Origin: Candidatus Kapaibacterium sp.
GTDB lineage: Bacteria > Bacteroidota > Ignavibacteria > Kapaibacteriales > UBA4661
Direction of reading: 5' to 3'
Length of the DNA: 48,894 nucleotides
Assembly: GCA_025055035.1 (NCBI GenBank)
Contig: JANWZB010000005.1
Location: 1-48,894 of the forward strand
Shown here: piece by piece, positions 1-48,894 of the stretch
How the letters are laid out: every line of letters starts with the position of its first letter
Numbering within the stretch: the stretch's first letter is position 1
Program-made: the position numbers and the translations under genes
Notes under the pieces: model-generated
What the model was told of the DNA's origin: nothing
Seen by the model: the letters and a program-made list of their open reading frames with translations, nothing else
The model's database searches: none

Positions 1-117
1 CGAGAAAAAAGTTTTGAGCTAGAGCGAAAAATACTAATTTCTCTCACACAATACCGTCAAGCTGTGCATGAAAAAGTTAGTTTGTGTGTAAGGAATCTGA
101 GTGTAGCCAAGATATAG
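1..117 (+). CDS. Possible C-terminal end of an unknown gene cut by the window start
   Basis: The first frame is open from base 1 to a TAG at 115-117 (38 sense codons), while the other two plus frames stop within 20 bases. The short peptide is polar and would be largely helical. I do not recognise it, and it is too short to exclude a chance open frame. If real, it lies about 90 bases upstream of the AraC gene on the same strand. Confidence 0.22.
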   Translation, partial: REKSFELERKILISLTQYRQAVHEKVSLCVRNLSVAKI

Positions 118-210
118 CGTGGGACAGTGAAAACCGAATGCAATAGAACATTAGAGCAAGCCTGTCTATGTTAGTAGGTGATGTTCTGGCAAAAGGAGGT
201 GCGCAAAGCT

Positions 211-1095
211 ATGGACTGTATGATGTACATACCAACAAAACCGCTTAATCGGTTCATCGAAAAATTTTGGGTTATTCACGACGACGCACTCGAGTATTCT
301 GCTAAGGTGTTTCCTGACGGCGTTATTCAGCTTATTATCAATCTTGGCGCACCGTATTCGGTGCTATGTCCTCATGGCTCAGAAGCAACGTTTCGGTTTG
401 GGTCGTTGTCAGGGGAGCGTACTTGTGCATGGTCTGTGAAGCAAGACCGATCGTGCCATGCTATTGGCATTCGTTTTCGCCAAGGCGGAGCATACCCATT
501 TTTTGGCATTCCATTGCACTTAATTGCCAACACTATTGTGGATATCGAGTTGTTGTGGGGAGCAAGCTTTGTTGAGAGGCTCCGGGACCGCTTATTTACT
601 GCATCATCGCCGGCATCTCAGTGCCTATTCCTTGTACAGGCACTCCTTGAAAAAGCAGGATACAATCCTCAAACCAATAGTATAGTGGACATGGCATTGC
701 AGTACATGGCAAATACTGAAGAACCCTGTATCCGCGATATTGCCTCGAATATTGGCATTAGCCATAAACATTTATTGCGGCAGTTCGACAAATTTGTTGG
801 AATTACACCAAAAGCATTGGTACGTATTCGCCGCTTCCAGCGTTCACTCAAGCTGCTTACATCCTATGCCGAATCCCGCCTGTATTCTTCGGCACTACCA
901 CTGTCTATGACAGAAATTGCCTACGAAGCATGCTACTACGACCAATCGCACTTTGTGCACGATTTTGAATCGTTTACAGGAATGACGCCCTCAAGTTTTG
1001 TCCATTACTACCAAGCACAGCAGCATCGATTGTTCGAGCCAGAGTATGCGCCAATTCGATACTATCGTCATAACCTTGTTACGCAGAATGCTTAG
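211..1095 (+). CDS. AraC-family transcriptional regulator
   Basis: A DNA-binding regulator, probably the local controller of the catabolic genes that follow. The N-terminal part (about residues 5-135) resembles the DUF6597-type sensing domain often found in AraC regulators (a FWVIHDD-like start, then a GIRFRQGGAYPFFG segment). The C-terminal 100 residues carry the paired helix-turn-helix of AraC/XylS proteins, with IRDIASNIGISHKHLLRQF as the first HTH and the typical YDQSHFVHDFESFTGMTP ending. I chose ATG 211 because a strong Shine-Dalgarno (aaaggaggt, about 192-200) sits 11 bases upstream. An in-frame GTG at 178 would place that motif inside the gene. About 190 bases separate it from the first catabolic gene on the same strand. 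The effector is unknown; the regulatory role is inferred from position. Confidence 0.88.
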   Translation: MDCMMYIPTKPLNRFIEKFWVIHDDALEYSAKVFPDGVIQLIINLGAPYSVLCPHGSEATFRFGSLSGERTCAWSVKQDRSCHAIGIRFRQGGAYPFFGIPLHLIANTIVDIELLWGASFVERLRDRLFTASSPASQCLFLVQALLEKAGYNPQTNSIVDMALQYMANTEEPCIRDIASNIGISHKHLLRQFDKFVGITPKALVRIRRFQRSLKLLTSYAESRLYSSALPLSMTEIAYEACYYDQSHFVHDFESFTGMTPSSFVHYYQAQQHRLFEPEYAPIRYYRHNLVTQNA

Positions 1096-1283
1096 TTAAG
1101 CTTCAAGCATATAGCACCAAGTGGCTGTGCTACCATCGATGTTGTTGTAATCGCCATATAGTTCCAACAAGGTTTTGTTTTCAAGTCAATTTTTTACAAG
1201 ATTTCTCCTCCTGGATCAGCTAAGTTGCTGCCTAAGGCTGTATATCTAGGCAACGCTCCACGCTTTTGCAGCAGTACAACGGT

Positions 1284-2207
1284 ATGTTGCAGCTTCCCAA
1301 CAGCGTTTTGCTTGAAGAGCAAGGCTTGCGCGATGGCTTGCAAATGCTGCCAGAATCGATTCCGACAGAGTATAAGCTTAATCTTGTAGAGCGACTCATC
1401 GATGCAGGTCTGAAACGCTTGCAGGTCTGTTCATTTGTTAACCCAAAGCTTGTGCCACAGATGGCAGATGCAGAAGAGCTGTGCAAGCTTCTTCCGAAGC
1501 GTGATGATATCGTATTTTCTGCGCTCACGCTGAATGTAAAGGGCGTCGAACGCGCTGTGCAAGCAGGACTGCGGCATATTGCTGTTTCTCTTTCGGCAAG
1601 TAATGCTCACAGTCAGAAGAATGCCCATAAAACCTTGAATGAAGCTCTGGAAGAATTCAAACAGATGGTACGCGTAGCAAAAGACACTGGGATACAGGTG
1701 CGAGGAGGCATCCAGAGCGCCTTTGGTTGCCGATATGAAGGACATATACCTGAAACACGAGTTCTAGAGCTTGTTCGGCATCACATAGATTGTGGTGTCG
1801 ATGAAATCGCGCTTGCTGACAGCACAGGTATGGGGTATCCCCTCGCTATACAGCGTGTGATGCAGGAAGTCCTACGCTTGGCACAAGGAAAACCTGTGAT
1901 TCTTCACTTGCACGACACAGAAAACAAAGGTCTAGCCAATCTGTATGCTGCTCTAGAAGTAGGTGTATCTGTATTTGATACTGCTTTTGGTGGGCTTGGT
2001 GGTTGCCCGTTTATTCGCGGTGCTACAGGAAATATTGCGACAGAAGACACAGCGCACTTTCTCTACCAGATGGGTATATCATCGGGTGTTGATGTGCGCA
2101 AACTTGCTGCCATCAGTAGCGATTTTGCCACGTTTCTGGGAAGACCACTTCCGGGTAAGCTGTACAAGATTGTTCAGCGCAGCGATGTTCAGTGGGAGGT
2201 ACGGTGA
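1284..2207 (+). CDS. HMG-CoA lyase-like enzyme (HMGL/TIM-barrel lyase)
   Basis: A member of the HMG-CoA lyase family, whose enzymes cleave a beta-hydroxy-acyl-CoA (3-hydroxy-3-methylglutaryl-CoA to acetoacetate and acetyl-CoA) in a metal-dependent TIM barrel. Visible signatures are RDGLQ at residues 16-20, SFVNPKLVPQMAD near 50-62, metal-binding HLHDT (208-212) and the flexible-loop cysteine in GGLGGCP (C241) followed by GNIATED. Length (307 aa) matches the family. The canonical glutamate before SFVSPK is glutamine here (Q47), and the usual EVGPRDGLQ reads EEQGLRDGLQ, so the substrate may differ from HMG-CoA. ATG 1284 begins close to the first barrel strand; an in-frame TTG at 1266 is less likely. 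It is the first gene of the plus-strand arm. A CoA-transferase 8 kb downstream could supply its CoA thioester. Confidence 0.82.
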   Translation: MLQLPNSVLLEEQGLRDGLQMLPESIPTEYKLNLVERLIDAGLKRLQVCSFVNPKLVPQMADAEELCKLLPKRDDIVFSALTLNVKGVERAVQAGLRHIAVSLSASNAHSQKNAHKTLNEALEEFKQMVRVAKDTGIQVRGGIQSAFGCRYEGHIPETRVLELVRHHIDCGVDEIALADSTGMGYPLAIQRVMQEVLRLAQGKPVILHLHDTENKGLANLYAALEVGVSVFDTAFGGLGGCPFIRGATGNIATEDTAHFLYQMGISSGVDVRKLAAISSDFATFLGRPLPGKLYKIVQRSDVQWEVR

Positions 2208-2210
2208 AGT

Positions 2211-3191
2211 ATGGCGTGGACGCTGCATAACCTTCGCGAGATTGTCAAGAGCATAGGCACACCTGCATTACCACGCGAGCAAGCAGTATGGCGCGATATG
2301 TTCGGCTGGACAACGCACTATGAAGGGCAGCTGACACAGCAGCAGCTGCACTGTTGGCATCTGGAGCCGCCTGTTCAAGGATACGAAGTGCTATATGGCT
2401 TCCCGTCTGCTCTTCATGGTCTGCTACGACTGGTATGCTTTACGCAATGTTCACAGCAGATAATTCGTGCTGGTGCGCAGATATGGGATACAGGGGGTAT
2501 TTTTGATTTTGATCTCCGAGTAAGCTCGATGAATGCAACGTACAATGCCTTGATTGATGCAGGGTGGTACGTCTTCGGCGAACCGCGTGAGCTGCGTGTC
2601 GGTCCGTTTGTGTTGAATGAAGCCTTGCTCTTTAGTCCTGAAGCAGCAGGCGTGGCATTAGTTGACAGAATTGAACCGCCTCTCAGCAAAGAAAACGCGC
2701 ATAATGGTCTGCTTGGATCGATTTATCTGAGTGTGACTGTGGCACAAGATATAAACGCAACGGCAAGGTTTCTGATAGACGTTCTAGGATTTACCCCAAT
2801 GGAACGCTTTATTCTCCAACCTTCTGTGCCCGAACCTACAGTATTTCGTTTGCCATGGAATATTGCCCCGCAGATTCCTGTGCACCTTGCAGCTTTTTCT
2901 CCGAATGGCAGGCGCGACACTCTTATCGAGGTATTACAGTTTGAAGGACTCCATGGCGAAGACCGCTCTGAGCGCGCTATACCGCCACATCGTGGATTAC
3001 TTATGTATCGCTTTCCAGTAAGCGGCATCGAGGAGTACTATAGACACGTTGCTGCTTGTTGGATAGTAACAACGCCCCTAACAACGGTAGAAATTGCCCC
3101 GTATGGGCAAACGCAGGTATTCGCAGTGCGCTCCCCCGATGGAGTGTGGTTTGAGTTTTTTGAAGAATCTCACCCATTTGCTATACCATGA
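2211..3191 (+). CDS. VOC-superfamily (glyoxalase/extradiol dioxygenase fold) protein
   Basis: A 326-residue protein with two vicinal-oxygen-chelate modules. One is centred on a FDFDLRVSSM segment and a second begins at SIYLSVTVAQDINATARFL, with the typical beta-alpha-beta pattern of a helix leading into a FLIDVLGF motif. The C-terminus has the usual RSPDGVWFEFFE ending of VOC proteins. The family contains extradiol dioxygenases, lyases and isomerases; metal ligands cannot be assigned with confidence, so no reaction is claimed. There is no signal peptide, unlike the second VOC protein of the locus (32753-33883). The gene starts 3 bases after the HMG-CoA-lyase-like gene, with a GGGAGGT motif 10 bases before ATG, and its stop overlaps the next start as ATGA, so the three genes are co-translated. 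Confidence 0.72.
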   Translation: MAWTLHNLREIVKSIGTPALPREQAVWRDMFGWTTHYEGQLTQQQLHCWHLEPPVQGYEVLYGFPSALHGLLRLVCFTQCSQQIIRAGAQIWDTGGIFDFDLRVSSMNATYNALIDAGWYVFGEPRELRVGPFVLNEALLFSPEAAGVALVDRIEPPLSKENAHNGLLGSIYLSVTVAQDINATARFLIDVLGFTPMERFILQPSVPEPTVFRLPWNIAPQIPVHLAAFSPNGRRDTLIEVLQFEGLHGEDRSERAIPPHRGLLMYRFPVSGIEEYYRHVAACWIVTTPLTTVEIAPYGQTQVFAVRSPDGVWFEFFEESHPFAIP

Positions 3192-4726
3192 CTGCTACGA
3201 CACAGAGCATACAAGCATTGAGCGCAGTAGAATGGGAGCTTATTATTGTTGGTGCTGGAACAGCAGGGATGCCATGCGCTATTGAAGCGGCAAAATCTGG
3301 ATTGAAACGTATCTTGGTGATAGAAAAATCTCAGAACGTCGGTGGCACGCTGCACTGGACAGTTGCACACATGAGTGCGGGTGGTACACAGTTGCAGAAG
3401 GCACGCGGTATTGAGGACTCGCCAGAAGAGCACTATAATGACATTATGAGAATCTCTGCATGCTCTGCCAACCCAGAACTCACACGCCTTGCAACGGAAG
3501 AGGCTCCAAGCACAATAGCATGGCTGCAGAGTTTAGGATTTCCTTTCGATGCTTGTTGCCCGACGCTTGTTTACGGGCATGCTCCGTACACACGAGCGCG
3601 AACATACTTTGCGAACGTGCAGCGTGGTGGTATCGTTTTGCTGTCGCTCTTGCTGCCTGAATGGGAACGATACATACGCTGTGGCGCTATTACGCTTCTT
3701 CTTGGGTGCACACTGACCGATATTCTTGCGTGTGATGGATGTGTATATGGTGTGAAGGTGCATGATGGTAGCGCGGTACAAGAGCATTATGCGCGTCATG
3801 TCGTATTGGCAACGGGTGGATATGCTGCTAACCCAAGCTTTTTCGCACGCGTTACGCCCTATGCACCACCGCTCTATTCGGCAGCGAACCCAACATCGCA
3901 GGGCGAAGGAATCGAAGCCGCGCTGAGGATTGGTGCGCAATTTCACGGTGCGGAAAAACATAACGTTAGTCTTGGTGGTATTGAACTTATTCCAAATTCG
4001 CAGCGCGTGGATATTTGGAGTGCATGGGCAATGGTATCGACATCGGCGTACCGCACAACGCGAGAACTCTACGTGAATGAGGAAGGCAAACGCTTTCTGA
4101 ACGAAGATGAGGTAAATGCAGATATACGCGAGAGAGCTGTAATGCGGCAACCTCGCTGGCAATTTTGGGTTCTCTTTGATGAATATGCATTGCATCAGTC
4201 GTATGCAGAGCATCAGCCACTTGTGCGGCAGTGGATAACAGTAGCAATGGTCAAGCAGCACGCTGCATTGGGTACGTATTTACGATGTGCTGAGAGTATT
4301 GAAAAGTTAGCCGCTATGTGTGGCATTCACGTGCGCCATTGTGTTGAGACCGTGCAACGTTTTAATACCAATATACATGGCATACCTGATGAATTCGGTA
4401 GAACAACGTTTCCTGCACCATTACATCAAGCACCATTCTACGCTCTTCGCATTAATGCTTGTGCACTTATTTCATTTGGTGGATTAGCAGTCAATACACG
4501 CTTTCAGGTTCTGGATATAAAAAACAAGCCTATACAGGGCTTGTATGCAATCGGTGAGATTCTTGGTGCAGCAGCGACAAGTGGTCATGCATTCTGTAGT
4601 GGTATGCTGGTAACGCCTGCGCTCAGTTTTGGGCGTATGCTTGGAAAGCAAATGCAAGAGAATATAGCATGCACCATACCGAGACGTCGCTCTGTGCAAA
4701 TTCCTACACTGTCGCTCAGAGCATAA
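3188..4726 (+). CDS. FAD-dependent oxidoreductase, fumarate reductase/ketosteroid dehydrogenase-type
   Basis: A 512-residue soluble flavoprotein of the FAD_binding_2 family, which includes fumarate reductase, tricarballylate dehydrogenase and 3-ketosteroid dehydrogenase. These introduce or reduce a C=C bond next to a carbonyl or carboxylate. The ADP-binding GAGTAG is at residues 22-27, followed by the acidic end of strand 2 (VIEKS). A second FAD segment HVVLATGGYAANP and the C-terminal GLYAIGEILGAAATSGHAF are typical. A capping domain lies between about 250 and 390. The start overlaps the VOC stop (ATGA). No heme or Fe-S partner is encoded nearby, so it probably works as a single-chain desaturase or reductase. 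Its substrate is unknown. A role in adjusting the oxidation level of an unsaturated acid is an inference from its neighbours. Confidence 0.8.
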   Translation: MTATTQSIQALSAVEWELIIVGAGTAGMPCAIEAAKSGLKRILVIEKSQNVGGTLHWTVAHMSAGGTQLQKARGIEDSPEEHYNDIMRISACSANPELTRLATEEAPSTIAWLQSLGFPFDACCPTLVYGHAPYTRARTYFANVQRGGIVLLSLLLPEWERYIRCGAITLLLGCTLTDILACDGCVYGVKVHDGSAVQEHYARHVVLATGGYAANPSFFARVTPYAPPLYSAANPTSQGEGIEAALRIGAQFHGAEKHNVSLGGIELIPNSQRVDIWSAWAMVSTSAYRTTRELYVNEEGKRFLNEDEVNADIRERAVMRQPRWQFWVLFDEYALHQSYAEHQPLVRQWITVAMVKQHAALGTYLRCAESIEKLAAMCGIHVRHCVETVQRFNTNIHGIPDEFGRTTFPAPLHQAPFYALRINACALISFGGLAVNTRFQVLDIKNKPIQGLYAIGEILGAAATSGHAFCSGMLVTPALSFGRMLGKQMQENIACTIPRRRSVQIPTLSLRA

Positions 4727-4774
4727 CGCACAGTGTATACAGCTTCCCTTCTAACATTGATGAACTAAGGTGTT

Positions 4775-6031
4775 ATGCGCATATTTTATGGTTGGATTGT
4801 CCTTGCTGCGCTGCTCATAGCCTACACAGCAACAAACGGTATTACCGTCAATACGCTACCGATGCTGTTTCCTGTGCTCGGAGAAGAGTTCGGTATTAAT
4901 CAGCAGCAAATTACTTCTGCCCCAGCATTGCTGTTCTTGCTCACAGCAGTGCTTTCAACGTTGTTTGGAATATTGGTGGAAAAATTCGACGTGCGGAATC
5001 TTACTATTACGGGTTCTCTCCTATTTGTTGGGGCATATTTGTTGTTGTCGGGCATGACAGCATACTGGCAGTTCTTACTTGTGTATGTGCTATTTGCAGT
5101 ATGTATGATTCTTACTGGCATTATGCCGAGTGTGCTTTTGATAACGCGGTGGTTTCAGAAATATCGTGGGATTGCGATTGGCGTACTCCTAATGGGTTCA
5201 TCGCTTGGTGCAGCAATCTTTCCACCGATTGTAGGCCCTATTATGCACAGCAGCGGCTGGCGTACTGCTGCGCTAGTTCTTACGGGTATTATTGCTATTT
5301 GTGTGCTTATTCCCATGCTTGTAGTGGTTCGTAACTATCCGTCCGATAAAGGAACTGTTCCAGATGGCTTATATCCATCATCAAGCGAGTACGATGCAAC
5401 GGGCGCTGATGCTCGTACAAATAGTGCAACGATGCACACTGGTTATAATATGCAAGAGGTTTTGAGTATGCCTGTGTTTTATCTGTTGGCCTTTGTAACG
5501 GCTGTGATGTGGTTCTGTATTGTGGGTGTAACACAGAATCAAACGCTCTTCTTCAAGGATTTAGCGATGGAGGCATCGTTTTCGACGAAAGTGCTGTTTG
5601 TCTTTGGTGTTTGTGCAATGATTGGAAAGCTTTTGTTTGGTGCACTGAGCGATAGATTTGATAAACGCAGCATTATGTTGCTGGCAACGTTGAATTTAAC
5701 GCTTGGTTCGAGTATTCTTCGCTTGATGGAGAACAATCCTGCACAGCTAGCTATGGTGTATGCAGTAATTTACGGTATTGGTTTCAGCGGTGCATTTACG
5801 ATGATACAAGTGATGATTGCAGAGTATTTTGGCGGACTGTCTTACCCTAAAGTTTTGGGTGTGTTTACAATGATAGACACACTTGCAGGCAGTGCTGGAG
5901 CATTCGTGCTTGGAGCAATGCGCACAGCAATGGGAAGTTATATTCCTGCATTTACAATGATGATTGTCCTATGCTGCCTTGCTGTTGTGTGTGTGATTAT
6001 ACTGCGCAAGCCAGAACCAAAGCAAGCATAA
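4775..6031 (+). CDS. MFS transporter, monocarboxylate/oxalate-formate antiporter type
   Basis: A 418-residue integral membrane protein with about 12 predicted transmembrane helices split by a central cytoplasmic loop (around residues 190-220). The N-terminal MRIFYGWIVLAALLIAY opening and the LITRWFQKYRGIAIGV segment after helix 4 are typical of the MFS monocarboxylate and oxalate/formate antiporter branch. It probably brings an organic acid or acid-like intermediate across the inner membrane, or exports one. The SusC/SusD pair on the opposite strand would cover the outer membrane. It begins 48 bases after the flavoprotein gene and ends 8 bases before the amidase gene. The substrate cannot be read from the sequence. 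Confidence 0.85.
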   Translation: MRIFYGWIVLAALLIAYTATNGITVNTLPMLFPVLGEEFGINQQQITSAPALLFLLTAVLSTLFGILVEKFDVRNLTITGSLLFVGAYLLLSGMTAYWQFLLVYVLFAVCMILTGIMPSVLLITRWFQKYRGIAIGVLLMGSSLGAAIFPPIVGPIMHSSGWRTAALVLTGIIAICVLIPMLVVVRNYPSDKGTVPDGLYPSSSEYDATGADARTNSATMHTGYNMQEVLSMPVFYLLAFVTAVMWFCIVGVTQNQTLFFKDLAMEASFSTKVLFVFGVCAMIGKLLFGALSDRFDKRSIMLLATLNLTLGSSILRLMENNPAQLAMVYAVIYGIGFSGAFTMIQVMIAEYFGGLSYPKVLGVFTMIDTLAGSAGAFVLGAMRTAMGSYIPAFTMMIVLCCLAVVCVIILRKPEPKQA

Positions 6032-6039
6032 CAGTGCGT

Positions 6040-7089
6040 ATGCAAGAACATGTTTCCACAGTAGCAGTACAGCCGTATAAAGCACTTGCATTGCAGCTAA
6101 CATGCCATGCTATCAATGCATGTAGCAATCGTGCGCAGGCACAAGAAGTGATCTCGGCAACGATTGAACGCTTAGGAAAGCAAATTCGAGCATCGAAAGG
6201 ATTTCTTGGGCATGATGTGCGTCTTGTTGTGCTTCCAGAATACTGCTTGACAGGATTCCCTATAAACGAAAGCATCGAAGAGTGGCGCAATAAAGCAGCT
6301 CTTGACCCGAATGGGAAAGAGTATGATACATTAGGAGCTATAGCTCAGCAGAACACCGTGTTCCTTGCTGGAAATGTCTATGAAACCGATCAGCATTTCC
6401 CAGACCTGTATTTCCAAACAAGCTTTGTTATCAATCCTGCTGGGAACGTCGTATTGCGGTATCGGCGTCTTATCTCGATGTTTGCTCCAACACCCCATGA
6501 TGTGTGGGAACGATACTGCGAGGTGTATGGTTTAGAAGCAGTGTTTCCTGTAGCACGCACAGAGATCGGTGCTTTGGCGTGTATCGCTAGCGAAGAAATA
6601 CTGTACCCTGAAATTGCGCGCTGCCATGTTATGCGTGGTGCAGAAGTTTTTCTACATTCGTCGAGCGAAATTAGTAGTCCTTTGCTGACACACAAGAATG
6701 TTGCAAAGCTTGCTCGGGCTATTGAAAATCTTGCATATGTCGTGTCAGCAAACTCTGCTGGGATTATCGGTACTGACATACCTTGTGCATCGGTTGATGG
6801 AGGCTCTAAGGTCGTAGATTATCGCGGAATAGTGCTTGCGGAAGCAGGTACAGGCGAAAGTATGGTAGCATCAGCAACGATTGATATTGAAGCGCTTCGT
6901 CGCGAGCGCCGACGCGTTGGTATGGCGAATATTCTAGCTCGGCAGCGATTCGAGCTGTTTGCTGCATCGTATGCCCAGCATAGCTTCTATCCAGCAAATA
7001 CACTGCTTGGGAAACAGGCCGATAGAGCACACTTTGTGCGAGTGCAGCAAGAAACGATTGAAACGCTTGCAAAAGCTGGTATCATTTAG
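6040..7089 (+). CDS. Nitrilase-superfamily carbon-nitrogen hydrolase (amidase-like), variant triad
   Basis: A 349-residue member of the carbon-nitrogen hydrolase superfamily, which uses a Glu-Lys-Cys triad to hydrolyse amides, nitriles or carbamoyl groups. The glutamate is in VVLPEYCLTGFP (E67) and the nucleophile in GALACIASEEILYPEIAR (C181). The position normally occupied by lysine (YRK) reads YRR, so the third member is R143. The start at ATG 6040 lies 8 bases after the MFS stop; an upstream in-frame ATG at 5971 would overlap the MFS gene by 61 bases and add a cysteine-rich tail unlike the family. In this operon a likely job is removing ammonia from an amide made by ring opening, which is inferred from context only. 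Confidence 0.8.
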   Translation: MQEHVSTVAVQPYKALALQLTCHAINACSNRAQAQEVISATIERLGKQIRASKGFLGHDVRLVVLPEYCLTGFPINESIEEWRNKAALDPNGKEYDTLGAIAQQNTVFLAGNVYETDQHFPDLYFQTSFVINPAGNVVLRYRRLISMFAPTPHDVWERYCEVYGLEAVFPVARTEIGALACIASEEILYPEIARCHVMRGAEVFLHSSSEISSPLLTHKNVAKLARAIENLAYVVSANSAGIIGTDIPCASVDGGSKVVDYRGIVLAEAGTGESMVASATIDIEALRRERRRVGMANILARQRFELFAASYAQHSFYPANTLLGKQADRAHFVRVQQETIETLAKAGII

Positions 7090-7200
7090 TAATCTCAGAC
7101 ACACAAACGTATTGCAGTCGCCACAACCATCATTGACGAAGAAGCTCTTACAAGAAATGTTCTTTTATCACTGTCTTACACGTATTCCTGTGCACGTATT

Positions 7201-8409
7201 ATGGACGCTAGAACTGTATCACCGTCTGTTCCGCCTGTATGGAGCACCATCGCAACACACGGCGTATTCCCTGAAGCAAAGCATGATGAAATTGCTCGCT
7301 ATAACTTTTTAGCGAACCTGAACAAGTATTTATCGACTGTTGTTGCTCCGGGAAACCGTATCGCTTATGAAAAGCGTGTTCGGCCGCGCTTCCGTGCCGA
7401 GCATGGACGGGATTTTCAGAATCGCGATGAAGTGCGCAAAGCAATGAAACAAGATCCATACTACCAAATGTGGAGTGCGCTACGGCGCACAACTATGGAA
7501 ATGCGCCAGCAAAATGGGCGGAGCATCACGATTCGCCAAGCTCCTGAACTCGCCGAAAAAGCTGCAAAGCTTAATGAAGGCAAAGAAACTCTCGTGCTGA
7601 ATCCGTCGGTCAAGGTTCCACACTATCTGACAGTGATGGACAATCACTGTATGCCGGGTAGTTATCATACTGAACTCTTCGAGGGCGACGTTTCGGCAGC
7701 AGCAAACTATGATACTGGGCTTTTTGTAACAACAGCCGGTGGCTTAGGAAGACTCTCCGATGGGGGCGGCAAGGCAATCGCACAATGGGTGCTATCGCAG
7801 TATCCTGAGTTTAAGCCAAAGCGTATCCTCGATATAGGCTGCGGGCTAGGACACAATACGCTGCCATTGGCACAAGCATTCCCCGATGCCGAAGTTATTG
7901 GAATTGACGTTGGTGCACCAATGCTGCGCTATGGTCATGCACGAGCGCAGTCGCTTGGTGTGCGGAATGTGAAGTTCATACAAGCGGATGCTGCACAAAC
8001 AGGCTTCCCCGACGAGTCATTCGACTGGATACAAACAACTATGTTCCTGCATGAGACGTCGTTTCTGGCGATTCACCGCATTATGCAAGAGATTTATCGT
8101 ATGCTGAAACGTAACGGCTTAACACTTCATATCGAGCAGCCACAATACACACCCGATATGGACTTGTTCGAACAAACGATGCGCGACTGGGATGCATTCT
8201 ACAATAACGAGCCATTTTGGGGTGTTATGCATGATCTTGATCCTGCTGCACTTATGGAACAAAGTGGGTTCGATAGAAAAGAGTTCTTTCAAATCGGTGT
8301 ACGTGCAGTCAATGACCTCGAGGACTTCACCAAGCCGCGCCAGCAGCCAGAGGCCGAAGATTATGGTCGCGCGGCAGTGTGGAACGTCTTTGGAGCATGG
8401 AAACGTTAG
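7201..8409 (+). CDS. Class I SAM-dependent methyltransferase with long N-terminal extension
   Basis: A 402-residue protein whose residues 190-345 form a class I methyltransferase: motif I is ILDIGCGLGHNTL, the acidic residue after strand 2 is in VIGIDVGAP, and a post-I segment IQADAAQTGFPDESFDWI follows. The N-terminal 180 residues form an extra domain, unusual for simple small-molecule methyltransferases, with a helical segment YYQMWSALRRTTMEMRQ and a YLTVMDNHCMPGSYH stretch. A 111-base gap separates it from the amidase gene, the largest gap so far in this arm, and could hold an internal promoter, although I see no strong one. Its acceptor is unknown. A methyltransferase in a degradative cluster may act on the carbon skeleton or transfer a methyl group from the substrate. 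Confidence 0.75.
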   Translation: MDARTVSPSVPPVWSTIATHGVFPEAKHDEIARYNFLANLNKYLSTVVAPGNRIAYEKRVRPRFRAEHGRDFQNRDEVRKAMKQDPYYQMWSALRRTTMEMRQQNGRSITIRQAPELAEKAAKLNEGKETLVLNPSVKVPHYLTVMDNHCMPGSYHTELFEGDVSAAANYDTGLFVTTAGGLGRLSDGGGKAIAQWVLSQYPEFKPKRILDIGCGLGHNTLPLAQAFPDAEVIGIDVGAPMLRYGHARAQSLGVRNVKFIQADAAQTGFPDESFDWIQTTMFLHETSFLAIHRIMQEIYRMLKRNGLTLHIEQPQYTPDMDLFEQTMRDWDAFYNNEPFWGVMHDLDPAALMEQSGFDRKEFFQIGVRAVNDLEDFTKPRQQPEAEDYGRAAVWNVFGAWKR

Positions 8410-8492
8410 AAAAAGTCCCCTAAAAATCACGCTCCTGCGCTGTTGTGTAGCAGAGGGCAGTATCTATCACTTTTTATGAGCAGAAGAACATC

Positions 8493-8855
8493 ATGCGAGA
8501 ACTGAATGTCATTGCTCTTGCAAATGCGAAAAGTAAAGGGAAACGCCCATACTTTTTCGATGATCCAGCAGTTGAGCGCGTACTTGCTATTACGATGGCT
8601 GTAGCTGGAGAGCTCGCCGTAGTGCACGAGCGTCTAGATACGATAGAGCGGTTGCTGGAAAGTAAAGGTACACTGAGCCGCGCCGAAATTGAGGCGTATC
8701 GTCCGGATGCTCAAGCTGCCGAGGAACGCCAGCACTGGCATGCTGAATATATTGCACGGATACTGCGCATTGTCCAGCAGGAATTAGAAGCACTGCAGCA
8801 TCCAGAAGCAAACCGTGATTTGGAGGAAATTGCAGAAGAACTGAGTAGAACATGA
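8493..8855 (+). CDS. Small helical protein of unknown function
   Basis: I do not recognise this 120-residue protein with confidence. It opens with a polar stretch ending in PYFFDDPAVERVLA, then is almost wholly helical and charged, with a heptad-like run LAVVHERLDTIERLLESKG and a second helix YIARILRIVQQELEALQ that suggest a short coiled coil or helical bundle. There is no signal peptide and no cysteine. It is co-directional with its neighbours and sits between the methyltransferase and a SnoaL-like protein. It could be a small accessory subunit of one of the flanking enzymes. Confidence 0.65.
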   Translation: MRELNVIALANAKSKGKRPYFFDDPAVERVLAITMAVAGELAVVHERLDTIERLLESKGTLSRAEIEAYRPDAQAAEERQHWHAEYIARILRIVQQELEALQHPEANRDLEEIAEELSRT

Positions 8856-8885
8856 TGTCGATGTGTTTTGACTAATCGGACAACT

Positions 8886-9320
8886 ATGCACAAGCAGTAC
8901 AGCCCACAAGAAAGCATTGATGCGTTCTATAACGCTATTATCCAGAAAAATGTCGAACGCATTGTCGCCTCCTACGTGCAATCGCCGGCAACGTACGTAT
9001 TTGTTGAAGGTCCGAGGTATGCAACGCAGGGCATTGATAGAATTGCTCAAGGTTGGAAAGACTTCTGTGCTGCGCCTCTATCATTGCAGAGTATTACATG
9101 GGTAGAACAGCCACAGTGCGAGGAGCACGGAAATATAGCATGGATAGCTGGTCTTATTAAACTACGTGTAGAAGTGCAAGGAAGAAGTGTCGAGCAAACC
9201 TTCCGTGCGACATTTGTTCTGCACAAAAGCGATGAAGGATTCTGGAAAATTCGTCAAGAGCATGTTTCTGCTCCATTGCCAGATCCTTATGGTATTGGGG
9301 ATTGGCTGAAACCTGCCTAG
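8886..9320 (+). CDS. SnoaL/NTF2-like fold protein
   Basis: A 144-residue protein with the cone-like NTF2/SnoaL fold. The first helix is SPQESIDAFYNAIIQKNVERIV, followed by strands such as YVFVEGPRYATQGIDRIAQGW, which matches the pattern of DUF4440/SnoaL proteins, and ending with FWKIRQEHVS. Members include small isomerases, cyclases, dehydratases and ligand-binding proteins, so the exact reaction cannot be assigned. ATG 8886 is preferred over an in-frame TTG at 8868 because the fold begins immediately after it. The gene starts 30 bases after the preceding small gene and precedes the CoA-transferase by 63 bases. Confidence 0.72.
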   Translation: MHKQYSPQESIDAFYNAIIQKNVERIVASYVQSPATYVFVEGPRYATQGIDRIAQGWKDFCAAPLSLQSITWVEQPQCEEHGNIAWIAGLIKLRVEVQGRSVEQTFRATFVLHKSDEGFWKIRQEHVSAPLPDPYGIGDWLKPA

Positions 9321-9383
9321 CGGGAACAGCATTGCAGTGCTATGCGTAGTTTATCGATTACGAATTAACATACAGAGAGCGTT

Positions 9384-10586
9384 ATGGACAGCATACATAC
9401 CTCATCGGGAAAGGCACCGCTCAAGGGTATTGTTGTTCTAGAGTTTGCACATGCGGTTATGGGTCCTGCGTGCGGGCTCTTGCTTGCTGACATGGGTGCA
9501 GACGTTATACACATTGAGCCACCTGAAGGCGATTCTACACGCCGCCTGCGAGGATTCGGCACAGGGTATTTCTCGTTCTACAACCGTAATAAGCGTAGTC
9601 TTGCTCTAGACATCAAGTCCGAGCAGGGCAAGTATATTGTTGAGCAGCTTGTACAGCATGCCGACGTACTCATAGAGAACTTCGGACCCGGTACGATGGA
9701 TAGACTCGGATACGGCTATGAAGCACTAGCTGCAAAGAATCCACGCGTAATTTACTGCTCTCTGAAAGGCTTTTTGTCAGGTCCTTATGAACGCCGTCAT
9801 GCAATGGACGAAGTTGTTCAGATGATGGGAGGCTTAGCATATATGACAGGACCGGTTGGGATGCCCTTACGTGCTGGAACGTCGGTAGTAGATATTACTG
9901 GAGGGATGTTTGGCGTCATTGGTATACTGGCAGCATTGTACGAACGCGAGCATACAGGGAAAGGGCAGTACATAAAGTCCGCATTATTTGAGACAACAGC
10001 ATTTCTTATGGGACAGCATATGGCATATAGTGCTATAACGCAAGAGCCAGTACCGCCAATGCCAGCGAGAGTGAGTGCGTGGTCGGTATACCGCGTGTTT
10101 GAGACCCGTGATAACGAAACAGTGTTTATCGGAATTATCAGTGAGAAGCACTGGGAGCGATTTTGCAGAGCATTTGCGCGCGAAGATTGGTTGAACGATC
10201 CACGCTTGGCAACAAACAACGACCGTATTGCTCAGCGAGCGTGGTTTCTACCTGCTGTAGAGGATATGATACGCAGTATGACAAAAGCAGAGGTTATACG
10301 CCGCTGCGAAGAAGCTGAGATTGCATTTGCTCCAATTGCTCGCCCTGAAGATTTATTTGATGATGTGCAGCTAAATCAGGGGGGAAGCTTGCTCACAACG
10401 ACGCTTCCTGACGGTACAGTAACAAAACTGCCGACACTTCCGTTAGAAATGGACTACACGAGGTTTGGATTGCGCAGGAACCCTCCGCAGATTGGTGAGC
10501 ACACGCGAGAAATTTTACAGGAGTGCGGGCTAAGTGATAAATTCATAGCGAAGCTGTCAGAACAGGGAGTTATTGGAGGATTATAG
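9384..10586 (+). CDS. Class III (CaiB/BaiF) CoA-transferase
   Basis: A 400-residue family III CoA-transferase. These proteins move CoA from a donor such as succinyl-CoA to a carboxylic acid via an aspartyl-CoA thioester, as interlocked dimers. Family signatures include GIVVLEFAHAVMGPACGLLLADMGADVIHIEPP-like N-terminal architecture (residues 14-47), NRNKRSLALD, a MDEVVQMMGGLAYMTG segment (141-156) and a GKGQYIKSALFETTAF segment (193-207). In the last one, the residue aligned with the catalytic aspartate is glutamate (E203). It ends 4 bases before the start of the first hydratase subunit, so CoA activation and hydration are translationally linked. It could feed the HMG-CoA-lyase-like enzyme at the operon head. 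Confidence 0.88.
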   Translation: MDSIHTSSGKAPLKGIVVLEFAHAVMGPACGLLLADMGADVIHIEPPEGDSTRRLRGFGTGYFSFYNRNKRSLALDIKSEQGKYIVEQLVQHADVLIENFGPGTMDRLGYGYEALAAKNPRVIYCSLKGFLSGPYERRHAMDEVVQMMGGLAYMTGPVGMPLRAGTSVVDITGGMFGVIGILAALYEREHTGKGQYIKSALFETTAFLMGQHMAYSAITQEPVPPMPARVSAWSVYRVFETRDNETVFIGIISEKHWERFCRAFAREDWLNDPRLATNNDRIAQRAWFLPAVEDMIRSMTKAEVIRRCEEAEIAFAPIARPEDLFDDVQLNQGGSLLTTTLPDGTVTKLPTLPLEMDYTRFGLRRNPPQIGEHTREILQECGLSDKFIAKLSEQGVIGGL

Positions 10587-10590
10587 AGCT

Positions 10591-11844
10591 ATGGGACAAA
10601 CTATCAGCGAGAAAATTCTGTCTGCTCACGCTGGATACCCAGTATATCAGGGTGAGATTGCGGTGGTGCATGTTGATGGAATTATGGCAACAGATACAAC
10701 TGCACCGTATGCTATTACAGCATTCCGTGAGATAGTTGGAAAGAGCGGACGCAAGGTGTGGAATCCTAGCCGCTGTGCGCTGGTGATTGATCATGCTGCA
10801 CCAGCACCAACAGAGAAGATTAGCAATTTGCACGTTATGATGCGCGAATTTGCGCGCGAACAGGGGTGTCCGCTCTATGATGTCGGAAGCGGAATATGTC
10901 ATCAAATCATGGTCGAAGAAGCATTTGTGCGTCCGGGAGATGTGTTCGTGGGTGCAGATTCTCATACTTGTACATATGGTGGGCTGGGGGCATTTGCTAC
11001 AGGAGTAGGATCAACTGACCTTGCAGCAGTGATGCTGACAGGAAAAATTTGGCTTAAAGTGCCACAAACGATAAGAATTGAGTATACTGGAACACTGCCC
11101 AAGGGCGTTACTGCTAAAGACCTTGTGTTGTTCACTGTCGGTCAGCTCTCGATTTCAGGAGCAACATACCAAGCAATTGAGTACTGTGGCTCTGCGCTGG
11201 AGACGCTCTCGCTATCAAGCCGTATGACTATTGCAAATATGTCGGCAGAGATGGGTGCAAAAACTGGGATTGTGCACCCAACAGGATTGACATTGGAATT
11301 CGGACTTCGGTACGATTGGACACCAGTGCTGCCAGATGAAGATGCAGAGTATGTTCGGCGGTACAGCTTTGATGTCTCAGCACTTCAACCCCAAGTTGCT
11401 GTACCACACTCACCTGATAACGTCAAAGATATACGAGAAGTCGAGGGTACGAAGATTACCTATGCATTCATCGGTTCATGTGTGAATGCTCGACTTGAGG
11501 ATTTACAGCAAGCAGCTCATATTCTGCGTGGACGGCATATTCATCCGAATGTTCGGTTGCTTATTACTCCCGCTTCAAAAAATGTAATGCTTGCGGCAGT
11601 GCAAGATGGTACAATGCAAACGCTACTCGAAGCTGGAGCAACTATGACAAATGCCGCTTGTGGTGCGTGTGTTGGTGCGCATCTTGGGATTCCGGGCGAC
11701 GGCGAGGTTGTTATCTCAACAGCAAATCGGAATTTCAAGGGGCGTATGGGCAACCCAAATGCTCAAATTTATCTTAGCTCAGCAGCGGTGGTCGCTGCTT
11801 CGGCACTGACAGGTGCTATTACACATCCTGCGGAATTCTTATAA
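10591..11844 (+). CDS. Aconitase-superfamily hydratase large subunit 1 (LeuC/DmdA-like)
   Basis: A 417-residue large subunit of a two-chain [4Fe-4S] hydro-lyase of the 3-isopropylmalate dehydratase / homoaconitase / dimethylmaleate hydratase group. The three cluster cysteines are intact: GSCVNARLED (C297) and AACGACVGAHLG (C357, C360). The substrate-side motif GADSHTCTYGGLGAF is also present. Length matches the short archaeal-type LeuC branch. ATG 10591 has a GGAGG motif (10575-10579) 11 bases upstream, overlapping the end of the CoA-transferase gene. Leucine synthesis is unlikely because no leuA or leuB is nearby and a second divergent pair follows. A substituted maleate/malate substrate is inferred from the enclosing pathway. 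Confidence 0.88.
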   Translation: MGQTISEKILSAHAGYPVYQGEIAVVHVDGIMATDTTAPYAITAFREIVGKSGRKVWNPSRCALVIDHAAPAPTEKISNLHVMMREFAREQGCPLYDVGSGICHQIMVEEAFVRPGDVFVGADSHTCTYGGLGAFATGVGSTDLAAVMLTGKIWLKVPQTIRIEYTGTLPKGVTAKDLVLFTVGQLSISGATYQAIEYCGSALETLSLSSRMTIANMSAEMGAKTGIVHPTGLTLEFGLRYDWTPVLPDEDAEYVRRYSFDVSALQPQVAVPHSPDNVKDIREVEGTKITYAFIGSCVNARLEDLQQAAHILRGRHIHPNVRLLITPASKNVMLAAVQDGTMQTLLEAGATMTNAACGACVGAHLGIPGDGEVVISTANRNFKGRMGNPNAQIYLSSAAVVAASALTGAITHPAEFL

Positions 11845-11860
11845 TACTCCCGACGACGCT

Positions 11861-12379
11861 ATGGATTCTCATGCTTGTATTCGTGCCTCGGCGTATGTGT
11901 ACGAAGGTGCTCTTGGCGACAATATTGATACTGACCGTATCATCCCAGGCAAGTACACGAAGACTTTGGATATTTCGCTCCTTGCATCGCATGTGATGGA
12001 AGACCTCGATCCAGAGTTTCGGTATCGCTTTATTCCCGGCAGTATTCTTGTGGCTGGTGATAATTTCGGATGCGGTTCATCGCGCGAGCAAGCCCCTATT
12101 GCACTCAAAGCAGCTGGTGTGTCTGTCATTATTGCGCGGTATTTCGCTCGTATTTTCTTTCGCAATGCTATCAACATCGGATTGCCTGTTCTCGAAGTGC
12201 CACATCATGCGATTGCTCATGGCGCAATACTTGAAGTCCACCTACGTGAGGGAACAGTAACTGATATAAGCGCGGGAGTTGTGTACAAAGCTACACGAAT
12301 GCCTAAAGTGATGGTTGACATACTTGCTGAAGGAGGCTTAGTGCCCTATCTTCAGAAGTACGGTGATTACGTCCTGTAA
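11861..12379 (+). CDS. Aconitase-superfamily hydratase small subunit 1 (LeuD/DmdB-like)
   Basis: A 172-residue swivelling-domain subunit that pairs with the preceding large subunit. It shows the classical features: GDNIDTDRIIPGKY near residues 17-30, FIPGSILVAGDNFGCGSSRE near 48-70 (the substrate-carboxylate binding Ser-Arg), and ARIFFRNAINIGLPVLE. I placed the start at ATG 11861, 16 bases after the LeuC-like stop; an in-frame GTG at 11813 would overlap the large subunit by 32 bases. The intact GSSRE motif indicates a normal dicarboxylate-binding site, in contrast with the second small subunit at 14966-15505. Confidence 0.88.
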   Translation: MDSHACIRASAYVYEGALGDNIDTDRIIPGKYTKTLDISLLASHVMEDLDPEFRYRFIPGSILVAGDNFGCGSSREQAPIALKAAGVSVIIARYFARIFFRNAINIGLPVLEVPHHAIAHGAILEVHLREGTVTDISAGVVYKATRMPKVMVDILAEGGLVPYLQKYGDYVL

Positions 12380-12436
12380 TGCAGGAATATACAAATCCAA
12401 TTACATACAATACGACAATCTAGAACAATACGCATA

Positions 12437-13090
12437 ATGCTACAGTACTTTCTATGCTTGACAGTAACCTGTATAATGTCGGCAACTGCAGTGCGAGCGC
12501 AACGAGAGACACCTATGAAGCCAATTGAACTATTCAAGCAGTATATTCAGGGCGATTTAGACAATCGTGAGCAGATAGAAGAAGAGCGTCGAGCAGGAAA
12601 GCAGATTCACCCGTATGCGAAACATGTGAATCGCCTAGCCGACGACAAAATTCTGAACAAACCAGCACACTATCAAGGATTCTATATTCTGGAAGAAAGT
12701 TACTATGTGTATCCCGACAAGCCGAATGATACCATTATCAAGCCGTATCTCTTTTGGTTCACAGAAGAGAATGGCGCTGTGAAGCTGCATTCCCTGCAAA
12801 TTCCCAAGGATATTCCTGTGCATGAGATTCGGAATGATAACCCTACATTGCGCTTCGACTATAACGCTCTTCGATTATCCCCCACATTCAAGCCTGCGTG
12901 TTATACCTTCAACGAAGCAAGTCAAAGTTTTTATATCAAAGCAGTCAATGAATTTCCGGGCGGCAGCTTTACGCTGGAAGAGACAATTGCCAACGATAGC
13001 TTTAGCGTCATGGAGCTGCTTATCAAGGACGGTAAGCAAATCACGCCATACTCAATGCCAATTATTTACAAGAGAATAAACAAGCGATAG
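12437..13090 (+). CDS. Exported protein, possible remote CpcT/CpeT-like fold
   Basis: A 217-residue protein beginning with a hydrophobic leader (residues 1-21, ending AVRAQ) that looks like a Sec signal peptide, so it is probably periplasmic. After it, ELFKQYIQGDLDNREQIEEE resembles the N-terminal motif of CpcT/CpeT proteins and is similar to ITGEFDNFQQVWKERE in the clear CpeT-like protein of this locus (30150-31190). A following FYILEESYY...PYLFWFTEENG pattern also matches in spacing. The second half is divergent, so I give this only as a possible remote homologue; otherwise it is an unknown secreted protein. It lies between the two hydratase operon segments. Confidence 0.55.
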   Translation: MLQYFLCLTVTCIMSATAVRAQRETPMKPIELFKQYIQGDLDNREQIEEERRAGKQIHPYAKHVNRLADDKILNKPAHYQGFYILEESYYVYPDKPNDTIIKPYLFWFTEENGAVKLHSLQIPKDIPVHEIRNDNPTLRFDYNALRLSPTFKPACYTFNEASQSFYIKAVNEFPGGSFTLEETIANDSFSVMELLIKDGKQITPYSMPIIYKRINKR

Positions 13091-13149
13091 CATAGTTTCG
13101 CACCATTACCATATACATACAACACAATCTTTCATGTGGAGGTTATACT

Positions 13150-13575
13150 ATGGCGCTTACAGTGTTTCCAAAGCATACGGGGGTCTGGGAAGGGACCTAC
13201 ACTCGCATTAACGCTCAAGGCGAGGTTATCGATAAACATAGAAGCCGCTTGACACTGGCGCTCAACGGCAGGGAGTGGACGCAGACAAATGAGTACATCT
13301 GGGACAATGGAAAGCGCGAGTTTCATGATTTTGGCGTTTCCTACTTCGACGATAATGACCGCCTGCAGTTCGACAATCATCGCATTAAGGGAGAGGCATG
13401 GGAATCCTCGAACGATATCATCAATTTGTACTGGACGTACAAAGAAGAGCCCGGAACGCTGCTCTTTGAGATTATCACACTACTTGGCGATGGTCATCGT
13501 ATGCGGACGTGGCAGCATAGCCGCAATGGCAAATTCGAGGGCTTGACCATGATTGAGGAACGACGTGTAGCCTGA
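13150..13575 (+). CDS. Small calycin/lipocalin-like protein (DUF3598-like)
   Basis: A 141-residue, beta-rich soluble protein. The opening FPKHTGVWEGTYTRI and the alternation of short strands (RSRLTLAL, REWTQTNEYIW, REFHDFGVSYF, DDNDRLQFD, IINLYWTYK) fit an eight-stranded calycin barrel. They recall the DUF3598 family, which shares its fold with CpcS/CpeS bilin lyases of cyanobacteria. The family assignment is from memory of the pattern and is moderate. Calycins usually bind small hydrophobic or pigment-like ligands. An AGGAGG-poor but purine-rich leader (tggaggtt, 13137-13144) precedes ATG 13150 by 5 bases, a usable ribosome site. Confidence 0.55.
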   Translation: MALTVFPKHTGVWEGTYTRINAQGEVIDKHRSRLTLALNGREWTQTNEYIWDNGKREFHDFGVSYFDDNDRLQFDNHRIKGEAWESSNDIINLYWTYKEEPGTLLFEIITLLGDGHRMRTWQHSRNGKFEGLTMIEERRVA

Positions 13576-13663
13576 GCACGTGCACATAAAGTGTGTTTAC
13601 AGGAGGTGTTCTCACAATTCTACCATAACACAAAGCATTCAATTACGACACAAAGAAAGCCTT

Positions 13664-14932
13664 ATGTCTGGAATGACCATCACAGAAAAAATTATGGCTC
13701 TTCGCAGCGGGCGCGACAGAGTGCGACCGGGAGAGCTTGTATGGGCAAATGTCCATACGGTTATGACGATGGATTATTTGGGAAAGCAAACATTTGCTGC
13801 ACTGCATGAGCTAGGAGTGCATGAAGTCTTTGACCGAGACCGCGTCATTTGTGTGTCCGATCACCTAGTGCCCCCGCCTACGCCACAGTTTGCGACGATG
13901 CTCAATGAGTGGCGTGAACTTGTGAAACAGCATTCTATCACGTACTTCTACGACTTAGGTAAGCAAGGCATTGCGCATCAAATCATGGTTGAGCAAGGGC
14001 ATGTTGTTCCGGGAACGGTTAGTATCGGGACAGATTCACATGCCAATACCTACGGGGCAGTAGGAGCGGTAGGCAATGCCGTCAGTGTCAGCGATGCTGC
14101 GGTAGCGATGGCAATTGGTAAGTGCTGGTTTCGTGTACCAGAGTCTGTGAAGTTCTATGTTACAGGCACATGGCAGCCGTATGTGATGGCGAAAGACTTG
14201 TCGTTGCACATTATGGGCATGATGCACTGGAATGGTCATCTTATTTACAAGGCTCTTGAATTTGAAGGACCTGCTATTACTGCGCTTGATATGGCGGGGC
14301 GTATGACCCTGTGTAACATGACTGTGGACTTAGGAGCGAAAAATGGCATCATCGCCCCCGACCATGTAACACAAGCATACTTGCATGGGCGTGCAAAAAC
14401 TGATTGGAGCATGATTGCAAGCGACTCTGACGCAGAATATGAGGCAGTGTATGAAATCGATGTTACGAATATCGGACCAATGGTTGCCCGACCGGATAAG
14501 CTCGACGATGTTGTGCCGATTGAGCATGTGAAAGGTACAAAGTTCAATAAAGCTTTCGTAGGGACATGCACCAATGGTCGCCTTGAGGATATTGCAGTGC
14601 TCGCGCACATTTTGCAGGGCAAGCACGTCCATCCAGACGTCAATGTTCTTCTTGTTCCGGCAAGCCAGCAGGTATATCTCGATGCGCTCAAGGCGGGATA
14701 TATCACGACACTTGTGGAGGCAGGCGTTGCTGTTGATACACCCAGCTGCGCTGCGTGTGCTGGGATTCATACGGGTGTGGCTGGTGATGGTGATGTTATC
14801 TTGAGTGCTGGAAATCGCAATATGAAGGGGCGCATGGGAAGCAAGAATGCACAAATCTATCTTTCTTCGCCAGCTGTTGTGGCAGCATCAGCGCTCAAAG
14901 GTGTTATTGCTGACCCTCGTGAGCTGTCGTAA
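13664..14932 (+). CDS. Aconitase-superfamily hydratase large subunit 2 (divergent LeuC-like)
   Basis: A 422-residue large subunit of a second two-chain [4Fe-4S] hydro-lyase. Cluster cysteines are conserved in GTCTNGRLED (C302) and SCAACAGIHTG (C362, C365). The active-site loop GTDSHANTYGAVGAVGNAV differs strongly from the first copy, arguing for another substrate rather than a recent duplication. ATG 13664 begins the conserved MTITEKIMA region; an AGGAGGTG stretch at 13602-13609 is too far upstream (more than 50 bases) to serve this start and has no partner ATG. It is followed after 33 bases by its small subunit. Confidence 0.87.
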   Translation: MSGMTITEKIMALRSGRDRVRPGELVWANVHTVMTMDYLGKQTFAALHELGVHEVFDRDRVICVSDHLVPPPTPQFATMLNEWRELVKQHSITYFYDLGKQGIAHQIMVEQGHVVPGTVSIGTDSHANTYGAVGAVGNAVSVSDAAVAMAIGKCWFRVPESVKFYVTGTWQPYVMAKDLSLHIMGMMHWNGHLIYKALEFEGPAITALDMAGRMTLCNMTVDLGAKNGIIAPDHVTQAYLHGRAKTDWSMIASDSDAEYEAVYEIDVTNIGPMVARPDKLDDVVPIEHVKGTKFNKAFVGTCTNGRLEDIAVLAHILQGKHVHPDVNVLLVPASQQVYLDALKAGYITTLVEAGVAVDTPSCAACAGIHTGVAGDGDVILSAGNRNMKGRMGSKNAQIYLSSPAVVAASALKGVIADPRELS

Positions 14933-14965
14933 TAAATCTATACTGACTATACGGAAGGAGCTCGT

Positions 14966-15505
14966 ATGATTCAACCTCTGCGTGGCATAGCATGGGCATC
15001 GGAAAAGTACGTGTATGCGTTTGACATTATTGTGCAGAGATTCTGGACCAGCCCGATTGATCCAGTAGAAAATGCAAAGTGGGTGATGGCAGGAGTTGAT
15101 GAAGAATTCAATAAGGAAAATGGCTTCAGAGACAAAGGCTATACATTTATCGTGGCAGGGCATAATTTTGCTGGCGGTGGTAAAAGTATTGAGCATGTCG
15201 TTACAGGACTTATGGGCGCAGGAATCAAAGCGGTATTCGCTGACTCATTCTCGCGCTTGCAATTTCGCAATGCAACGAACTATGGCTTGCCATTTATCAC
15301 ATGCAAGGGACTTGTTCAGCATGTTAAGACAGGCGATGAGCTTGAGTTTGACCCAAGCACTGGTCTTATAAAGAACATAACAACAGGCTTCGAAGCGCAA
15401 GCACTGCCTGTTGCACCGTTTGTCGCAGAAATTGCAGCAGCAGGCGGGCTGATGCAGTTTATCAAGAACAAAATTGCTGATGGTACAGTACATGAATTGC
15501 GGTAG
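14966..15505 (+). CDS. Aconitase-superfamily hydratase small subunit 2, divergent swivel domain
   Basis: A 179-residue partner of the second large subunit, clearly related to LeuD by GYTFIVAGHNFAGGGKS and LQFRNATNYGLPFI, but with substrate-site motifs altered. The usual GDNIDTD is replaced by KYVYAFDIIVQRF, and the GSSRE substrate-binding signature reads GGGKSIE. Such changes remove the standard serine-arginine pair, so the enzyme probably handles a substrate with a different side group, or uses the lysine instead. A good Shine-Dalgarno (ggaaggag, 14953-14960) precedes ATG 14966. It is linked to the aldolase gene by 37 bases. Confidence 0.82.
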   Translation: MIQPLRGIAWASEKYVYAFDIIVQRFWTSPIDPVENAKWVMAGVDEEFNKENGFRDKGYTFIVAGHNFAGGGKSIEHVVTGLMGAGIKAVFADSFSRLQFRNATNYGLPFITCKGLVQHVKTGDELEFDPSTGLIKNITTGFEAQALPVAPFVAEIAAAGGLMQFIKNKIADGTVHELR

Positions 15506-15542
15506 CTATTATGATGTTGTTCTACAAAGCTTATAGTGTTGT

Positions 15543-16295
15543 ATGCGAGAGAACACAGTCCGAACGCGATTGTCTGAGGGAAAACCAGTCTTTGGTGTCA
15601 TTTCGCCAACTATTGACCCCATCATTGTGGAGTATATTGGTCTTGTAGGTTTTGATTTCTATATGCTTGATGGCGAGCATGGAGCGCTTTCGCCTGCGCA
15701 TGCTGAGCATATGGTACGTGCCGCTGAAAGTATAGATATTACGCCTCTTGCACGAGTACGTAGCCTCGACGAAAAACTCATTTTGCAGTTTCTGGATACT
15801 GGTATTATGGGCATTATGATGCCCGGTTGCACAACAGCAGACGACTGTGCAGCGCTTGTGCGAGCAGTCAAATATCCACCAGTAGGAGAGCGTGGTATCG
15901 GTCCTGTGCGTGCTGCACGCTACATGCTGGGTGGGATGTCCCAACAAGAGTATATCCGCCATGCAAACAACCAAACGCTAGTACTGCCACAGATTGAAGA
16001 TATCACAGCACTCGATCATCTCGAAGAAATGTGCCACGTTGAGGGCGTTGATGGATTTATTATCGGACCGCGTGACCTCGCTGTAACTATGGGCTTCTAC
16101 GACAGTCCGTCGCATGAAGAAGTGAGAAAGGTGATTGACCAGATTATCGAGATTGTGGTGCGCCACAACCGCATTGTTGGCACTGTTGCCGCAACAAAAG
16201 AGCAGGCTCATGCCTTGGTGGACAAGGGTGTACGCATGATTCTTCATTCTGTGGCTGGACTTATCAGCCAGTCAGCAAAGGCGTTTTTATCGTAG
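15543..16295 (+). CDS. HpcH/HpaI-family aldolase
   Basis: A 250-residue class II aldolase/lyase of the HpcH/HpaI family, which cleaves 4-hydroxy-2-oxo acids to pyruvate and an aldehyde and is related to CitE-type lyases. Landmarks are DGEHG (catalytic H46), ARV (R71, pyruvate binding) and the metal ligands E152 in PQIED and D178 in IGPRDLA. All are intact and the length is typical. Placed directly after the second hydratase pair, it probably performs a C-C cleavage of a hydrated intermediate. Its usual chemistry forms pyruvate, which would enter central metabolism. The exact substrate is not evident. Confidence 0.87.
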   Translation: MRENTVRTRLSEGKPVFGVISPTIDPIIVEYIGLVGFDFYMLDGEHGALSPAHAEHMVRAAESIDITPLARVRSLDEKLILQFLDTGIMGIMMPGCTTADDCAALVRAVKYPPVGERGIGPVRAARYMLGGMSQQEYIRHANNQTLVLPQIEDITALDHLEEMCHVEGVDGFIIGPRDLAVTMGFYDSPSHEEVRKVIDQIIEIVVRHNRIVGTVAATKEQAHALVDKGVRMILHSVAGLISQSAKAFLS

Positions 16296-16351
16296 GTATT
16301 GGATGTGTAGGTCCTGAACAACTCTATGTTTCACCGCTGATACGCAATGCT

Positions 16352-16663
16352 ATGCCCAAAATTATTGTTCTCTTTAACCTAAAGAGCGGCGTTGATCCCG
16401 CTGAGTATGAATCGTGGGCACGGACTTCAGATGTGCCTACCGTGAATGCACTTGATTCTGTGCGTGATTTCCATGTGCTCAAGGCGTTGTCTGTTCTTGG
16501 CTCCGACGCTGCACCACCGTATAAGTATATTGAGGTAATTGATGTCGAGAACATGGAGCAATTCCTTGCTGATATCACTACTGAAGCCATCCAAAAAGGT
16601 GCTGCACAATTTGCGCAGTATGCTGATAATCCTGTGTTCATCGTTACCGAACATTGTGCATGA
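16352..16663 (+). CDS. HapK/RedY-like small protein
   Basis: A 103-residue dimeric alpha-beta barrel type protein. The opening PKIIVLFNLKSGVDPAEYESWA, the SVRDFHVLKA strand and the PYKYIEVIDVENMEQFL segment resemble the REDY-like protein HapK from the prodigiosin cluster of Hahella and RedY of the undecylprodigiosin cluster. The assignment rests on recalled sequence pattern and needs a profile search. Its role in those clusters is linked to pyrrole-containing metabolites, which is suggestive here. The stop (16661-16663) lies 8 bases before the SDR start, so the two are translationally coupled. Confidence 0.62.
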   Translation: MPKIIVLFNLKSGVDPAEYESWARTSDVPTVNALDSVRDFHVLKALSVLGSDAAPPYKYIEVIDVENMEQFLADITTEAIQKGAAQFAQYADNPVFIVTEHCA

Positions 16664-16671
16664 GGTGAAAA

Positions 16672-17523
16672 ATGGGTATGTATCAACTTGAAGGGAAAAC
16701 GGCTATTGTTACCGGCTCAGGCAGAGCGGGTGGTATTGGAGCAGCAATTATCAAGCGGTTTGCTGCTGAAGGGTGCAATGTGGTTGTTTCCGACCTTGGC
16801 ACTTCAGCAGGAGAAAACTTTCCAGATTCTGCTATTGGCTCAACGCAAGAGATGGAGAGGATTGCCGAAGAATGTCGCTCGTATGGTGTACAAGCATTAA
16901 CTATTCCATGCGATGTACGCAAGGAAGCAGATGTCACGCGCCTTGTAGAGCAAGCAGTGAAGGCATTCGGGACAGTTGATATTTTTGTCAATAATGCTGG
17001 AGTGGGGTATTTGATGCAGCTTGTAACGGAGATGGAAGAGGAAAAATGGTCGGCGGTGATGGATGTTAATGTGAAAGGGTATTTTTTTGGCATTAAGCAC
17101 GCTGGCAGGCAAATGATTGCACAGGCAGAGTCAGGGCGTAGAGGTGGGCGCATTATCAACATTGGCTCGCAGGCGTCCAAGTCGGGCTTCCCGTTTGCAG
17201 CTGCCTACACTGCGTCCAAACATGCAGTTGTTGGTTTAACGCGCTCTGCAGCCATTGAACTTGGAAAGTACGGTATCACGGTGAACACTGTATGCCCGAA
17301 TCATATCACTACTGGCTTGGGCGCATGGCAGAACGAGTTCTTTGCAGAAAAATTAGGGCTGACGCTTGAACAATATATGGCACGCATGAAGGCAAACATT
17401 CCGCTTGGACGCACTGGTCTCACGCAAGATATTGCAAAAGCTTGTGCCTTTCTTGCTTCAGCTGAGGCTGAATATATTACCGGCGAAGCGATGAATGTCA
17501 GTGGCGGCGAGGAAATGCACTAA
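16672..17523 (+). CDS. Short-chain dehydrogenase/reductase
   Basis: A 283-residue classical SDR that oxidises or reduces a hydroxyl/carbonyl with NAD(P). The cofactor motif is TGSGRAGGIG (residues 14-23), with NNAG at 107-110, catalytic S166 and YTASK (Y179, K183). Aspartate at the end of the second strand (SDLGT) suggests NAD preference. The C-terminus ends with the normal YITGEAMNVSGG. It follows the HapK-like gene at 8 bases, with a gaggtgaaaa leader. It probably oxidises a hydroxy acid made by one of the hydratases; this is inferred from neighbours. Confidence 0.87.
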   Translation: MGMYQLEGKTAIVTGSGRAGGIGAAIIKRFAAEGCNVVVSDLGTSAGENFPDSAIGSTQEMERIAEECRSYGVQALTIPCDVRKEADVTRLVEQAVKAFGTVDIFVNNAGVGYLMQLVTEMEEEKWSAVMDVNVKGYFFGIKHAGRQMIAQAESGRRGGRIINIGSQASKSGFPFAAAYTASKHAVVGLTRSAAIELGKYGITVNTVCPNHITTGLGAWQNEFFAEKLGLTLEQYMARMKANIPLGRTGLTQDIAKACAFLASAEAEYITGEAMNVSGGEEMH

Positions 17524-17552
17524 CGTTCTCGAGTATTGTTTCTGCAGAGAGT

Positions 17553-19649
17553 ATGCGATACAGACTTGGTGTTGATATTGGTGGCACGTTTACAGATTTT
17601 GTGTTGCTCGACGAAGCACAGGCACGACTAGTGTTTGGAAAAACGCTCACCACCTATCCAGACCCAACCGACGGTATTATTGTGGGAACACGATCCCTAC
17701 TGAGAGATTGCGGAATTGAAGCGCGAGATATTCACACGATTGTGCATGGTACAACACTAGTCACAAATGCAGTCATTGAACGTAAAGGTGCTCCGACGGG
17801 GTTTATTACAACAGAAGGATTTACTGATGTGCCAGAGATTGGTCGTGAACTGCGCTACGACATCTACGATATTTTTCTTGTTATGCCAGAACCACTAGTA
17901 TCGAAGAAGTATCGTGTTGGTGTACACGAGCGTATACTTGCTTCGGGTGAGGTGTTGAAGCAGCTTTCACGCGACGACGCTCGTACAGCAGTGCAGAAGC
18001 TTGTTCAGCGTGGTGTTAAGTCTGTAGCAGTGTCGCTACTGCACTCATTTATGAATCCTAGCCACGAACGCTTAATAGGCGAGGTTATTCGTGAAGAGTT
18101 CCCTCACCTGTACGTGTCGCTGTCGGTAGATATCATGCCAGAGATACGGGAATACGAACGGTCATCGGCAACAATCATGAATGCCTACGTGCAGCCAATT
18201 ACGGATAGATATTTACAGGTGCTAGAGCAACGCCTACAGGAGTTGGGGTTCGAGGGGAAGATTCACATTATGATTTCAAGTGGGCGGCTAACGACAGTTC
18301 AAGGTGCACGTAAAGCTCCTATTCAGCTCTTAGAGTCGGGTCCGGCGGGAGGGGCGATGGCAGGTGTCTTTTTTAGTAGTCTGACTCAGCACCGTGATAT
18401 GCTCTGCTTCGACATGGGAGGCACGACGGCAAAAGCCTCGTTGATTGTGAACGGTGCACCAGAAATCACGCATCAGTTTGAGGCAGCGCGAGTGCGGCGC
18501 TTTAAGAAAGGAAGTGGATTGCCGGTGAGGATTCCCGTCATTGACTTGATTGAAATTGGTGCTGGGGGCGGTTCAATTGCCTATATTGATAAACTTGGTT
18601 TGTTGAAGGTAGGACCTGAAAGTGCCGCATCGCAGCCAGGACCTGCATGTTACGGACGTGGGGGGCAAAAGCCCACTGTTACCGATGCAGACTTGATTTT
18701 AGGGTATTTAAATGAAGAATACTTCTTAGGTGGCACAATGAGGCTGAGTCGTGAAGCTGCATACGAAGCTGTGCAGCGTCATATCGCTGCTCCGTTGGGA
18801 ATTTCTGTAGAGCAAGCAGCAATGGGTATTCGTCGTGTTGTTGATGAAAACATGGCAAATGCTGCGCGAGTACATATTATTGAAAGAGGTTTCGATCCAC
18901 GCCGCTTCCCGATGATGGCATTCGGTGGTGCTGGTCCCGTTCATGCGTTTAGTGTTGCACGCTTATTAGGTGTGTCGCGCATCATCATACCAGTTGGAGC
19001 GGGCGTCACATCAGCACTAGGCTTTCTGGTATCACCTGTTGCTTCTGAGGCAACACGGTCGTATGTTAAACCACTTGATGAAATAGACTGGGAGCAACTC
19101 AACGCTATGCTCTACGAGATGGAACAGGAAGGATTCGCATTTTTGCGCCATGCCGATGCCGATGTATCGCAAGCAACTGTGAGGCGAGTAGCAGATATGC
19201 GATACGTCGGACAGGGGCATGAAATAACAGTGCCTATGCCGCTTGGTCAACTGTCGGAACAATCTATACCTGCCATTACTTCAGCGTTTCTACAAGAGTA
19301 CGAGTTCCGCTACAACCGTACTGTGCCGGGAATGCGCCTAGAGATTGTTACATGGCGTGTTGCCGTTAGTGCAGCTGCCCCGAAGATTCTGCCGTCGCAG
19401 CATGGGACGAATGGTGTTGCAAGCAAAACATCATACACACAGCGCCTTGTGTGGTTCGAGGGCAATGCAGCTCCGACAATGGCAGATGTGTACCGACGCT
19501 ATGACCTTGTCCAAGGAGTTGTATATACTGCTCCGGCAATCATCGAAGAAAAAGAATCAACGACTGTTATCGGCCAACACGCTCGGTTCAGTGTTGATGA
19601 GCACAAGAATATCGTGATAGACATGTACTATCCAGAAGGTTCTGTATGA
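17553..19649 (+). CDS. hyuA: Hydantoinase/oxoprolinase subunit A
   Basis: A 698-residue HyuA-type subunit of the ATP-dependent hydantoinase/5-oxoprolinase/acetone-carboxylase superfamily. It has the ASKHA-type phosphate-binding motif GVDIGGTFTDFVLLD near the N-terminus, VHGTTLVTNAVIERKGA, the LESGPAGGAMAG segment, a second phosphate loop CFDMGGTTAKASL and the GAGGGSIAYID / GPACYGRGG region. These enzymes phosphorylate a lactam or carbonyl oxygen and, with subunit B, open cyclic amides or carboxylate ketones. No acetone-carboxylase gamma subunit is nearby, so ring hydrolysis is more likely. The last four bases overlap the hyuB start (ATGA). Confidence 0.88.
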   Translation: MRYRLGVDIGGTFTDFVLLDEAQARLVFGKTLTTYPDPTDGIIVGTRSLLRDCGIEARDIHTIVHGTTLVTNAVIERKGAPTGFITTEGFTDVPEIGRELRYDIYDIFLVMPEPLVSKKYRVGVHERILASGEVLKQLSRDDARTAVQKLVQRGVKSVAVSLLHSFMNPSHERLIGEVIREEFPHLYVSLSVDIMPEIREYERSSATIMNAYVQPITDRYLQVLEQRLQELGFEGKIHIMISSGRLTTVQGARKAPIQLLESGPAGGAMAGVFFSSLTQHRDMLCFDMGGTTAKASLIVNGAPEITHQFEAARVRRFKKGSGLPVRIPVIDLIEIGAGGGSIAYIDKLGLLKVGPESAASQPGPACYGRGGQKPTVTDADLILGYLNEEYFLGGTMRLSREAAYEAVQRHIAAPLGISVEQAAMGIRRVVDENMANAARVHIIERGFDPRRFPMMAFGGAGPVHAFSVARLLGVSRIIIPVGAGVTSALGFLVSPVASEATRSYVKPLDEIDWEQLNAMLYEMEQEGFAFLRHADADVSQATVRRVADMRYVGQGHEITVPMPLGQLSEQSIPAITSAFLQEYEFRYNRTVPGMRLEIVTWRVAVSAAAPKILPSQHGTNGVASKTSYTQRLVWFEGNAAPTMADVYRRYDLVQGVVYTAPAIIEEKESTTVIGQHARFSVDEHKNIVIDMYYPEGSV

Positions 19650-21211
19650 AACAGCGCTTTGATGCAATTACGCTCAGTATTGTGTGGTCTCGCCTTATAG
19701 CAATTGTTGATGAAGCAGGAACAACATTGCAACGCACGGCATTTTCGACGGTAACGCGTGAGTCGAATGACTTTGCTGTTGTGTTGATGGATGCATATGG
19801 GCGCTCGATTGCTCAGTCAAGCATTAGTGTCCCATCATTTTTGGGAGTATTACCAATGCTGACAAAAGTGCTTTTGGAGCGCTACTTCCCGCCAAACTCA
19901 TGGCGAGAGGGCGATACGGTTATTACCAACGATCCATGGCTGTGTGCTGGGCATAAGCCAGATATAGGCTTAGTATCACCTATTATGAGGAATGGTGCAC
20001 TTATTGGGTTCATTGGGACGATTGCCCATTCACCCGACATAGGGGGCACGCTATGGGGGGCAGGCGGTCGAGATTTATACGAGGAAGGATTGATGATTCC
20101 ACCCACAAAGCTTATTGACGCAGGGAAGGAGAACACTGTATTACTGGACATTATCGAAGCAAATGTTCGTGCACCAAAGCAAACAATTGGAGATATTCGT
20201 GCTCAACTTGCTGCAAATGAGCAAGGAACGCGTGCGCTATTACGTCTTATGGATGAGATGAACATAGACGATATACAGGGAATTGCTGAGCAAGTGATCG
20301 AAGCAAGCGAACGAGCAATGCGCGAAGCAATCATGGCAGCACCGAATGGTACATATCGCTATGAGTATGATGCTGATGGCGATGGGCTAGATGAACCAGT
20401 ACGTATCTGCTGCACTGTGACAATTGCCGATGATGAGATTATTGTTGATTACGAGGGAACATCACCGGCGCATCGGCTTGGCATTAACGCGGTTTTAAAC
20501 TATACCTATGCGTATACAGCGTATCCGATAAAATGTGTATTTAGCCCTGATGTGCCAAATAATGAAGGTTCATTCCGCCCTATTCATGTTACTGCGCCAC
20601 AGGGTTCATTACTCAATGCTCAGAAACCATCGCCTCTTGGCGCACGGAATATTACAGGCAATATTCTTCATGCAGCAGTATTTGGAGCGCTAGCGCAAGC
20701 TGTGCCGAATCAGGTACAAGCTGACTGTGGTTCAGCATGTTGGTGCGTTGTATTGAATGGATACGATGCACGGAGAAACCGAGAATATGTCGAGTATTTC
20801 TTCCTGAACGGTGGATATGGAGCGCGCCCAACAATGGACGGCATTCCCACACTAAGCTTTCCGACAAATGTTGCAAACGTGCCAGTTGAAGTACTGGAAA
20901 ATAGCGCACCAATTCTTGTAACAGAAAAATCTCTGCGTAGAAATTCGGGCGGCAATGGTGCATATAAGGGTGGTATGGGGCAGAAGTTTGCGTTCAAGAA
21001 TATTAGCCATGAACCTATCAATATTTCTCTGCTCACAGAAAAGACGAAGACAGTAGCACGCGGCTTGAATGGCGGCGGTGATGGCAAACGAGGACGAGTG
21101 TATATCAAGCCAAAACGTTATATCGCTCCAAAAGGACTTGATAAGCTGTATCCTAATGAAGAACTGGTACTAGAGCTTCCAGGCGGTGGAGGGTTTGGCG
21201 TGCCAGATTAG
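19646..21211 (+). CDS. hyuB: Hydantoinase/oxoprolinase subunit B
   Basis: A 521-residue HyuB-type subunit. Recognisable segments are the N-terminal SRLIAIVDEAGTTLQRTAFS, NDPWLCAGHKPDIGLV, IAHSPDIGGT and GAGGRDLYEEGL, a central GTSPAHRLGINAVLNYT and the C-terminal ELPGGGGFGVP typical of the family. With HyuA it would form the ATP-dependent enzyme that opens a five-membered lactam or hydantoin-like ring. Sequence alone cannot separate 5-oxoprolinase, N-methylhydantoinase, caprolactamase or a new specificity. ATG 19646 overlaps the hyuA stop. Confidence 0.88.
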   Translation: MKQRFDAITLSIVWSRLIAIVDEAGTTLQRTAFSTVTRESNDFAVVLMDAYGRSIAQSSISVPSFLGVLPMLTKVLLERYFPPNSWREGDTVITNDPWLCAGHKPDIGLVSPIMRNGALIGFIGTIAHSPDIGGTLWGAGGRDLYEEGLMIPPTKLIDAGKENTVLLDIIEANVRAPKQTIGDIRAQLAANEQGTRALLRLMDEMNIDDIQGIAEQVIEASERAMREAIMAAPNGTYRYEYDADGDGLDEPVRICCTVTIADDEIIVDYEGTSPAHRLGINAVLNYTYAYTAYPIKCVFSPDVPNNEGSFRPIHVTAPQGSLLNAQKPSPLGARNITGNILHAAVFGALAQAVPNQVQADCGSACWCVVLNGYDARRNREYVEYFFLNGGYGARPTMDGIPTLSFPTNVANVPVEVLENSAPILVTEKSLRRNSGGNGAYKGGMGQKFAFKNISHEPINISLLTEKTKTVARGLNGGGDGKRGRVYIKPKRYIAPKGLDKLYPNEELVLELPGGGGFGVPD

Positions 21212-21345
21212 CACACGTAAGGCTATGGGAAAAGTTATGCCTTCCGATTCCACATATAAGGAACTATACTGCATCGGCTGGTTGTTTGAGCATGTATGCT
21301 ATCCGCTAGAATTTTTCATCACCACATCATGTTCTGCGTTGTTCT

Positions 21346-22140
21346 ATGAAACGCTTGATAGTGCTTGCCACTGTGCTGTGTCTCCAGACTACAGCACCCC
21401 ACGTATATTCCCAAACTATCCCGTATGACCAGCGCATTTTCGACACATGGGTTGATATGCGTGTTGGCGATGGTACAAAGCCTGTATGGTGGTACTGCTA
21501 CGGTGAGGTGTACTCATACCCTGATGGTGAGCTTCTCAGCTACATGCAAGGGATTGATGTTGCAACTCTTGTCAAAGTAGCAAAGGACTCCGTCGTTCAG
21601 CTAAACCGCAAAATCTTCATCTACTTGGACAAAACAACCAAAGAGGTACTCACCACCTACAACGGTGTACCAATTACGCATATCGAGTATCCATATCAGG
21701 TGATTACCTACGCTCTTCGTGGCGATAAGCTTGTTACCTACGTTACACAAGGTAAGGGGAAACGCATAACGACGCTTGGTCCGGGCTACAAGACGCTTGC
21801 TCGAAAAGTAGGAGACAATTATGCTTTTTCCGCGCCTATCTTTCTGCGGCTTCCATTACCGAACGGTTCAGTGATGGAAGCGTGGGAAAATTATGATTTC
21901 ATCGTGAATCCCCGTGAAACAAAACCTGAAAACAAGTACCAGCTATTCTGGGAACGGTTTGGCGATATGGCACCGTTTTTTGGTACTGGGCGCAAAGGAA
22001 TTATCCAGCTTACATGCTATCGGCTTGATAAGCTTGAGGATGTTCCTCAGCCATTGCAGAACTATATTCGTACAAAAGCTCCATTGTGGATGAATCCACC
22101 AAGAGACTTTGCGGAAATTACCCAGTTGCAAAAGGAATGA
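21346..22140 (+). CDS. Exported DUF1838-like protein (short paralogue)
   Basis: A 264-residue protein with a Sec-type leader (residues 1-22, ending HVYSQ), so probably periplasmic or outer-membrane associated. It parallels the clearer DUF1838 protein at 24686-25591: PVWWYCYGEVYSYPDGELL against VFWWEGNVYSRIPGE, then a LDKTTKEVLTTYNG segment against MDPQTKQVLRTW, and near the end FGDMAPFFGTGRKG against ISKWLPWMEMGDRIG. It is shorter and more divergent. The function of DUF1838 is not established. A 134-base gap separates it from hyuB. A ligand-binding or isomerase-like role is only a guess. Confidence 0.6.
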   Translation: MKRLIVLATVLCLQTTAPHVYSQTIPYDQRIFDTWVDMRVGDGTKPVWWYCYGEVYSYPDGELLSYMQGIDVATLVKVAKDSVVQLNRKIFIYLDKTTKEVLTTYNGVPITHIEYPYQVITYALRGDKLVTYVTQGKGKRITTLGPGYKTLARKVGDNYAFSAPIFLRLPLPNGSVMEAWENYDFIVNPRETKPENKYQLFWERFGDMAPFFGTGRKGIIQLTCYRLDKLEDVPQPLQNYIRTKAPLWMNPPRDFAEITQLQKE

Positions 22141-22160
22141 CGTAGAAGACACTGAACCTC

Positions 22161-23600
22161 ATGATGCATCATGCTCTTTCTGTGCGCAATCCTCGAACAG
22201 GGGAATGCGACTACACAATCCATCCACCAAGTTTGTCGGAGCTTTATGCTCTATGCTCTCAGTTACGTTCAGGACAAAAAGAATGGCAGAAGCGTGGTGT
22301 GGAGCACCGCATAGACGTACTGCAGCGCTGGAAGAAGTCTGCACAACGCTATAGGTCGGTGCTCGAGGAGGCACTCATCACCGACACTGGACGTAAGTGG
22401 GAAACGCTACTAGAAGTAGATTTGCTTTTTGCTCGTATTGACCGCTGGTGCGAGTTAGGCAAAGAATTCTTTGATAAGCAAGATACTAAGCCCTCGCACC
22501 TACCATTTATCGAAATTCGCCAAGACGTTCAGCCATATCCACTTGTTGGTGTTATCAGCCCGTGGAATTTCCCCCTTCTACTTTCTCTCATTGATGCTAT
22601 ACCAGCACTCGTAGCGGGGTGTGCCGTGCTCGTGAAACCCAGCGAAATTACTCCACGCTTTATTAAACCCTTGATGCAGTCTGTGTTCGATGTACCAGAG
22701 CTGGCTTCTGTGCTTGCGTATATCGAAGGTGCTGGTGAGACGGGTGAGGCTATGATACAATGCGTAGATCTTGTATGCTTTACGGGAAGTGTGGCAACGG
22801 GGAAACGTGTATATACTGCTGCTGCACAAAACTTTATTCCTGTATTTCTAGAGCTTGGTGGTAAAGATGCTGCGCTCGTGTTTGAAGGAGCGAACCTTGA
22901 TTACGCATCATCGGCTATTCTTTGGGGTGCAACAGCAAATGCTGGGCAGTCATGTTTGTCGATTGAGCGTATTTACGTGCAGTCCAGCATCTACGAAGAT
23001 TTTGTGAAACGTATAGTGAAAAAAGCTGAGGCGTTATCGCTATGCTATCCTGACATCCATCATGGACATATCGGACCTATTATCTCCGAGCGCCAAGTAT
23101 CTATTATCAACGACCACCTGCGCGATGCTATTGAGCAAGGTGCACAGGTTCTGACAGGTAGCATACAATGCGAACAGCACGGTGGAGGAATGTGGTGCCG
23201 ACCAACGGTACTTACTTGTGTACATCATGGCATGAAGGTTATGACAGAGGAGACATTCGGACCAATTCTGCCTATTATGCCCTTTAACACAGAAGATGAA
23301 GCGCTCACACTGGCAAATAGTACAATCTTTGGCTTGAGTGGTGCAGTGTTTGCATCAACAGTTGAGGAGGCATACAGAATTGGTCAGAAAATGGAATGTG
23401 GTGCGATTAGTTTGAATGATGCTGCTTTAACTGCGATTGTACATGAAGGAGAAAAGCAGTCGCTGAAGTGTTCAGGTATTGGGGGAACGCGTATGGGAGT
23501 AGGTGCAATGCGGCGTTTTGTGCGTCAGCGAGCATTTCTCGCAAAAATACATGACGTTCCGTCACCTTGGTGGTATAATAGTACCGTGCCTTCTATGTAG
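22161..23600 (+). CDS. NAD(P)-dependent aldehyde dehydrogenase
   Basis: A 479-residue aldehyde dehydrogenase with all catalytic features: SPWNFP with N136, VKPSE with K159, the nucleotide-loop FTGSVATGK, general base E231 in LELGGKD and nucleophile C265 in NAGQSCLS, followed by EETFGPILPIMPF. It would convert an aldehyde to the acid. In the pathway it could oxidise the aldehyde released by the HpcH/HpaI aldolase. It is the last gene of the plus-strand arm and ends 19 bases before the stop of the oppositely oriented alkene reductase gene. Confidence 0.9.
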   Translation: MMHHALSVRNPRTGECDYTIHPPSLSELYALCSQLRSGQKEWQKRGVEHRIDVLQRWKKSAQRYRSVLEEALITDTGRKWETLLEVDLLFARIDRWCELGKEFFDKQDTKPSHLPFIEIRQDVQPYPLVGVISPWNFPLLLSLIDAIPALVAGCAVLVKPSEITPRFIKPLMQSVFDVPELASVLAYIEGAGETGEAMIQCVDLVCFTGSVATGKRVYTAAAQNFIPVFLELGGKDAALVFEGANLDYASSAILWGATANAGQSCLSIERIYVQSSIYEDFVKRIVKKAEALSLCYPDIHHGHIGPIISERQVSIINDHLRDAIEQGAQVLTGSIQCEQHGGGMWCRPTVLTCVHHGMKVMTEETFGPILPIMPFNTEDEALTLANSTIFGLSGAVFASTVEEAYRIGQKMECGAISLNDAALTAIVHEGEKQSLKCSGIGGTRMGVGAMRRFVRQRAFLAKIHDVPSPWWYNSTVPSM

Positions 23601-23619
23601 AAGAATAGCATGGCAAGAG

Positions 23620-24669
23620 CTATGCTGATGGAACTGAGGGTGATGTAACACGCACAAGAATTTTCCCGATGTTCTCACCGCGAAAGAGCATGGTCAGTGC
23701 ATGCGGGAAACTTTCTATTCCCTCAAGAATGTGTTCATGCAAGGTGATTTTCCCCTCAGCTATCCAGCGCTGCATATGACTACGAAATTCTTGTGTGCGG
23801 TGGAAGTAATCAAAAACGATAATACCATTCATCTGTCCACGCGCTGTAACAATCTTCATGTAGTTTGTAGGTCCTTGAGGAGGAGCAGGTTTTCCATCGG
23901 GCGTTGTGTTGTTATATTGTGAAATTGCTCCGCAAATGACAACACGCGCTCCACGTGCTAGGTTCTCTAGTGCTGCGTCAAGAACATCGCCACCAACATT
24001 ATCAAAGTAGATATTAACACCCTGAGGCGCGGCAGAGCGTATGCGTGCACTGAGCGATCCTTGTGTGTAGTCGAGAGCAGCATCGAAGCCGAGTGTATGG
24101 CGTAGGTAATCACACTTTTTTGTGCCACCAGCAATGCCAATCACTGTGCACCCATGCAACTTCGCAATTTGCCCGACAAGTGAACCGACAGTTCCAGCAG
24201 CTCCAGAGACAAGAACAGTTTCTCCCGCACGAGGACAACCTTTATCTAGCAATCCCCAGTATGCTGTCATTCCCGGCATACCGAGCACACCAAGATAGCG
24301 CGGCAGTTCATTGGGCGATGAGGCTGGAACACGTTCGACGTTCTGACCATCCGAACATGCGTACGTTTGTACACCAAGCAGACCTGTAACATATGTGCCT
24401 ATTGGAAATGCTGGATTCTTTGAATCAATCACCTCTCCAGCAGCAAATGCTCGCATGACATCGCCAAGCTGTACACCTTGTATGTATGTGCTTCCTTCGT
24501 TCATCCAGCCGCGCATTGCAGGATCAATCGAGATATAGTGCACGCGGACAAGGAATTGACTGTCTTCTAAAGCTGGAAGAGGCTGCGTACATACCTTCCA
24601 TACTGAAGCATCAGGCAAGCCAACGGCTCGCGATATAAGGCGAATACACGTGTTAGTGATGGTAGGCAT
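23620..24669 (-). CDS. Medium-chain NADP-dependent oxidoreductase (CurA/PTGR-like alkene reductase)
   Basis: A 349-residue zinc-free medium-chain reductase of the curcumin reductase / prostaglandin reductase type, which reduces the C=C bond of conjugated enones with NADPH. Supported by VHYISIDPAMRGWM near the N-terminus, the nucleotide-binding VSGAAGTVGSLVGQIAKL, the VNIYFDNVGG segment and RGQMNGIIVFDY. The start at ATG 24669 is preferred because upstream in-frame sequence overlaps the preceding DUF1838 gene and matches nothing. It begins 16 bases after that gene and closes the minus-strand arm. It may reduce a methine-type or exocyclic double bond in the substrate, which is inference. Confidence 0.83.
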   Translation of the reverse strand: MPTITNTCIRLISRAVGLPDASVWKVCTQPLPALEDSQFLVRVHYISIDPAMRGWMNEGSTYIQGVQLGDVMRAFAAGEVIDSKNPAFPIGTYVTGLLGVQTYACSDGQNVERVPASSPNELPRYLGVLGMPGMTAYWGLLDKGCPRAGETVLVSGAAGTVGSLVGQIAKLHGCTVIGIAGGTKKCDYLRHTLGFDAALDYTQGSLSARIRSAAPQGVNIYFDNVGGDVLDAALENLARGARVVICGAISQYNNTTPDGKPAPPQGPTNYMKIVTARGQMNGIIVFDYFHRTQEFRSHMQRWIAEGKITLHEHILEGIESFPHALTMLFRGENIGKILVRVTSPSVPSA

Positions 24670-24685
24670 AGATAGATGCAAAGCA

Positions 24686-25591
24686 TCACTTTTTGTCTGT
24701 CTGTTCTGCACGTTTTTTGTCAATGTATTTCTTGAACACTGTCCAGCTTGTTTCGTTTGGTCGTGTATCATCTAGGGGAGGAGCATGTTCGTATAGGGAG
24801 TAATTGGTACGAATTTCCTTTTTGATTTCTTCAGGCATTTGCTCAAAACTTTTGAGCTTTTTCCCGTTTCCAGAGAAGATAAGATATCCTATGCGGTCGC
24901 CCATTTCCATCCATGGAAGCCATTTCGAAATGCGCGTCCATGCGATAGTAACGTTTTCTGCAGTGTGTTTTTCTGCGTTAAGGAGTTCTTCCTCATCAAC
25001 AGCAAAATTGAAAATTTCCATCGCGTGATATGTTCCACCGTTGTATTCCTGATAATCACCACCGAGAGGATTTGTGTAGAATAGGGGAACTTCGGAGCTT
25101 TGGAGATATGTGCCATCAATAAATCTTCCGGGAAGCCGATATGGTTTGCCGTTGTCTATGGCGTATGTTACGCTACGAGCGTTGACGGGATCGTTCGCAA
25201 CATGCACCACCTCAACCTCTTTGCCGGTGAAGGGATTACGCCATGTTCGCAGAACTTGCTTGGTTTGAGGGTCCATATAGAACAGAACTTCGCGTGATAC
25301 ATGGCGATAGCCGTAGCCTTTTGCGCTATCGTAGAAGGTTTTGGTTGCGCGAATATTCATACCTTGATATGTAAAGAGCAAGCGATCTCGCTCACCTGGA
25401 ATACGGCTGTACACGTTACCTTCCCACCAAAAGACGCATTCTTCACCATCTCTGAGGCTCGCTGTAATTTTCCGCGATGCTTTGACAGCGTCTTCTGGCT
25501 TGGTAATGTCGAGCTTCTTCACTTTTTTCTGAGCAATGAGAGGTGTACAAAGAAGGTATGCAATGAGGAAGCATAGTGGTAGAGTACGCAT
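24686..25591 (-). CDS. Exported DUF1838-family protein
   Basis: A 301-residue protein with a signal peptide (MRTLPLCFLIAYLLCTPLIA). The mature part shows the recognisable DUF1838 pattern: CVFWWEGNVYSRIPGERDRL, a FTYQGMNIRA segment, YMDPQTKQVLRTWRNP and a late RISKWLPWMEMGDRIGYL. The family has no established activity that I know of. I chose ATG 25591 because it starts the signal peptide; the in-frame ATG at 25693 would place the terminator hairpin inside the gene. It lies downstream of susD, separated by a 13-bp-stem hairpin, and is coupled to the reductase gene. Confidence 0.75.
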   Translation of the reverse strand: MRTLPLCFLIAYLLCTPLIAQKKVKKLDITKPEDAVKASRKITASLRDGEECVFWWEGNVYSRIPGERDRLLFTYQGMNIRATKTFYDSAKGYGYRHVSREVLFYMDPQTKQVLRTWRNPFTGKEVEVVHVANDPVNARSVTYAIDNGKPYRLPGRFIDGTYLQSSEVPLFYTNPLGGDYQEYNGGTYHAMEIFNFAVDEEELLNAEKHTAENVTIAWTRISKWLPWMEMGDRIGYLIFSGNGKKLKSFEQMPEEIKKEIRTNYSLYEHAPPLDDTRPNETSWTVFKKYIDKKRAEQTDKK

Positions 25592-25641
25592 AGCGACGAT
25601 AACGAGCGGTGTGAAACATACGGAATTGTGATTGAAGAAGC

Positions 25642-25675
25642 CAAGCCCCCTTGATATGCATTTCAAGGGGGCTTG
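25642..25675 (-). terminator. Perfect 13-bp hairpin between susD and the DUF1838 gene
   Basis: Arms 25642-25654 and 25663-25675 are exact reverse complements (CAAGCCCCCTTGA on the plus strand), with an 8-base loop. In the minus direction the hairpin is followed by a modest pyrimidine-rich stretch (GGCTTCTTC), not a run of T, so it may be a partial terminator or an RNA-stabilising stem for the susC-susD message. It would let the two downstream genes be expressed at a lower level. Confidence 0.6.
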
Positions 25676-25693
25676 ATGCTCGAGGATGTGCAC

Positions 25694-26983
25694 CTAGCTG
25701 CCAATATTCATTTCAAGCGATGGCTGCCAGCGTGGCCATGGCTGACCAGTAGAAGGATTGCCAACAGACCAGCGACGCCCACGACCAACATACTCATAGC
25801 GTGCGACACGCTCTAGCGTGATAGCAGGATCGTTTGCTAGAGTGGTAGCCACAGCAGCGGGAATACGCCAGCTTTGCAGAACTTGTGCAATGACCTCAGC
25901 GCGTGGTCGAATACCAAGTTCTGCTTGCATTAATGCTACTTCCTGTGCAGTAATAAGAGGATATCGTGCTGCAGGAGGAAAGAAGTAGTTCGCCGGCGAT
26001 ACAGCTACTGGAGAAAACCAGTTCGACGGTGCACGGCGATTCGTATCGGCGGGGATGCGGTTAGCAATGAAACTTGCAGAGTAACTGTTGAGGTTTTGGA
26101 AAGCATAATAGTTGCGTACACGTGGGTAAATTCCCGGACCTGTGAGGGCATCAATTGTCTGGTAGGTAAGCTCTTGTCCTGCATCGCTTGGTAGATATCC
26201 AGCAGCAAGAAACGGTGCAGCTTGTTGGCGTGTTCCTTGATCGAAATGAATCATGCCAATAAATGAATTGACAAACTTTCGGACTGCTGCACTATCCGGA
26301 AGGAATGTTCCACCAGCGCCAGCACGCACACCAAACATTCCCGCAGGGCTGAATCCCGAAGGCAGTGGCGAAGGGTTAGCGTAGTATTCTGCCCATTTTG
26401 CCCGTGCTTGTAGGAGAAGTTCGATAGCCCGTGTCTTTGCTTGGTCTGGCGTAAGCTTTGCGTTTGTTTTGGGCTCTCGGATTTCCGAGTAAAACTTTGC
26501 GAGGTCGCTGTAGAGAAGTCCACGTATCATAAGCATATTGGCGCTCATCAATGCTTTCGCTTTTGCATCCTGACCGCTATTGCTGCTGAATGTGTTGCGT
26601 TCAATTCCTTGCTCGACAACATCGCACAGTGCAAAGGCACTATAAACTGCCGTAACAATAGTAGAGTTTTGGCTGTTATCGGCGGCAATCGTGTTTTCAT
26701 TGCTAATGCGCACAGCAAATACAAACCCTATGTTCTGGCGATTAGGACTAAACTCTTGCTCTCCTACTAAACCCGACGCCCAGCACATTTCATCGTGGGC
26801 GTTCAATGCTGTTTTTATCATACCCGAAACAGCAAGAACTGTTCCTTCTGGTGTTGTAGCGCGTGGCGCAGAGATGGCTACTTCATCATTCAGTACTCTC
26901 ATGTCGCACGAAGACAAGATAGCAGCACAGGTGATGCTAAGCAGTCCGGCAAGTGTAGAACGATATAAGCAGTGTAGTTTCAT
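25694..26983 (-). CDS. SusD/RagB-like outer-membrane lipoprotein
   Basis: A 429-residue lipoprotein, the substrate-capturing lid of a SusC transporter. The leader MKLHCLYRSTLAGLLSITC is followed by a lipobox (ILSSC), so lipid attachment near residue 26 is expected. The helical TPR-like body includes the usual early segment with ALMSANMLMIRGLLYSDLAKFYSEI and a late RYEYVGRGRRWSVGNP stretch. It is shorter than many SusD proteins. ATG 26983 was chosen because it begins the lipoprotein leader, 43 bases after the susC stop. No glycosidase or polysaccharide lyase is nearby, so the ligand need not be a glycan. Confidence 0.78.
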   Translation of the reverse strand: MKLHCLYRSTLAGLLSITCAAILSSCDMRVLNDEVAISAPRATTPEGTVLAVSGMIKTALNAHDEMCWASGLVGEQEFSPNRQNIGFVFAVRISNENTIAADNSQNSTIVTAVYSAFALCDVVEQGIERNTFSSNSGQDAKAKALMSANMLMIRGLLYSDLAKFYSEIREPKTNAKLTPDQAKTRAIELLLQARAKWAEYYANPSPLPSGFSPAGMFGVRAGAGGTFLPDSAAVRKFVNSFIGMIHFDQGTRQQAAPFLAAGYLPSDAGQELTYQTIDALTGPGIYPRVRNYYAFQNLNSYSASFIANRIPADTNRRAPSNWFSPVAVSPANYFFPPAARYPLITAQEVALMQAELGIRPRAEVIAQVLQSWRIPAAVATTLANDPAITLERVARYEYVGRGRRWSVGNPSTGQPWPRWQPSLEMNIGS

Positions 26984-27026
26984 GGCAATCAAGAAATGAG
27001 GTGAGACAATGCAAAGTACAGACGAA

Positions 27027-30000
27027 CTAGAATCCAAGCATGAGCGATAATGCATAGGAGCGCGGTATACCACCTTCCCATGCATCTTGACCGCGAACCC
27101 AGCCGTTAGCAACACCAAAACCGCTTGTTTCGGCTTCGACATCATACCCACCTTGGTAGCTTGTGAATGTGAGGAGGTTTGAGCCTGTTAGTGAAATAGT
27201 TGCTTTGCGTACAAACGTACCTTGTATCCACTCATATGGAATCGTGTATCCAATGGTAAGTTGACGAACTTTCAGGAAACTTGCATCCTGAACCCAAAAC
27301 TCGGTGTTATTCTGCAGAGCGAATAGTGTATTTGTGCCAGCAGGGTCTGTTGCAGTACCTGCGGGAAGATTCCACAGGTCTTTATGCATACGAACGCTGG
27401 GGCTTGCAAGATCGCGCGACGTAGAGTTTAAGCGCTTATGACCGAATTTTCCGCCAACAAGCGCACGGACAAACAGCCCACCAATATCGAGCTGTGTCGA
27501 AATATTGGCGTCAAGTGGTGCCCATGGTGTTCCCAAGTAGACAAGTGTGCGTGGCGATGCTGGTGAGTACCCCCAAAACCCACTGAGAGGATAACCTTCG
27601 CGAATGCGAGCCGATGGGAGAGGAGCATTAATCGAGCCAGTTGCAATTTCAGCGACTTGATCGCCTGTAATGGGCACAAACAAAGAGTTTACGGTGTTGG
27701 TCAGTGTGGCGGCATTAAGTGCTAAGTTCCATCGAAGGTTTTCTTCTTTAAGAATATCCGCGCTCACGGTTAGTTCGAAGCCAGAGTTGGTCATTGAGCC
27801 AGAATTACGAATATCTCGCGAGAAACCGTTATTGAGCGCTGGGTTGATAGGAATACTTAAGAGCAAATCATCGAACCGTTTGTTGTAGTATGTGAGCTCT
27901 GCTGTGATACGACCATCGAGAAACGACGCATCGACACCCCCTTCTATTTCTGTCAGAACCTCGGGGCGGAGATTCGCATTCCCCGGCACATTCGGTACAA
28001 TGCCACCAGCAGAGCCGTCATAACCAAGGTTATCGAGACGGTATGCAGGGTTCACAAGATACGGTGGAGGTTGTGTGCCCGACTGACCAAATGCTGCTCG
28101 CACACTAATAGCATCAGTGATGATGTATCGGACGTTTGCGCGCGGATAAAAGAAGAATTGCTCTTTGAACGATGTACCTCGGTCGAAACGACCACCGAGC
28201 TGGATAAAGAGGCGCTCTTGGAAACCGATAGTTTCGTTGAAGTATAAACCAAGTGTCCGTACGAGCTGCACAGAGGCAAGCTGACCAAAGAGCGTTGAGC
28301 TATAGCTGCTGACTTTATCTTCTGGTGCAAGAATAGAGCGGGTTTGTAAGCGAATATAGTCGTAGTCCCGTCGATTATCGTCGTACTGCATACCGACAGT
28401 AGATTTGATATATATATCTTCGGACACTTGCCATTGATGATTCACTGCTGCAGTAAGGGTGCGTTGGAGAATCTTTTCATAATCAACGTCTAGGCGCCCT
28501 GTTGGGAATAGGCTAACAAGACCAAACGGATAAATCATTTTACCTTCGGTGCGCGTTTCGTCCACACCAGTGTTGAGGTCGATACTCAAATTGTCCAGAA
28601 TCTTATAGCGAAGGTTGATACTACTGACGATACGTGTTGAGGCGTTTTCACGTCGCAAGGTGGTATATGCATCGGGCGAGCGGATGCCAAGTGTTGTTCG
28701 ACCCGTTCCAAGAAAAGGATTGCGTACGTCTTCGAGCCGCATAAACGGCATAGCAAGGCTTGCCATGCCCCAGCTATTAGGAACAAAGAATCCCGGTGAG
28801 CCGCCGGGTAGCATTTTGCGCGTATCGAATGACAGGTCGATACTTGCGCGAATTTCGAGATTTTCAATAGCAGAGGTGTTGATACCAAGATGTAAACCTG
28901 TTGCATCGAAGCTCGTTCCTTTCTGATGTCCAAGTGTATTTTGCTGGCTAAATGAGCCGTAGTATCCAAAATCTTTATTCCCACCGCGCAAGGTAACAGT
29001 GTGGCGCATGAACGAGCCTTGCTGGAAGGGGGCAAGCAGCCAGTCGTATGCATTGCCATTAGCTTGCCATTGGGAGAGTTCTGCATCGGTGTACGCAAGC
29101 GGTCGTTGAGCTGCTGTAAGGCGGCTGTTGATTGAGTCGCGCCATGCTCTCATTTCATCGTTTGTCCAGTTTGTTTTCTGCGTTGTAACACCACGATGAA
29201 CCTCAGTAATGCCGACGTCGAGATTATAGTCAAGACTGATAGAACCTGTACCACCTTTTTTTGTTGTGATAACGATAACACCGCTAGAAGCACGCGAGCC
29301 ATACAGTGATGCTGCTGCTGCTCCCTTGAGAATTTCCATAGATTCAATATCTTCAGGGTTGATTGCAAGCAAGCCGCGTGTTCCATTACTTGCACCAAAC
29401 GATGCAGAACCGGTGTTGACTCCTGTGGTTGTATTGCGGTTGGAATTGTCGAGAAACACACCATCGACGATAATAAGAGGCTCTGAGGCAGAAAGAATAG
29501 AGTTACCTCCGCGAATACGGAAGCGTATGCCGCCTCCCGGAGCACCATCGGAAGAATAGGCCTCAACGCCCGCAACGCGCCCTATCAGAACGTCCTCAGC
29601 TGTGATGCCTGGTACCTCTTCAATAGGCTTGTTAATCGTAGAACGTGATGTTCCAGTTTCTTTCTGCTTATTATCGACCGATAATCCTGTAATGACAATA
29701 TCTTCGAGATTGAACGATGCCTGCTCAAGTCCAATCTCGATAGTCTGTGTCTCACCAGCTTGTACAGAAATTTTTCGCTCGAATGCGGCATATCCGGGTG
29801 CGCGTGCAAGGAGGATATACTCTTTCCCTGCTGGTACATTTGTGAGTGTGAAGGCTCCACTACGCTGCGAGACCGTGCCAATACGTGTGCCTTTCAAGCT
29901 GACCGAAATACCTGAAAGAGGCTGACCTATCGTTTTGTCAATAATCTTGCCAGAGATAGTGCCCGTCTGTGATAGCGCGTGTGTTGCAAAGAGTGTATGC

Positions 30001-30041
30001 ACTATCACAAGCCAAAAACAACGTTGGAGAAACTGTTGCAT
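27027..30041 (-). CDS. SusC/RagA-type TonB-dependent outer-membrane transporter
   Basis: A 1004-residue TonB-dependent receptor. After a signal peptide (1-24) comes a carboxypeptidase-D-like repeat (GTISGKIIDKTIGQPLSGIS, about 27-110), then the plug with IEEVPGITAEDVLIGRVAGV, RIRGGNSIL and the SusC signature SMEILKGAAAASLYGSRASSG, and a long beta-barrel ending in an aromatic residue (LMLGF). It would import a molecule too large for porins with TonB energy. A strong Shine-Dalgarno (AGGAGGAG, complement of 30046-30053) lies just before ATG. A 108-base gap to the CpeT-like gene upstream may hold its own promoter. Confidence 0.92.
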   Translation of the reverse strand: MQQFLQRCFWLVIVHTLFATHALSQTGTISGKIIDKTIGQPLSGISVSLKGTRIGTVSQRSGAFTLTNVPAGKEYILLARAPGYAAFERKISVQAGETQTIEIGLEQASFNLEDIVITGLSVDNKQKETGTSRSTINKPIEEVPGITAEDVLIGRVAGVEAYSSDGAPGGGIRFRIRGGNSILSASEPLIIVDGVFLDNSNRNTTTGVNTGSASFGASNGTRGLLAINPEDIESMEILKGAAAASLYGSRASSGVIVITTKKGGTGSISLDYNLDVGITEVHRGVTTQKTNWTNDEMRAWRDSINSRLTAAQRPLAYTDAELSQWQANGNAYDWLLAPFQQGSFMRHTVTLRGGNKDFGYYGSFSQQNTLGHQKGTSFDATGLHLGINTSAIENLEIRASIDLSFDTRKMLPGGSPGFFVPNSWGMASLAMPFMRLEDVRNPFLGTGRTTLGIRSPDAYTTLRRENASTRIVSSINLRYKILDNLSIDLNTGVDETRTEGKMIYPFGLVSLFPTGRLDVDYEKILQRTLTAAVNHQWQVSEDIYIKSTVGMQYDDNRRDYDYIRLQTRSILAPEDKVSSYSSTLFGQLASVQLVRTLGLYFNETIGFQERLFIQLGGRFDRGTSFKEQFFFYPRANVRYIITDAISVRAAFGQSGTQPPPYLVNPAYRLDNLGYDGSAGGIVPNVPGNANLRPEVLTEIEGGVDASFLDGRITAELTYYNKRFDDLLLSIPINPALNNGFSRDIRNSGSMTNSGFELTVSADILKEENLRWNLALNAATLTNTVNSLFVPITGDQVAEIATGSINAPLPSARIREGYPLSGFWGYSPASPRTLVYLGTPWAPLDANISTQLDIGGLFVRALVGGKFGHKRLNSTSRDLASPSVRMHKDLWNLPAGTATDPAGTNTLFALQNNTEFWVQDASFLKVRQLTIGYTIPYEWIQGTFVRKATISLTGSNLLTFTSYQGGYDVEAETSGFGVANGWVRGQDAWEGGIPRSYALSLMLGF

Positions 30042-30149
30042 AGTACTCCTCCTGAAAGGAATAAAGTGAGAAGGAACAACAAGGATTCAAGGGTCTGATT
30101 GTGTAGATACCATAGATACCGCGAACGTATCTGAGAATCACACCTAGTA

Positions 30150-31190
30150 CTAGGGCTTATCGGGGATATCGAATAGAGCACCTTCTTTGAGAGTTGCTGA
30201 GCCCTGAACAAAGCGCATGTTGATACCAATCTGCTTTGCTTCTGGATTTGTCCATGTGTAGGCAATAGCTTTAGGATTGCCTTCTTCATAGATTGCAAAC
30301 TTCATAACGGGTAAGCCTGTTTGATATATAACCTGTGCTAGTTCAGCCCAATACTTTGTTGGATATGGCTTACCATCGAGCTCGCCAATGCACTGAATGC
30401 GCTGTCCTTGGTCGTGAAGAGTAACATTGCGCATAACGACATACTGCTCTTTCTCGCCTTCCTTAGGCTCCTTGATGCGAACAGCCATCCACGCTCTAAA
30501 GAAGCGGCAGCGTTTGAGCTTGTGGTGAATTTTAGATTTATGACCAAAAACGTAATTGCCGCTTTCATCGTATGCTTCATCGCGAATCCATAATTCATCG
30601 TGGGTGAGGCGTAGGCTATCCGTGATAAAGATGCGCTTGCCAGAACGCTGGGAGATAACACTACATGTTTTGTCCTTCATGTATCCAATAAATGCATCGC
30701 CCGATGGGGTCTTTTTCCAGTACACCTCGCAACCAGGTGTACGCTTCATCATAGCAGGGGTAAGGCGTGTAAGCTTTTCAGGATGGAGATGGGCATCGTA
30801 GTACAGGCTATCAACGGGAAACGAGTATATATCAAGCTGTATTGCCTGTTCTTGCTGATTCACAGAAAATACATACAAACGCTGACGGTAGACATTGCGT
30901 GGATTGCCATTCATGTACTGCTTCACATACAACACGTGTTCACCGAACGCTGGGAGCTTGACAGGAAAGAAGATAGAGTGGATATGCTCGTGTACGTCTG
31001 GGATTTTGTCCTCACGTTCTTTCCACACTTGCTGGAAGTTATCAAATTCACCAGTAATCATCACCATCATTGTTTTAAGGTCTTCATGCAGGGGTGTCTG
31101 TGCATACAGCATTGCGTCGATACTGTTTGCGTACAGTATAAGCAATGCACAGGCTATTCCAACAACGCCCGCAAAAGAATAGTGCATCAT
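30150..31190 (-). CDS. Exported CpcT/CpeT-like protein with extra C-terminal domain
   Basis: A 346-residue protein with a hydrophobic N-terminus (about 1-31, ending LYAQ) that looks like a signal peptide. Residues 36-235 resemble the CpcT/CpeT chromophore lyase family of cyanobacteria: MITGEFDNFQQVWKERED, then YRQRLYVFS, the central PGCEVYWKK, a KDKTC segment and a DESGNYVFGHK motif. A further 110 residues at the C-terminus are not part of that family in my memory. In cyanobacteria these proteins attach phycobilins; here no phycobiliprotein is encoded, so bilin or other pigment binding in the periplasm is a hypothesis. The gene lies between the flavin oxidase and susC. Confidence 0.68.
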   Translation of the reverse strand: MMHYSFAGVVGIACALLILYANSIDAMLYAQTPLHEDLKTMMVMITGEFDNFQQVWKEREDKIPDVHEHIHSIFFPVKLPAFGEHVLYVKQYMNGNPRNVYRQRLYVFSVNQQEQAIQLDIYSFPVDSLYYDAHLHPEKLTRLTPAMMKRTPGCEVYWKKTPSGDAFIGYMKDKTCSVISQRSGKRIFITDSLRLTHDELWIRDEAYDESGNYVFGHKSKIHHKLKRCRFFRAWMAVRIKEPKEGEKEQYVVMRNVTLHDQGQRIQCIGELDGKPYPTKYWAELAQVIYQTGLPVMKFAIYEEGNPKAIAYTWTNPEAKQIGINMRFVQGSATLKEGALFDIPDKP

Positions 31191-31231
31191 AATTTGATGA
31201 ATAGTGAGTGAAATAGAATTAGCGAGTCTCG

Positions 31232-32626
31232 TTAGATGATACGTTCTACTGCATGTTCGGCAGATTCCAGAGCACCTTCCATGCCGGTATAGCGTAGGGC
31301 AGTATGCTCGCCGGCGAAGAACAGATTGCGCGTAACAATGGGAAAGTGTGGAGCAAACGTTGTGATTTGTCCCGGAGCGAACTTGACATAGCTCCCTCGT
31401 GCAAAGGGGTTACGACCCCAAGAATTGATGCGCACAATTGCGATTGCGCCTTCTGATGCTGGTCGCAAGCGCTTGAGTTCGGACAGTGCTAGCTGGGTAA
31501 TCTGTTGATCTGTAAGCTTATCGAGTGCTACAGCACCAGCGCCATTAACCCACGCTATCATACGCGGTGGTTTTGTGTCCGACGCAGGGAAGATGAAAAT
31601 ACGCTCAAGTGGTGAATCTGTCCACATCGATGCTGGAAGACCATCCTCGAGCCAAAAGGGTTTGGTGATTTCTGCATGGATTTGTGTGATAGTGGTGTAT
31701 TGGATCGTTCGTATAGCGTCAGCTTGAATTCCTGGAAGCGCAGGACTAAAGGCAACAGTATGCAGAGCAGAGAAAGGAATGGTTATAATCGCGTACTTGC
31801 CAAAAAATACAGAGCCGTCAGCACACTGGATTGTGACGCTTTTCCCACGCTGCGTAACAGAACGCACAATTTTCCCACGCTGCACGGGTTGCTTAAGTGC
31901 TTTCGCCATTGCTTCAGGTAGGCGGCTAGAACCACCCTCAATCATCAATGACTTTGTAAAACCACCCTGAGCGAACAGTGTTGCTGAGCGGAATGAGTTG
32001 AGAATCGAGGTGTTCTCGATACCCGGATTATCGCTAGCGATGTTGATGAGTCTCAGAGCTTCTTCTGATGCGCCTTGAGAGAGCAGAAAATCCTTGATTG
32101 AGATGTCGAACGGTGCAAATTCTGGACTGCGCCAGTCGTCGAGGGTCTTCAAAGGACTTTTCCCGCGAAGAAGCATCGATTCAAGATTCATGGGCAATAT
32201 AGAGCGCTCTTTATCGGCAAGCTTGTTGAGTGGTGAGCGCTCCCATGCCGATGATGGAATGCGTTCATCTCCCAAACAAATAAGTGTTTCCGACGAAGAA
32301 CGTGGCTCATCACAGAGCCGCACTCCAAGGCGAGATGCCACCGCAAGTACACGCTTATAACCGTCACCTACTTGTACACCGCCTGTGTCCGGCTTCCATG
32401 CGATGTCATCAAGGGTATAGAGTCGCCCGCCAACCCGTTTGCTTGCTTCGAGAACAAGAACGCTTTTCCCTGCTGCTTCAAGCAGCATTGCTGCATGCAG
32501 CCCTGCTAAGCCTGCACCAACAATTAAAACATCGGCACTACTGTGTGCGGTGTGAATAGTAATATTAGGAAACGGTAGAAGCGAAGTGCTCGCAGCGGCT
32601 TGAAGAAGAAACTGTCGGCGATTCAT
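31232..32626 (-). CDS. Exported flavin amine oxidase-type oxidoreductase
   Basis: A 464-residue flavoenzyme of the monoamine oxidase / phytoene desaturase group. A twin-arginine-like leader (MNRRQFLLQAAASTSLLPF) suggests export of the folded flavoprotein by Tat. FAD features are DVLIVGAGLAGLHAA, ASKRVGGRLYT and the C-terminal LFFAGEHTALRYTGMEGALES. Such enzymes oxidise C-N or C-C bonds next to nitrogen, or desaturate. ATG 32626 is chosen because it begins the Tat motif. It lies 126 bases after the VOC gene and 41 bases before the CpeT-like gene, so an oxidative step outside the cytoplasm before uptake is plausible. Confidence 0.83.
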   Translation of the reverse strand: MNRRQFLLQAAASTSLLPFPNITIHTAHSSADVLIVGAGLAGLHAAMLLEAAGKSVLVLEASKRVGGRLYTLDDIAWKPDTGGVQVGDGYKRVLAVASRLGVRLCDEPRSSSETLICLGDERIPSSAWERSPLNKLADKERSILPMNLESMLLRGKSPLKTLDDWRSPEFAPFDISIKDFLLSQGASEEALRLINIASDNPGIENTSILNSFRSATLFAQGGFTKSLMIEGGSSRLPEAMAKALKQPVQRGKIVRSVTQRGKSVTIQCADGSVFFGKYAIITIPFSALHTVAFSPALPGIQADAIRTIQYTTITQIHAEITKPFWLEDGLPASMWTDSPLERIFIFPASDTKPPRMIAWVNGAGAVALDKLTDQQITQLALSELKRLRPASEGAIAIVRINSWGRNPFARGSYVKFAPGQITTFAPHFPIVTRNLFFAGEHTALRYTGMEGALESAEHAVERII

Positions 32627-32752
32627 GCTAGAGCAATCGTTGCTAAGAGTAAAAACAAAACATAACAACACACAGACAGATGTAGCATCAATAGGTGCGA
32701 GTATGCTGCTGTGAAGAGCAGCGCATGTATACGGTAGTGCTGTGTAAAGGTG

Positions 32753-33883
32753 TTAGTTATTGACGCGGATGATTTCAAGCTTTGTAGCGGGCTTATAGTT
32801 GAATTGCGTTGGTGCTTTTTCAATGATTTGCCATGTTGCTCCGTCTGGTCCTCGAAAAACGAAACATCGCTCACCAAACTCATTATTTTGAATTGCTGTA
32901 GGCTGAATTCCTTGCTTTTTGACTAATCCGTACACGAGGTCGAGCTTTGGTGTCCAAAGAGAATGTAACGTAATACCAAGCTCACCAACACGCTGTTGGG
33001 CGCTTTTGTCAGGTTTGGGAGCTTGAGGAATAAAAAACTTGAGCTTGCCGCAGATATTATTGGGAGAGACAAAACCTTTGTAGATGTGAGAATAGCCTAG
33101 TGGCATATCGAAGACGCGCTGAGGACCTCTGAGCCAGTCGCCATCAATCTCAGCATCTTTTTCTGGTCGAAATCCTAATGCATCACGATAGTAATTGGTA
33201 ACGTCCATACTCGGTCCGGCGATGAAGAAATCATGGTGCGTAAATTCGCTTGTTTGTAGTGGTGCAGCGGGATTGATAGTGCCATATCCCGGAATCGTGT
33301 AGCCGTAGCGCTGAAAAAACACATGGTTAAAGAACTCACCATATACGACAGTTTCGCGCACACCAACAGGGCGATGGAAGAAATCAGGACTTTTATCGCT
33401 GAGCTTGTACAAATCATCAAAGATAGGCTCAATTGGTAGCCAAGGGCGAGCAAGAGCGCGTTCTGCTTTATACACGTCAACAATCCGTATGATGTCCTTC
33501 GTCATCATAACTGCCATACGGCTTCCAATTGTTTCAGGGATGGAATATCCCACACCACGTCCAAGAGGCTTGCCCCAGACCATTATCCGTAGTAATCCGT
33601 GCGTATCAATCTCGCCGTTTTGTAAGCGATATGCTTTGAGTGTTGTTTCAATACCATAGAGACTTTTGACCTGTGCTGCAGAAAGTACGGCGCTATCACG
33701 TACTGTAAAGCCAAATTCAGCAAAGTATCGCAAAGCATAGTCAGGTTTGTCTGTTGCGAGAAAGACTTCATAGACACCTGAAATACCAGTGTCTAGTAGA
33801 GTATCGCGCGATGTTCCCTGTGCTACGCCTATGTGCGGCGCTACGTATGTTCCAATAAGTAGAAAAGCCAGAAAGAAGCGCAT
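32753..33883 (-). CDS. Exported VOC-superfamily protein, two modules
   Basis: A 376-residue protein with a signal peptide (MRFFLAFLLIGTYVAPHIGVAQ), so placed in the periplasm or beyond. Two VOC modules are visible: GVYEVFLATDKPDYALRYF near the N-terminus, and THHDFFIAGPSMDVTNYYRD in the second half, closing with CFVFRGPDGATWQIIE. Metal ligands were not assigned. An upstream in-frame ATG at 33895 is possible, but 33883 gives a cleaner leader. Secreted VOC proteins are uncommon, since most known members act in the cytoplasm. It could bind or oxidatively cleave the imported molecule. Confidence 0.7.
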   Translation of the reverse strand: MRFFLAFLLIGTYVAPHIGVAQGTSRDTLLDTGISGVYEVFLATDKPDYALRYFAEFGFTVRDSAVLSAAQVKSLYGIETTLKAYRLQNGEIDTHGLLRIMVWGKPLGRGVGYSIPETIGSRMAVMMTKDIIRIVDVYKAERALARPWLPIEPIFDDLYKLSDKSPDFFHRPVGVRETVVYGEFFNHVFFQRYGYTIPGYGTINPAAPLQTSEFTHHDFFIAGPSMDVTNYYRDALGFRPEKDAEIDGDWLRGPQRVFDMPLGYSHIYKGFVSPNNICGKLKFFIPQAPKPDKSAQQRVGELGITLHSLWTPKLDLVYGLVKKQGIQPTAIQNNEFGERCFVFRGPDGATWQIIEKAPTQFNYKPATKLEIIRVNN

Positions 33884-33948
33884 TATGATATCCATGCTAG
33901 TGATAGTAGAACAACGGGAGACTGCAAATCGAGCTACACTGCGTGTAG

Positions 33949-35484
33949 CTATTGGTACGGTCGGTGCAAGTACTGACCTTGTGGTGTGCCAACAATAGCA
34001 CCATTTTCGAAAACTTTCTTACCACGTAGGAATGTTGTTTTGACGCGTCCTTTCAGGGTCATACCTTCGAATGGTGTGTATCCTTGTGCAGAAAGAGATT
34101 CTCGTGCCCGAACAGTGAAGGTTTCTGTTGGGTCGAAAAGAACGATGTCGGCATCGTAGCCAATGCCAAGATCGCCTTTGCGGAATAAACCGTAGCGCTG
34201 CGCAGGATTCCACGAACATAATTCTGCAATGCGATTGAGTGCAAGCCCTCGCCGTGTACCCTCAGAGAAAACTCCAGAAAGCAGGTATTCTGTACCTCCA
34301 AAACCTGATTTTGCGACAAAGACATTTTTTGGGTCTTCGGCAGAGGTTTTAAACTCTGCCGAACAGCAGGCATGGTCGCTACAAATCCAGTCAATTCTAC
34401 CATCAAGCACTGCTTGCCAGAGGTATTCAACGTCCTCGCGCGGACGAATTGGAGGATTGACTTTGGCAAACAGTTGCGTCCATTCCAATTCTCGCTTTGC
34501 TTTGCTTTGTAAATAGGCGTGGTCATGGTCGTGAAGATGTGGACACTGCAAATCAGTATCGAGGAGTAAGTGCCCAATAGTTACCTCACGGCGGAAATTA
34601 ATATGGGGGAATACTGCTTGCATCATCATAGCAGCATCAACTGCTTTACGCGAGGTGAGATGCAGAAGATTGATATTTGGAAGCTCAGTCTCATGGGCTA
34701 GGTATGAAGCAATAAAAATAGCAAGACCTTCTGAGTGAGGAGGACGCGATGCACTATACGCCGGCAATCCTGACAGTTTGCCTTCACTTTCAACAAGCTT
34801 TGTGTAAGCGTTCATAATTTCTGCTGTTTCGCAGTGGAGCGATACGCTAATAACATCGCGCAGTGAGGGGTTGTCGTTCATAGCTTTCTTAGCGCCGCGC
34901 ATAACAAATTCGAAATGTGCGATGTCATATGTTTCGTCATCGGGAATCATTAAGAATTCTCGTTGCGACGTCGAGCGACCATGCAGACCATACGAGCCGT
35001 AGAACATAAATATTTTGAATGATGGTACACCCATGTCGCGTGCTAGCATCGGCATTTCATCAATGTGTTGTCGCATCATCGGTGCGAGGTGATAGCCATA
35101 GTCTACGTAAAATCTTCCTTGAGAAATTGCAAGGACTTCGGGGAAAAATTCTCTATACGGTGCAGATTTATTCAAGTAATACCGCCCTGTGCGAATGTAG
35201 TTAAGGCTTGATGTTACACCGCCCATAGCCGCTGCTTGACTTTCTGTCATGGCGTCCTCGGCAAGAGGAGAGTAAATCCCTGTGTGCATGTGAGCATCAA
35301 CAAGACCAGGGAATGCAAGCATATTTTTACCATCGTATAGCTCATGTGCTTGCTCACTGTCCAGATGAAGTCCGTATGCGGCGATTTTCCCATCCTTTAC
35401 TGCGATATCGACTGTTTCTACTCTTGTGTGATGCGGACGAACCAGCCGTACATTGCGGATGATTAGATCGTACAAGTATGCCAT
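33949..35484 (-). CDS. Cyclic amidohydrolase (D-hydantoinase/dihydropyrimidinase type)
   Basis: A 511-residue binuclear-metal cyclic amidohydrolase that hydrolyses the amide of cyclic ureides or imides. The metal set is complete: HMH (H65, H67), carboxylated lysine in SFKIFMFYG (K157), H217 in SLHCET, H275 in LLHLTSRKA and D370 in ICSDHA. The N- and C-terminal beta sandwich (LYDLIIRNVRLV; GYDADIVLFDPTETF) is typical. It has no signal peptide. It is the first gene of the minus-strand arm, 53 bases before the VOC gene, and divergent from mutS. Hydantoin, dihydropyrimidine, allantoin and cyclic imide specificities cannot be told apart here. Confidence 0.88.
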   Translation of the reverse strand: MAYLYDLIIRNVRLVRPHHTRVETVDIAVKDGKIAAYGLHLDSEQAHELYDGKNMLAFPGLVDAHMHTGIYSPLAEDAMTESQAAAMGGVTSSLNYIRTGRYYLNKSAPYREFFPEVLAISQGRFYVDYGYHLAPMMRQHIDEMPMLARDMGVPSFKIFMFYGSYGLHGRSTSQREFLMIPDDETYDIAHFEFVMRGAKKAMNDNPSLRDVISVSLHCETAEIMNAYTKLVESEGKLSGLPAYSASRPPHSEGLAIFIASYLAHETELPNINLLHLTSRKAVDAAMMMQAVFPHINFRREVTIGHLLLDTDLQCPHLHDHDHAYLQSKAKRELEWTQLFAKVNPPIRPREDVEYLWQAVLDGRIDWICSDHACCSAEFKTSAEDPKNVFVAKSGFGGTEYLLSGVFSEGTRRGLALNRIAELCSWNPAQRYGLFRKGDLGIGYDADIVLFDPTETFTVRARESLSAQGYTPFEGMTLKGRVKTTFLRGKKVFENGAIVGTPQGQYLHRPYQ

Positions 35485-35757
35485 ACATGCCTGCTGCTAA
35501 TTGTGAAAAGACAAGCCCGCATTGCTAGTATAGTGAAAATAGTACGGCATGTATGGAGAAACTTGTAAAAAATTGACAACCCTTGTGGTGTGTGCAGAGG
35601 TGATAACAATCTAATGTCTAGGGCTACTAATATCCACTATACGACAGCTGCTTACCTCGAAGTAAACAGTACAAAAAACGAGATTTTATGCTATATTGCA
35701 AGGCTTAGCGTATGTACGACTAGATGCTAATACTCTAAACGTTGCACGGTAGAAGCG
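35485..35757 (+). promoter_or_regulatory. Divergent intergenic region, probable promoters for the minus-strand arm and mutS
   Basis: This 273-base stretch separates two divergent genes and has no open frame worth calling. On the plus strand, TATATT at 35692-35697 with TG two bases upstream (TGCTATATT) looks like an extended -10 box about 60 bases before mutS; its -35 is weak. On the minus strand, TATACT (complement of 35527-35532) with a 3-of-6 match at a 17-base spacing could drive the hydantoinase arm. Both are pattern matches only. Confidence 0.33.
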
Positions 35758-38412
35758 ATGGCAGAAAAGCAAACGCCGTTAATGCGACAATATGCACAGA
35801 TAAAGAGTAAGTATCCCGACACAATTCTTCTGTTTCGGCTGGGCGATTTTTTCGAGACATTTGAGAGCGATGCTGTGATTACAGCGAAGGTATGCGGTAT
35901 TACACTGACAAAGCGCCATAATGGTAGCGCAAATGACGTTCCACTTGCAGGGTTTCCGCACCATCAACTTGATAATTACTTGCCGAAACTTGTGCGTGCT
36001 GGATACCGCGTGGCAGTGTGTGAGCAACTCGAAGACCCCAAGCATGCACGGGGGATTGTTCGCCGCGATGTGGTCGAGGTAGTAACACCCGGTGTTGCCC
36101 TGAATGATAAGCTACTCGATGCTCGTCGAAATACATACGTTGCTGCAATAGCTCTTGCTTCTGAGCGCTCTACATCTGGTGTTGTAGGGGTAAGTTGTGC
36201 GGATGTTTCAACGGGAGAGTTTTTCACAACAGAGGTCAATCACCAGCATCTTGGTGCTCTACTAGAAACGCTTCAGCCTGCAGAAATTCTTCTCTCAAAA
36301 CGCACAATGGAAGCAGCATTGCTGTTAATTCGTGCGGCATTTCCTGCGGGGAGCGAGCCTGCGATAACGCGCCTTGAACCCTGGATATTCGAAGAACAGT
36401 TTGGGCGAGACACACTGTTGCGCCATTTCCAAACACCTAACTTGAAGGGATTTGGCATTGACGAATTGAGTGTTGGTGTAGCAGCAGCGGGGGTAGTATT
36501 ACATTATGTGCAAGAGTCGTACAAAGGTCAGGTAGCACATATACAACGCGTATCGTTCTTTAATCCGCATGAGTATATGATGCTCGATGCTGCCACTAAG
36601 CGCAATCTTGAGATAACACTCAACTTACATGATGCTTCGCGTGAAGGAACGCTAATTAGTATTCTTGATAAAACCCAAACACCAATGGGGAGCCGCTTGC
36701 TCAAGAAATGGATAACACGACCACTTCGTTCTTTGGAGCGTATCCTTCAGCGTCAGCGTGCTGTAGAGGCGCTCGTAGTAGCCGATAGTATGTTGAGAGC
36801 ACTGCGAGCAGAGCTTGCGCACATGGGAGATATTGAACGGCTTGTTGCCAAAGCTTCTACTGGACGTGCTACACCACGCGATCTCGTCGCGCTAGCAAGA
36901 ACGCTTGCTCGCTTGCCCTATGTGCAGAGTTTGCTTCAAGCCTGCTGTGCAGATATGATACAGGAATGCCTCCACAATATGCAGGATACAACGCATGTTG
37001 CACAGCGTATCATGGCTGCTCTTGTTGAAGAGCCTTCAGTACAGCTTGGTAGCGGTGGAATCTTTCGTGAGGGGTATGCACCAGAGATTGATGCGCTGTT
37101 GCACGTAATCTCTTCGGGAAAGAGTTGGATGGTAGAATATCAAGAGAAAGAGCGTTCTGCAGCCGGTATTCCGTCATTGAAGATAGGATATACAGGTGTT
37201 TTTGGGTATTACATTGAAATTTCGCATGCACATAGAAGTAAAGTGCCAAAGCATTATCAGCGCAAGCAGACGCTTGCAGGTGCTGAACGCTATACGACGC
37301 CTGAGCTCAAAGAGGTAGAAGCACGTATTGTGAGCGCCGAAGAACAACTAGCAGAAGTAGAACGTGAGGTGTTTCATCGCCTTCGTATGGAAATTACTAC
37401 TCATGCTGGTGCAATACAGCAGAATGCAGCTATTATTGCAACACTCGATTGTTTGCAAAGCCTTGCACAAGCGGCTTCCGAGTATAGCTACGTTCGCCCC
37501 GAGCTGGATGAAAGTGATGTTTTGTTGATTGAAGATGGGCGGCATCCAGTAGTAGAGCGCTTTCTACCTATCGGGGAGCACTACGTGCCCAATACGACGC
37601 AGATGGATACCCATTCTGCGCAAATACATATCATTACTGGTCCGAATATGTCTGGAAAGTCCTGTTATTTGCGTCAGGTGGGTCTTATTGCTCTTCTTGC
37701 ACATATTGGGTCATTTGTGCCGGCGAAGCGAGCACGTATTGGGATGATTGACCGCATTTTCACGCGCGTAGGTGCGCAAGACAATATCAGTGCCGGCGAG
37801 AGCACATTTTTAGTAGAAATGCAAGAAGCTGCCAATATTATTAACAATGCAACAGCACGCAGTTTGATTCTACTTGATGAGGTAGGACGCGGTACAGCAA
37901 CCTTTGATGGGATTGCTATTGCTTGGGCAATTGCAGAATACGTGCACGAGCATATACATGCAAAGACACTCTTTGCAACTCATTATCACGAAATCACCGC
38001 GATCGCCGAGCACCTCCCAAAGGTGCGGAACTACAAGGCAGATGTTCGCGAAGTCGGTGCAACGGTATTGTTTACCCATAGAATTGTCGAGGGAACAGCG
38101 AATCATAGCTTTGGTATCCACGTTGCAGAAATGGCTGGTTTGCCAAAAAAGCTCACCGAGCGAGCACGCATGATCTTGCGCGTCCTCGAAGGTGAAAAAC
38201 AACAGGAAATCCAGTGTGTACAAGCGTCGAATATATTTTCTCATACTGTTGTAGAGCATCCCTCTACTAGGGATGGCATACAATTTTCCCTTTTTGAGAT
38301 GCGTGATGATAGAATTCGCGAGCGTCTTCGTAGCATTGATATTAACACACTAACCCCTCTACAAGCTTTGACTGTGCTAGCAGAATTACGAGCAATTGTG
38401 GATGAGTGCTAG
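35758..38412 (+). CDS. mutS: DNA mismatch repair protein MutS
   Basis: A complete 884-residue MutS. The mismatch-sensing motif FFE is at residues 31-33 (GDFFETF), followed by the connector, lever and clamp domains, the ATPase Walker A GPNMSGKS (628-635) and the Walker B LILLDEVGRGTATFDG. The N-terminus PLMRQYAQIKSKYPDTILLF is standard and includes domain I, so this is MutS1, not MutS2. Its product recognises mismatches and small loops after replication. ATG 35758 is the only sensible start. Its stop codon overlaps the stop of pdxA on the opposite strand. Confidence 0.97.
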   Translation: MAEKQTPLMRQYAQIKSKYPDTILLFRLGDFFETFESDAVITAKVCGITLTKRHNGSANDVPLAGFPHHQLDNYLPKLVRAGYRVAVCEQLEDPKHARGIVRRDVVEVVTPGVALNDKLLDARRNTYVAAIALASERSTSGVVGVSCADVSTGEFFTTEVNHQHLGALLETLQPAEILLSKRTMEAALLLIRAAFPAGSEPAITRLEPWIFEEQFGRDTLLRHFQTPNLKGFGIDELSVGVAAAGVVLHYVQESYKGQVAHIQRVSFFNPHEYMMLDAATKRNLEITLNLHDASREGTLISILDKTQTPMGSRLLKKWITRPLRSLERILQRQRAVEALVVADSMLRALRAELAHMGDIERLVAKASTGRATPRDLVALARTLARLPYVQSLLQACCADMIQECLHNMQDTTHVAQRIMAALVEEPSVQLGSGGIFREGYAPEIDALLHVISSGKSWMVEYQEKERSAAGIPSLKIGYTGVFGYYIEISHAHRSKVPKHYQRKQTLAGAERYTTPELKEVEARIVSAEEQLAEVEREVFHRLRMEITTHAGAIQQNAAIIATLDCLQSLAQAASEYSYVRPELDESDVLLIEDGRHPVVERFLPIGEHYVPNTTQMDTHSAQIHIITGPNMSGKSCYLRQVGLIALLAHIGSFVPAKRARIGMIDRIFTRVGAQDNISAGESTFLVEMQEAANIINNATARSLILLDEVGRGTATFDGIAIAWAIAEYVHEHIHAKTLFATHYHEITAIAEHLPKVRNYKADVREVGATVLFTHRIVEGTANHSFGIHVAEMAGLPKKLTERARMILRVLEGEKQQEIQCVQASNIFSHTVVEHPSTRDGIQFSLFEMRDDRIRERLRSIDINTLTPLQALTVLAELRAIVDEC

Positions 38413-39455
38413 GGATGTGCTGCATGTGCTGCATTGCGGTGGTAGTGTACACGGTTCAATGCTACTGCCTGCGCAAGAAGTATAGCTTCGACAGTGCTTC
38501 GTGCATCAGCTATACCTTGCCCTGCAATGCTGAATGCTGTGCCATGGTCGGGAGAAGTACGCACAATCGGGAGCCCTGCGGTAATATTTACACCGCTGCC
38601 ACCAGCAAGAAGTTTGAGAGGTATCAGCCCTTGATCGTGGTACATCGCAAGAATACCATCGAAGCAACGGTATGCACCATAGGCAAAGAATCCATCTGCT
38701 GGAAATATTCCCTCGGCTTGTATTCCTTGCTCTCGTGCTGCCCGAAGTGCTGGCTCAATACATTCCTGCTCCTCTGTACCTAACGCACCGTGCTCCCCTG
38801 CATGAGGGTTGAGACCAAGTACTGCGATACGTGGTGTTGTGATCGCGAAATCCTGCTGTAATGCTGTGCTAAAGATACGTAATCGCTCGAGAATAAGCTG
38901 TGGTGTAAGTGCCTGTGCAACGCTTTTCAGGGGAATATGAATTGTTGCTAAGCCTACGCGTACTGGTATACATTCTGCTTGAAGCTGTGCTGATGATGTA
39001 GTTAGAATCATAAGAGGTGATGCTACACCGCATCGCTCTGCGAAAAATTCAGTTTGTCCTGAAAAACTTGCTCCAGCACGGTAAAGCGCATACTTAGAGA
39101 CAGGCATTGTACAAACTGCATCAGCACGGCGACACAAAAGTTCGTCGGCAGCACGAGAAAGTGCTTCGAGCGCAAGTGCTCCAGAAGATTCTGTTGCCTT
39201 GCCAAATTCTAGAGTATGCTCATGTGTACAGGGGAGAAGTTCGTAGCTCTTACCACATAGCCGAAATCCCCAGCTTGTGTACGAGAGAGGAAACTGAAGA
39301 GCCTGAGCATACGCATGCAATACTTTGGGATGCACAACAAGCTTAATATCTGGGTCGGCAATGTATGCAGGAGAAGAACTCAGCTGTAAGAGTGCTTTGA
39401 TACAAACTTCGAGACCTATGCCATTTGGGTCTCCACATGTAATGAGGATGGTCAT
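38409..39455 (-). CDS. pdxA: 4-hydroxythreonine-4-phosphate dehydrogenase
   Basis: A 348-residue PdxA, an NAD-dependent, divalent-metal enzyme of pyridoxal phosphate synthesis that oxidises 4-phosphohydroxy-L-threonine. It begins with TILITCGDPNGIGLEVCIKA, and the metal-binding histidine region shows MYHDQGLIPLKLLAGG with a PIVRTSPDHGTAF ending, both diagnostic. ATG 39455 begins the conserved strand; an upstream in-frame ATG (39509) would overlap nnr. The gene follows nnr by 22 bases, so they form a small operon. Confidence 0.95.
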   Translation of the reverse strand: MTILITCGDPNGIGLEVCIKALLQLSSSPAYIADPDIKLVVHPKVLHAYAQALQFPLSYTSWGFRLCGKSYELLPCTHEHTLEFGKATESSGALALEALSRAADELLCRRADAVCTMPVSKYALYRAGASFSGQTEFFAERCGVASPLMILTTSSAQLQAECIPVRVGLATIHIPLKSVAQALTPQLILERLRIFSTALQQDFAITTPRIAVLGLNPHAGEHGALGTEEQECIEPALRAAREQGIQAEGIFPADGFFAYGAYRCFDGILAMYHDQGLIPLKLLAGGSGVNITAGLPIVRTSPDHGTAFSIAGQGIADARSTVEAILLAQAVALNRVHYHRNAAHAAHP

Positions 39456-39477
39456 AGTTGAAGCTAGATATAACAGT

Positions 39478-41070
39478 CTAGAGTGCGTCGTGATATTGAG
39501 GGAAAACATCAGGCAAATGCGCGATAATACTTGTTGCTGTAACGCCTAGTTGTCCGCGTACTTGTGCTGCTTTATTGCCTGCACAGCCATGACAATAGAC
39601 GGCAAGCGCTACTGCAGTAAGAAAATCGTGATGATGGATATGGCGTTGCGCAAGCATTGATGCGATAATCCCTGCAAGGACATCACCGCTTCCCGCACTT
39701 GCCATGCCTGCGTTGCCGCTCGTATTCCAGTACGACTGCTGCCCATTACTGATGATAGTGGGAACACTTTTAAGAACAATTGTGCAACCAAGTCGTGCTG
39801 CCCATTCGCGAGCGAGCGTGTGTGCATGCTCAGGAATAGTCTCATAAGGGGTGTTGGTGAGCCGTGCAAATTCGCCTTGGTGAGGCGTTATAACGGTGTG
39901 AGTATGTACGGTGCTGTAGCTGTTGTTGTCGGGCATACGTAGAGCGCGAAGGGCATCGGCATCAAGTACGAGAGATATATCAGGAGGGATGAGGTGAATA
40001 TAGTCTCGTATTAGGGCAAGTGTTTCTTCGTGTGTTCCCAGTCCAGGACCGATAACAATTACAGAACTGTGGTGCAGTGCTTCAGACAGTAACGGGAGTG
40101 CCTTGCGCGCAATGCTACCATGAGTATTGTGAGGGAGAGGGTGTAATATAACTTCGGGTGGAGTCATTGGGTGAATTCTTGGGGCGTAGAGGTGCACAAG
40201 ACCTGCCCCAGCGGCAATCGCAGCATGAGCAGCAAGTGCAGGAGCACCTGTCATTGTGCTTGTGCCACCAATAATTGTTACAGAGCCGTAATCGTGCTTT
40301 GTTGAACGCCGTGGACGCGTTGGGAGGAGGTGCTCAACATCGTGGCGTTCAATAATACGGACTTGCGCGCGCTCGCGTATCTGTGCTTCAGGGATGCCAA
40401 TGGAAACGCACGTACACTGCCCAATAATATCTGGGGCATCGTTCAAAACAAGACCTGTCTTCCACGCTGCAATTGTTATCGTGGCATCTGCACGAAAGCA
40501 GTCAGGGTGTGCGATACCAGTTCCCGCATGCAATCCTGTAGGAATATCAAGAGCGATATCAAGGCGCTGAGGACGCTTCGTAGCTTTTACAAGGCGTAAG
40601 ATGTCTAGCACAGGAGAGCGTACGTGCTCTGTGCCGCTGTTACCAATAAGAGCGTCGAGAACGCATGTTGCTTCGCTAAAGAGGCGCTGTATATCCTGCG
40701 TGTACAAGGTATCGGCTGTGGCACAATGTAGTGTGGGGATATGGTGCGTTTGCAAAAGCTCAAAATTTAATCGGGTTTCATCGCTCATTTTCTCTACTGC
40801 ACCGACCCATATCACATGAACTGGTGCATAATGCGAAAAGTGCCGTGCTACAGCAAAACCATCACCGCCATTGTTTCCTGAGCCGCAGAGAACAAGGATA
40901 ATATGCTGGTTGTAGCCATAGTGATTCTTATGACGCTGAGCTAAGCCATACATATAGTCGAAAGTTGCACGAGCAGCATTTTCCATGAGAATTGATGGCG
41001 GAATCTTGAGTGTGTGCATTGCATATGCATCAGCATCGCGCATTTGCTCAGGTGTTAGGATGTACCGCAT
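39478..41070 (-). CDS. nnr: Bifunctional NAD(P)H-hydrate epimerase / ADP-dependent dehydratase
   Basis: A 530-residue metabolite-repair enzyme. The N-terminal YjeF-N domain (about 1-225) epimerises damaged NAD(P)H hydrates and has CGSGNNGGDGFAVARHF. The C-terminal ribokinase-like domain dehydrates the S-epimer with ADP and has GGTSTMTGAPALAA, VIGPGLGTHEE and NAGMASAGSGDVLAG. ATG 41070 starts the conserved ILTPEQMRDADAYAM. It lies downstream of a terminator at 41121-41144 and upstream of pdxA. Confidence 0.95.
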   Translation of the reverse strand: MRYILTPEQMRDADAYAMHTLKIPPSILMENAARATFDYMYGLAQRHKNHYGYNQHIILVLCGSGNNGGDGFAVARHFSHYAPVHVIWVGAVEKMSDETRLNFELLQTHHIPTLHCATADTLYTQDIQRLFSEATCVLDALIGNSGTEHVRSPVLDILRLVKATKRPQRLDIALDIPTGLHAGTGIAHPDCFRADATITIAAWKTGLVLNDAPDIIGQCTCVSIGIPEAQIRERAQVRIIERHDVEHLLPTRPRRSTKHDYGSVTIIGGTSTMTGAPALAAHAAIAAGAGLVHLYAPRIHPMTPPEVILHPLPHNTHGSIARKALPLLSEALHHSSVIVIGPGLGTHEETLALIRDYIHLIPPDISLVLDADALRALRMPDNNSYSTVHTHTVITPHQGEFARLTNTPYETIPEHAHTLAREWAARLGCTIVLKSVPTIISNGQQSYWNTSGNAGMASAGSGDVLAGIIASMLAQRHIHHHDFLTAVALAVYCHGCAGNKAAQVRGQLGVTATSIIAHLPDVFPQYHDAL

Positions 41071-41118
41071 ACGCAAGAAAGGACAGGAATGGTTGACAGT
41101 ATCAGTTACTCGAATAGC

Positions 41119-41144
41119 AAAAAAGCGAACCCATGTTCGCTTTT
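41119..41144 (-). terminator. Intrinsic terminator after the transglutaminase-like gene
   Basis: Perfect 10-bp inverted repeat, AAAAGCGAAC (41121-41130) and GTTCGCTTTT (41135-41144), with a 4-base loop. On the minus strand it is followed by a run of six T (complement of 41119-41124). It sits between the end of the secreted protein gene (41193) and the nnr start (41070), so it should separate the two units. On the plus strand the T run is four bases, and no gene there needs it. Confidence 0.8.
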
Positions 41145-41192
41145 CACAAATCAAGTAGTTTGCGGGAAGCCACTATTGCAATTATTGCGATC

Positions 41193-42275
41193 TCAGTTGA
41201 GAGCCATACTATGTAATTGCTTATCACCAATCAGAACATTATACTCTGCAAGGGTTTTAATAGAACAGCCAATGATATCATTCGTGCTGCGTTCTCGTAT
41301 GTGCTCCGTTGCAGTGATTTCAAGTTTGTATGTTCCATCAGCGGGAAACTTAATGTGCACGGTGAACTTACGTCCTTCACGGGTTGTTTTCACAATCGAG
41401 TGTTGAGCTTTGGCATCTTTGTGTGCATATGTGCGTGCACCAAGAATGACGCTTGGAGGAGCATCGAAGCATAGTGTTAAGGTACGTTGCTTTGACGAGA
41501 TAGTGTATTGACGGTGCGACAACGGTGTAATGAAATAACCGTGCAATGCTCCGAAGCATTGTACACTGTTAATAAACTGCTCTTTAGTAATGGGTTCTGA
41601 GAGGCATTGCCAACGCTTGTCGTCAGGGAAGCTTGTATAGATAAGTTGCTCAGGTGGAATGCAAAAGAAGGCGTCAGCATAAGCGAGTATATATGAGTTA
41701 TCTGTTTCTACCTCTTTGTACACTGGTAAATCAACAAGATACGTCTTTCCTCCTGTACGAAAGGCATTCCATGTATGGCGCTTTAGCGTAGAAGCATCGC
41801 CGGGAACAAAGTTGAAGCCTTTTTTGAAACCTGAAATGGTAAATGCTTCCACTCCCGCAATATGCATCATGCGCACAAAGAGTGTTGCAAAGCCGCTTGC
41901 AAGGGCTTTACGGTAGTACAGAACGGAATCAGGATTGTCCGAGACAGAGCTTGAATTCAGTGAGGCAGCCTCGAAGTCGTAGCTGATATTAGAAGTAATC
42001 CATCGAGCAATAGCACGGGCTTTTTCGATATCGTTGGTAGCAGGCTTTATTAAGTACGACACAAGGCGTGGAAGTGGCTGCAAACTTAAATGTTGAGGAG
42101 TCCGCTGGACGTGGCTGTCGATAGCACTGAAGTTAAAAGCTTCTTTTACTGTTGTGCTGCTAGTGTGCAAGCCGGGCGATATGCTCGGAGTACCTGTAGT
42201 AGTGTTAACCGATAGAACAACTGTAAGAGCGAGGATTGTTACTCGAGCAAATCTGGAAGAGATAAAAGGATGCAT
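41193..42275 (-). CDS. Secreted transglutaminase-like (KY-peptidase type) protein, catalytic cysteine missing
   Basis: A 360-residue protein with a signal peptide (MHPFISSRFARVTILALTVVLSV-like leader, about 1-26). The middle part is transglutaminase-like: a helix KARAIARWITSNISYDF, then YYRKALASGFATLFVRMM, HTWNAFRTGGKTYLVDL with H167 and D182. In the kyphoscoliosis-peptidase/transglutaminase pattern the second segment should read KGVCSGYA; here the cysteine is alanine (A126). A C-terminal beta-rich part follows. It is therefore probably a non-catalytic binding or structural protein. ATG 42275 starts the leader. It is monocistronic with a terminator after it. Confidence 0.72.
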   Translation of the reverse strand: MHPFISSRFARVTILALTVVLSVNTTTGTPSISPGLHTSSTTVKEAFNFSAIDSHVQRTPQHLSLQPLPRLVSYLIKPATNDIEKARAIARWITSNISYDFEAASLNSSSVSDNPDSVLYYRKALASGFATLFVRMMHIAGVEAFTISGFKKGFNFVPGDASTLKRHTWNAFRTGGKTYLVDLPVYKEVETDNSYILAYADAFFCIPPEQLIYTSFPDDKRWQCLSEPITKEQFINSVQCFGALHGYFITPLSHRQYTISSKQRTLTLCFDAPPSVILGARTYAHKDAKAQHSIVKTTREGRKFTVHIKFPADGTYKLEITATEHIRERSTNDIIGCSIKTLAEYNVLIGDKQLHSMALN

Positions 42276-42351
42276 AATATACGCCCTAGAATGAAAGCAC
42301 AATTTGTCCGAAGTAGTAATCTATGCACCACAGGCAGAAGCGTAAAGACGA

Positions 42352-42468
42352 AGACCCACATGTTTTATGTGTTCAGTATAGCAACTGCATCCTAACAGCA
42401 GAACGCGGTAAGCGTCGTGTTTACATGTGGGTCTATGTCGATGCTTCTTCGCATTGGTGCTGCTATAC
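42352..42468. repeat. Two interleaved inverted repeats (pseudoknot-like order)
   Basis: Repeat A: AGACCCACATGT (42352-42363) is the exact reverse complement of 42423-42434. Repeat B: GTATAGCA (42376-42383) matches TGCTATAC at 42461-42468. The left arm of B lies inside the loop of A and its right arm lies outside, an order that as RNA would be a pseudoknot. A small internal hairpin (ACGC/GCGT, 42403-42415) is present. Function unknown; could be a non-coding RNA or a chance pairing. Confidence 0.45.
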
Positions 42469-42757
42469 CTGCCTTGTGCAGGTACATCTAATTGTAGTCA
42501 ATTTGTATGCCAAAACTTCTTCTTAGTTTTTGAGCAAAGAATGTGTAGTGTCCTGAAGTTGCAATAATACAAGATTTCTGCAACACGGCAAATAGAAACA
42601 GCACAAGTCAATCGTTGACAAGCTCCTGCATAGCTATTTGAGCTAGCTGTCTCAAAATCGAACATAGTGTTTTCACAAAGAAAAAATTTGTTCACGTAGC
42701 GTGTATAATTCTTGTTTAGAAAAAAACCTTGTTTAGGTTTAGGTACAAGAGTATATT

Positions 42758-42770
42758 TGTGATTATCACA
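42758..42770. promoter_or_regulatory. Palindromic operator-like site upstream of the HTH-kinase gene
   Basis: TGTGATTATCACA is a perfect palindrome around one central base, 60 bases before ATG 42831 and about 50 bases after a TATAAT box (42704-42709). A further CACA-CTT-TGTG inverted pair overlaps it (42767-42777). Because the gene it precedes carries a repressor-type HTH, autoregulation is possible; the similarity to CRP-type half sites (TGTGA) is also noted. Confidence 0.42.
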
Positions 42771-42830
42771 CTTTGTGAAGTATTAACGGTTTTCATTTCT
42801 CTCCATTTTCTTTCATAGTCTGCTTGTGTC

Positions 42831-44252
42831 ATGACAAAGCATTCCTCTGCTCGCGAGATTTTGCAGCGTATTAAAGACTTGTATGACATTTCAACGGATG
42901 CAGAGCTTGCAGAATTTTTTGGTATTACCCCCTCTGCGTTGTCGAACTGGAAATATCGCAATACAGTGGATTATCGATTGCTGTTCGAAAAATGTTATGG
43001 CTTTAATTACCACTACATTATCACAGGTGAAGGAGAAAAATACGCGCCCGACGAAGATGAAATCCTTGAAATTCAGCGTGGCAACAAAGACTTGCGCTCT
43101 TTAGTTGTCGATGACGCAAGTGTTGCGCAAAAGAAAGTGCTTATCATCGAAGACCATACGCAGATGCGTCAGCTTATTGAGCGGCATCTGAAGAAAGAGG
43201 GATATGCTGTGCTCGGTGCAGGTGACGGCACACAGGGGCTAGCGCTTGCAAAGGAGCACATACCCGATATCATCATTTCAGACATTGTTATGCCAGGATT
43301 GAGTGGATATGAGGTACTTCGAGAAATTCGCGCTGATTTGCAAACAACGCACATCCCGTTGCTCTTCATTTCAAGTAAAGCGGACTTGGCAGAGATTCGC
43401 CATGCAATGAATCTCGGTGCAGACGATTACCTAACAAAACCTATCCAAATCAAAGAGCTTCTTCAAGCTGTACATGCGCGTCTGCATAAAAGCGCGCTTG
43501 TACAGCGCCAAATGGACTCTGTTCTGCAAAAAATTCGTTCTGGATTTGTTCGTGTGCTGCCCCATGAGTTTCGTACGCCGCTATCAACAATTATTGGCGG
43601 AACAAAGTATATCATTGATTCGTTTGAAAATCTCAGCAAACCGGAAATTCTTGAGCTCCTGAAAATGGTCAATAGCTCAACAAATCATCTGAATCGCTTG
43701 CTCGAAAAGATTTTGCTCTACGCAAAGCTCGAAGCTATTGCTCATGAGGGGGAAGAAGGTCTGGAACAGCTAGGACGGCGCGTTACAGAGAATGCAGGAG
43801 ACGTTATTTCAGATATTGTTCTCGATGTAGCGCAGGAGCATCATCGCATCAAGGATATTGATTTATCCATTGCTGAGGATAGCATTGCTCTGGCTATCAA
43901 TCCTGTGTATCTAACAACGCTAGTAACAGAAATTGTAGAGAATGCAATCAAGTTCTCACAAGCAGGCTCTCCGATTGCTGTAAGCCTAACGCGTGAGAAT
44001 AGCCATGCCGTCCTTACTGTGCGAGATGAAGGACGCGGTATGAGCGCTTCGCAAATTAAGAATATCGGTGCATTTACGCAGTTTGACCGAGAAATGTATG
44101 AGCAGCAAGGTGTTGGCCTAGGATTTTCGATTATTGCACGTATCGTAGATTTATTCAAAGGAAAGTTGCAAATTAAGAGCGAACCAGCACGCGGAACACA
44201 AGTTTCTGTGACACTTGAGGTTGTTCATCTGGCACCAAAACCAAAAAAGTAA
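42831..44252 (+). CDS. Soluble hybrid: repressor-type HTH, receiver, histidine kinase
   Basis: A 473-residue protein with an unusual domain order and no transmembrane segment. Residues 8-70 form a phage CI-repressor-like helix-turn-helix (TDAELAEFFGITPSALSNW, then GFNYHYIITGEGE). Residues 102-218 are a CheY-like receiver with acidic pocket E107/D108, phosphoacceptor D151 in IISDIVMPG and K203 in LTKP. Then a HisKA domain with H245 in LPHEFRTPLS and an HATPase domain with N371 in EIVENAIKFS, DEGRGMS and GVGLGFSI. Sensing, phosphotransfer and possible DNA binding are thus in one chain. The partner and signal are unknown. Confidence 0.88.
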   Translation: MTKHSSAREILQRIKDLYDISTDAELAEFFGITPSALSNWKYRNTVDYRLLFEKCYGFNYHYIITGEGEKYAPDEDEILEIQRGNKDLRSLVVDDASVAQKKVLIIEDHTQMRQLIERHLKKEGYAVLGAGDGTQGLALAKEHIPDIIISDIVMPGLSGYEVLREIRADLQTTHIPLLFISSKADLAEIRHAMNLGADDYLTKPIQIKELLQAVHARLHKSALVQRQMDSVLQKIRSGFVRVLPHEFRTPLSTIIGGTKYIIDSFENLSKPEILELLKMVNSSTNHLNRLLEKILLYAKLEAIAHEGEEGLEQLGRRVTENAGDVISDIVLDVAQEHHRIKDIDLSIAEDSIALAINPVYLTTLVTEIVENAIKFSQAGSPIAVSLTRENSHAVLTVRDEGRGMSASQIKNIGAFTQFDREMYEQQGVGLGFSIIARIVDLFKGKLQIKSEPARGTQVSVTLEVVHLAPKPKK

Positions 44253-44549
44253 ATATGTAGTGCAGAGCGCAGTATGCTCATCGTGCATGACAAAGACGCA
44301 GCTCTCACAGTAAGCTTTTTAAGCTTTTGTTTAATGAGGATATGCGTACCAACGAAACTCTTCTTCGATATCTCCGTTGAACTTAAAGGAGCAATTGAAG
44401 TAAATTGTTCCGATTCTGAGTGCTGGTCGCAGGCAACACAGGATTACTGTAAGACACACGCATGTTAATATACAAAAGAGTACTGATACTAGTGATTCAA
44501 TCCCTACCGTAAACGTTTTATTGAGAAATCAAATCAAAGGGAATATGTC
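44253..44549 (+). other. Intergenic stretch with a weak terminator-like hairpin
   Basis: This 297-base gap holds no convincing gene. At 44312-44326, AAGCTT is repeated around a TTT loop (self-complementary arms 44312-44317 and 44321-44326) and followed by TTGTTTAA, a weak terminator-like element after the kinase gene. A 64-codon frame at 44274 shows no recognisable features. Confidence 0.35.
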
Positions 44550-45395
44550 ATGAGCGCCTTTTCATCGAGCAACTGGGACAAGTATAATATTCGCGACAAG
44601 GATGGTACACACAAGGATACATGGCAAGGACGAATGGCTGAAATGCGTGATATATTGCGGCGTCGCCGCCGCGAACGCTTTGAGCATTACGGAGAGTGGA
44701 GCTACGGGCACCGTACATGGGTTGGTGAGATTATCGGTGAAGTAATAGACAGCATTATTGGTGTAGCATATGCTGCCGCAGGTAGTTCTAAGAAGTACCG
44801 TATACAGCAAACACAACAACCGCCGTTAGTACTTATCGAACGTTATCGCGAAGAAACGTATCGCCGACTTCTGCGCAAGCTTGAGCGTGCGGAGTTGAGA
44901 ATAAAGCGCAGTAAGCGCAACACAGTGCTGTTCTCTGTAATGTCAGCATGTTTTACGGTAGGTATGCTTGCTTCTAATATTGAGTTTGGTGCTCCCGCGC
45001 TTATTTGTGCTGGAATTGCTACTATGTTTGCATATAGTGCACGCGAGCATCGCAAAGAATACAATCGCCTCCAAAGCGAAAAACGTGAACTTCTTGTTCT
45101 CAGCTCTTCATCGCCAGCAAGTCTTGGTGGTGCAACAATATCAGACTACAATGTTCAGCTTGAGAAGGCTATTCTGCGATATGCATATCAGAACCAAGGG
45201 AAAGTGTACCCAGAACTGTTCGTCATAGAATCCGAATTTTCCCTCGCCGAAGTAGAGCATTATCTCCAGCACGCAGTGGATAAACGCATTGCTACCATCG
45301 AGCTCGACAGTAATGGGCGTAGCGTTTATTACTTCAGCCGCCTTGATATGTCAGATCCTTATGCATCAGTTGAGCAGGGCATTCACCCAACCTAA
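44550..45395 (+). CDS. Membrane protein of unknown function with two central helices
   Basis: A 281-residue protein I do not recognise. The N-terminal 110 residues are basic and helical, with an arginine run (ILRRRRRERFEHYGEW) and a glycine-containing apolar patch EIIGEVIDSIIGVAYAAAG. Residues about 125-165 form two adjacent transmembrane helices (NTVLFSVMSACFTVGMLAS and FGAPALICAGIATMFAYS). The cytoplasmic C-terminus has a winged-helix-like pattern (LEKAILRYAYQNQGKVYPELFVIES, then FSLAEVEHYLQHAVDKRIA), which suggests a small wHTH-like module. It stands alone, 298 bases after the kinase gene. Confidence 0.7.
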   Translation: MSAFSSSNWDKYNIRDKDGTHKDTWQGRMAEMRDILRRRRRERFEHYGEWSYGHRTWVGEIIGEVIDSIIGVAYAAAGSSKKYRIQQTQQPPLVLIERYREETYRRLLRKLERAELRIKRSKRNTVLFSVMSACFTVGMLASNIEFGAPALICAGIATMFAYSAREHRKEYNRLQSEKRELLVLSSSSPASLGGATISDYNVQLEKAILRYAYQNQGKVYPELFVIESEFSLAEVEHYLQHAVDKRIATIELDSNGRSVYYFSRLDMSDPYASVEQGIHPT

Positions 45396-45561
45396 ACCTC
45401 TCTGAAGCAGATATACTAGGAAGTGCCTACGTAGTTCTTGGAGAGGAGAGCAAAGTACAGAGATAATGTGCAGATACCTATTGAGAATCGATGTGATGAA
45501 AAAATGAACGTGTATTGATAGCTTGCTCAAGCTCCATTGTATTAATGATGTACCTTACACT

Positions 45562-46776
45562 ATGACAACACACCCACTATTCAATAGCATTACAGAAGCA
45601 ATTGAAGACTTGCGCAGAGGTAAAATGATTATTGTGGTTGATGATGAAGACCGTGAGAACGAAGGTGATTTGATTTGTGCTGCTGAGTTATGTACCCCTG
45701 ATATAATCAATTTTATGGCGACACAAGGGCGAGGGCTGATATGTGTAGCGATAACCCCAGAGCGTGCACAGGAACTTGAGCTAGATATAATGGTACGTTC
45801 AAATACAGCATTACACGGTACCAAATTTACTGTTTCAGTAGACTATCTGCATAACACCAGTTCAGGAATTTCGGCATTCGACCGCGCTGCTACGGTGCGT
45901 GCGCTTGCCGATCCTTCCACAAAACCTTCAGACTTGGGACGACCCGGACACATTTTCCCGCTGGTAGCTGTTGCAGAAGGTGTCCTGCGACGTGCTGGTC
46001 ATACCGAAGCAACAGTAGACTTGATGCGCCTTGCAGGGCTGCGACCGTGTGGAGTGCTTTGTGAAATACTCGATGATGACGGTACAATGAAGCGGCGCGA
46101 TGCACTCATTGCCTTTGCACAGCAGTACTCGATGAAAATTATTACGGTGAAAGATCTGATAGCGTATCGCTTTCGCACAGACCGTTTAGTGCAGAAGATT
46201 GCTGAAGCAGAGCTCCCAACAGAGCTGGGAGAGTTTAAGATTGTAGGCTATCAGAATATCATCGATGGCAAGGAGCACGTTGCTCTTGTCAAAGGAACAT
46301 GGGAGCTGCATGAAGCAGTACTTGTACGTGTGCATTCCGAATGTCTTACGGGTGATGTGTTCCACTCCTTGCGCTGCGATTGTGGACTGCAACTTGCAGT
46401 GGCAATGAAGTACATTAACGATGTGGGTAAAGGGGTGCTGCTGTACATGCGTCAAGAGGGGCGTGGTATCGGCTTGCTTAATAAAATTCGTGCCTATGCA
46501 TTGCAGGAACAAGGAATGGATACAGTGCAAGCAAATGAAGCATTAGGATTCAAGCCCGATGCACGAGATTATGGTATTGGTGCACAGATTCTTGTGGATA
46601 TAGGGGTGCGAAAGATGCGGCTGCTTACAAACAATCCAACAAAACGCGTCGGTATTGAAAGTTATGGACTGGAGGTAGTTGAACGTGTGCCTATCCAAGT
46701 CCCTCACAACGAACGGAACGTCGACTATCTGCGCACAAAAAAAACGAAACTAGGACATCTGCTAGAGCTGCTGTGA
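45562..46776 (+). CDS. ribBA: Bifunctional riboflavin enzyme RibBA
   Basis: A 404-residue fusion. Residues 1-200 are 3,4-dihydroxy-2-butanone 4-phosphate synthase ([14 protein letters not shown], then [16 protein letters not shown] and [13 protein letters not shown]). Residues 205-400 are GTP cyclohydrolase II with its three zinc cysteines in [18 protein letters not shown] and [13 protein letters not shown]. Both active sites look intact. ATG 45562 begins the RibB domain. I saw no FMN riboswitch in the 166 bases upstream. An intrinsic terminator follows at 46850-46888. Confidence 0.96.
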
Positions 46777-46849
46777 AAAATCGAGTGTGTACAAATTCCT
46801 GTTGGTGGAAAGAGCCTTCTTTTGTATATTTGGAGCTCCTGTAAGACTC

Positions 46850-46888
46850 GAAGCCATTGCCTTGCGCGGTTATGGCTTCTGTTTTTTT
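46850..46888 (+). terminator. Intrinsic terminator after ribBA
   Basis: Stem GAAGCCAT (46850-46857) pairs with ATGGCTTC (46872-46879), and is followed at once by TG and a run of seven T (46882-46888). It lies 73 bases after the ribBA stop and about 110 bases before greA, so it should separate the two transcripts. Confidence 0.85.
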
Positions 46889-47001
46889 GTGCATTGTGAT
46901 AATAATAGTGCTTACACTACCTCGCTCATAGCCCATTTTCTGTGAATGAGCAGGCAAACGTTCTTCATGATTTTTTCCACGAGACTTCCCGCTTGCTGTC
47001 T

Positions 47002-47478
47002 ATGAGTACACAACCGATATACCTAAGTAAGGAGCGCCTTGCCGAACTAGAAGCAGAGCTCAATGAGCTTGTAACGAAAGGTCGTGCAGAGATTGCGCGA
47101 AAAATCGCCGAAGCGCGCTCGCATGGAGATTTGCGAGAAAACAGTGACTATGATGCTGCTAAAGAAGAGCAAGGACTTTTGGAACTCCGCATCAGTAAAA
47201 TTCAAGCAACACTAAGCCGTGCTCGCACTGTGGAGCCGGGAGACTATCCGGCTGATAAGGTCTATATTCTTGCGAAAGTCAAACTCAAGAACAAAAAAAC
47301 AGATACAATTGTTGAGTATATACTCGTCAGTGAAGAAGAGGCAGACTTTGAGAAGAACAAGATTGCAGTCAATTCGCCGTTGGGGCGTGCTTTGCTTGGT
47401 AAGGCAGTTGGAGACATTGCTACTGTGAAAGTTCCAGCAGGTGTTACTGAGTACGAAATTCTAGCAATTTCGCGTTAG
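47002..47478 (+). CDS. greA: Transcription elongation factor GreA
   Basis: A 158-residue GreA, the usual length. The N-terminal coiled coil contains RLAELEAELNELVTKGRAE and the DLRENSDYDAAKEEQ motif with the acidic tip that stimulates RNA cleavage by stalled RNA polymerase. The C-terminal FKBP-like domain has NSPLGRALLGKAVGD and a VPAGVTEYEILAI ending. ATG 47002 begins this standard form; an in-frame ATG at 46942 adds 20 residues without family support. Confidence 0.96.
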   Translation: MSTQPIYLSKERLAELEAELNELVTKGRAEIARKIAEARSHGDLRENSDYDAAKEEQGLLELRISKIQATLSRARTVEPGDYPADKVYILAKVKLKNKKTDTIVEYILVSEEEADFEKNKIAVNSPLGRALLGKAVGDIATVKVPAGVTEYEILAISR

Positions 47479-47581
47479 GATACTTGGTACTGAACACACA
47501 TGCGGAAGTATACGACCTTGTGATGGGACACGTATTGAATATGTGGGCGAGTGTTGCAAATATGCCTAGTGGAGGGATGCC

Positions 47582-48277
47582 ATGATGACACGCCCATATT
47601 TCACATTTACTGACGGCTCAATGCTGGAAGCTGGGACGGTGTACGGGATTGGGAAAAACTATGCCGCACATGCTCGCGAAATGGGTGGCGATGTTCCTGA
47701 AGCGCCTATGGTATTTATAAAGCCACCTGCAGCACTTCTGCCCGATGGAGGTATTGTAGTGCGCCCGGCATTTTCTCATAATCTTCACCATGAGGTTGAG
47801 ATGGTCGTTGTGATTGGTGAGGACTGTGCTGACGTGCCAGCATGCGATGCGCAAAGCGTGATAGCAGGATATGGCGTTGGGCTTGATATGACGCTGCGCG
47901 ATGTTCAGCATGCAGCGAAGCAAGCAGGAGCGCCGTGGGCGGTAGCGAAGGGATTTCGTACATCGGCACCTGTATCGCGTATTCTCCCTGCATCGCTTTT
48001 TACGCATATTCCAGACTTTGAGTTTGAGGTATCGGTCAATAACTCCGTACGCCAGAAAAGCACGACAGTGTTGATGGAGCACAATGTAGCATCATTGATT
48101 GCGTACTTATCCACAGTATTTACCTTGCGCAAGGGCGATTGTATCTTTACGGGTACGCCCGAAGGAGTAGGGGAAGTCATCGGTGGAGATGTGCTTACTG
48201 CAAGCATGAAGCCATGCGAAGAGACTCTTGCTGGTGTACATATGCTGACGCTCTCGGTTCGTGTAGCTGCACTGTAG
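47582..48277 (+). CDS. Fumarylacetoacetate hydrolase-family protein
   Basis: A 231-residue single-domain FAH-family protein, which usually hydrolyses or decarboxylates acylpyruvate-type substrates with one divalent metal. Metal ligands appear in LHHEVEMVVV (E71, E73) and D102 in GVGLDMTLRDVQ; TGTPEGVGEV closes the active site. A GGAGGG motif (47571-47576) precedes tandem ATGs at 47582 and 47585, and either can be used. It lies far from the catabolic island, so a housekeeping role such as oxaloacetate or acylpyruvate clean-up is possible. Confidence 0.88.
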   Translation: MMTRPYFTFTDGSMLEAGTVYGIGKNYAAHAREMGGDVPEAPMVFIKPPAALLPDGGIVVRPAFSHNLHHEVEMVVVIGEDCADVPACDAQSVIAGYGVGLDMTLRDVQHAAKQAGAPWAVAKGFRTSAPVSRILPASLFTHIPDFEFEVSVNNSVRQKSTTVLMEHNVASLIAYLSTVFTLRKGDCIFTGTPEGVGEVIGGDVLTASMKPCEETLAGVHMLTLSVRVAAL

Positions 48278-48330
48278 ACTCTGCCTAGTGTCTGTTTCTC
48301 ACGTTCTTAGTCTATTGAAGCACATACGGT

Positions 48331-48894
48331 ATGACACAGATTCTCGATGGAAAGGCTATTGCACACGCAGTGCGCAGCGAGCTTGCCCAAAAAGTACAGG
48401 AGCTTCAACGCACGCAAGGTGTGCGGCCCGGGCTTGCAGTGCTGTTGATTGGCGATAACCCTGCTTCACGTGTGTACGTACAGTCGAAAGTTAAAGCCTG
48501 TGAAGAGCTTGGATTCTATTCGATTGTTGTTACAAAGCCATCGACAATACAGGAGTCTGAGGTATTAGAGTACATTCACTCGTGGAATGCGAATCCTCAA
48601 ATTCACGGCATTTTAGTTCAATTGCCACTCCCACAGCATATCGATGAACATCGCGTTCTATTAAGCATACACCCATCGAAAGATGTTGATGGATTTCACC
48701 CAGAGAACGTTGGGCGCTTAGTTGCTGGACTGCCCTGCTATGTGCCATGTACACCAGCAGGGGTTATGGAAATTCTCAAACGCTCACAGATTGATATCCG
48801 CGGAAAACATGCTGTTGTCGTAGGACGAAGTAATATTGTAGGCAAGCCAATGGCAAACTTGTTATATCAGAAAGCACCGTATGCAAATGCTATT
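48331..48894 (+). CDS. folD: Methylenetetrahydrofolate dehydrogenase/cyclohydrolase FolD, cut by window end
   Basis: The first 188 codons of FolD, which interconverts methylene- and formyl-tetrahydrofolate. Visible are the N-terminal TQILDGKAIAHAVRSEL, the catalytic YVQSKVKACEELGF, HGILVQLPLPQHI, DVDGFHPENVGRL and TPAGVMEIL, then the nucleotide-binding VVVGRSNIVGKPMANLL. The frame is open to the last base, so the remaining third lies outside the window. Confidence 0.96.
   Translation, partial: MTQILDGKAIAHAVRSELAQKVQELQRTQGVRPGLAVLLIGDNPASRVYVQSKVKACEELGFYSIVVTKPSTIQESEVLEYIHSWNANPQIHGILVQLPLPQHIDEHRVLLSIHPSKDVDGFHPENVGRLVAGLPCYVPCTPAGVMEILKRSQIDIRGKHAVVVGRSNIVGKPMANLLYQKAPYANAI

Follow-up and report, generated by a model that had tools for sequence, protein, structure and literature searches.

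Two LeuC/LeuD-type enzyme pairs of the aconitase superfamily are encoded at positions 10591-15505 of the window (the whole 48,894-nucleotide stretch of Candidatus Kapaibacterium sp. DNA that was analyzed), pair 1 with canonical motifs and pair 2 with a small subunit in which the catalytic Ser and Arg of GSSRE are replaced. Both pairs belong to a conserved island of about 30 genes, which is the best clue to their function. The best explanation, held at even confidence, is that both are active [4Fe-4S] hydro-lyases of one pathway but differ in their substrates, substituted maleate/malate-type intermediates that arise when cyclic imides or lactams are opened; a linear tetrapyrrole (bilin) or its maleimide fragments would be the most likely raw material. 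Gene content, conservation, the motif change and co-occurrence were observed directly. The two pairs comprise:

10591-11844, + strand: LeuC1, pair 1 large subunit, [4Fe-4S] ligands intact (PF00330; NF001614 560 bits, cut-off 385)
11861 (likely ATG)-12379, + strand: LeuD1, pair 1 small subunit, GCGSSRE (TIGR02087 184.2 bits, cut-off 108.95)
13664 (likely ATG)-14932, + strand: LeuC2, pair 2 large subunit (PF00330; NF001614 507 bits, cut-off 385)
14966-15505, + strand: LeuD2, pair 2 small subunit, HNFAGGGKSIEH replacing NFGCGSSREH (motif; fold matches 3vba)

Pair 1 keeps the standard DTD and GSSRE motifs, as the preliminary description had stated: LeuD1 contains DNIDTDRIIP and NFGCGSSREQ, and the three cluster cysteines, DSH, NRN..GR and GSSRE expected of the superfamily are all present. 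The substrate-recognition loop of LeuD1, IIPGKYTKTLD, is invariant (10/10) and carries Lys (YTKT) at a position occupied by Arg in homoaconitase (YLRTT) and by Val in isopropylmalate isomerase. Only LeuD1 has the basic loop residue characteristic of homoaconitase, the corresponding loop of LeuD2 being an uncharged FWTSP. The Lys would fit an extra carboxylate on the substrate, e.g. hematinic acid.

In LeuD2, AGGGKSIEH is found where GCGSSREH is expected, the motif as a whole being one residue longer than NFGCGSSREH, and Lys and Ile occupy the positions of catalytic Ser642 and substrate-binding Arg644 (mitochondrial aconitase numbering). The previously noted GGGKSIE in place of GSSRE was present in 41/41 sequences, and the 12-residue motif of the window recurred unchanged in each of the 40 further homologous loci, ruling out a sequencing slip. 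A displaced GSSR was not found in LeuD2; its only other Ser-Arg (FSRLQFRNA) is the ordinary LeuD motif SFARIFYRNA. The reported absence of DTD applies to the motif, which is replaced by (Y/M)A(F/Y)DII at the place of DTDxII, but an invariant Asp (D20) lies at most one residue from the second Asp, depending on the placement of a one-residue gap. LeuC2 retains the cluster cysteines (GTC..., CAAC), all three as previously described, together with HQ, DSH, NRNxKGR (the NRN..GR of the superfamily) and both active-site arginines. The supposed change in its ADSH loop proved trivial, since GTDSHANT leaves D165, S166 and H167 intact and TDSH is the exact mitochondrial aconitase form. Absent from the preliminary description was the replacement of E262 by Asp (CNMTVDLGAK), shared by all five of the LeuC2 sequences compared. 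An AlphaFold model of LeuD2 alone, without the large subunit, had a clear fold (pLDDT 84.9, altered loop about 72) with 3vba as best match (Foldseek E 1.7e-16).

Mean pairwise identity was higher for LeuC2 (79%) than for LeuC1 (69%), and this conservation, together with retention of all cluster ligands, argues for an active enzyme; a decayed pseudo-enzyme was rejected on the same conservation. Because Ser and Arg are replaced, LeuD2 would have to use another base, either the Lys or a neighboring Ser, and bind a different substrate head group. It is improbable that pair 2 is no hydro-lyase at all and has turned to another reaction or to a regulatory or structural role, comparable to IRP among aconitases. 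In favor of such a change, LeuD2 lacks both the serine that acts as general base and the arginine that binds the substrate, and the serine is otherwise kept across the superfamily, including AcnX (PMC8184944), yet LeuC2 retains every cysteine, DSH, HQ and both active-site arginines, its sequence is unusually constrained, and the genes lie inside a catabolic operon. AcnX offers a precedent within the superfamily for an altered substrate and for an active-site lysine, but LeuC2 scored 18.6 bits on the aconitase X model (PF04412, cut-off 31.5) and the serine kept in AcnX is replaced in LeuD2. The catalytic serine has been treated as universal, with even AcnX, the most deviant known branch, retaining it (PMC8184944), and an iron-sulphur enzyme that is intact except for an invariant exchange to Lys/Ile presents a clean test case for a change of chemistry in the superfamily.

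The two pairs share 44% and 35% identity and form distinct, strongly constrained lineages with intact iron-sulphur ligands, consistent with the earlier view of two different aconitase-type hydratases; that they act on different intermediates is very probable. In the phylogenetic tree each pair formed its own clade separate from leu-operon and lys-operon enzymes, placing pair 2 outside the leu-operon isopropylmalate isomerases with which tight clustering would have counted against the earlier view. The pairs are very unlikely to be ordinary duplicates of isopropylmalate isomerase or homoaconitase that serve amino-acid synthesis. Both large subunits exceed the broad LeuC/HacA subfamily cut-offs, as such duplicates would, but every NCBIfam equivalog cut-off was missed: 447.7 (LeuC1) and 427.2 (LeuC2) for LEU2 (cut-off 610.65), 182.2 (LeuD1) and 101 (LeuD2) for leud (cut-off 245.85), 454.8/398 for HacA_Meth (cut-off 550) and 175.1/82.1 for HacB2_Meth (cut-off 230). 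On the LeuD/DmdB subfamily model TIGR02087, LeuD1 lies above the cut-off and LeuD2 (87.9) below. Furthermore, no leu or lys genes were found among the neighbors, and at other places the host genome encodes an 815-aa aconitase and a LeuC-type protein of 467 aa, which should make both pairs dispensable for leucine and for the TCA cycle; roles in either were rejected on the cut-offs, the tree and these additional genes. Among PDB sequences, all four subunits matched best to the Methanocaldococcus isopropylmalate/citramalate isomerase LeuCD (4kp1/4nqy, 3vba), with which they share the heterodimer, fold and cluster ligands. They differ from it in the loss of GSSRE and DTD in LeuD2, the loop Lys of LeuD1 and a catabolic context without leu genes. 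Homoaconitase HacAB (4kp2, 2pkp) resembles LeuD1 in having a basic residue at the recognition-arginine position and in keeping GSSRE, but the window pairs score below its equivalogs, have no lys operon and lie apart from Deinococcus HacA in the tree.

Searches of a genome collection, from which all genome-wide statements derive, yielded 40 homologous LeuD2-type loci, all in Bacteroidota; neighbor counts out of 40 refer to these loci, the 41 LeuD2 sequences are the window plus the 40, and nine regions were extended. The island combines amide/imide ring-opening hydrolases, amidases, a CoA-transferase, an HMG-CoA-lyase homologue, an HpcH aldolase and bilin-lyase-type beta-barrels. In the window its other genes are:

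1266-2207, + strand: HMG-CoA-lyase homologue (HMGL), GGCPF loop (PRK05692 305 bits, cut-off 246)
3188-4726, + strand: FAD-binding fumarate-reductase/flavocytochrome c-like oxidoreductase (PF00890)
5971-7089, + strand: carbon-nitrogen hydrolase, candidate amidase, also in the relatives' cluster (PF00795 1.7e-26)
7201-8409, + strand: SAM-dependent methyltransferase of the core operon (PF13649; 34/40 loci)
8493-8855, + strand: 120-aa conserved protein without family (no Pfam match; 32/40 loci)
8868-9320, + strand: SnoaL-like protein (PF13474; 32/40 loci)
9384-10586, + strand: family III (CaiB) CoA-transferase (PF02515 1.8e-115; 9/9 extended regions)
12437-13090, + strand: conserved protein with probable signal peptide, distant CpeT relative (no Pfam match; profile-profile against CpeT prob 89.5, E 2e-6)
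13150-13575, + strand: DUF3598_N beta-barrel protein (PF12204 1.1e-9)
15543-16295, + strand: HpcH/HpaI class II aldolase (PF03328; 39/40 loci)
16352-16663, + strand: HapK/EthD-like dimeric barrel protein (PF11639 3e-12; 36/40 loci)
16672-17523, + strand: short-chain dehydrogenase, SDR (PF13561; 36/40 loci)
17553-19649, + strand: HyuA, ATP-dependent lactam/hydantoin hydrolase subunit (PF01968/PF05378)
19646-21211, + strand: HyuB (PF02538 8e-148)
21346-22140, + strand: DUF1838 protein (PF08894 3e-11)
22161-23600, + strand: aldehyde dehydrogenase (PF00171)
24686-25693, - strand: second DUF1838 protein (PF08894 2e-74)
25694-30041, - strand: SusD-like and SusC-like outer-membrane uptake pair (read from sequence)
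30150-31190, - strand: CpeT/CpcT-family protein with probable signal peptide, also in the relatives' cluster (PF06206 4.7e-32, 111.8 bits, cut-off 21)
31232-32671, - strand: FAD amine-oxidase/desaturase-like protein (PF01593)
33949-35484, - strand: cyclic amidohydrolase, hydantoinase/allantoinase type (NCBIfam, all below equivalog cut-offs; PDB relatives)

Pair 1 was located 6-33 kb from pair 2 in 12/12 genomes tested. The single operon proposed for both pairs is confined to the Kapaibacterium lineage, where two genes separate them in the window; in other genomes they lie in separate units, often on opposite strands. CaiB and HMGL genes occur with pair 1 in 9/9 extended regions, HMGL adjoins LeuC1 in relatives, and a CaiB-HMGL-LeuCD quartet also occurs on Haloferax and Peribacillus plasmids. 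A search of plasmids for LeuD2 orthologues found none (top match 38% identity). HMGL is proposed as the acyl-CoA lyase partner of pair 1. In 25 of the 40 loci, HyuA and HyuB are separated by a homologue of the fumarate-reductase-like oxidoreductase, and in many relatives a homologue of the FAD amine-oxidase-like protein separates LeuC2 from LeuD2. Homologues of the SusD-like and SusC-like proteins (68% and 79% identical) occupy the same place in genome G283, and a Pfam-tested TonB receptor is part of the relatives' cluster. A literature search returned no description of the island and nothing relevant on bilin, maleimide or DUF1838 catabolism, and no habitat details were found for the Kapaibacterium MAG.

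From its gene families, the cluster looks built for dismantling ring-shaped amides. The 17 carriers examined for ring hydrolases encode an amidohydrolase-type or a PuuE-type enzyme, never both (6 vs 11), so that these unrelated cyclic-amide hydrolase families substitute for one another in 17/17 genomes. HyuA was closest to the caprolactamase alpha subunit (NF050156 551 bits, below the cut-off of 1000). We infer activity, substrates and the order of steps as follows. A ring hydrolase (amidohydrolase or PuuE type) would yield a half-amide, which an amidase (CN hydrolase or isochorismatase fold) would convert into a substituted maleate; LeuC1D1 would hydrate or isomerize this, giving a substituted malate that has an additional carboxylate, and after CoA transfer by CaiB, HMG-lyase-type cleavage would release an acyl-CoA and a 2-oxo acid. 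Pair 2 would act on the other ring type, with HyuAB, the SDR and the HpcH aldolase as its partners. Dimethylmaleate hydratase DmdAB and dimethylmalate lyase function in nicotinate fermentation. The proposed chemistry, dialkylmaleate hydration followed by retro-aldol cleavage, is similar, but the partner lyases here are of HMGL and HpcH types and LeuD2 falls below the LeuD/DmdB cut-off.

The bilin-lyase-like proteins bear on the identity of the substrate. The CpeT/CpcT protein at 30150-31190 belongs to the Pfam family of the phycobiliprotein lyase CpeT, and the model of the DUF3598_N protein (pLDDT 95.8; Foldseek matches 2o62, 5yvf, 3bdr, 4tq2) has a fold like the bilin lyases CpcS/CpeS, although also like BFA1 and nitrobindin. 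Unlike phycobiliprotein lyases, the cluster proteins are not beside phycobiliproteins and some have probable signal peptides; perhaps they bind bilins during uptake. DUF3598_N was detected in exactly 5 of 395 Bacteroidota genomes, the five with LeuD2, the statistics of such co-occurrence being inflated by phylogenetic non-independence of the genomes. CpeT was present in 22 further Bacteroidota without LeuD2, and this distribution and the BFA1/nitrobindin resemblance limit the bilin link to fold and company. That the same enzymology serves a non-bilin substrate, e.g. a hydantoin, pyrimidine-like compound, glutarimide or other natural-product imide, is possible but doubtful: the cluster hydrolases do come from allantoin, hydantoin, caprolactam and N-carbamoyl compound families, and CpeT and DUF3598 might have hydrophobic ligands other than bilins, but both the presence of these bilin-lyase-like proteins and the strict DUF3598_N coupling are then left unexplained. 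The bilin reading in turn is weakened in that no enzyme cutting a bilin into single rings was identified.

A further, tentative proposal is that the island is a dedicated bacterial pathway by which linear tetrapyrroles, either phycobilins or other bilins, are mineralized as far as acyl-CoA and 2-oxo acids, and in which the two aconitase paralogues would serve propionate-bearing and ethyl/vinyl-bearing pyrrole rings and pair 2 would be the first aconitase-superfamily hydro-lyase without the catalytic serine. If the island degrades bilins, it would supply genes that account for what becomes of very abundant pigments of algae and cyanobacteria, and pigment breakdown would be testable in culturable Maribacter and Aquimarina strains. 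That carriers were isolated from algae is weak evidence for bilins: collections of this kind draw on algae in any case, and the highest abundance of strain 4-528 was on green Ulva. CpeT was not found in 2 of the 17 carrier genomes searched; in several flavobacterial carriers the CpeT paralogues number as many as four, almost all of them located on the contig with the cluster. Among 14 control genomes, the CpeT and DUF3598_N families were both matched only in a cyanobacterium.

Both aconitase-type pairs were interpreted as putative hydro-lyases of one pathway, acting on different substituted maleates derived from cyclic imides or lactams, most likely bilins, a reading to which about an even chance was assigned. 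The positions and motifs of the preliminary description were correct for both pairs when checked on the window sequence.

10591-11844, LeuC1, large subunit of pair 1
11861-12379, LeuD1, small subunit of pair 1
12437-13090, strand of both pairs, probable signal-peptide protein, distant relative of CpeT (bilin-lyase type)
13150-13575, strand of both pairs, DUF3598_N protein
13664-14932, LeuC2, large subunit of pair 2
14966-15505, LeuD2, small subunit of pair 2

Elsewhere the same genome encodes two aconitase-family products of 467 aa (LeuC type) and 815 aa. The proposed single operon is apt for Kapaibacterium, where the pairs lie near each other on one strand, but in other genomes they form separate units, often on opposite strands. 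The distance between pairs was 6-33 kb in 12 of 12 genomes tested.

The LeuD2 loop reads NFAGGGKSIEH versus NF-GCGSSREH in LeuD proteins and, aligned from the anchors NF and EH, contains one inserted residue. In mitochondrial aconitase numbering, the Ser642 position is Lys (loss of the catalytic serine), Ser643 is Ser, and Arg644 is Ile. Moving the inserted residue within the loop gives back no GSSR, in agreement with the described replacement of GSSRE by GGGKSIE. The variant motif was unchanged in the window and 40 further loci, which excludes sequencing error and neutral drift as its source. GSSRE is reported to be highly conserved in all isopropylmalate isomerase small subunits and in related aconitases (PMC7308503), and serine is the general base across the whole superfamily in the literature and the matching AcnX serine mutant is nearly inactive (PMC8184944). 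The candidate base in pair 2 would be Lys73 or Ser74 of LeuD2. The DTD motif is absent as described. One residue off there is an invariant Asp (D20), which corresponds to the second Asp of DTD in one alignment but not in the ungapped phmmer alignment. In the recognition loop of LeuD2, FWTSP, both Trp27 and Thr28 are invariant. LeuC2 retains all three cluster cysteines, as had been claimed, along with HQ, DSH, and NRN..GR, and has Asp at the E262 position; its supposedly changed ADSH loop is no change, since TDSH is the mitochondrial aconitase sequence. A non-hydro-lyase role for pair 2 was considered improbable; the lost serine of LeuD2 speaks for it, and the retained cysteines of LeuC2 speak against it.

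LeuC1 and LeuC2 scored above broad NCBIfam subfamily cut-offs and below every equivalog cut-off, and LeuD2 fell under even the LeuD/DmdB subfamily cut-off. In maximum-likelihood trees, pair 1 (n=10) and pair 2 (n=10) each formed one clade in 100% of bootstrap trees for both subunits. Neither clade joined leu-operon LeuC or lys-operon HacA in these trees, and the proposed distinctness of pair 2 from leu-operon enzymes was thus borne out. The deeper branching order is not resolved, given a small reference set (DmdAB and maleate hydratase left out) and several long outgroup branches.

LeuD1 retains GCGSSRE and DTD, and its recognition loop IIPGKYTKTLD is invariant in 10 sequences, including the window. 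The loop Lys takes the place of the Arg in YLRTT of the Methanocaldococcus homoaconitase and of Val in the isopropylmalate isomerase of that genus. Together with established work on the recognition region, as cited in PMC7308503, this Lys leads us to infer that the pair 1 substrate would bear an additional carboxylate.

The pair 2 operon comprises DUF3598, LeuC2, (amine-oxidase-like), LeuD2, HpcH (class II aldolase), HapK (dimeric barrel), SDR (short-chain dehydrogenase), HyuA, (FAD oxidoreductase), HyuB, methyltransferase, a 120-aa protein, and SnoaL, and was found in Saprospiraceae, Lewinella, Maribacter, Croceitalea, Muricauda, Aquimarina, and Chitinophagaceae; Kapaibacterium has the same core genes in partly rearranged order. 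An amine-oxidase/desaturase-like FAD gene separates the LeuC2 and LeuD2 genes in most flavobacterial loci (L062, L068, L076, and many others), and a second FAD oxidoreductase gene separates HyuA and HyuB in such loci. HyuA, of the ATP-dependent lactam/hydantoin hydrolases, is nearest to caprolactamase (an ATP-dependent lactam hydrolase), scoring under the equivalog cut-off. Among 17 carrier genomes (Bacteroidota with the variant LeuD2), the window-type amidohydrolase occurred in 6 and PuuE-like hydrolases in 11, with both together in none. The latter are allantoinase-related, usually a tandem pair, and adjoin an isochorismatase-fold amidase in 5/5 regions read. This exchange of unrelated cyclic amide/imide-opening families points to ring opening as a pathway step. 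The second PuuE-like gene of Aquimarina sp. RZ0 (L076; G397:C182:62261-63124) contains one in-frame TAG.

An HMG-CoA-lyase homologue (HMGL) and a family III CoA-transferase (CaiB) accompany pair 1. The CaiB, HMGL, LeuC, and LeuD quartet is also found on plasmids of Haloferax and Peribacillus (L139, L144), and appears to be an as yet unnamed module for the catabolism of substituted malates. The proposed module would hydrate, form the CoA ester, and cleave, and is supported by the adjacency of CaiB and HMGL to LeuCD in Haloferax and Peribacillus as well. The Peribacillus quartet adjoins Asp/Glu racemase and tartrate dehydrogenase.

The same chemistry on another imide or lactam was given a lower probability. 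No enzyme cutting a bilin into single rings was identified. The bilin reading draws on protein folds and gene company. The DUF3598 protein model (pLDDT 95.8) resembles DUF3598 of Nostoc, BFA1, and the bilin-lyase-type CpcS and CpeS, and the CpeT gene (30150-31190) belongs to the CpeT/CpcT family at the Pfam level. In a sample of 395 Bacteroidota, the DUF3598_N genomes were exactly the LeuD2 genomes, five each (chance 1e-11, assuming independent genomes; these are related). CpeT occurred in 27 of the 395, including all five LeuD2 carriers; several flavobacteria have as many as four copies, almost all of them on the contig that bears the cluster. Among 14 control genomes, DUF3598_N and CpeT were found solely in one cyanobacterium. 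The rings of bilins are of two kinds, one with a propionate and the other with a vinyl or ethyl group, and bilin oxidation yields hematinic acid and methyl-vinyl/ethyl-maleimides. Opening the ring of hematinic acid gives a methylated homoaconitate, which would fit the Lys loop of pair 1, whereas ethylmethylmaleate would fit an uncharged loop; the two ring types may offer the simplest account of two pairs. Both Maribacter algarum RZ26 (L081) and strain 4-528 (L084) were obtained from Gelidium, a red alga, but the highest abundance of strain 4-528 was on green Ulva, and habitat backing for bilins is therefore weak.

The wider island, a conserved cluster around both pairs, also encodes a TonB receptor, at least one DUF1838 protein, VOC proteins, an aldehyde dehydrogenase, and a MarR regulator, with a 2-oxoacid dehydrogenase E1/E2 pair in some genomes. 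Inside the island, a SusC/SusD-like outer-membrane pair on the opposite strand (25694-30041) lies between CpeT and DUF1838 genes and suggests uptake of the substrate from outside. The window island has two DUF1838 proteins (21346-22140 and 24686-25693); a literature search yielded one mention of DUF1838 in passing and no known function, and the genes around it in the island may hint at its role. A congener of the window organism (G275) is without LeuD2, DUF3598_N, and CpeT together, which suggests gain or loss of the island as one block.
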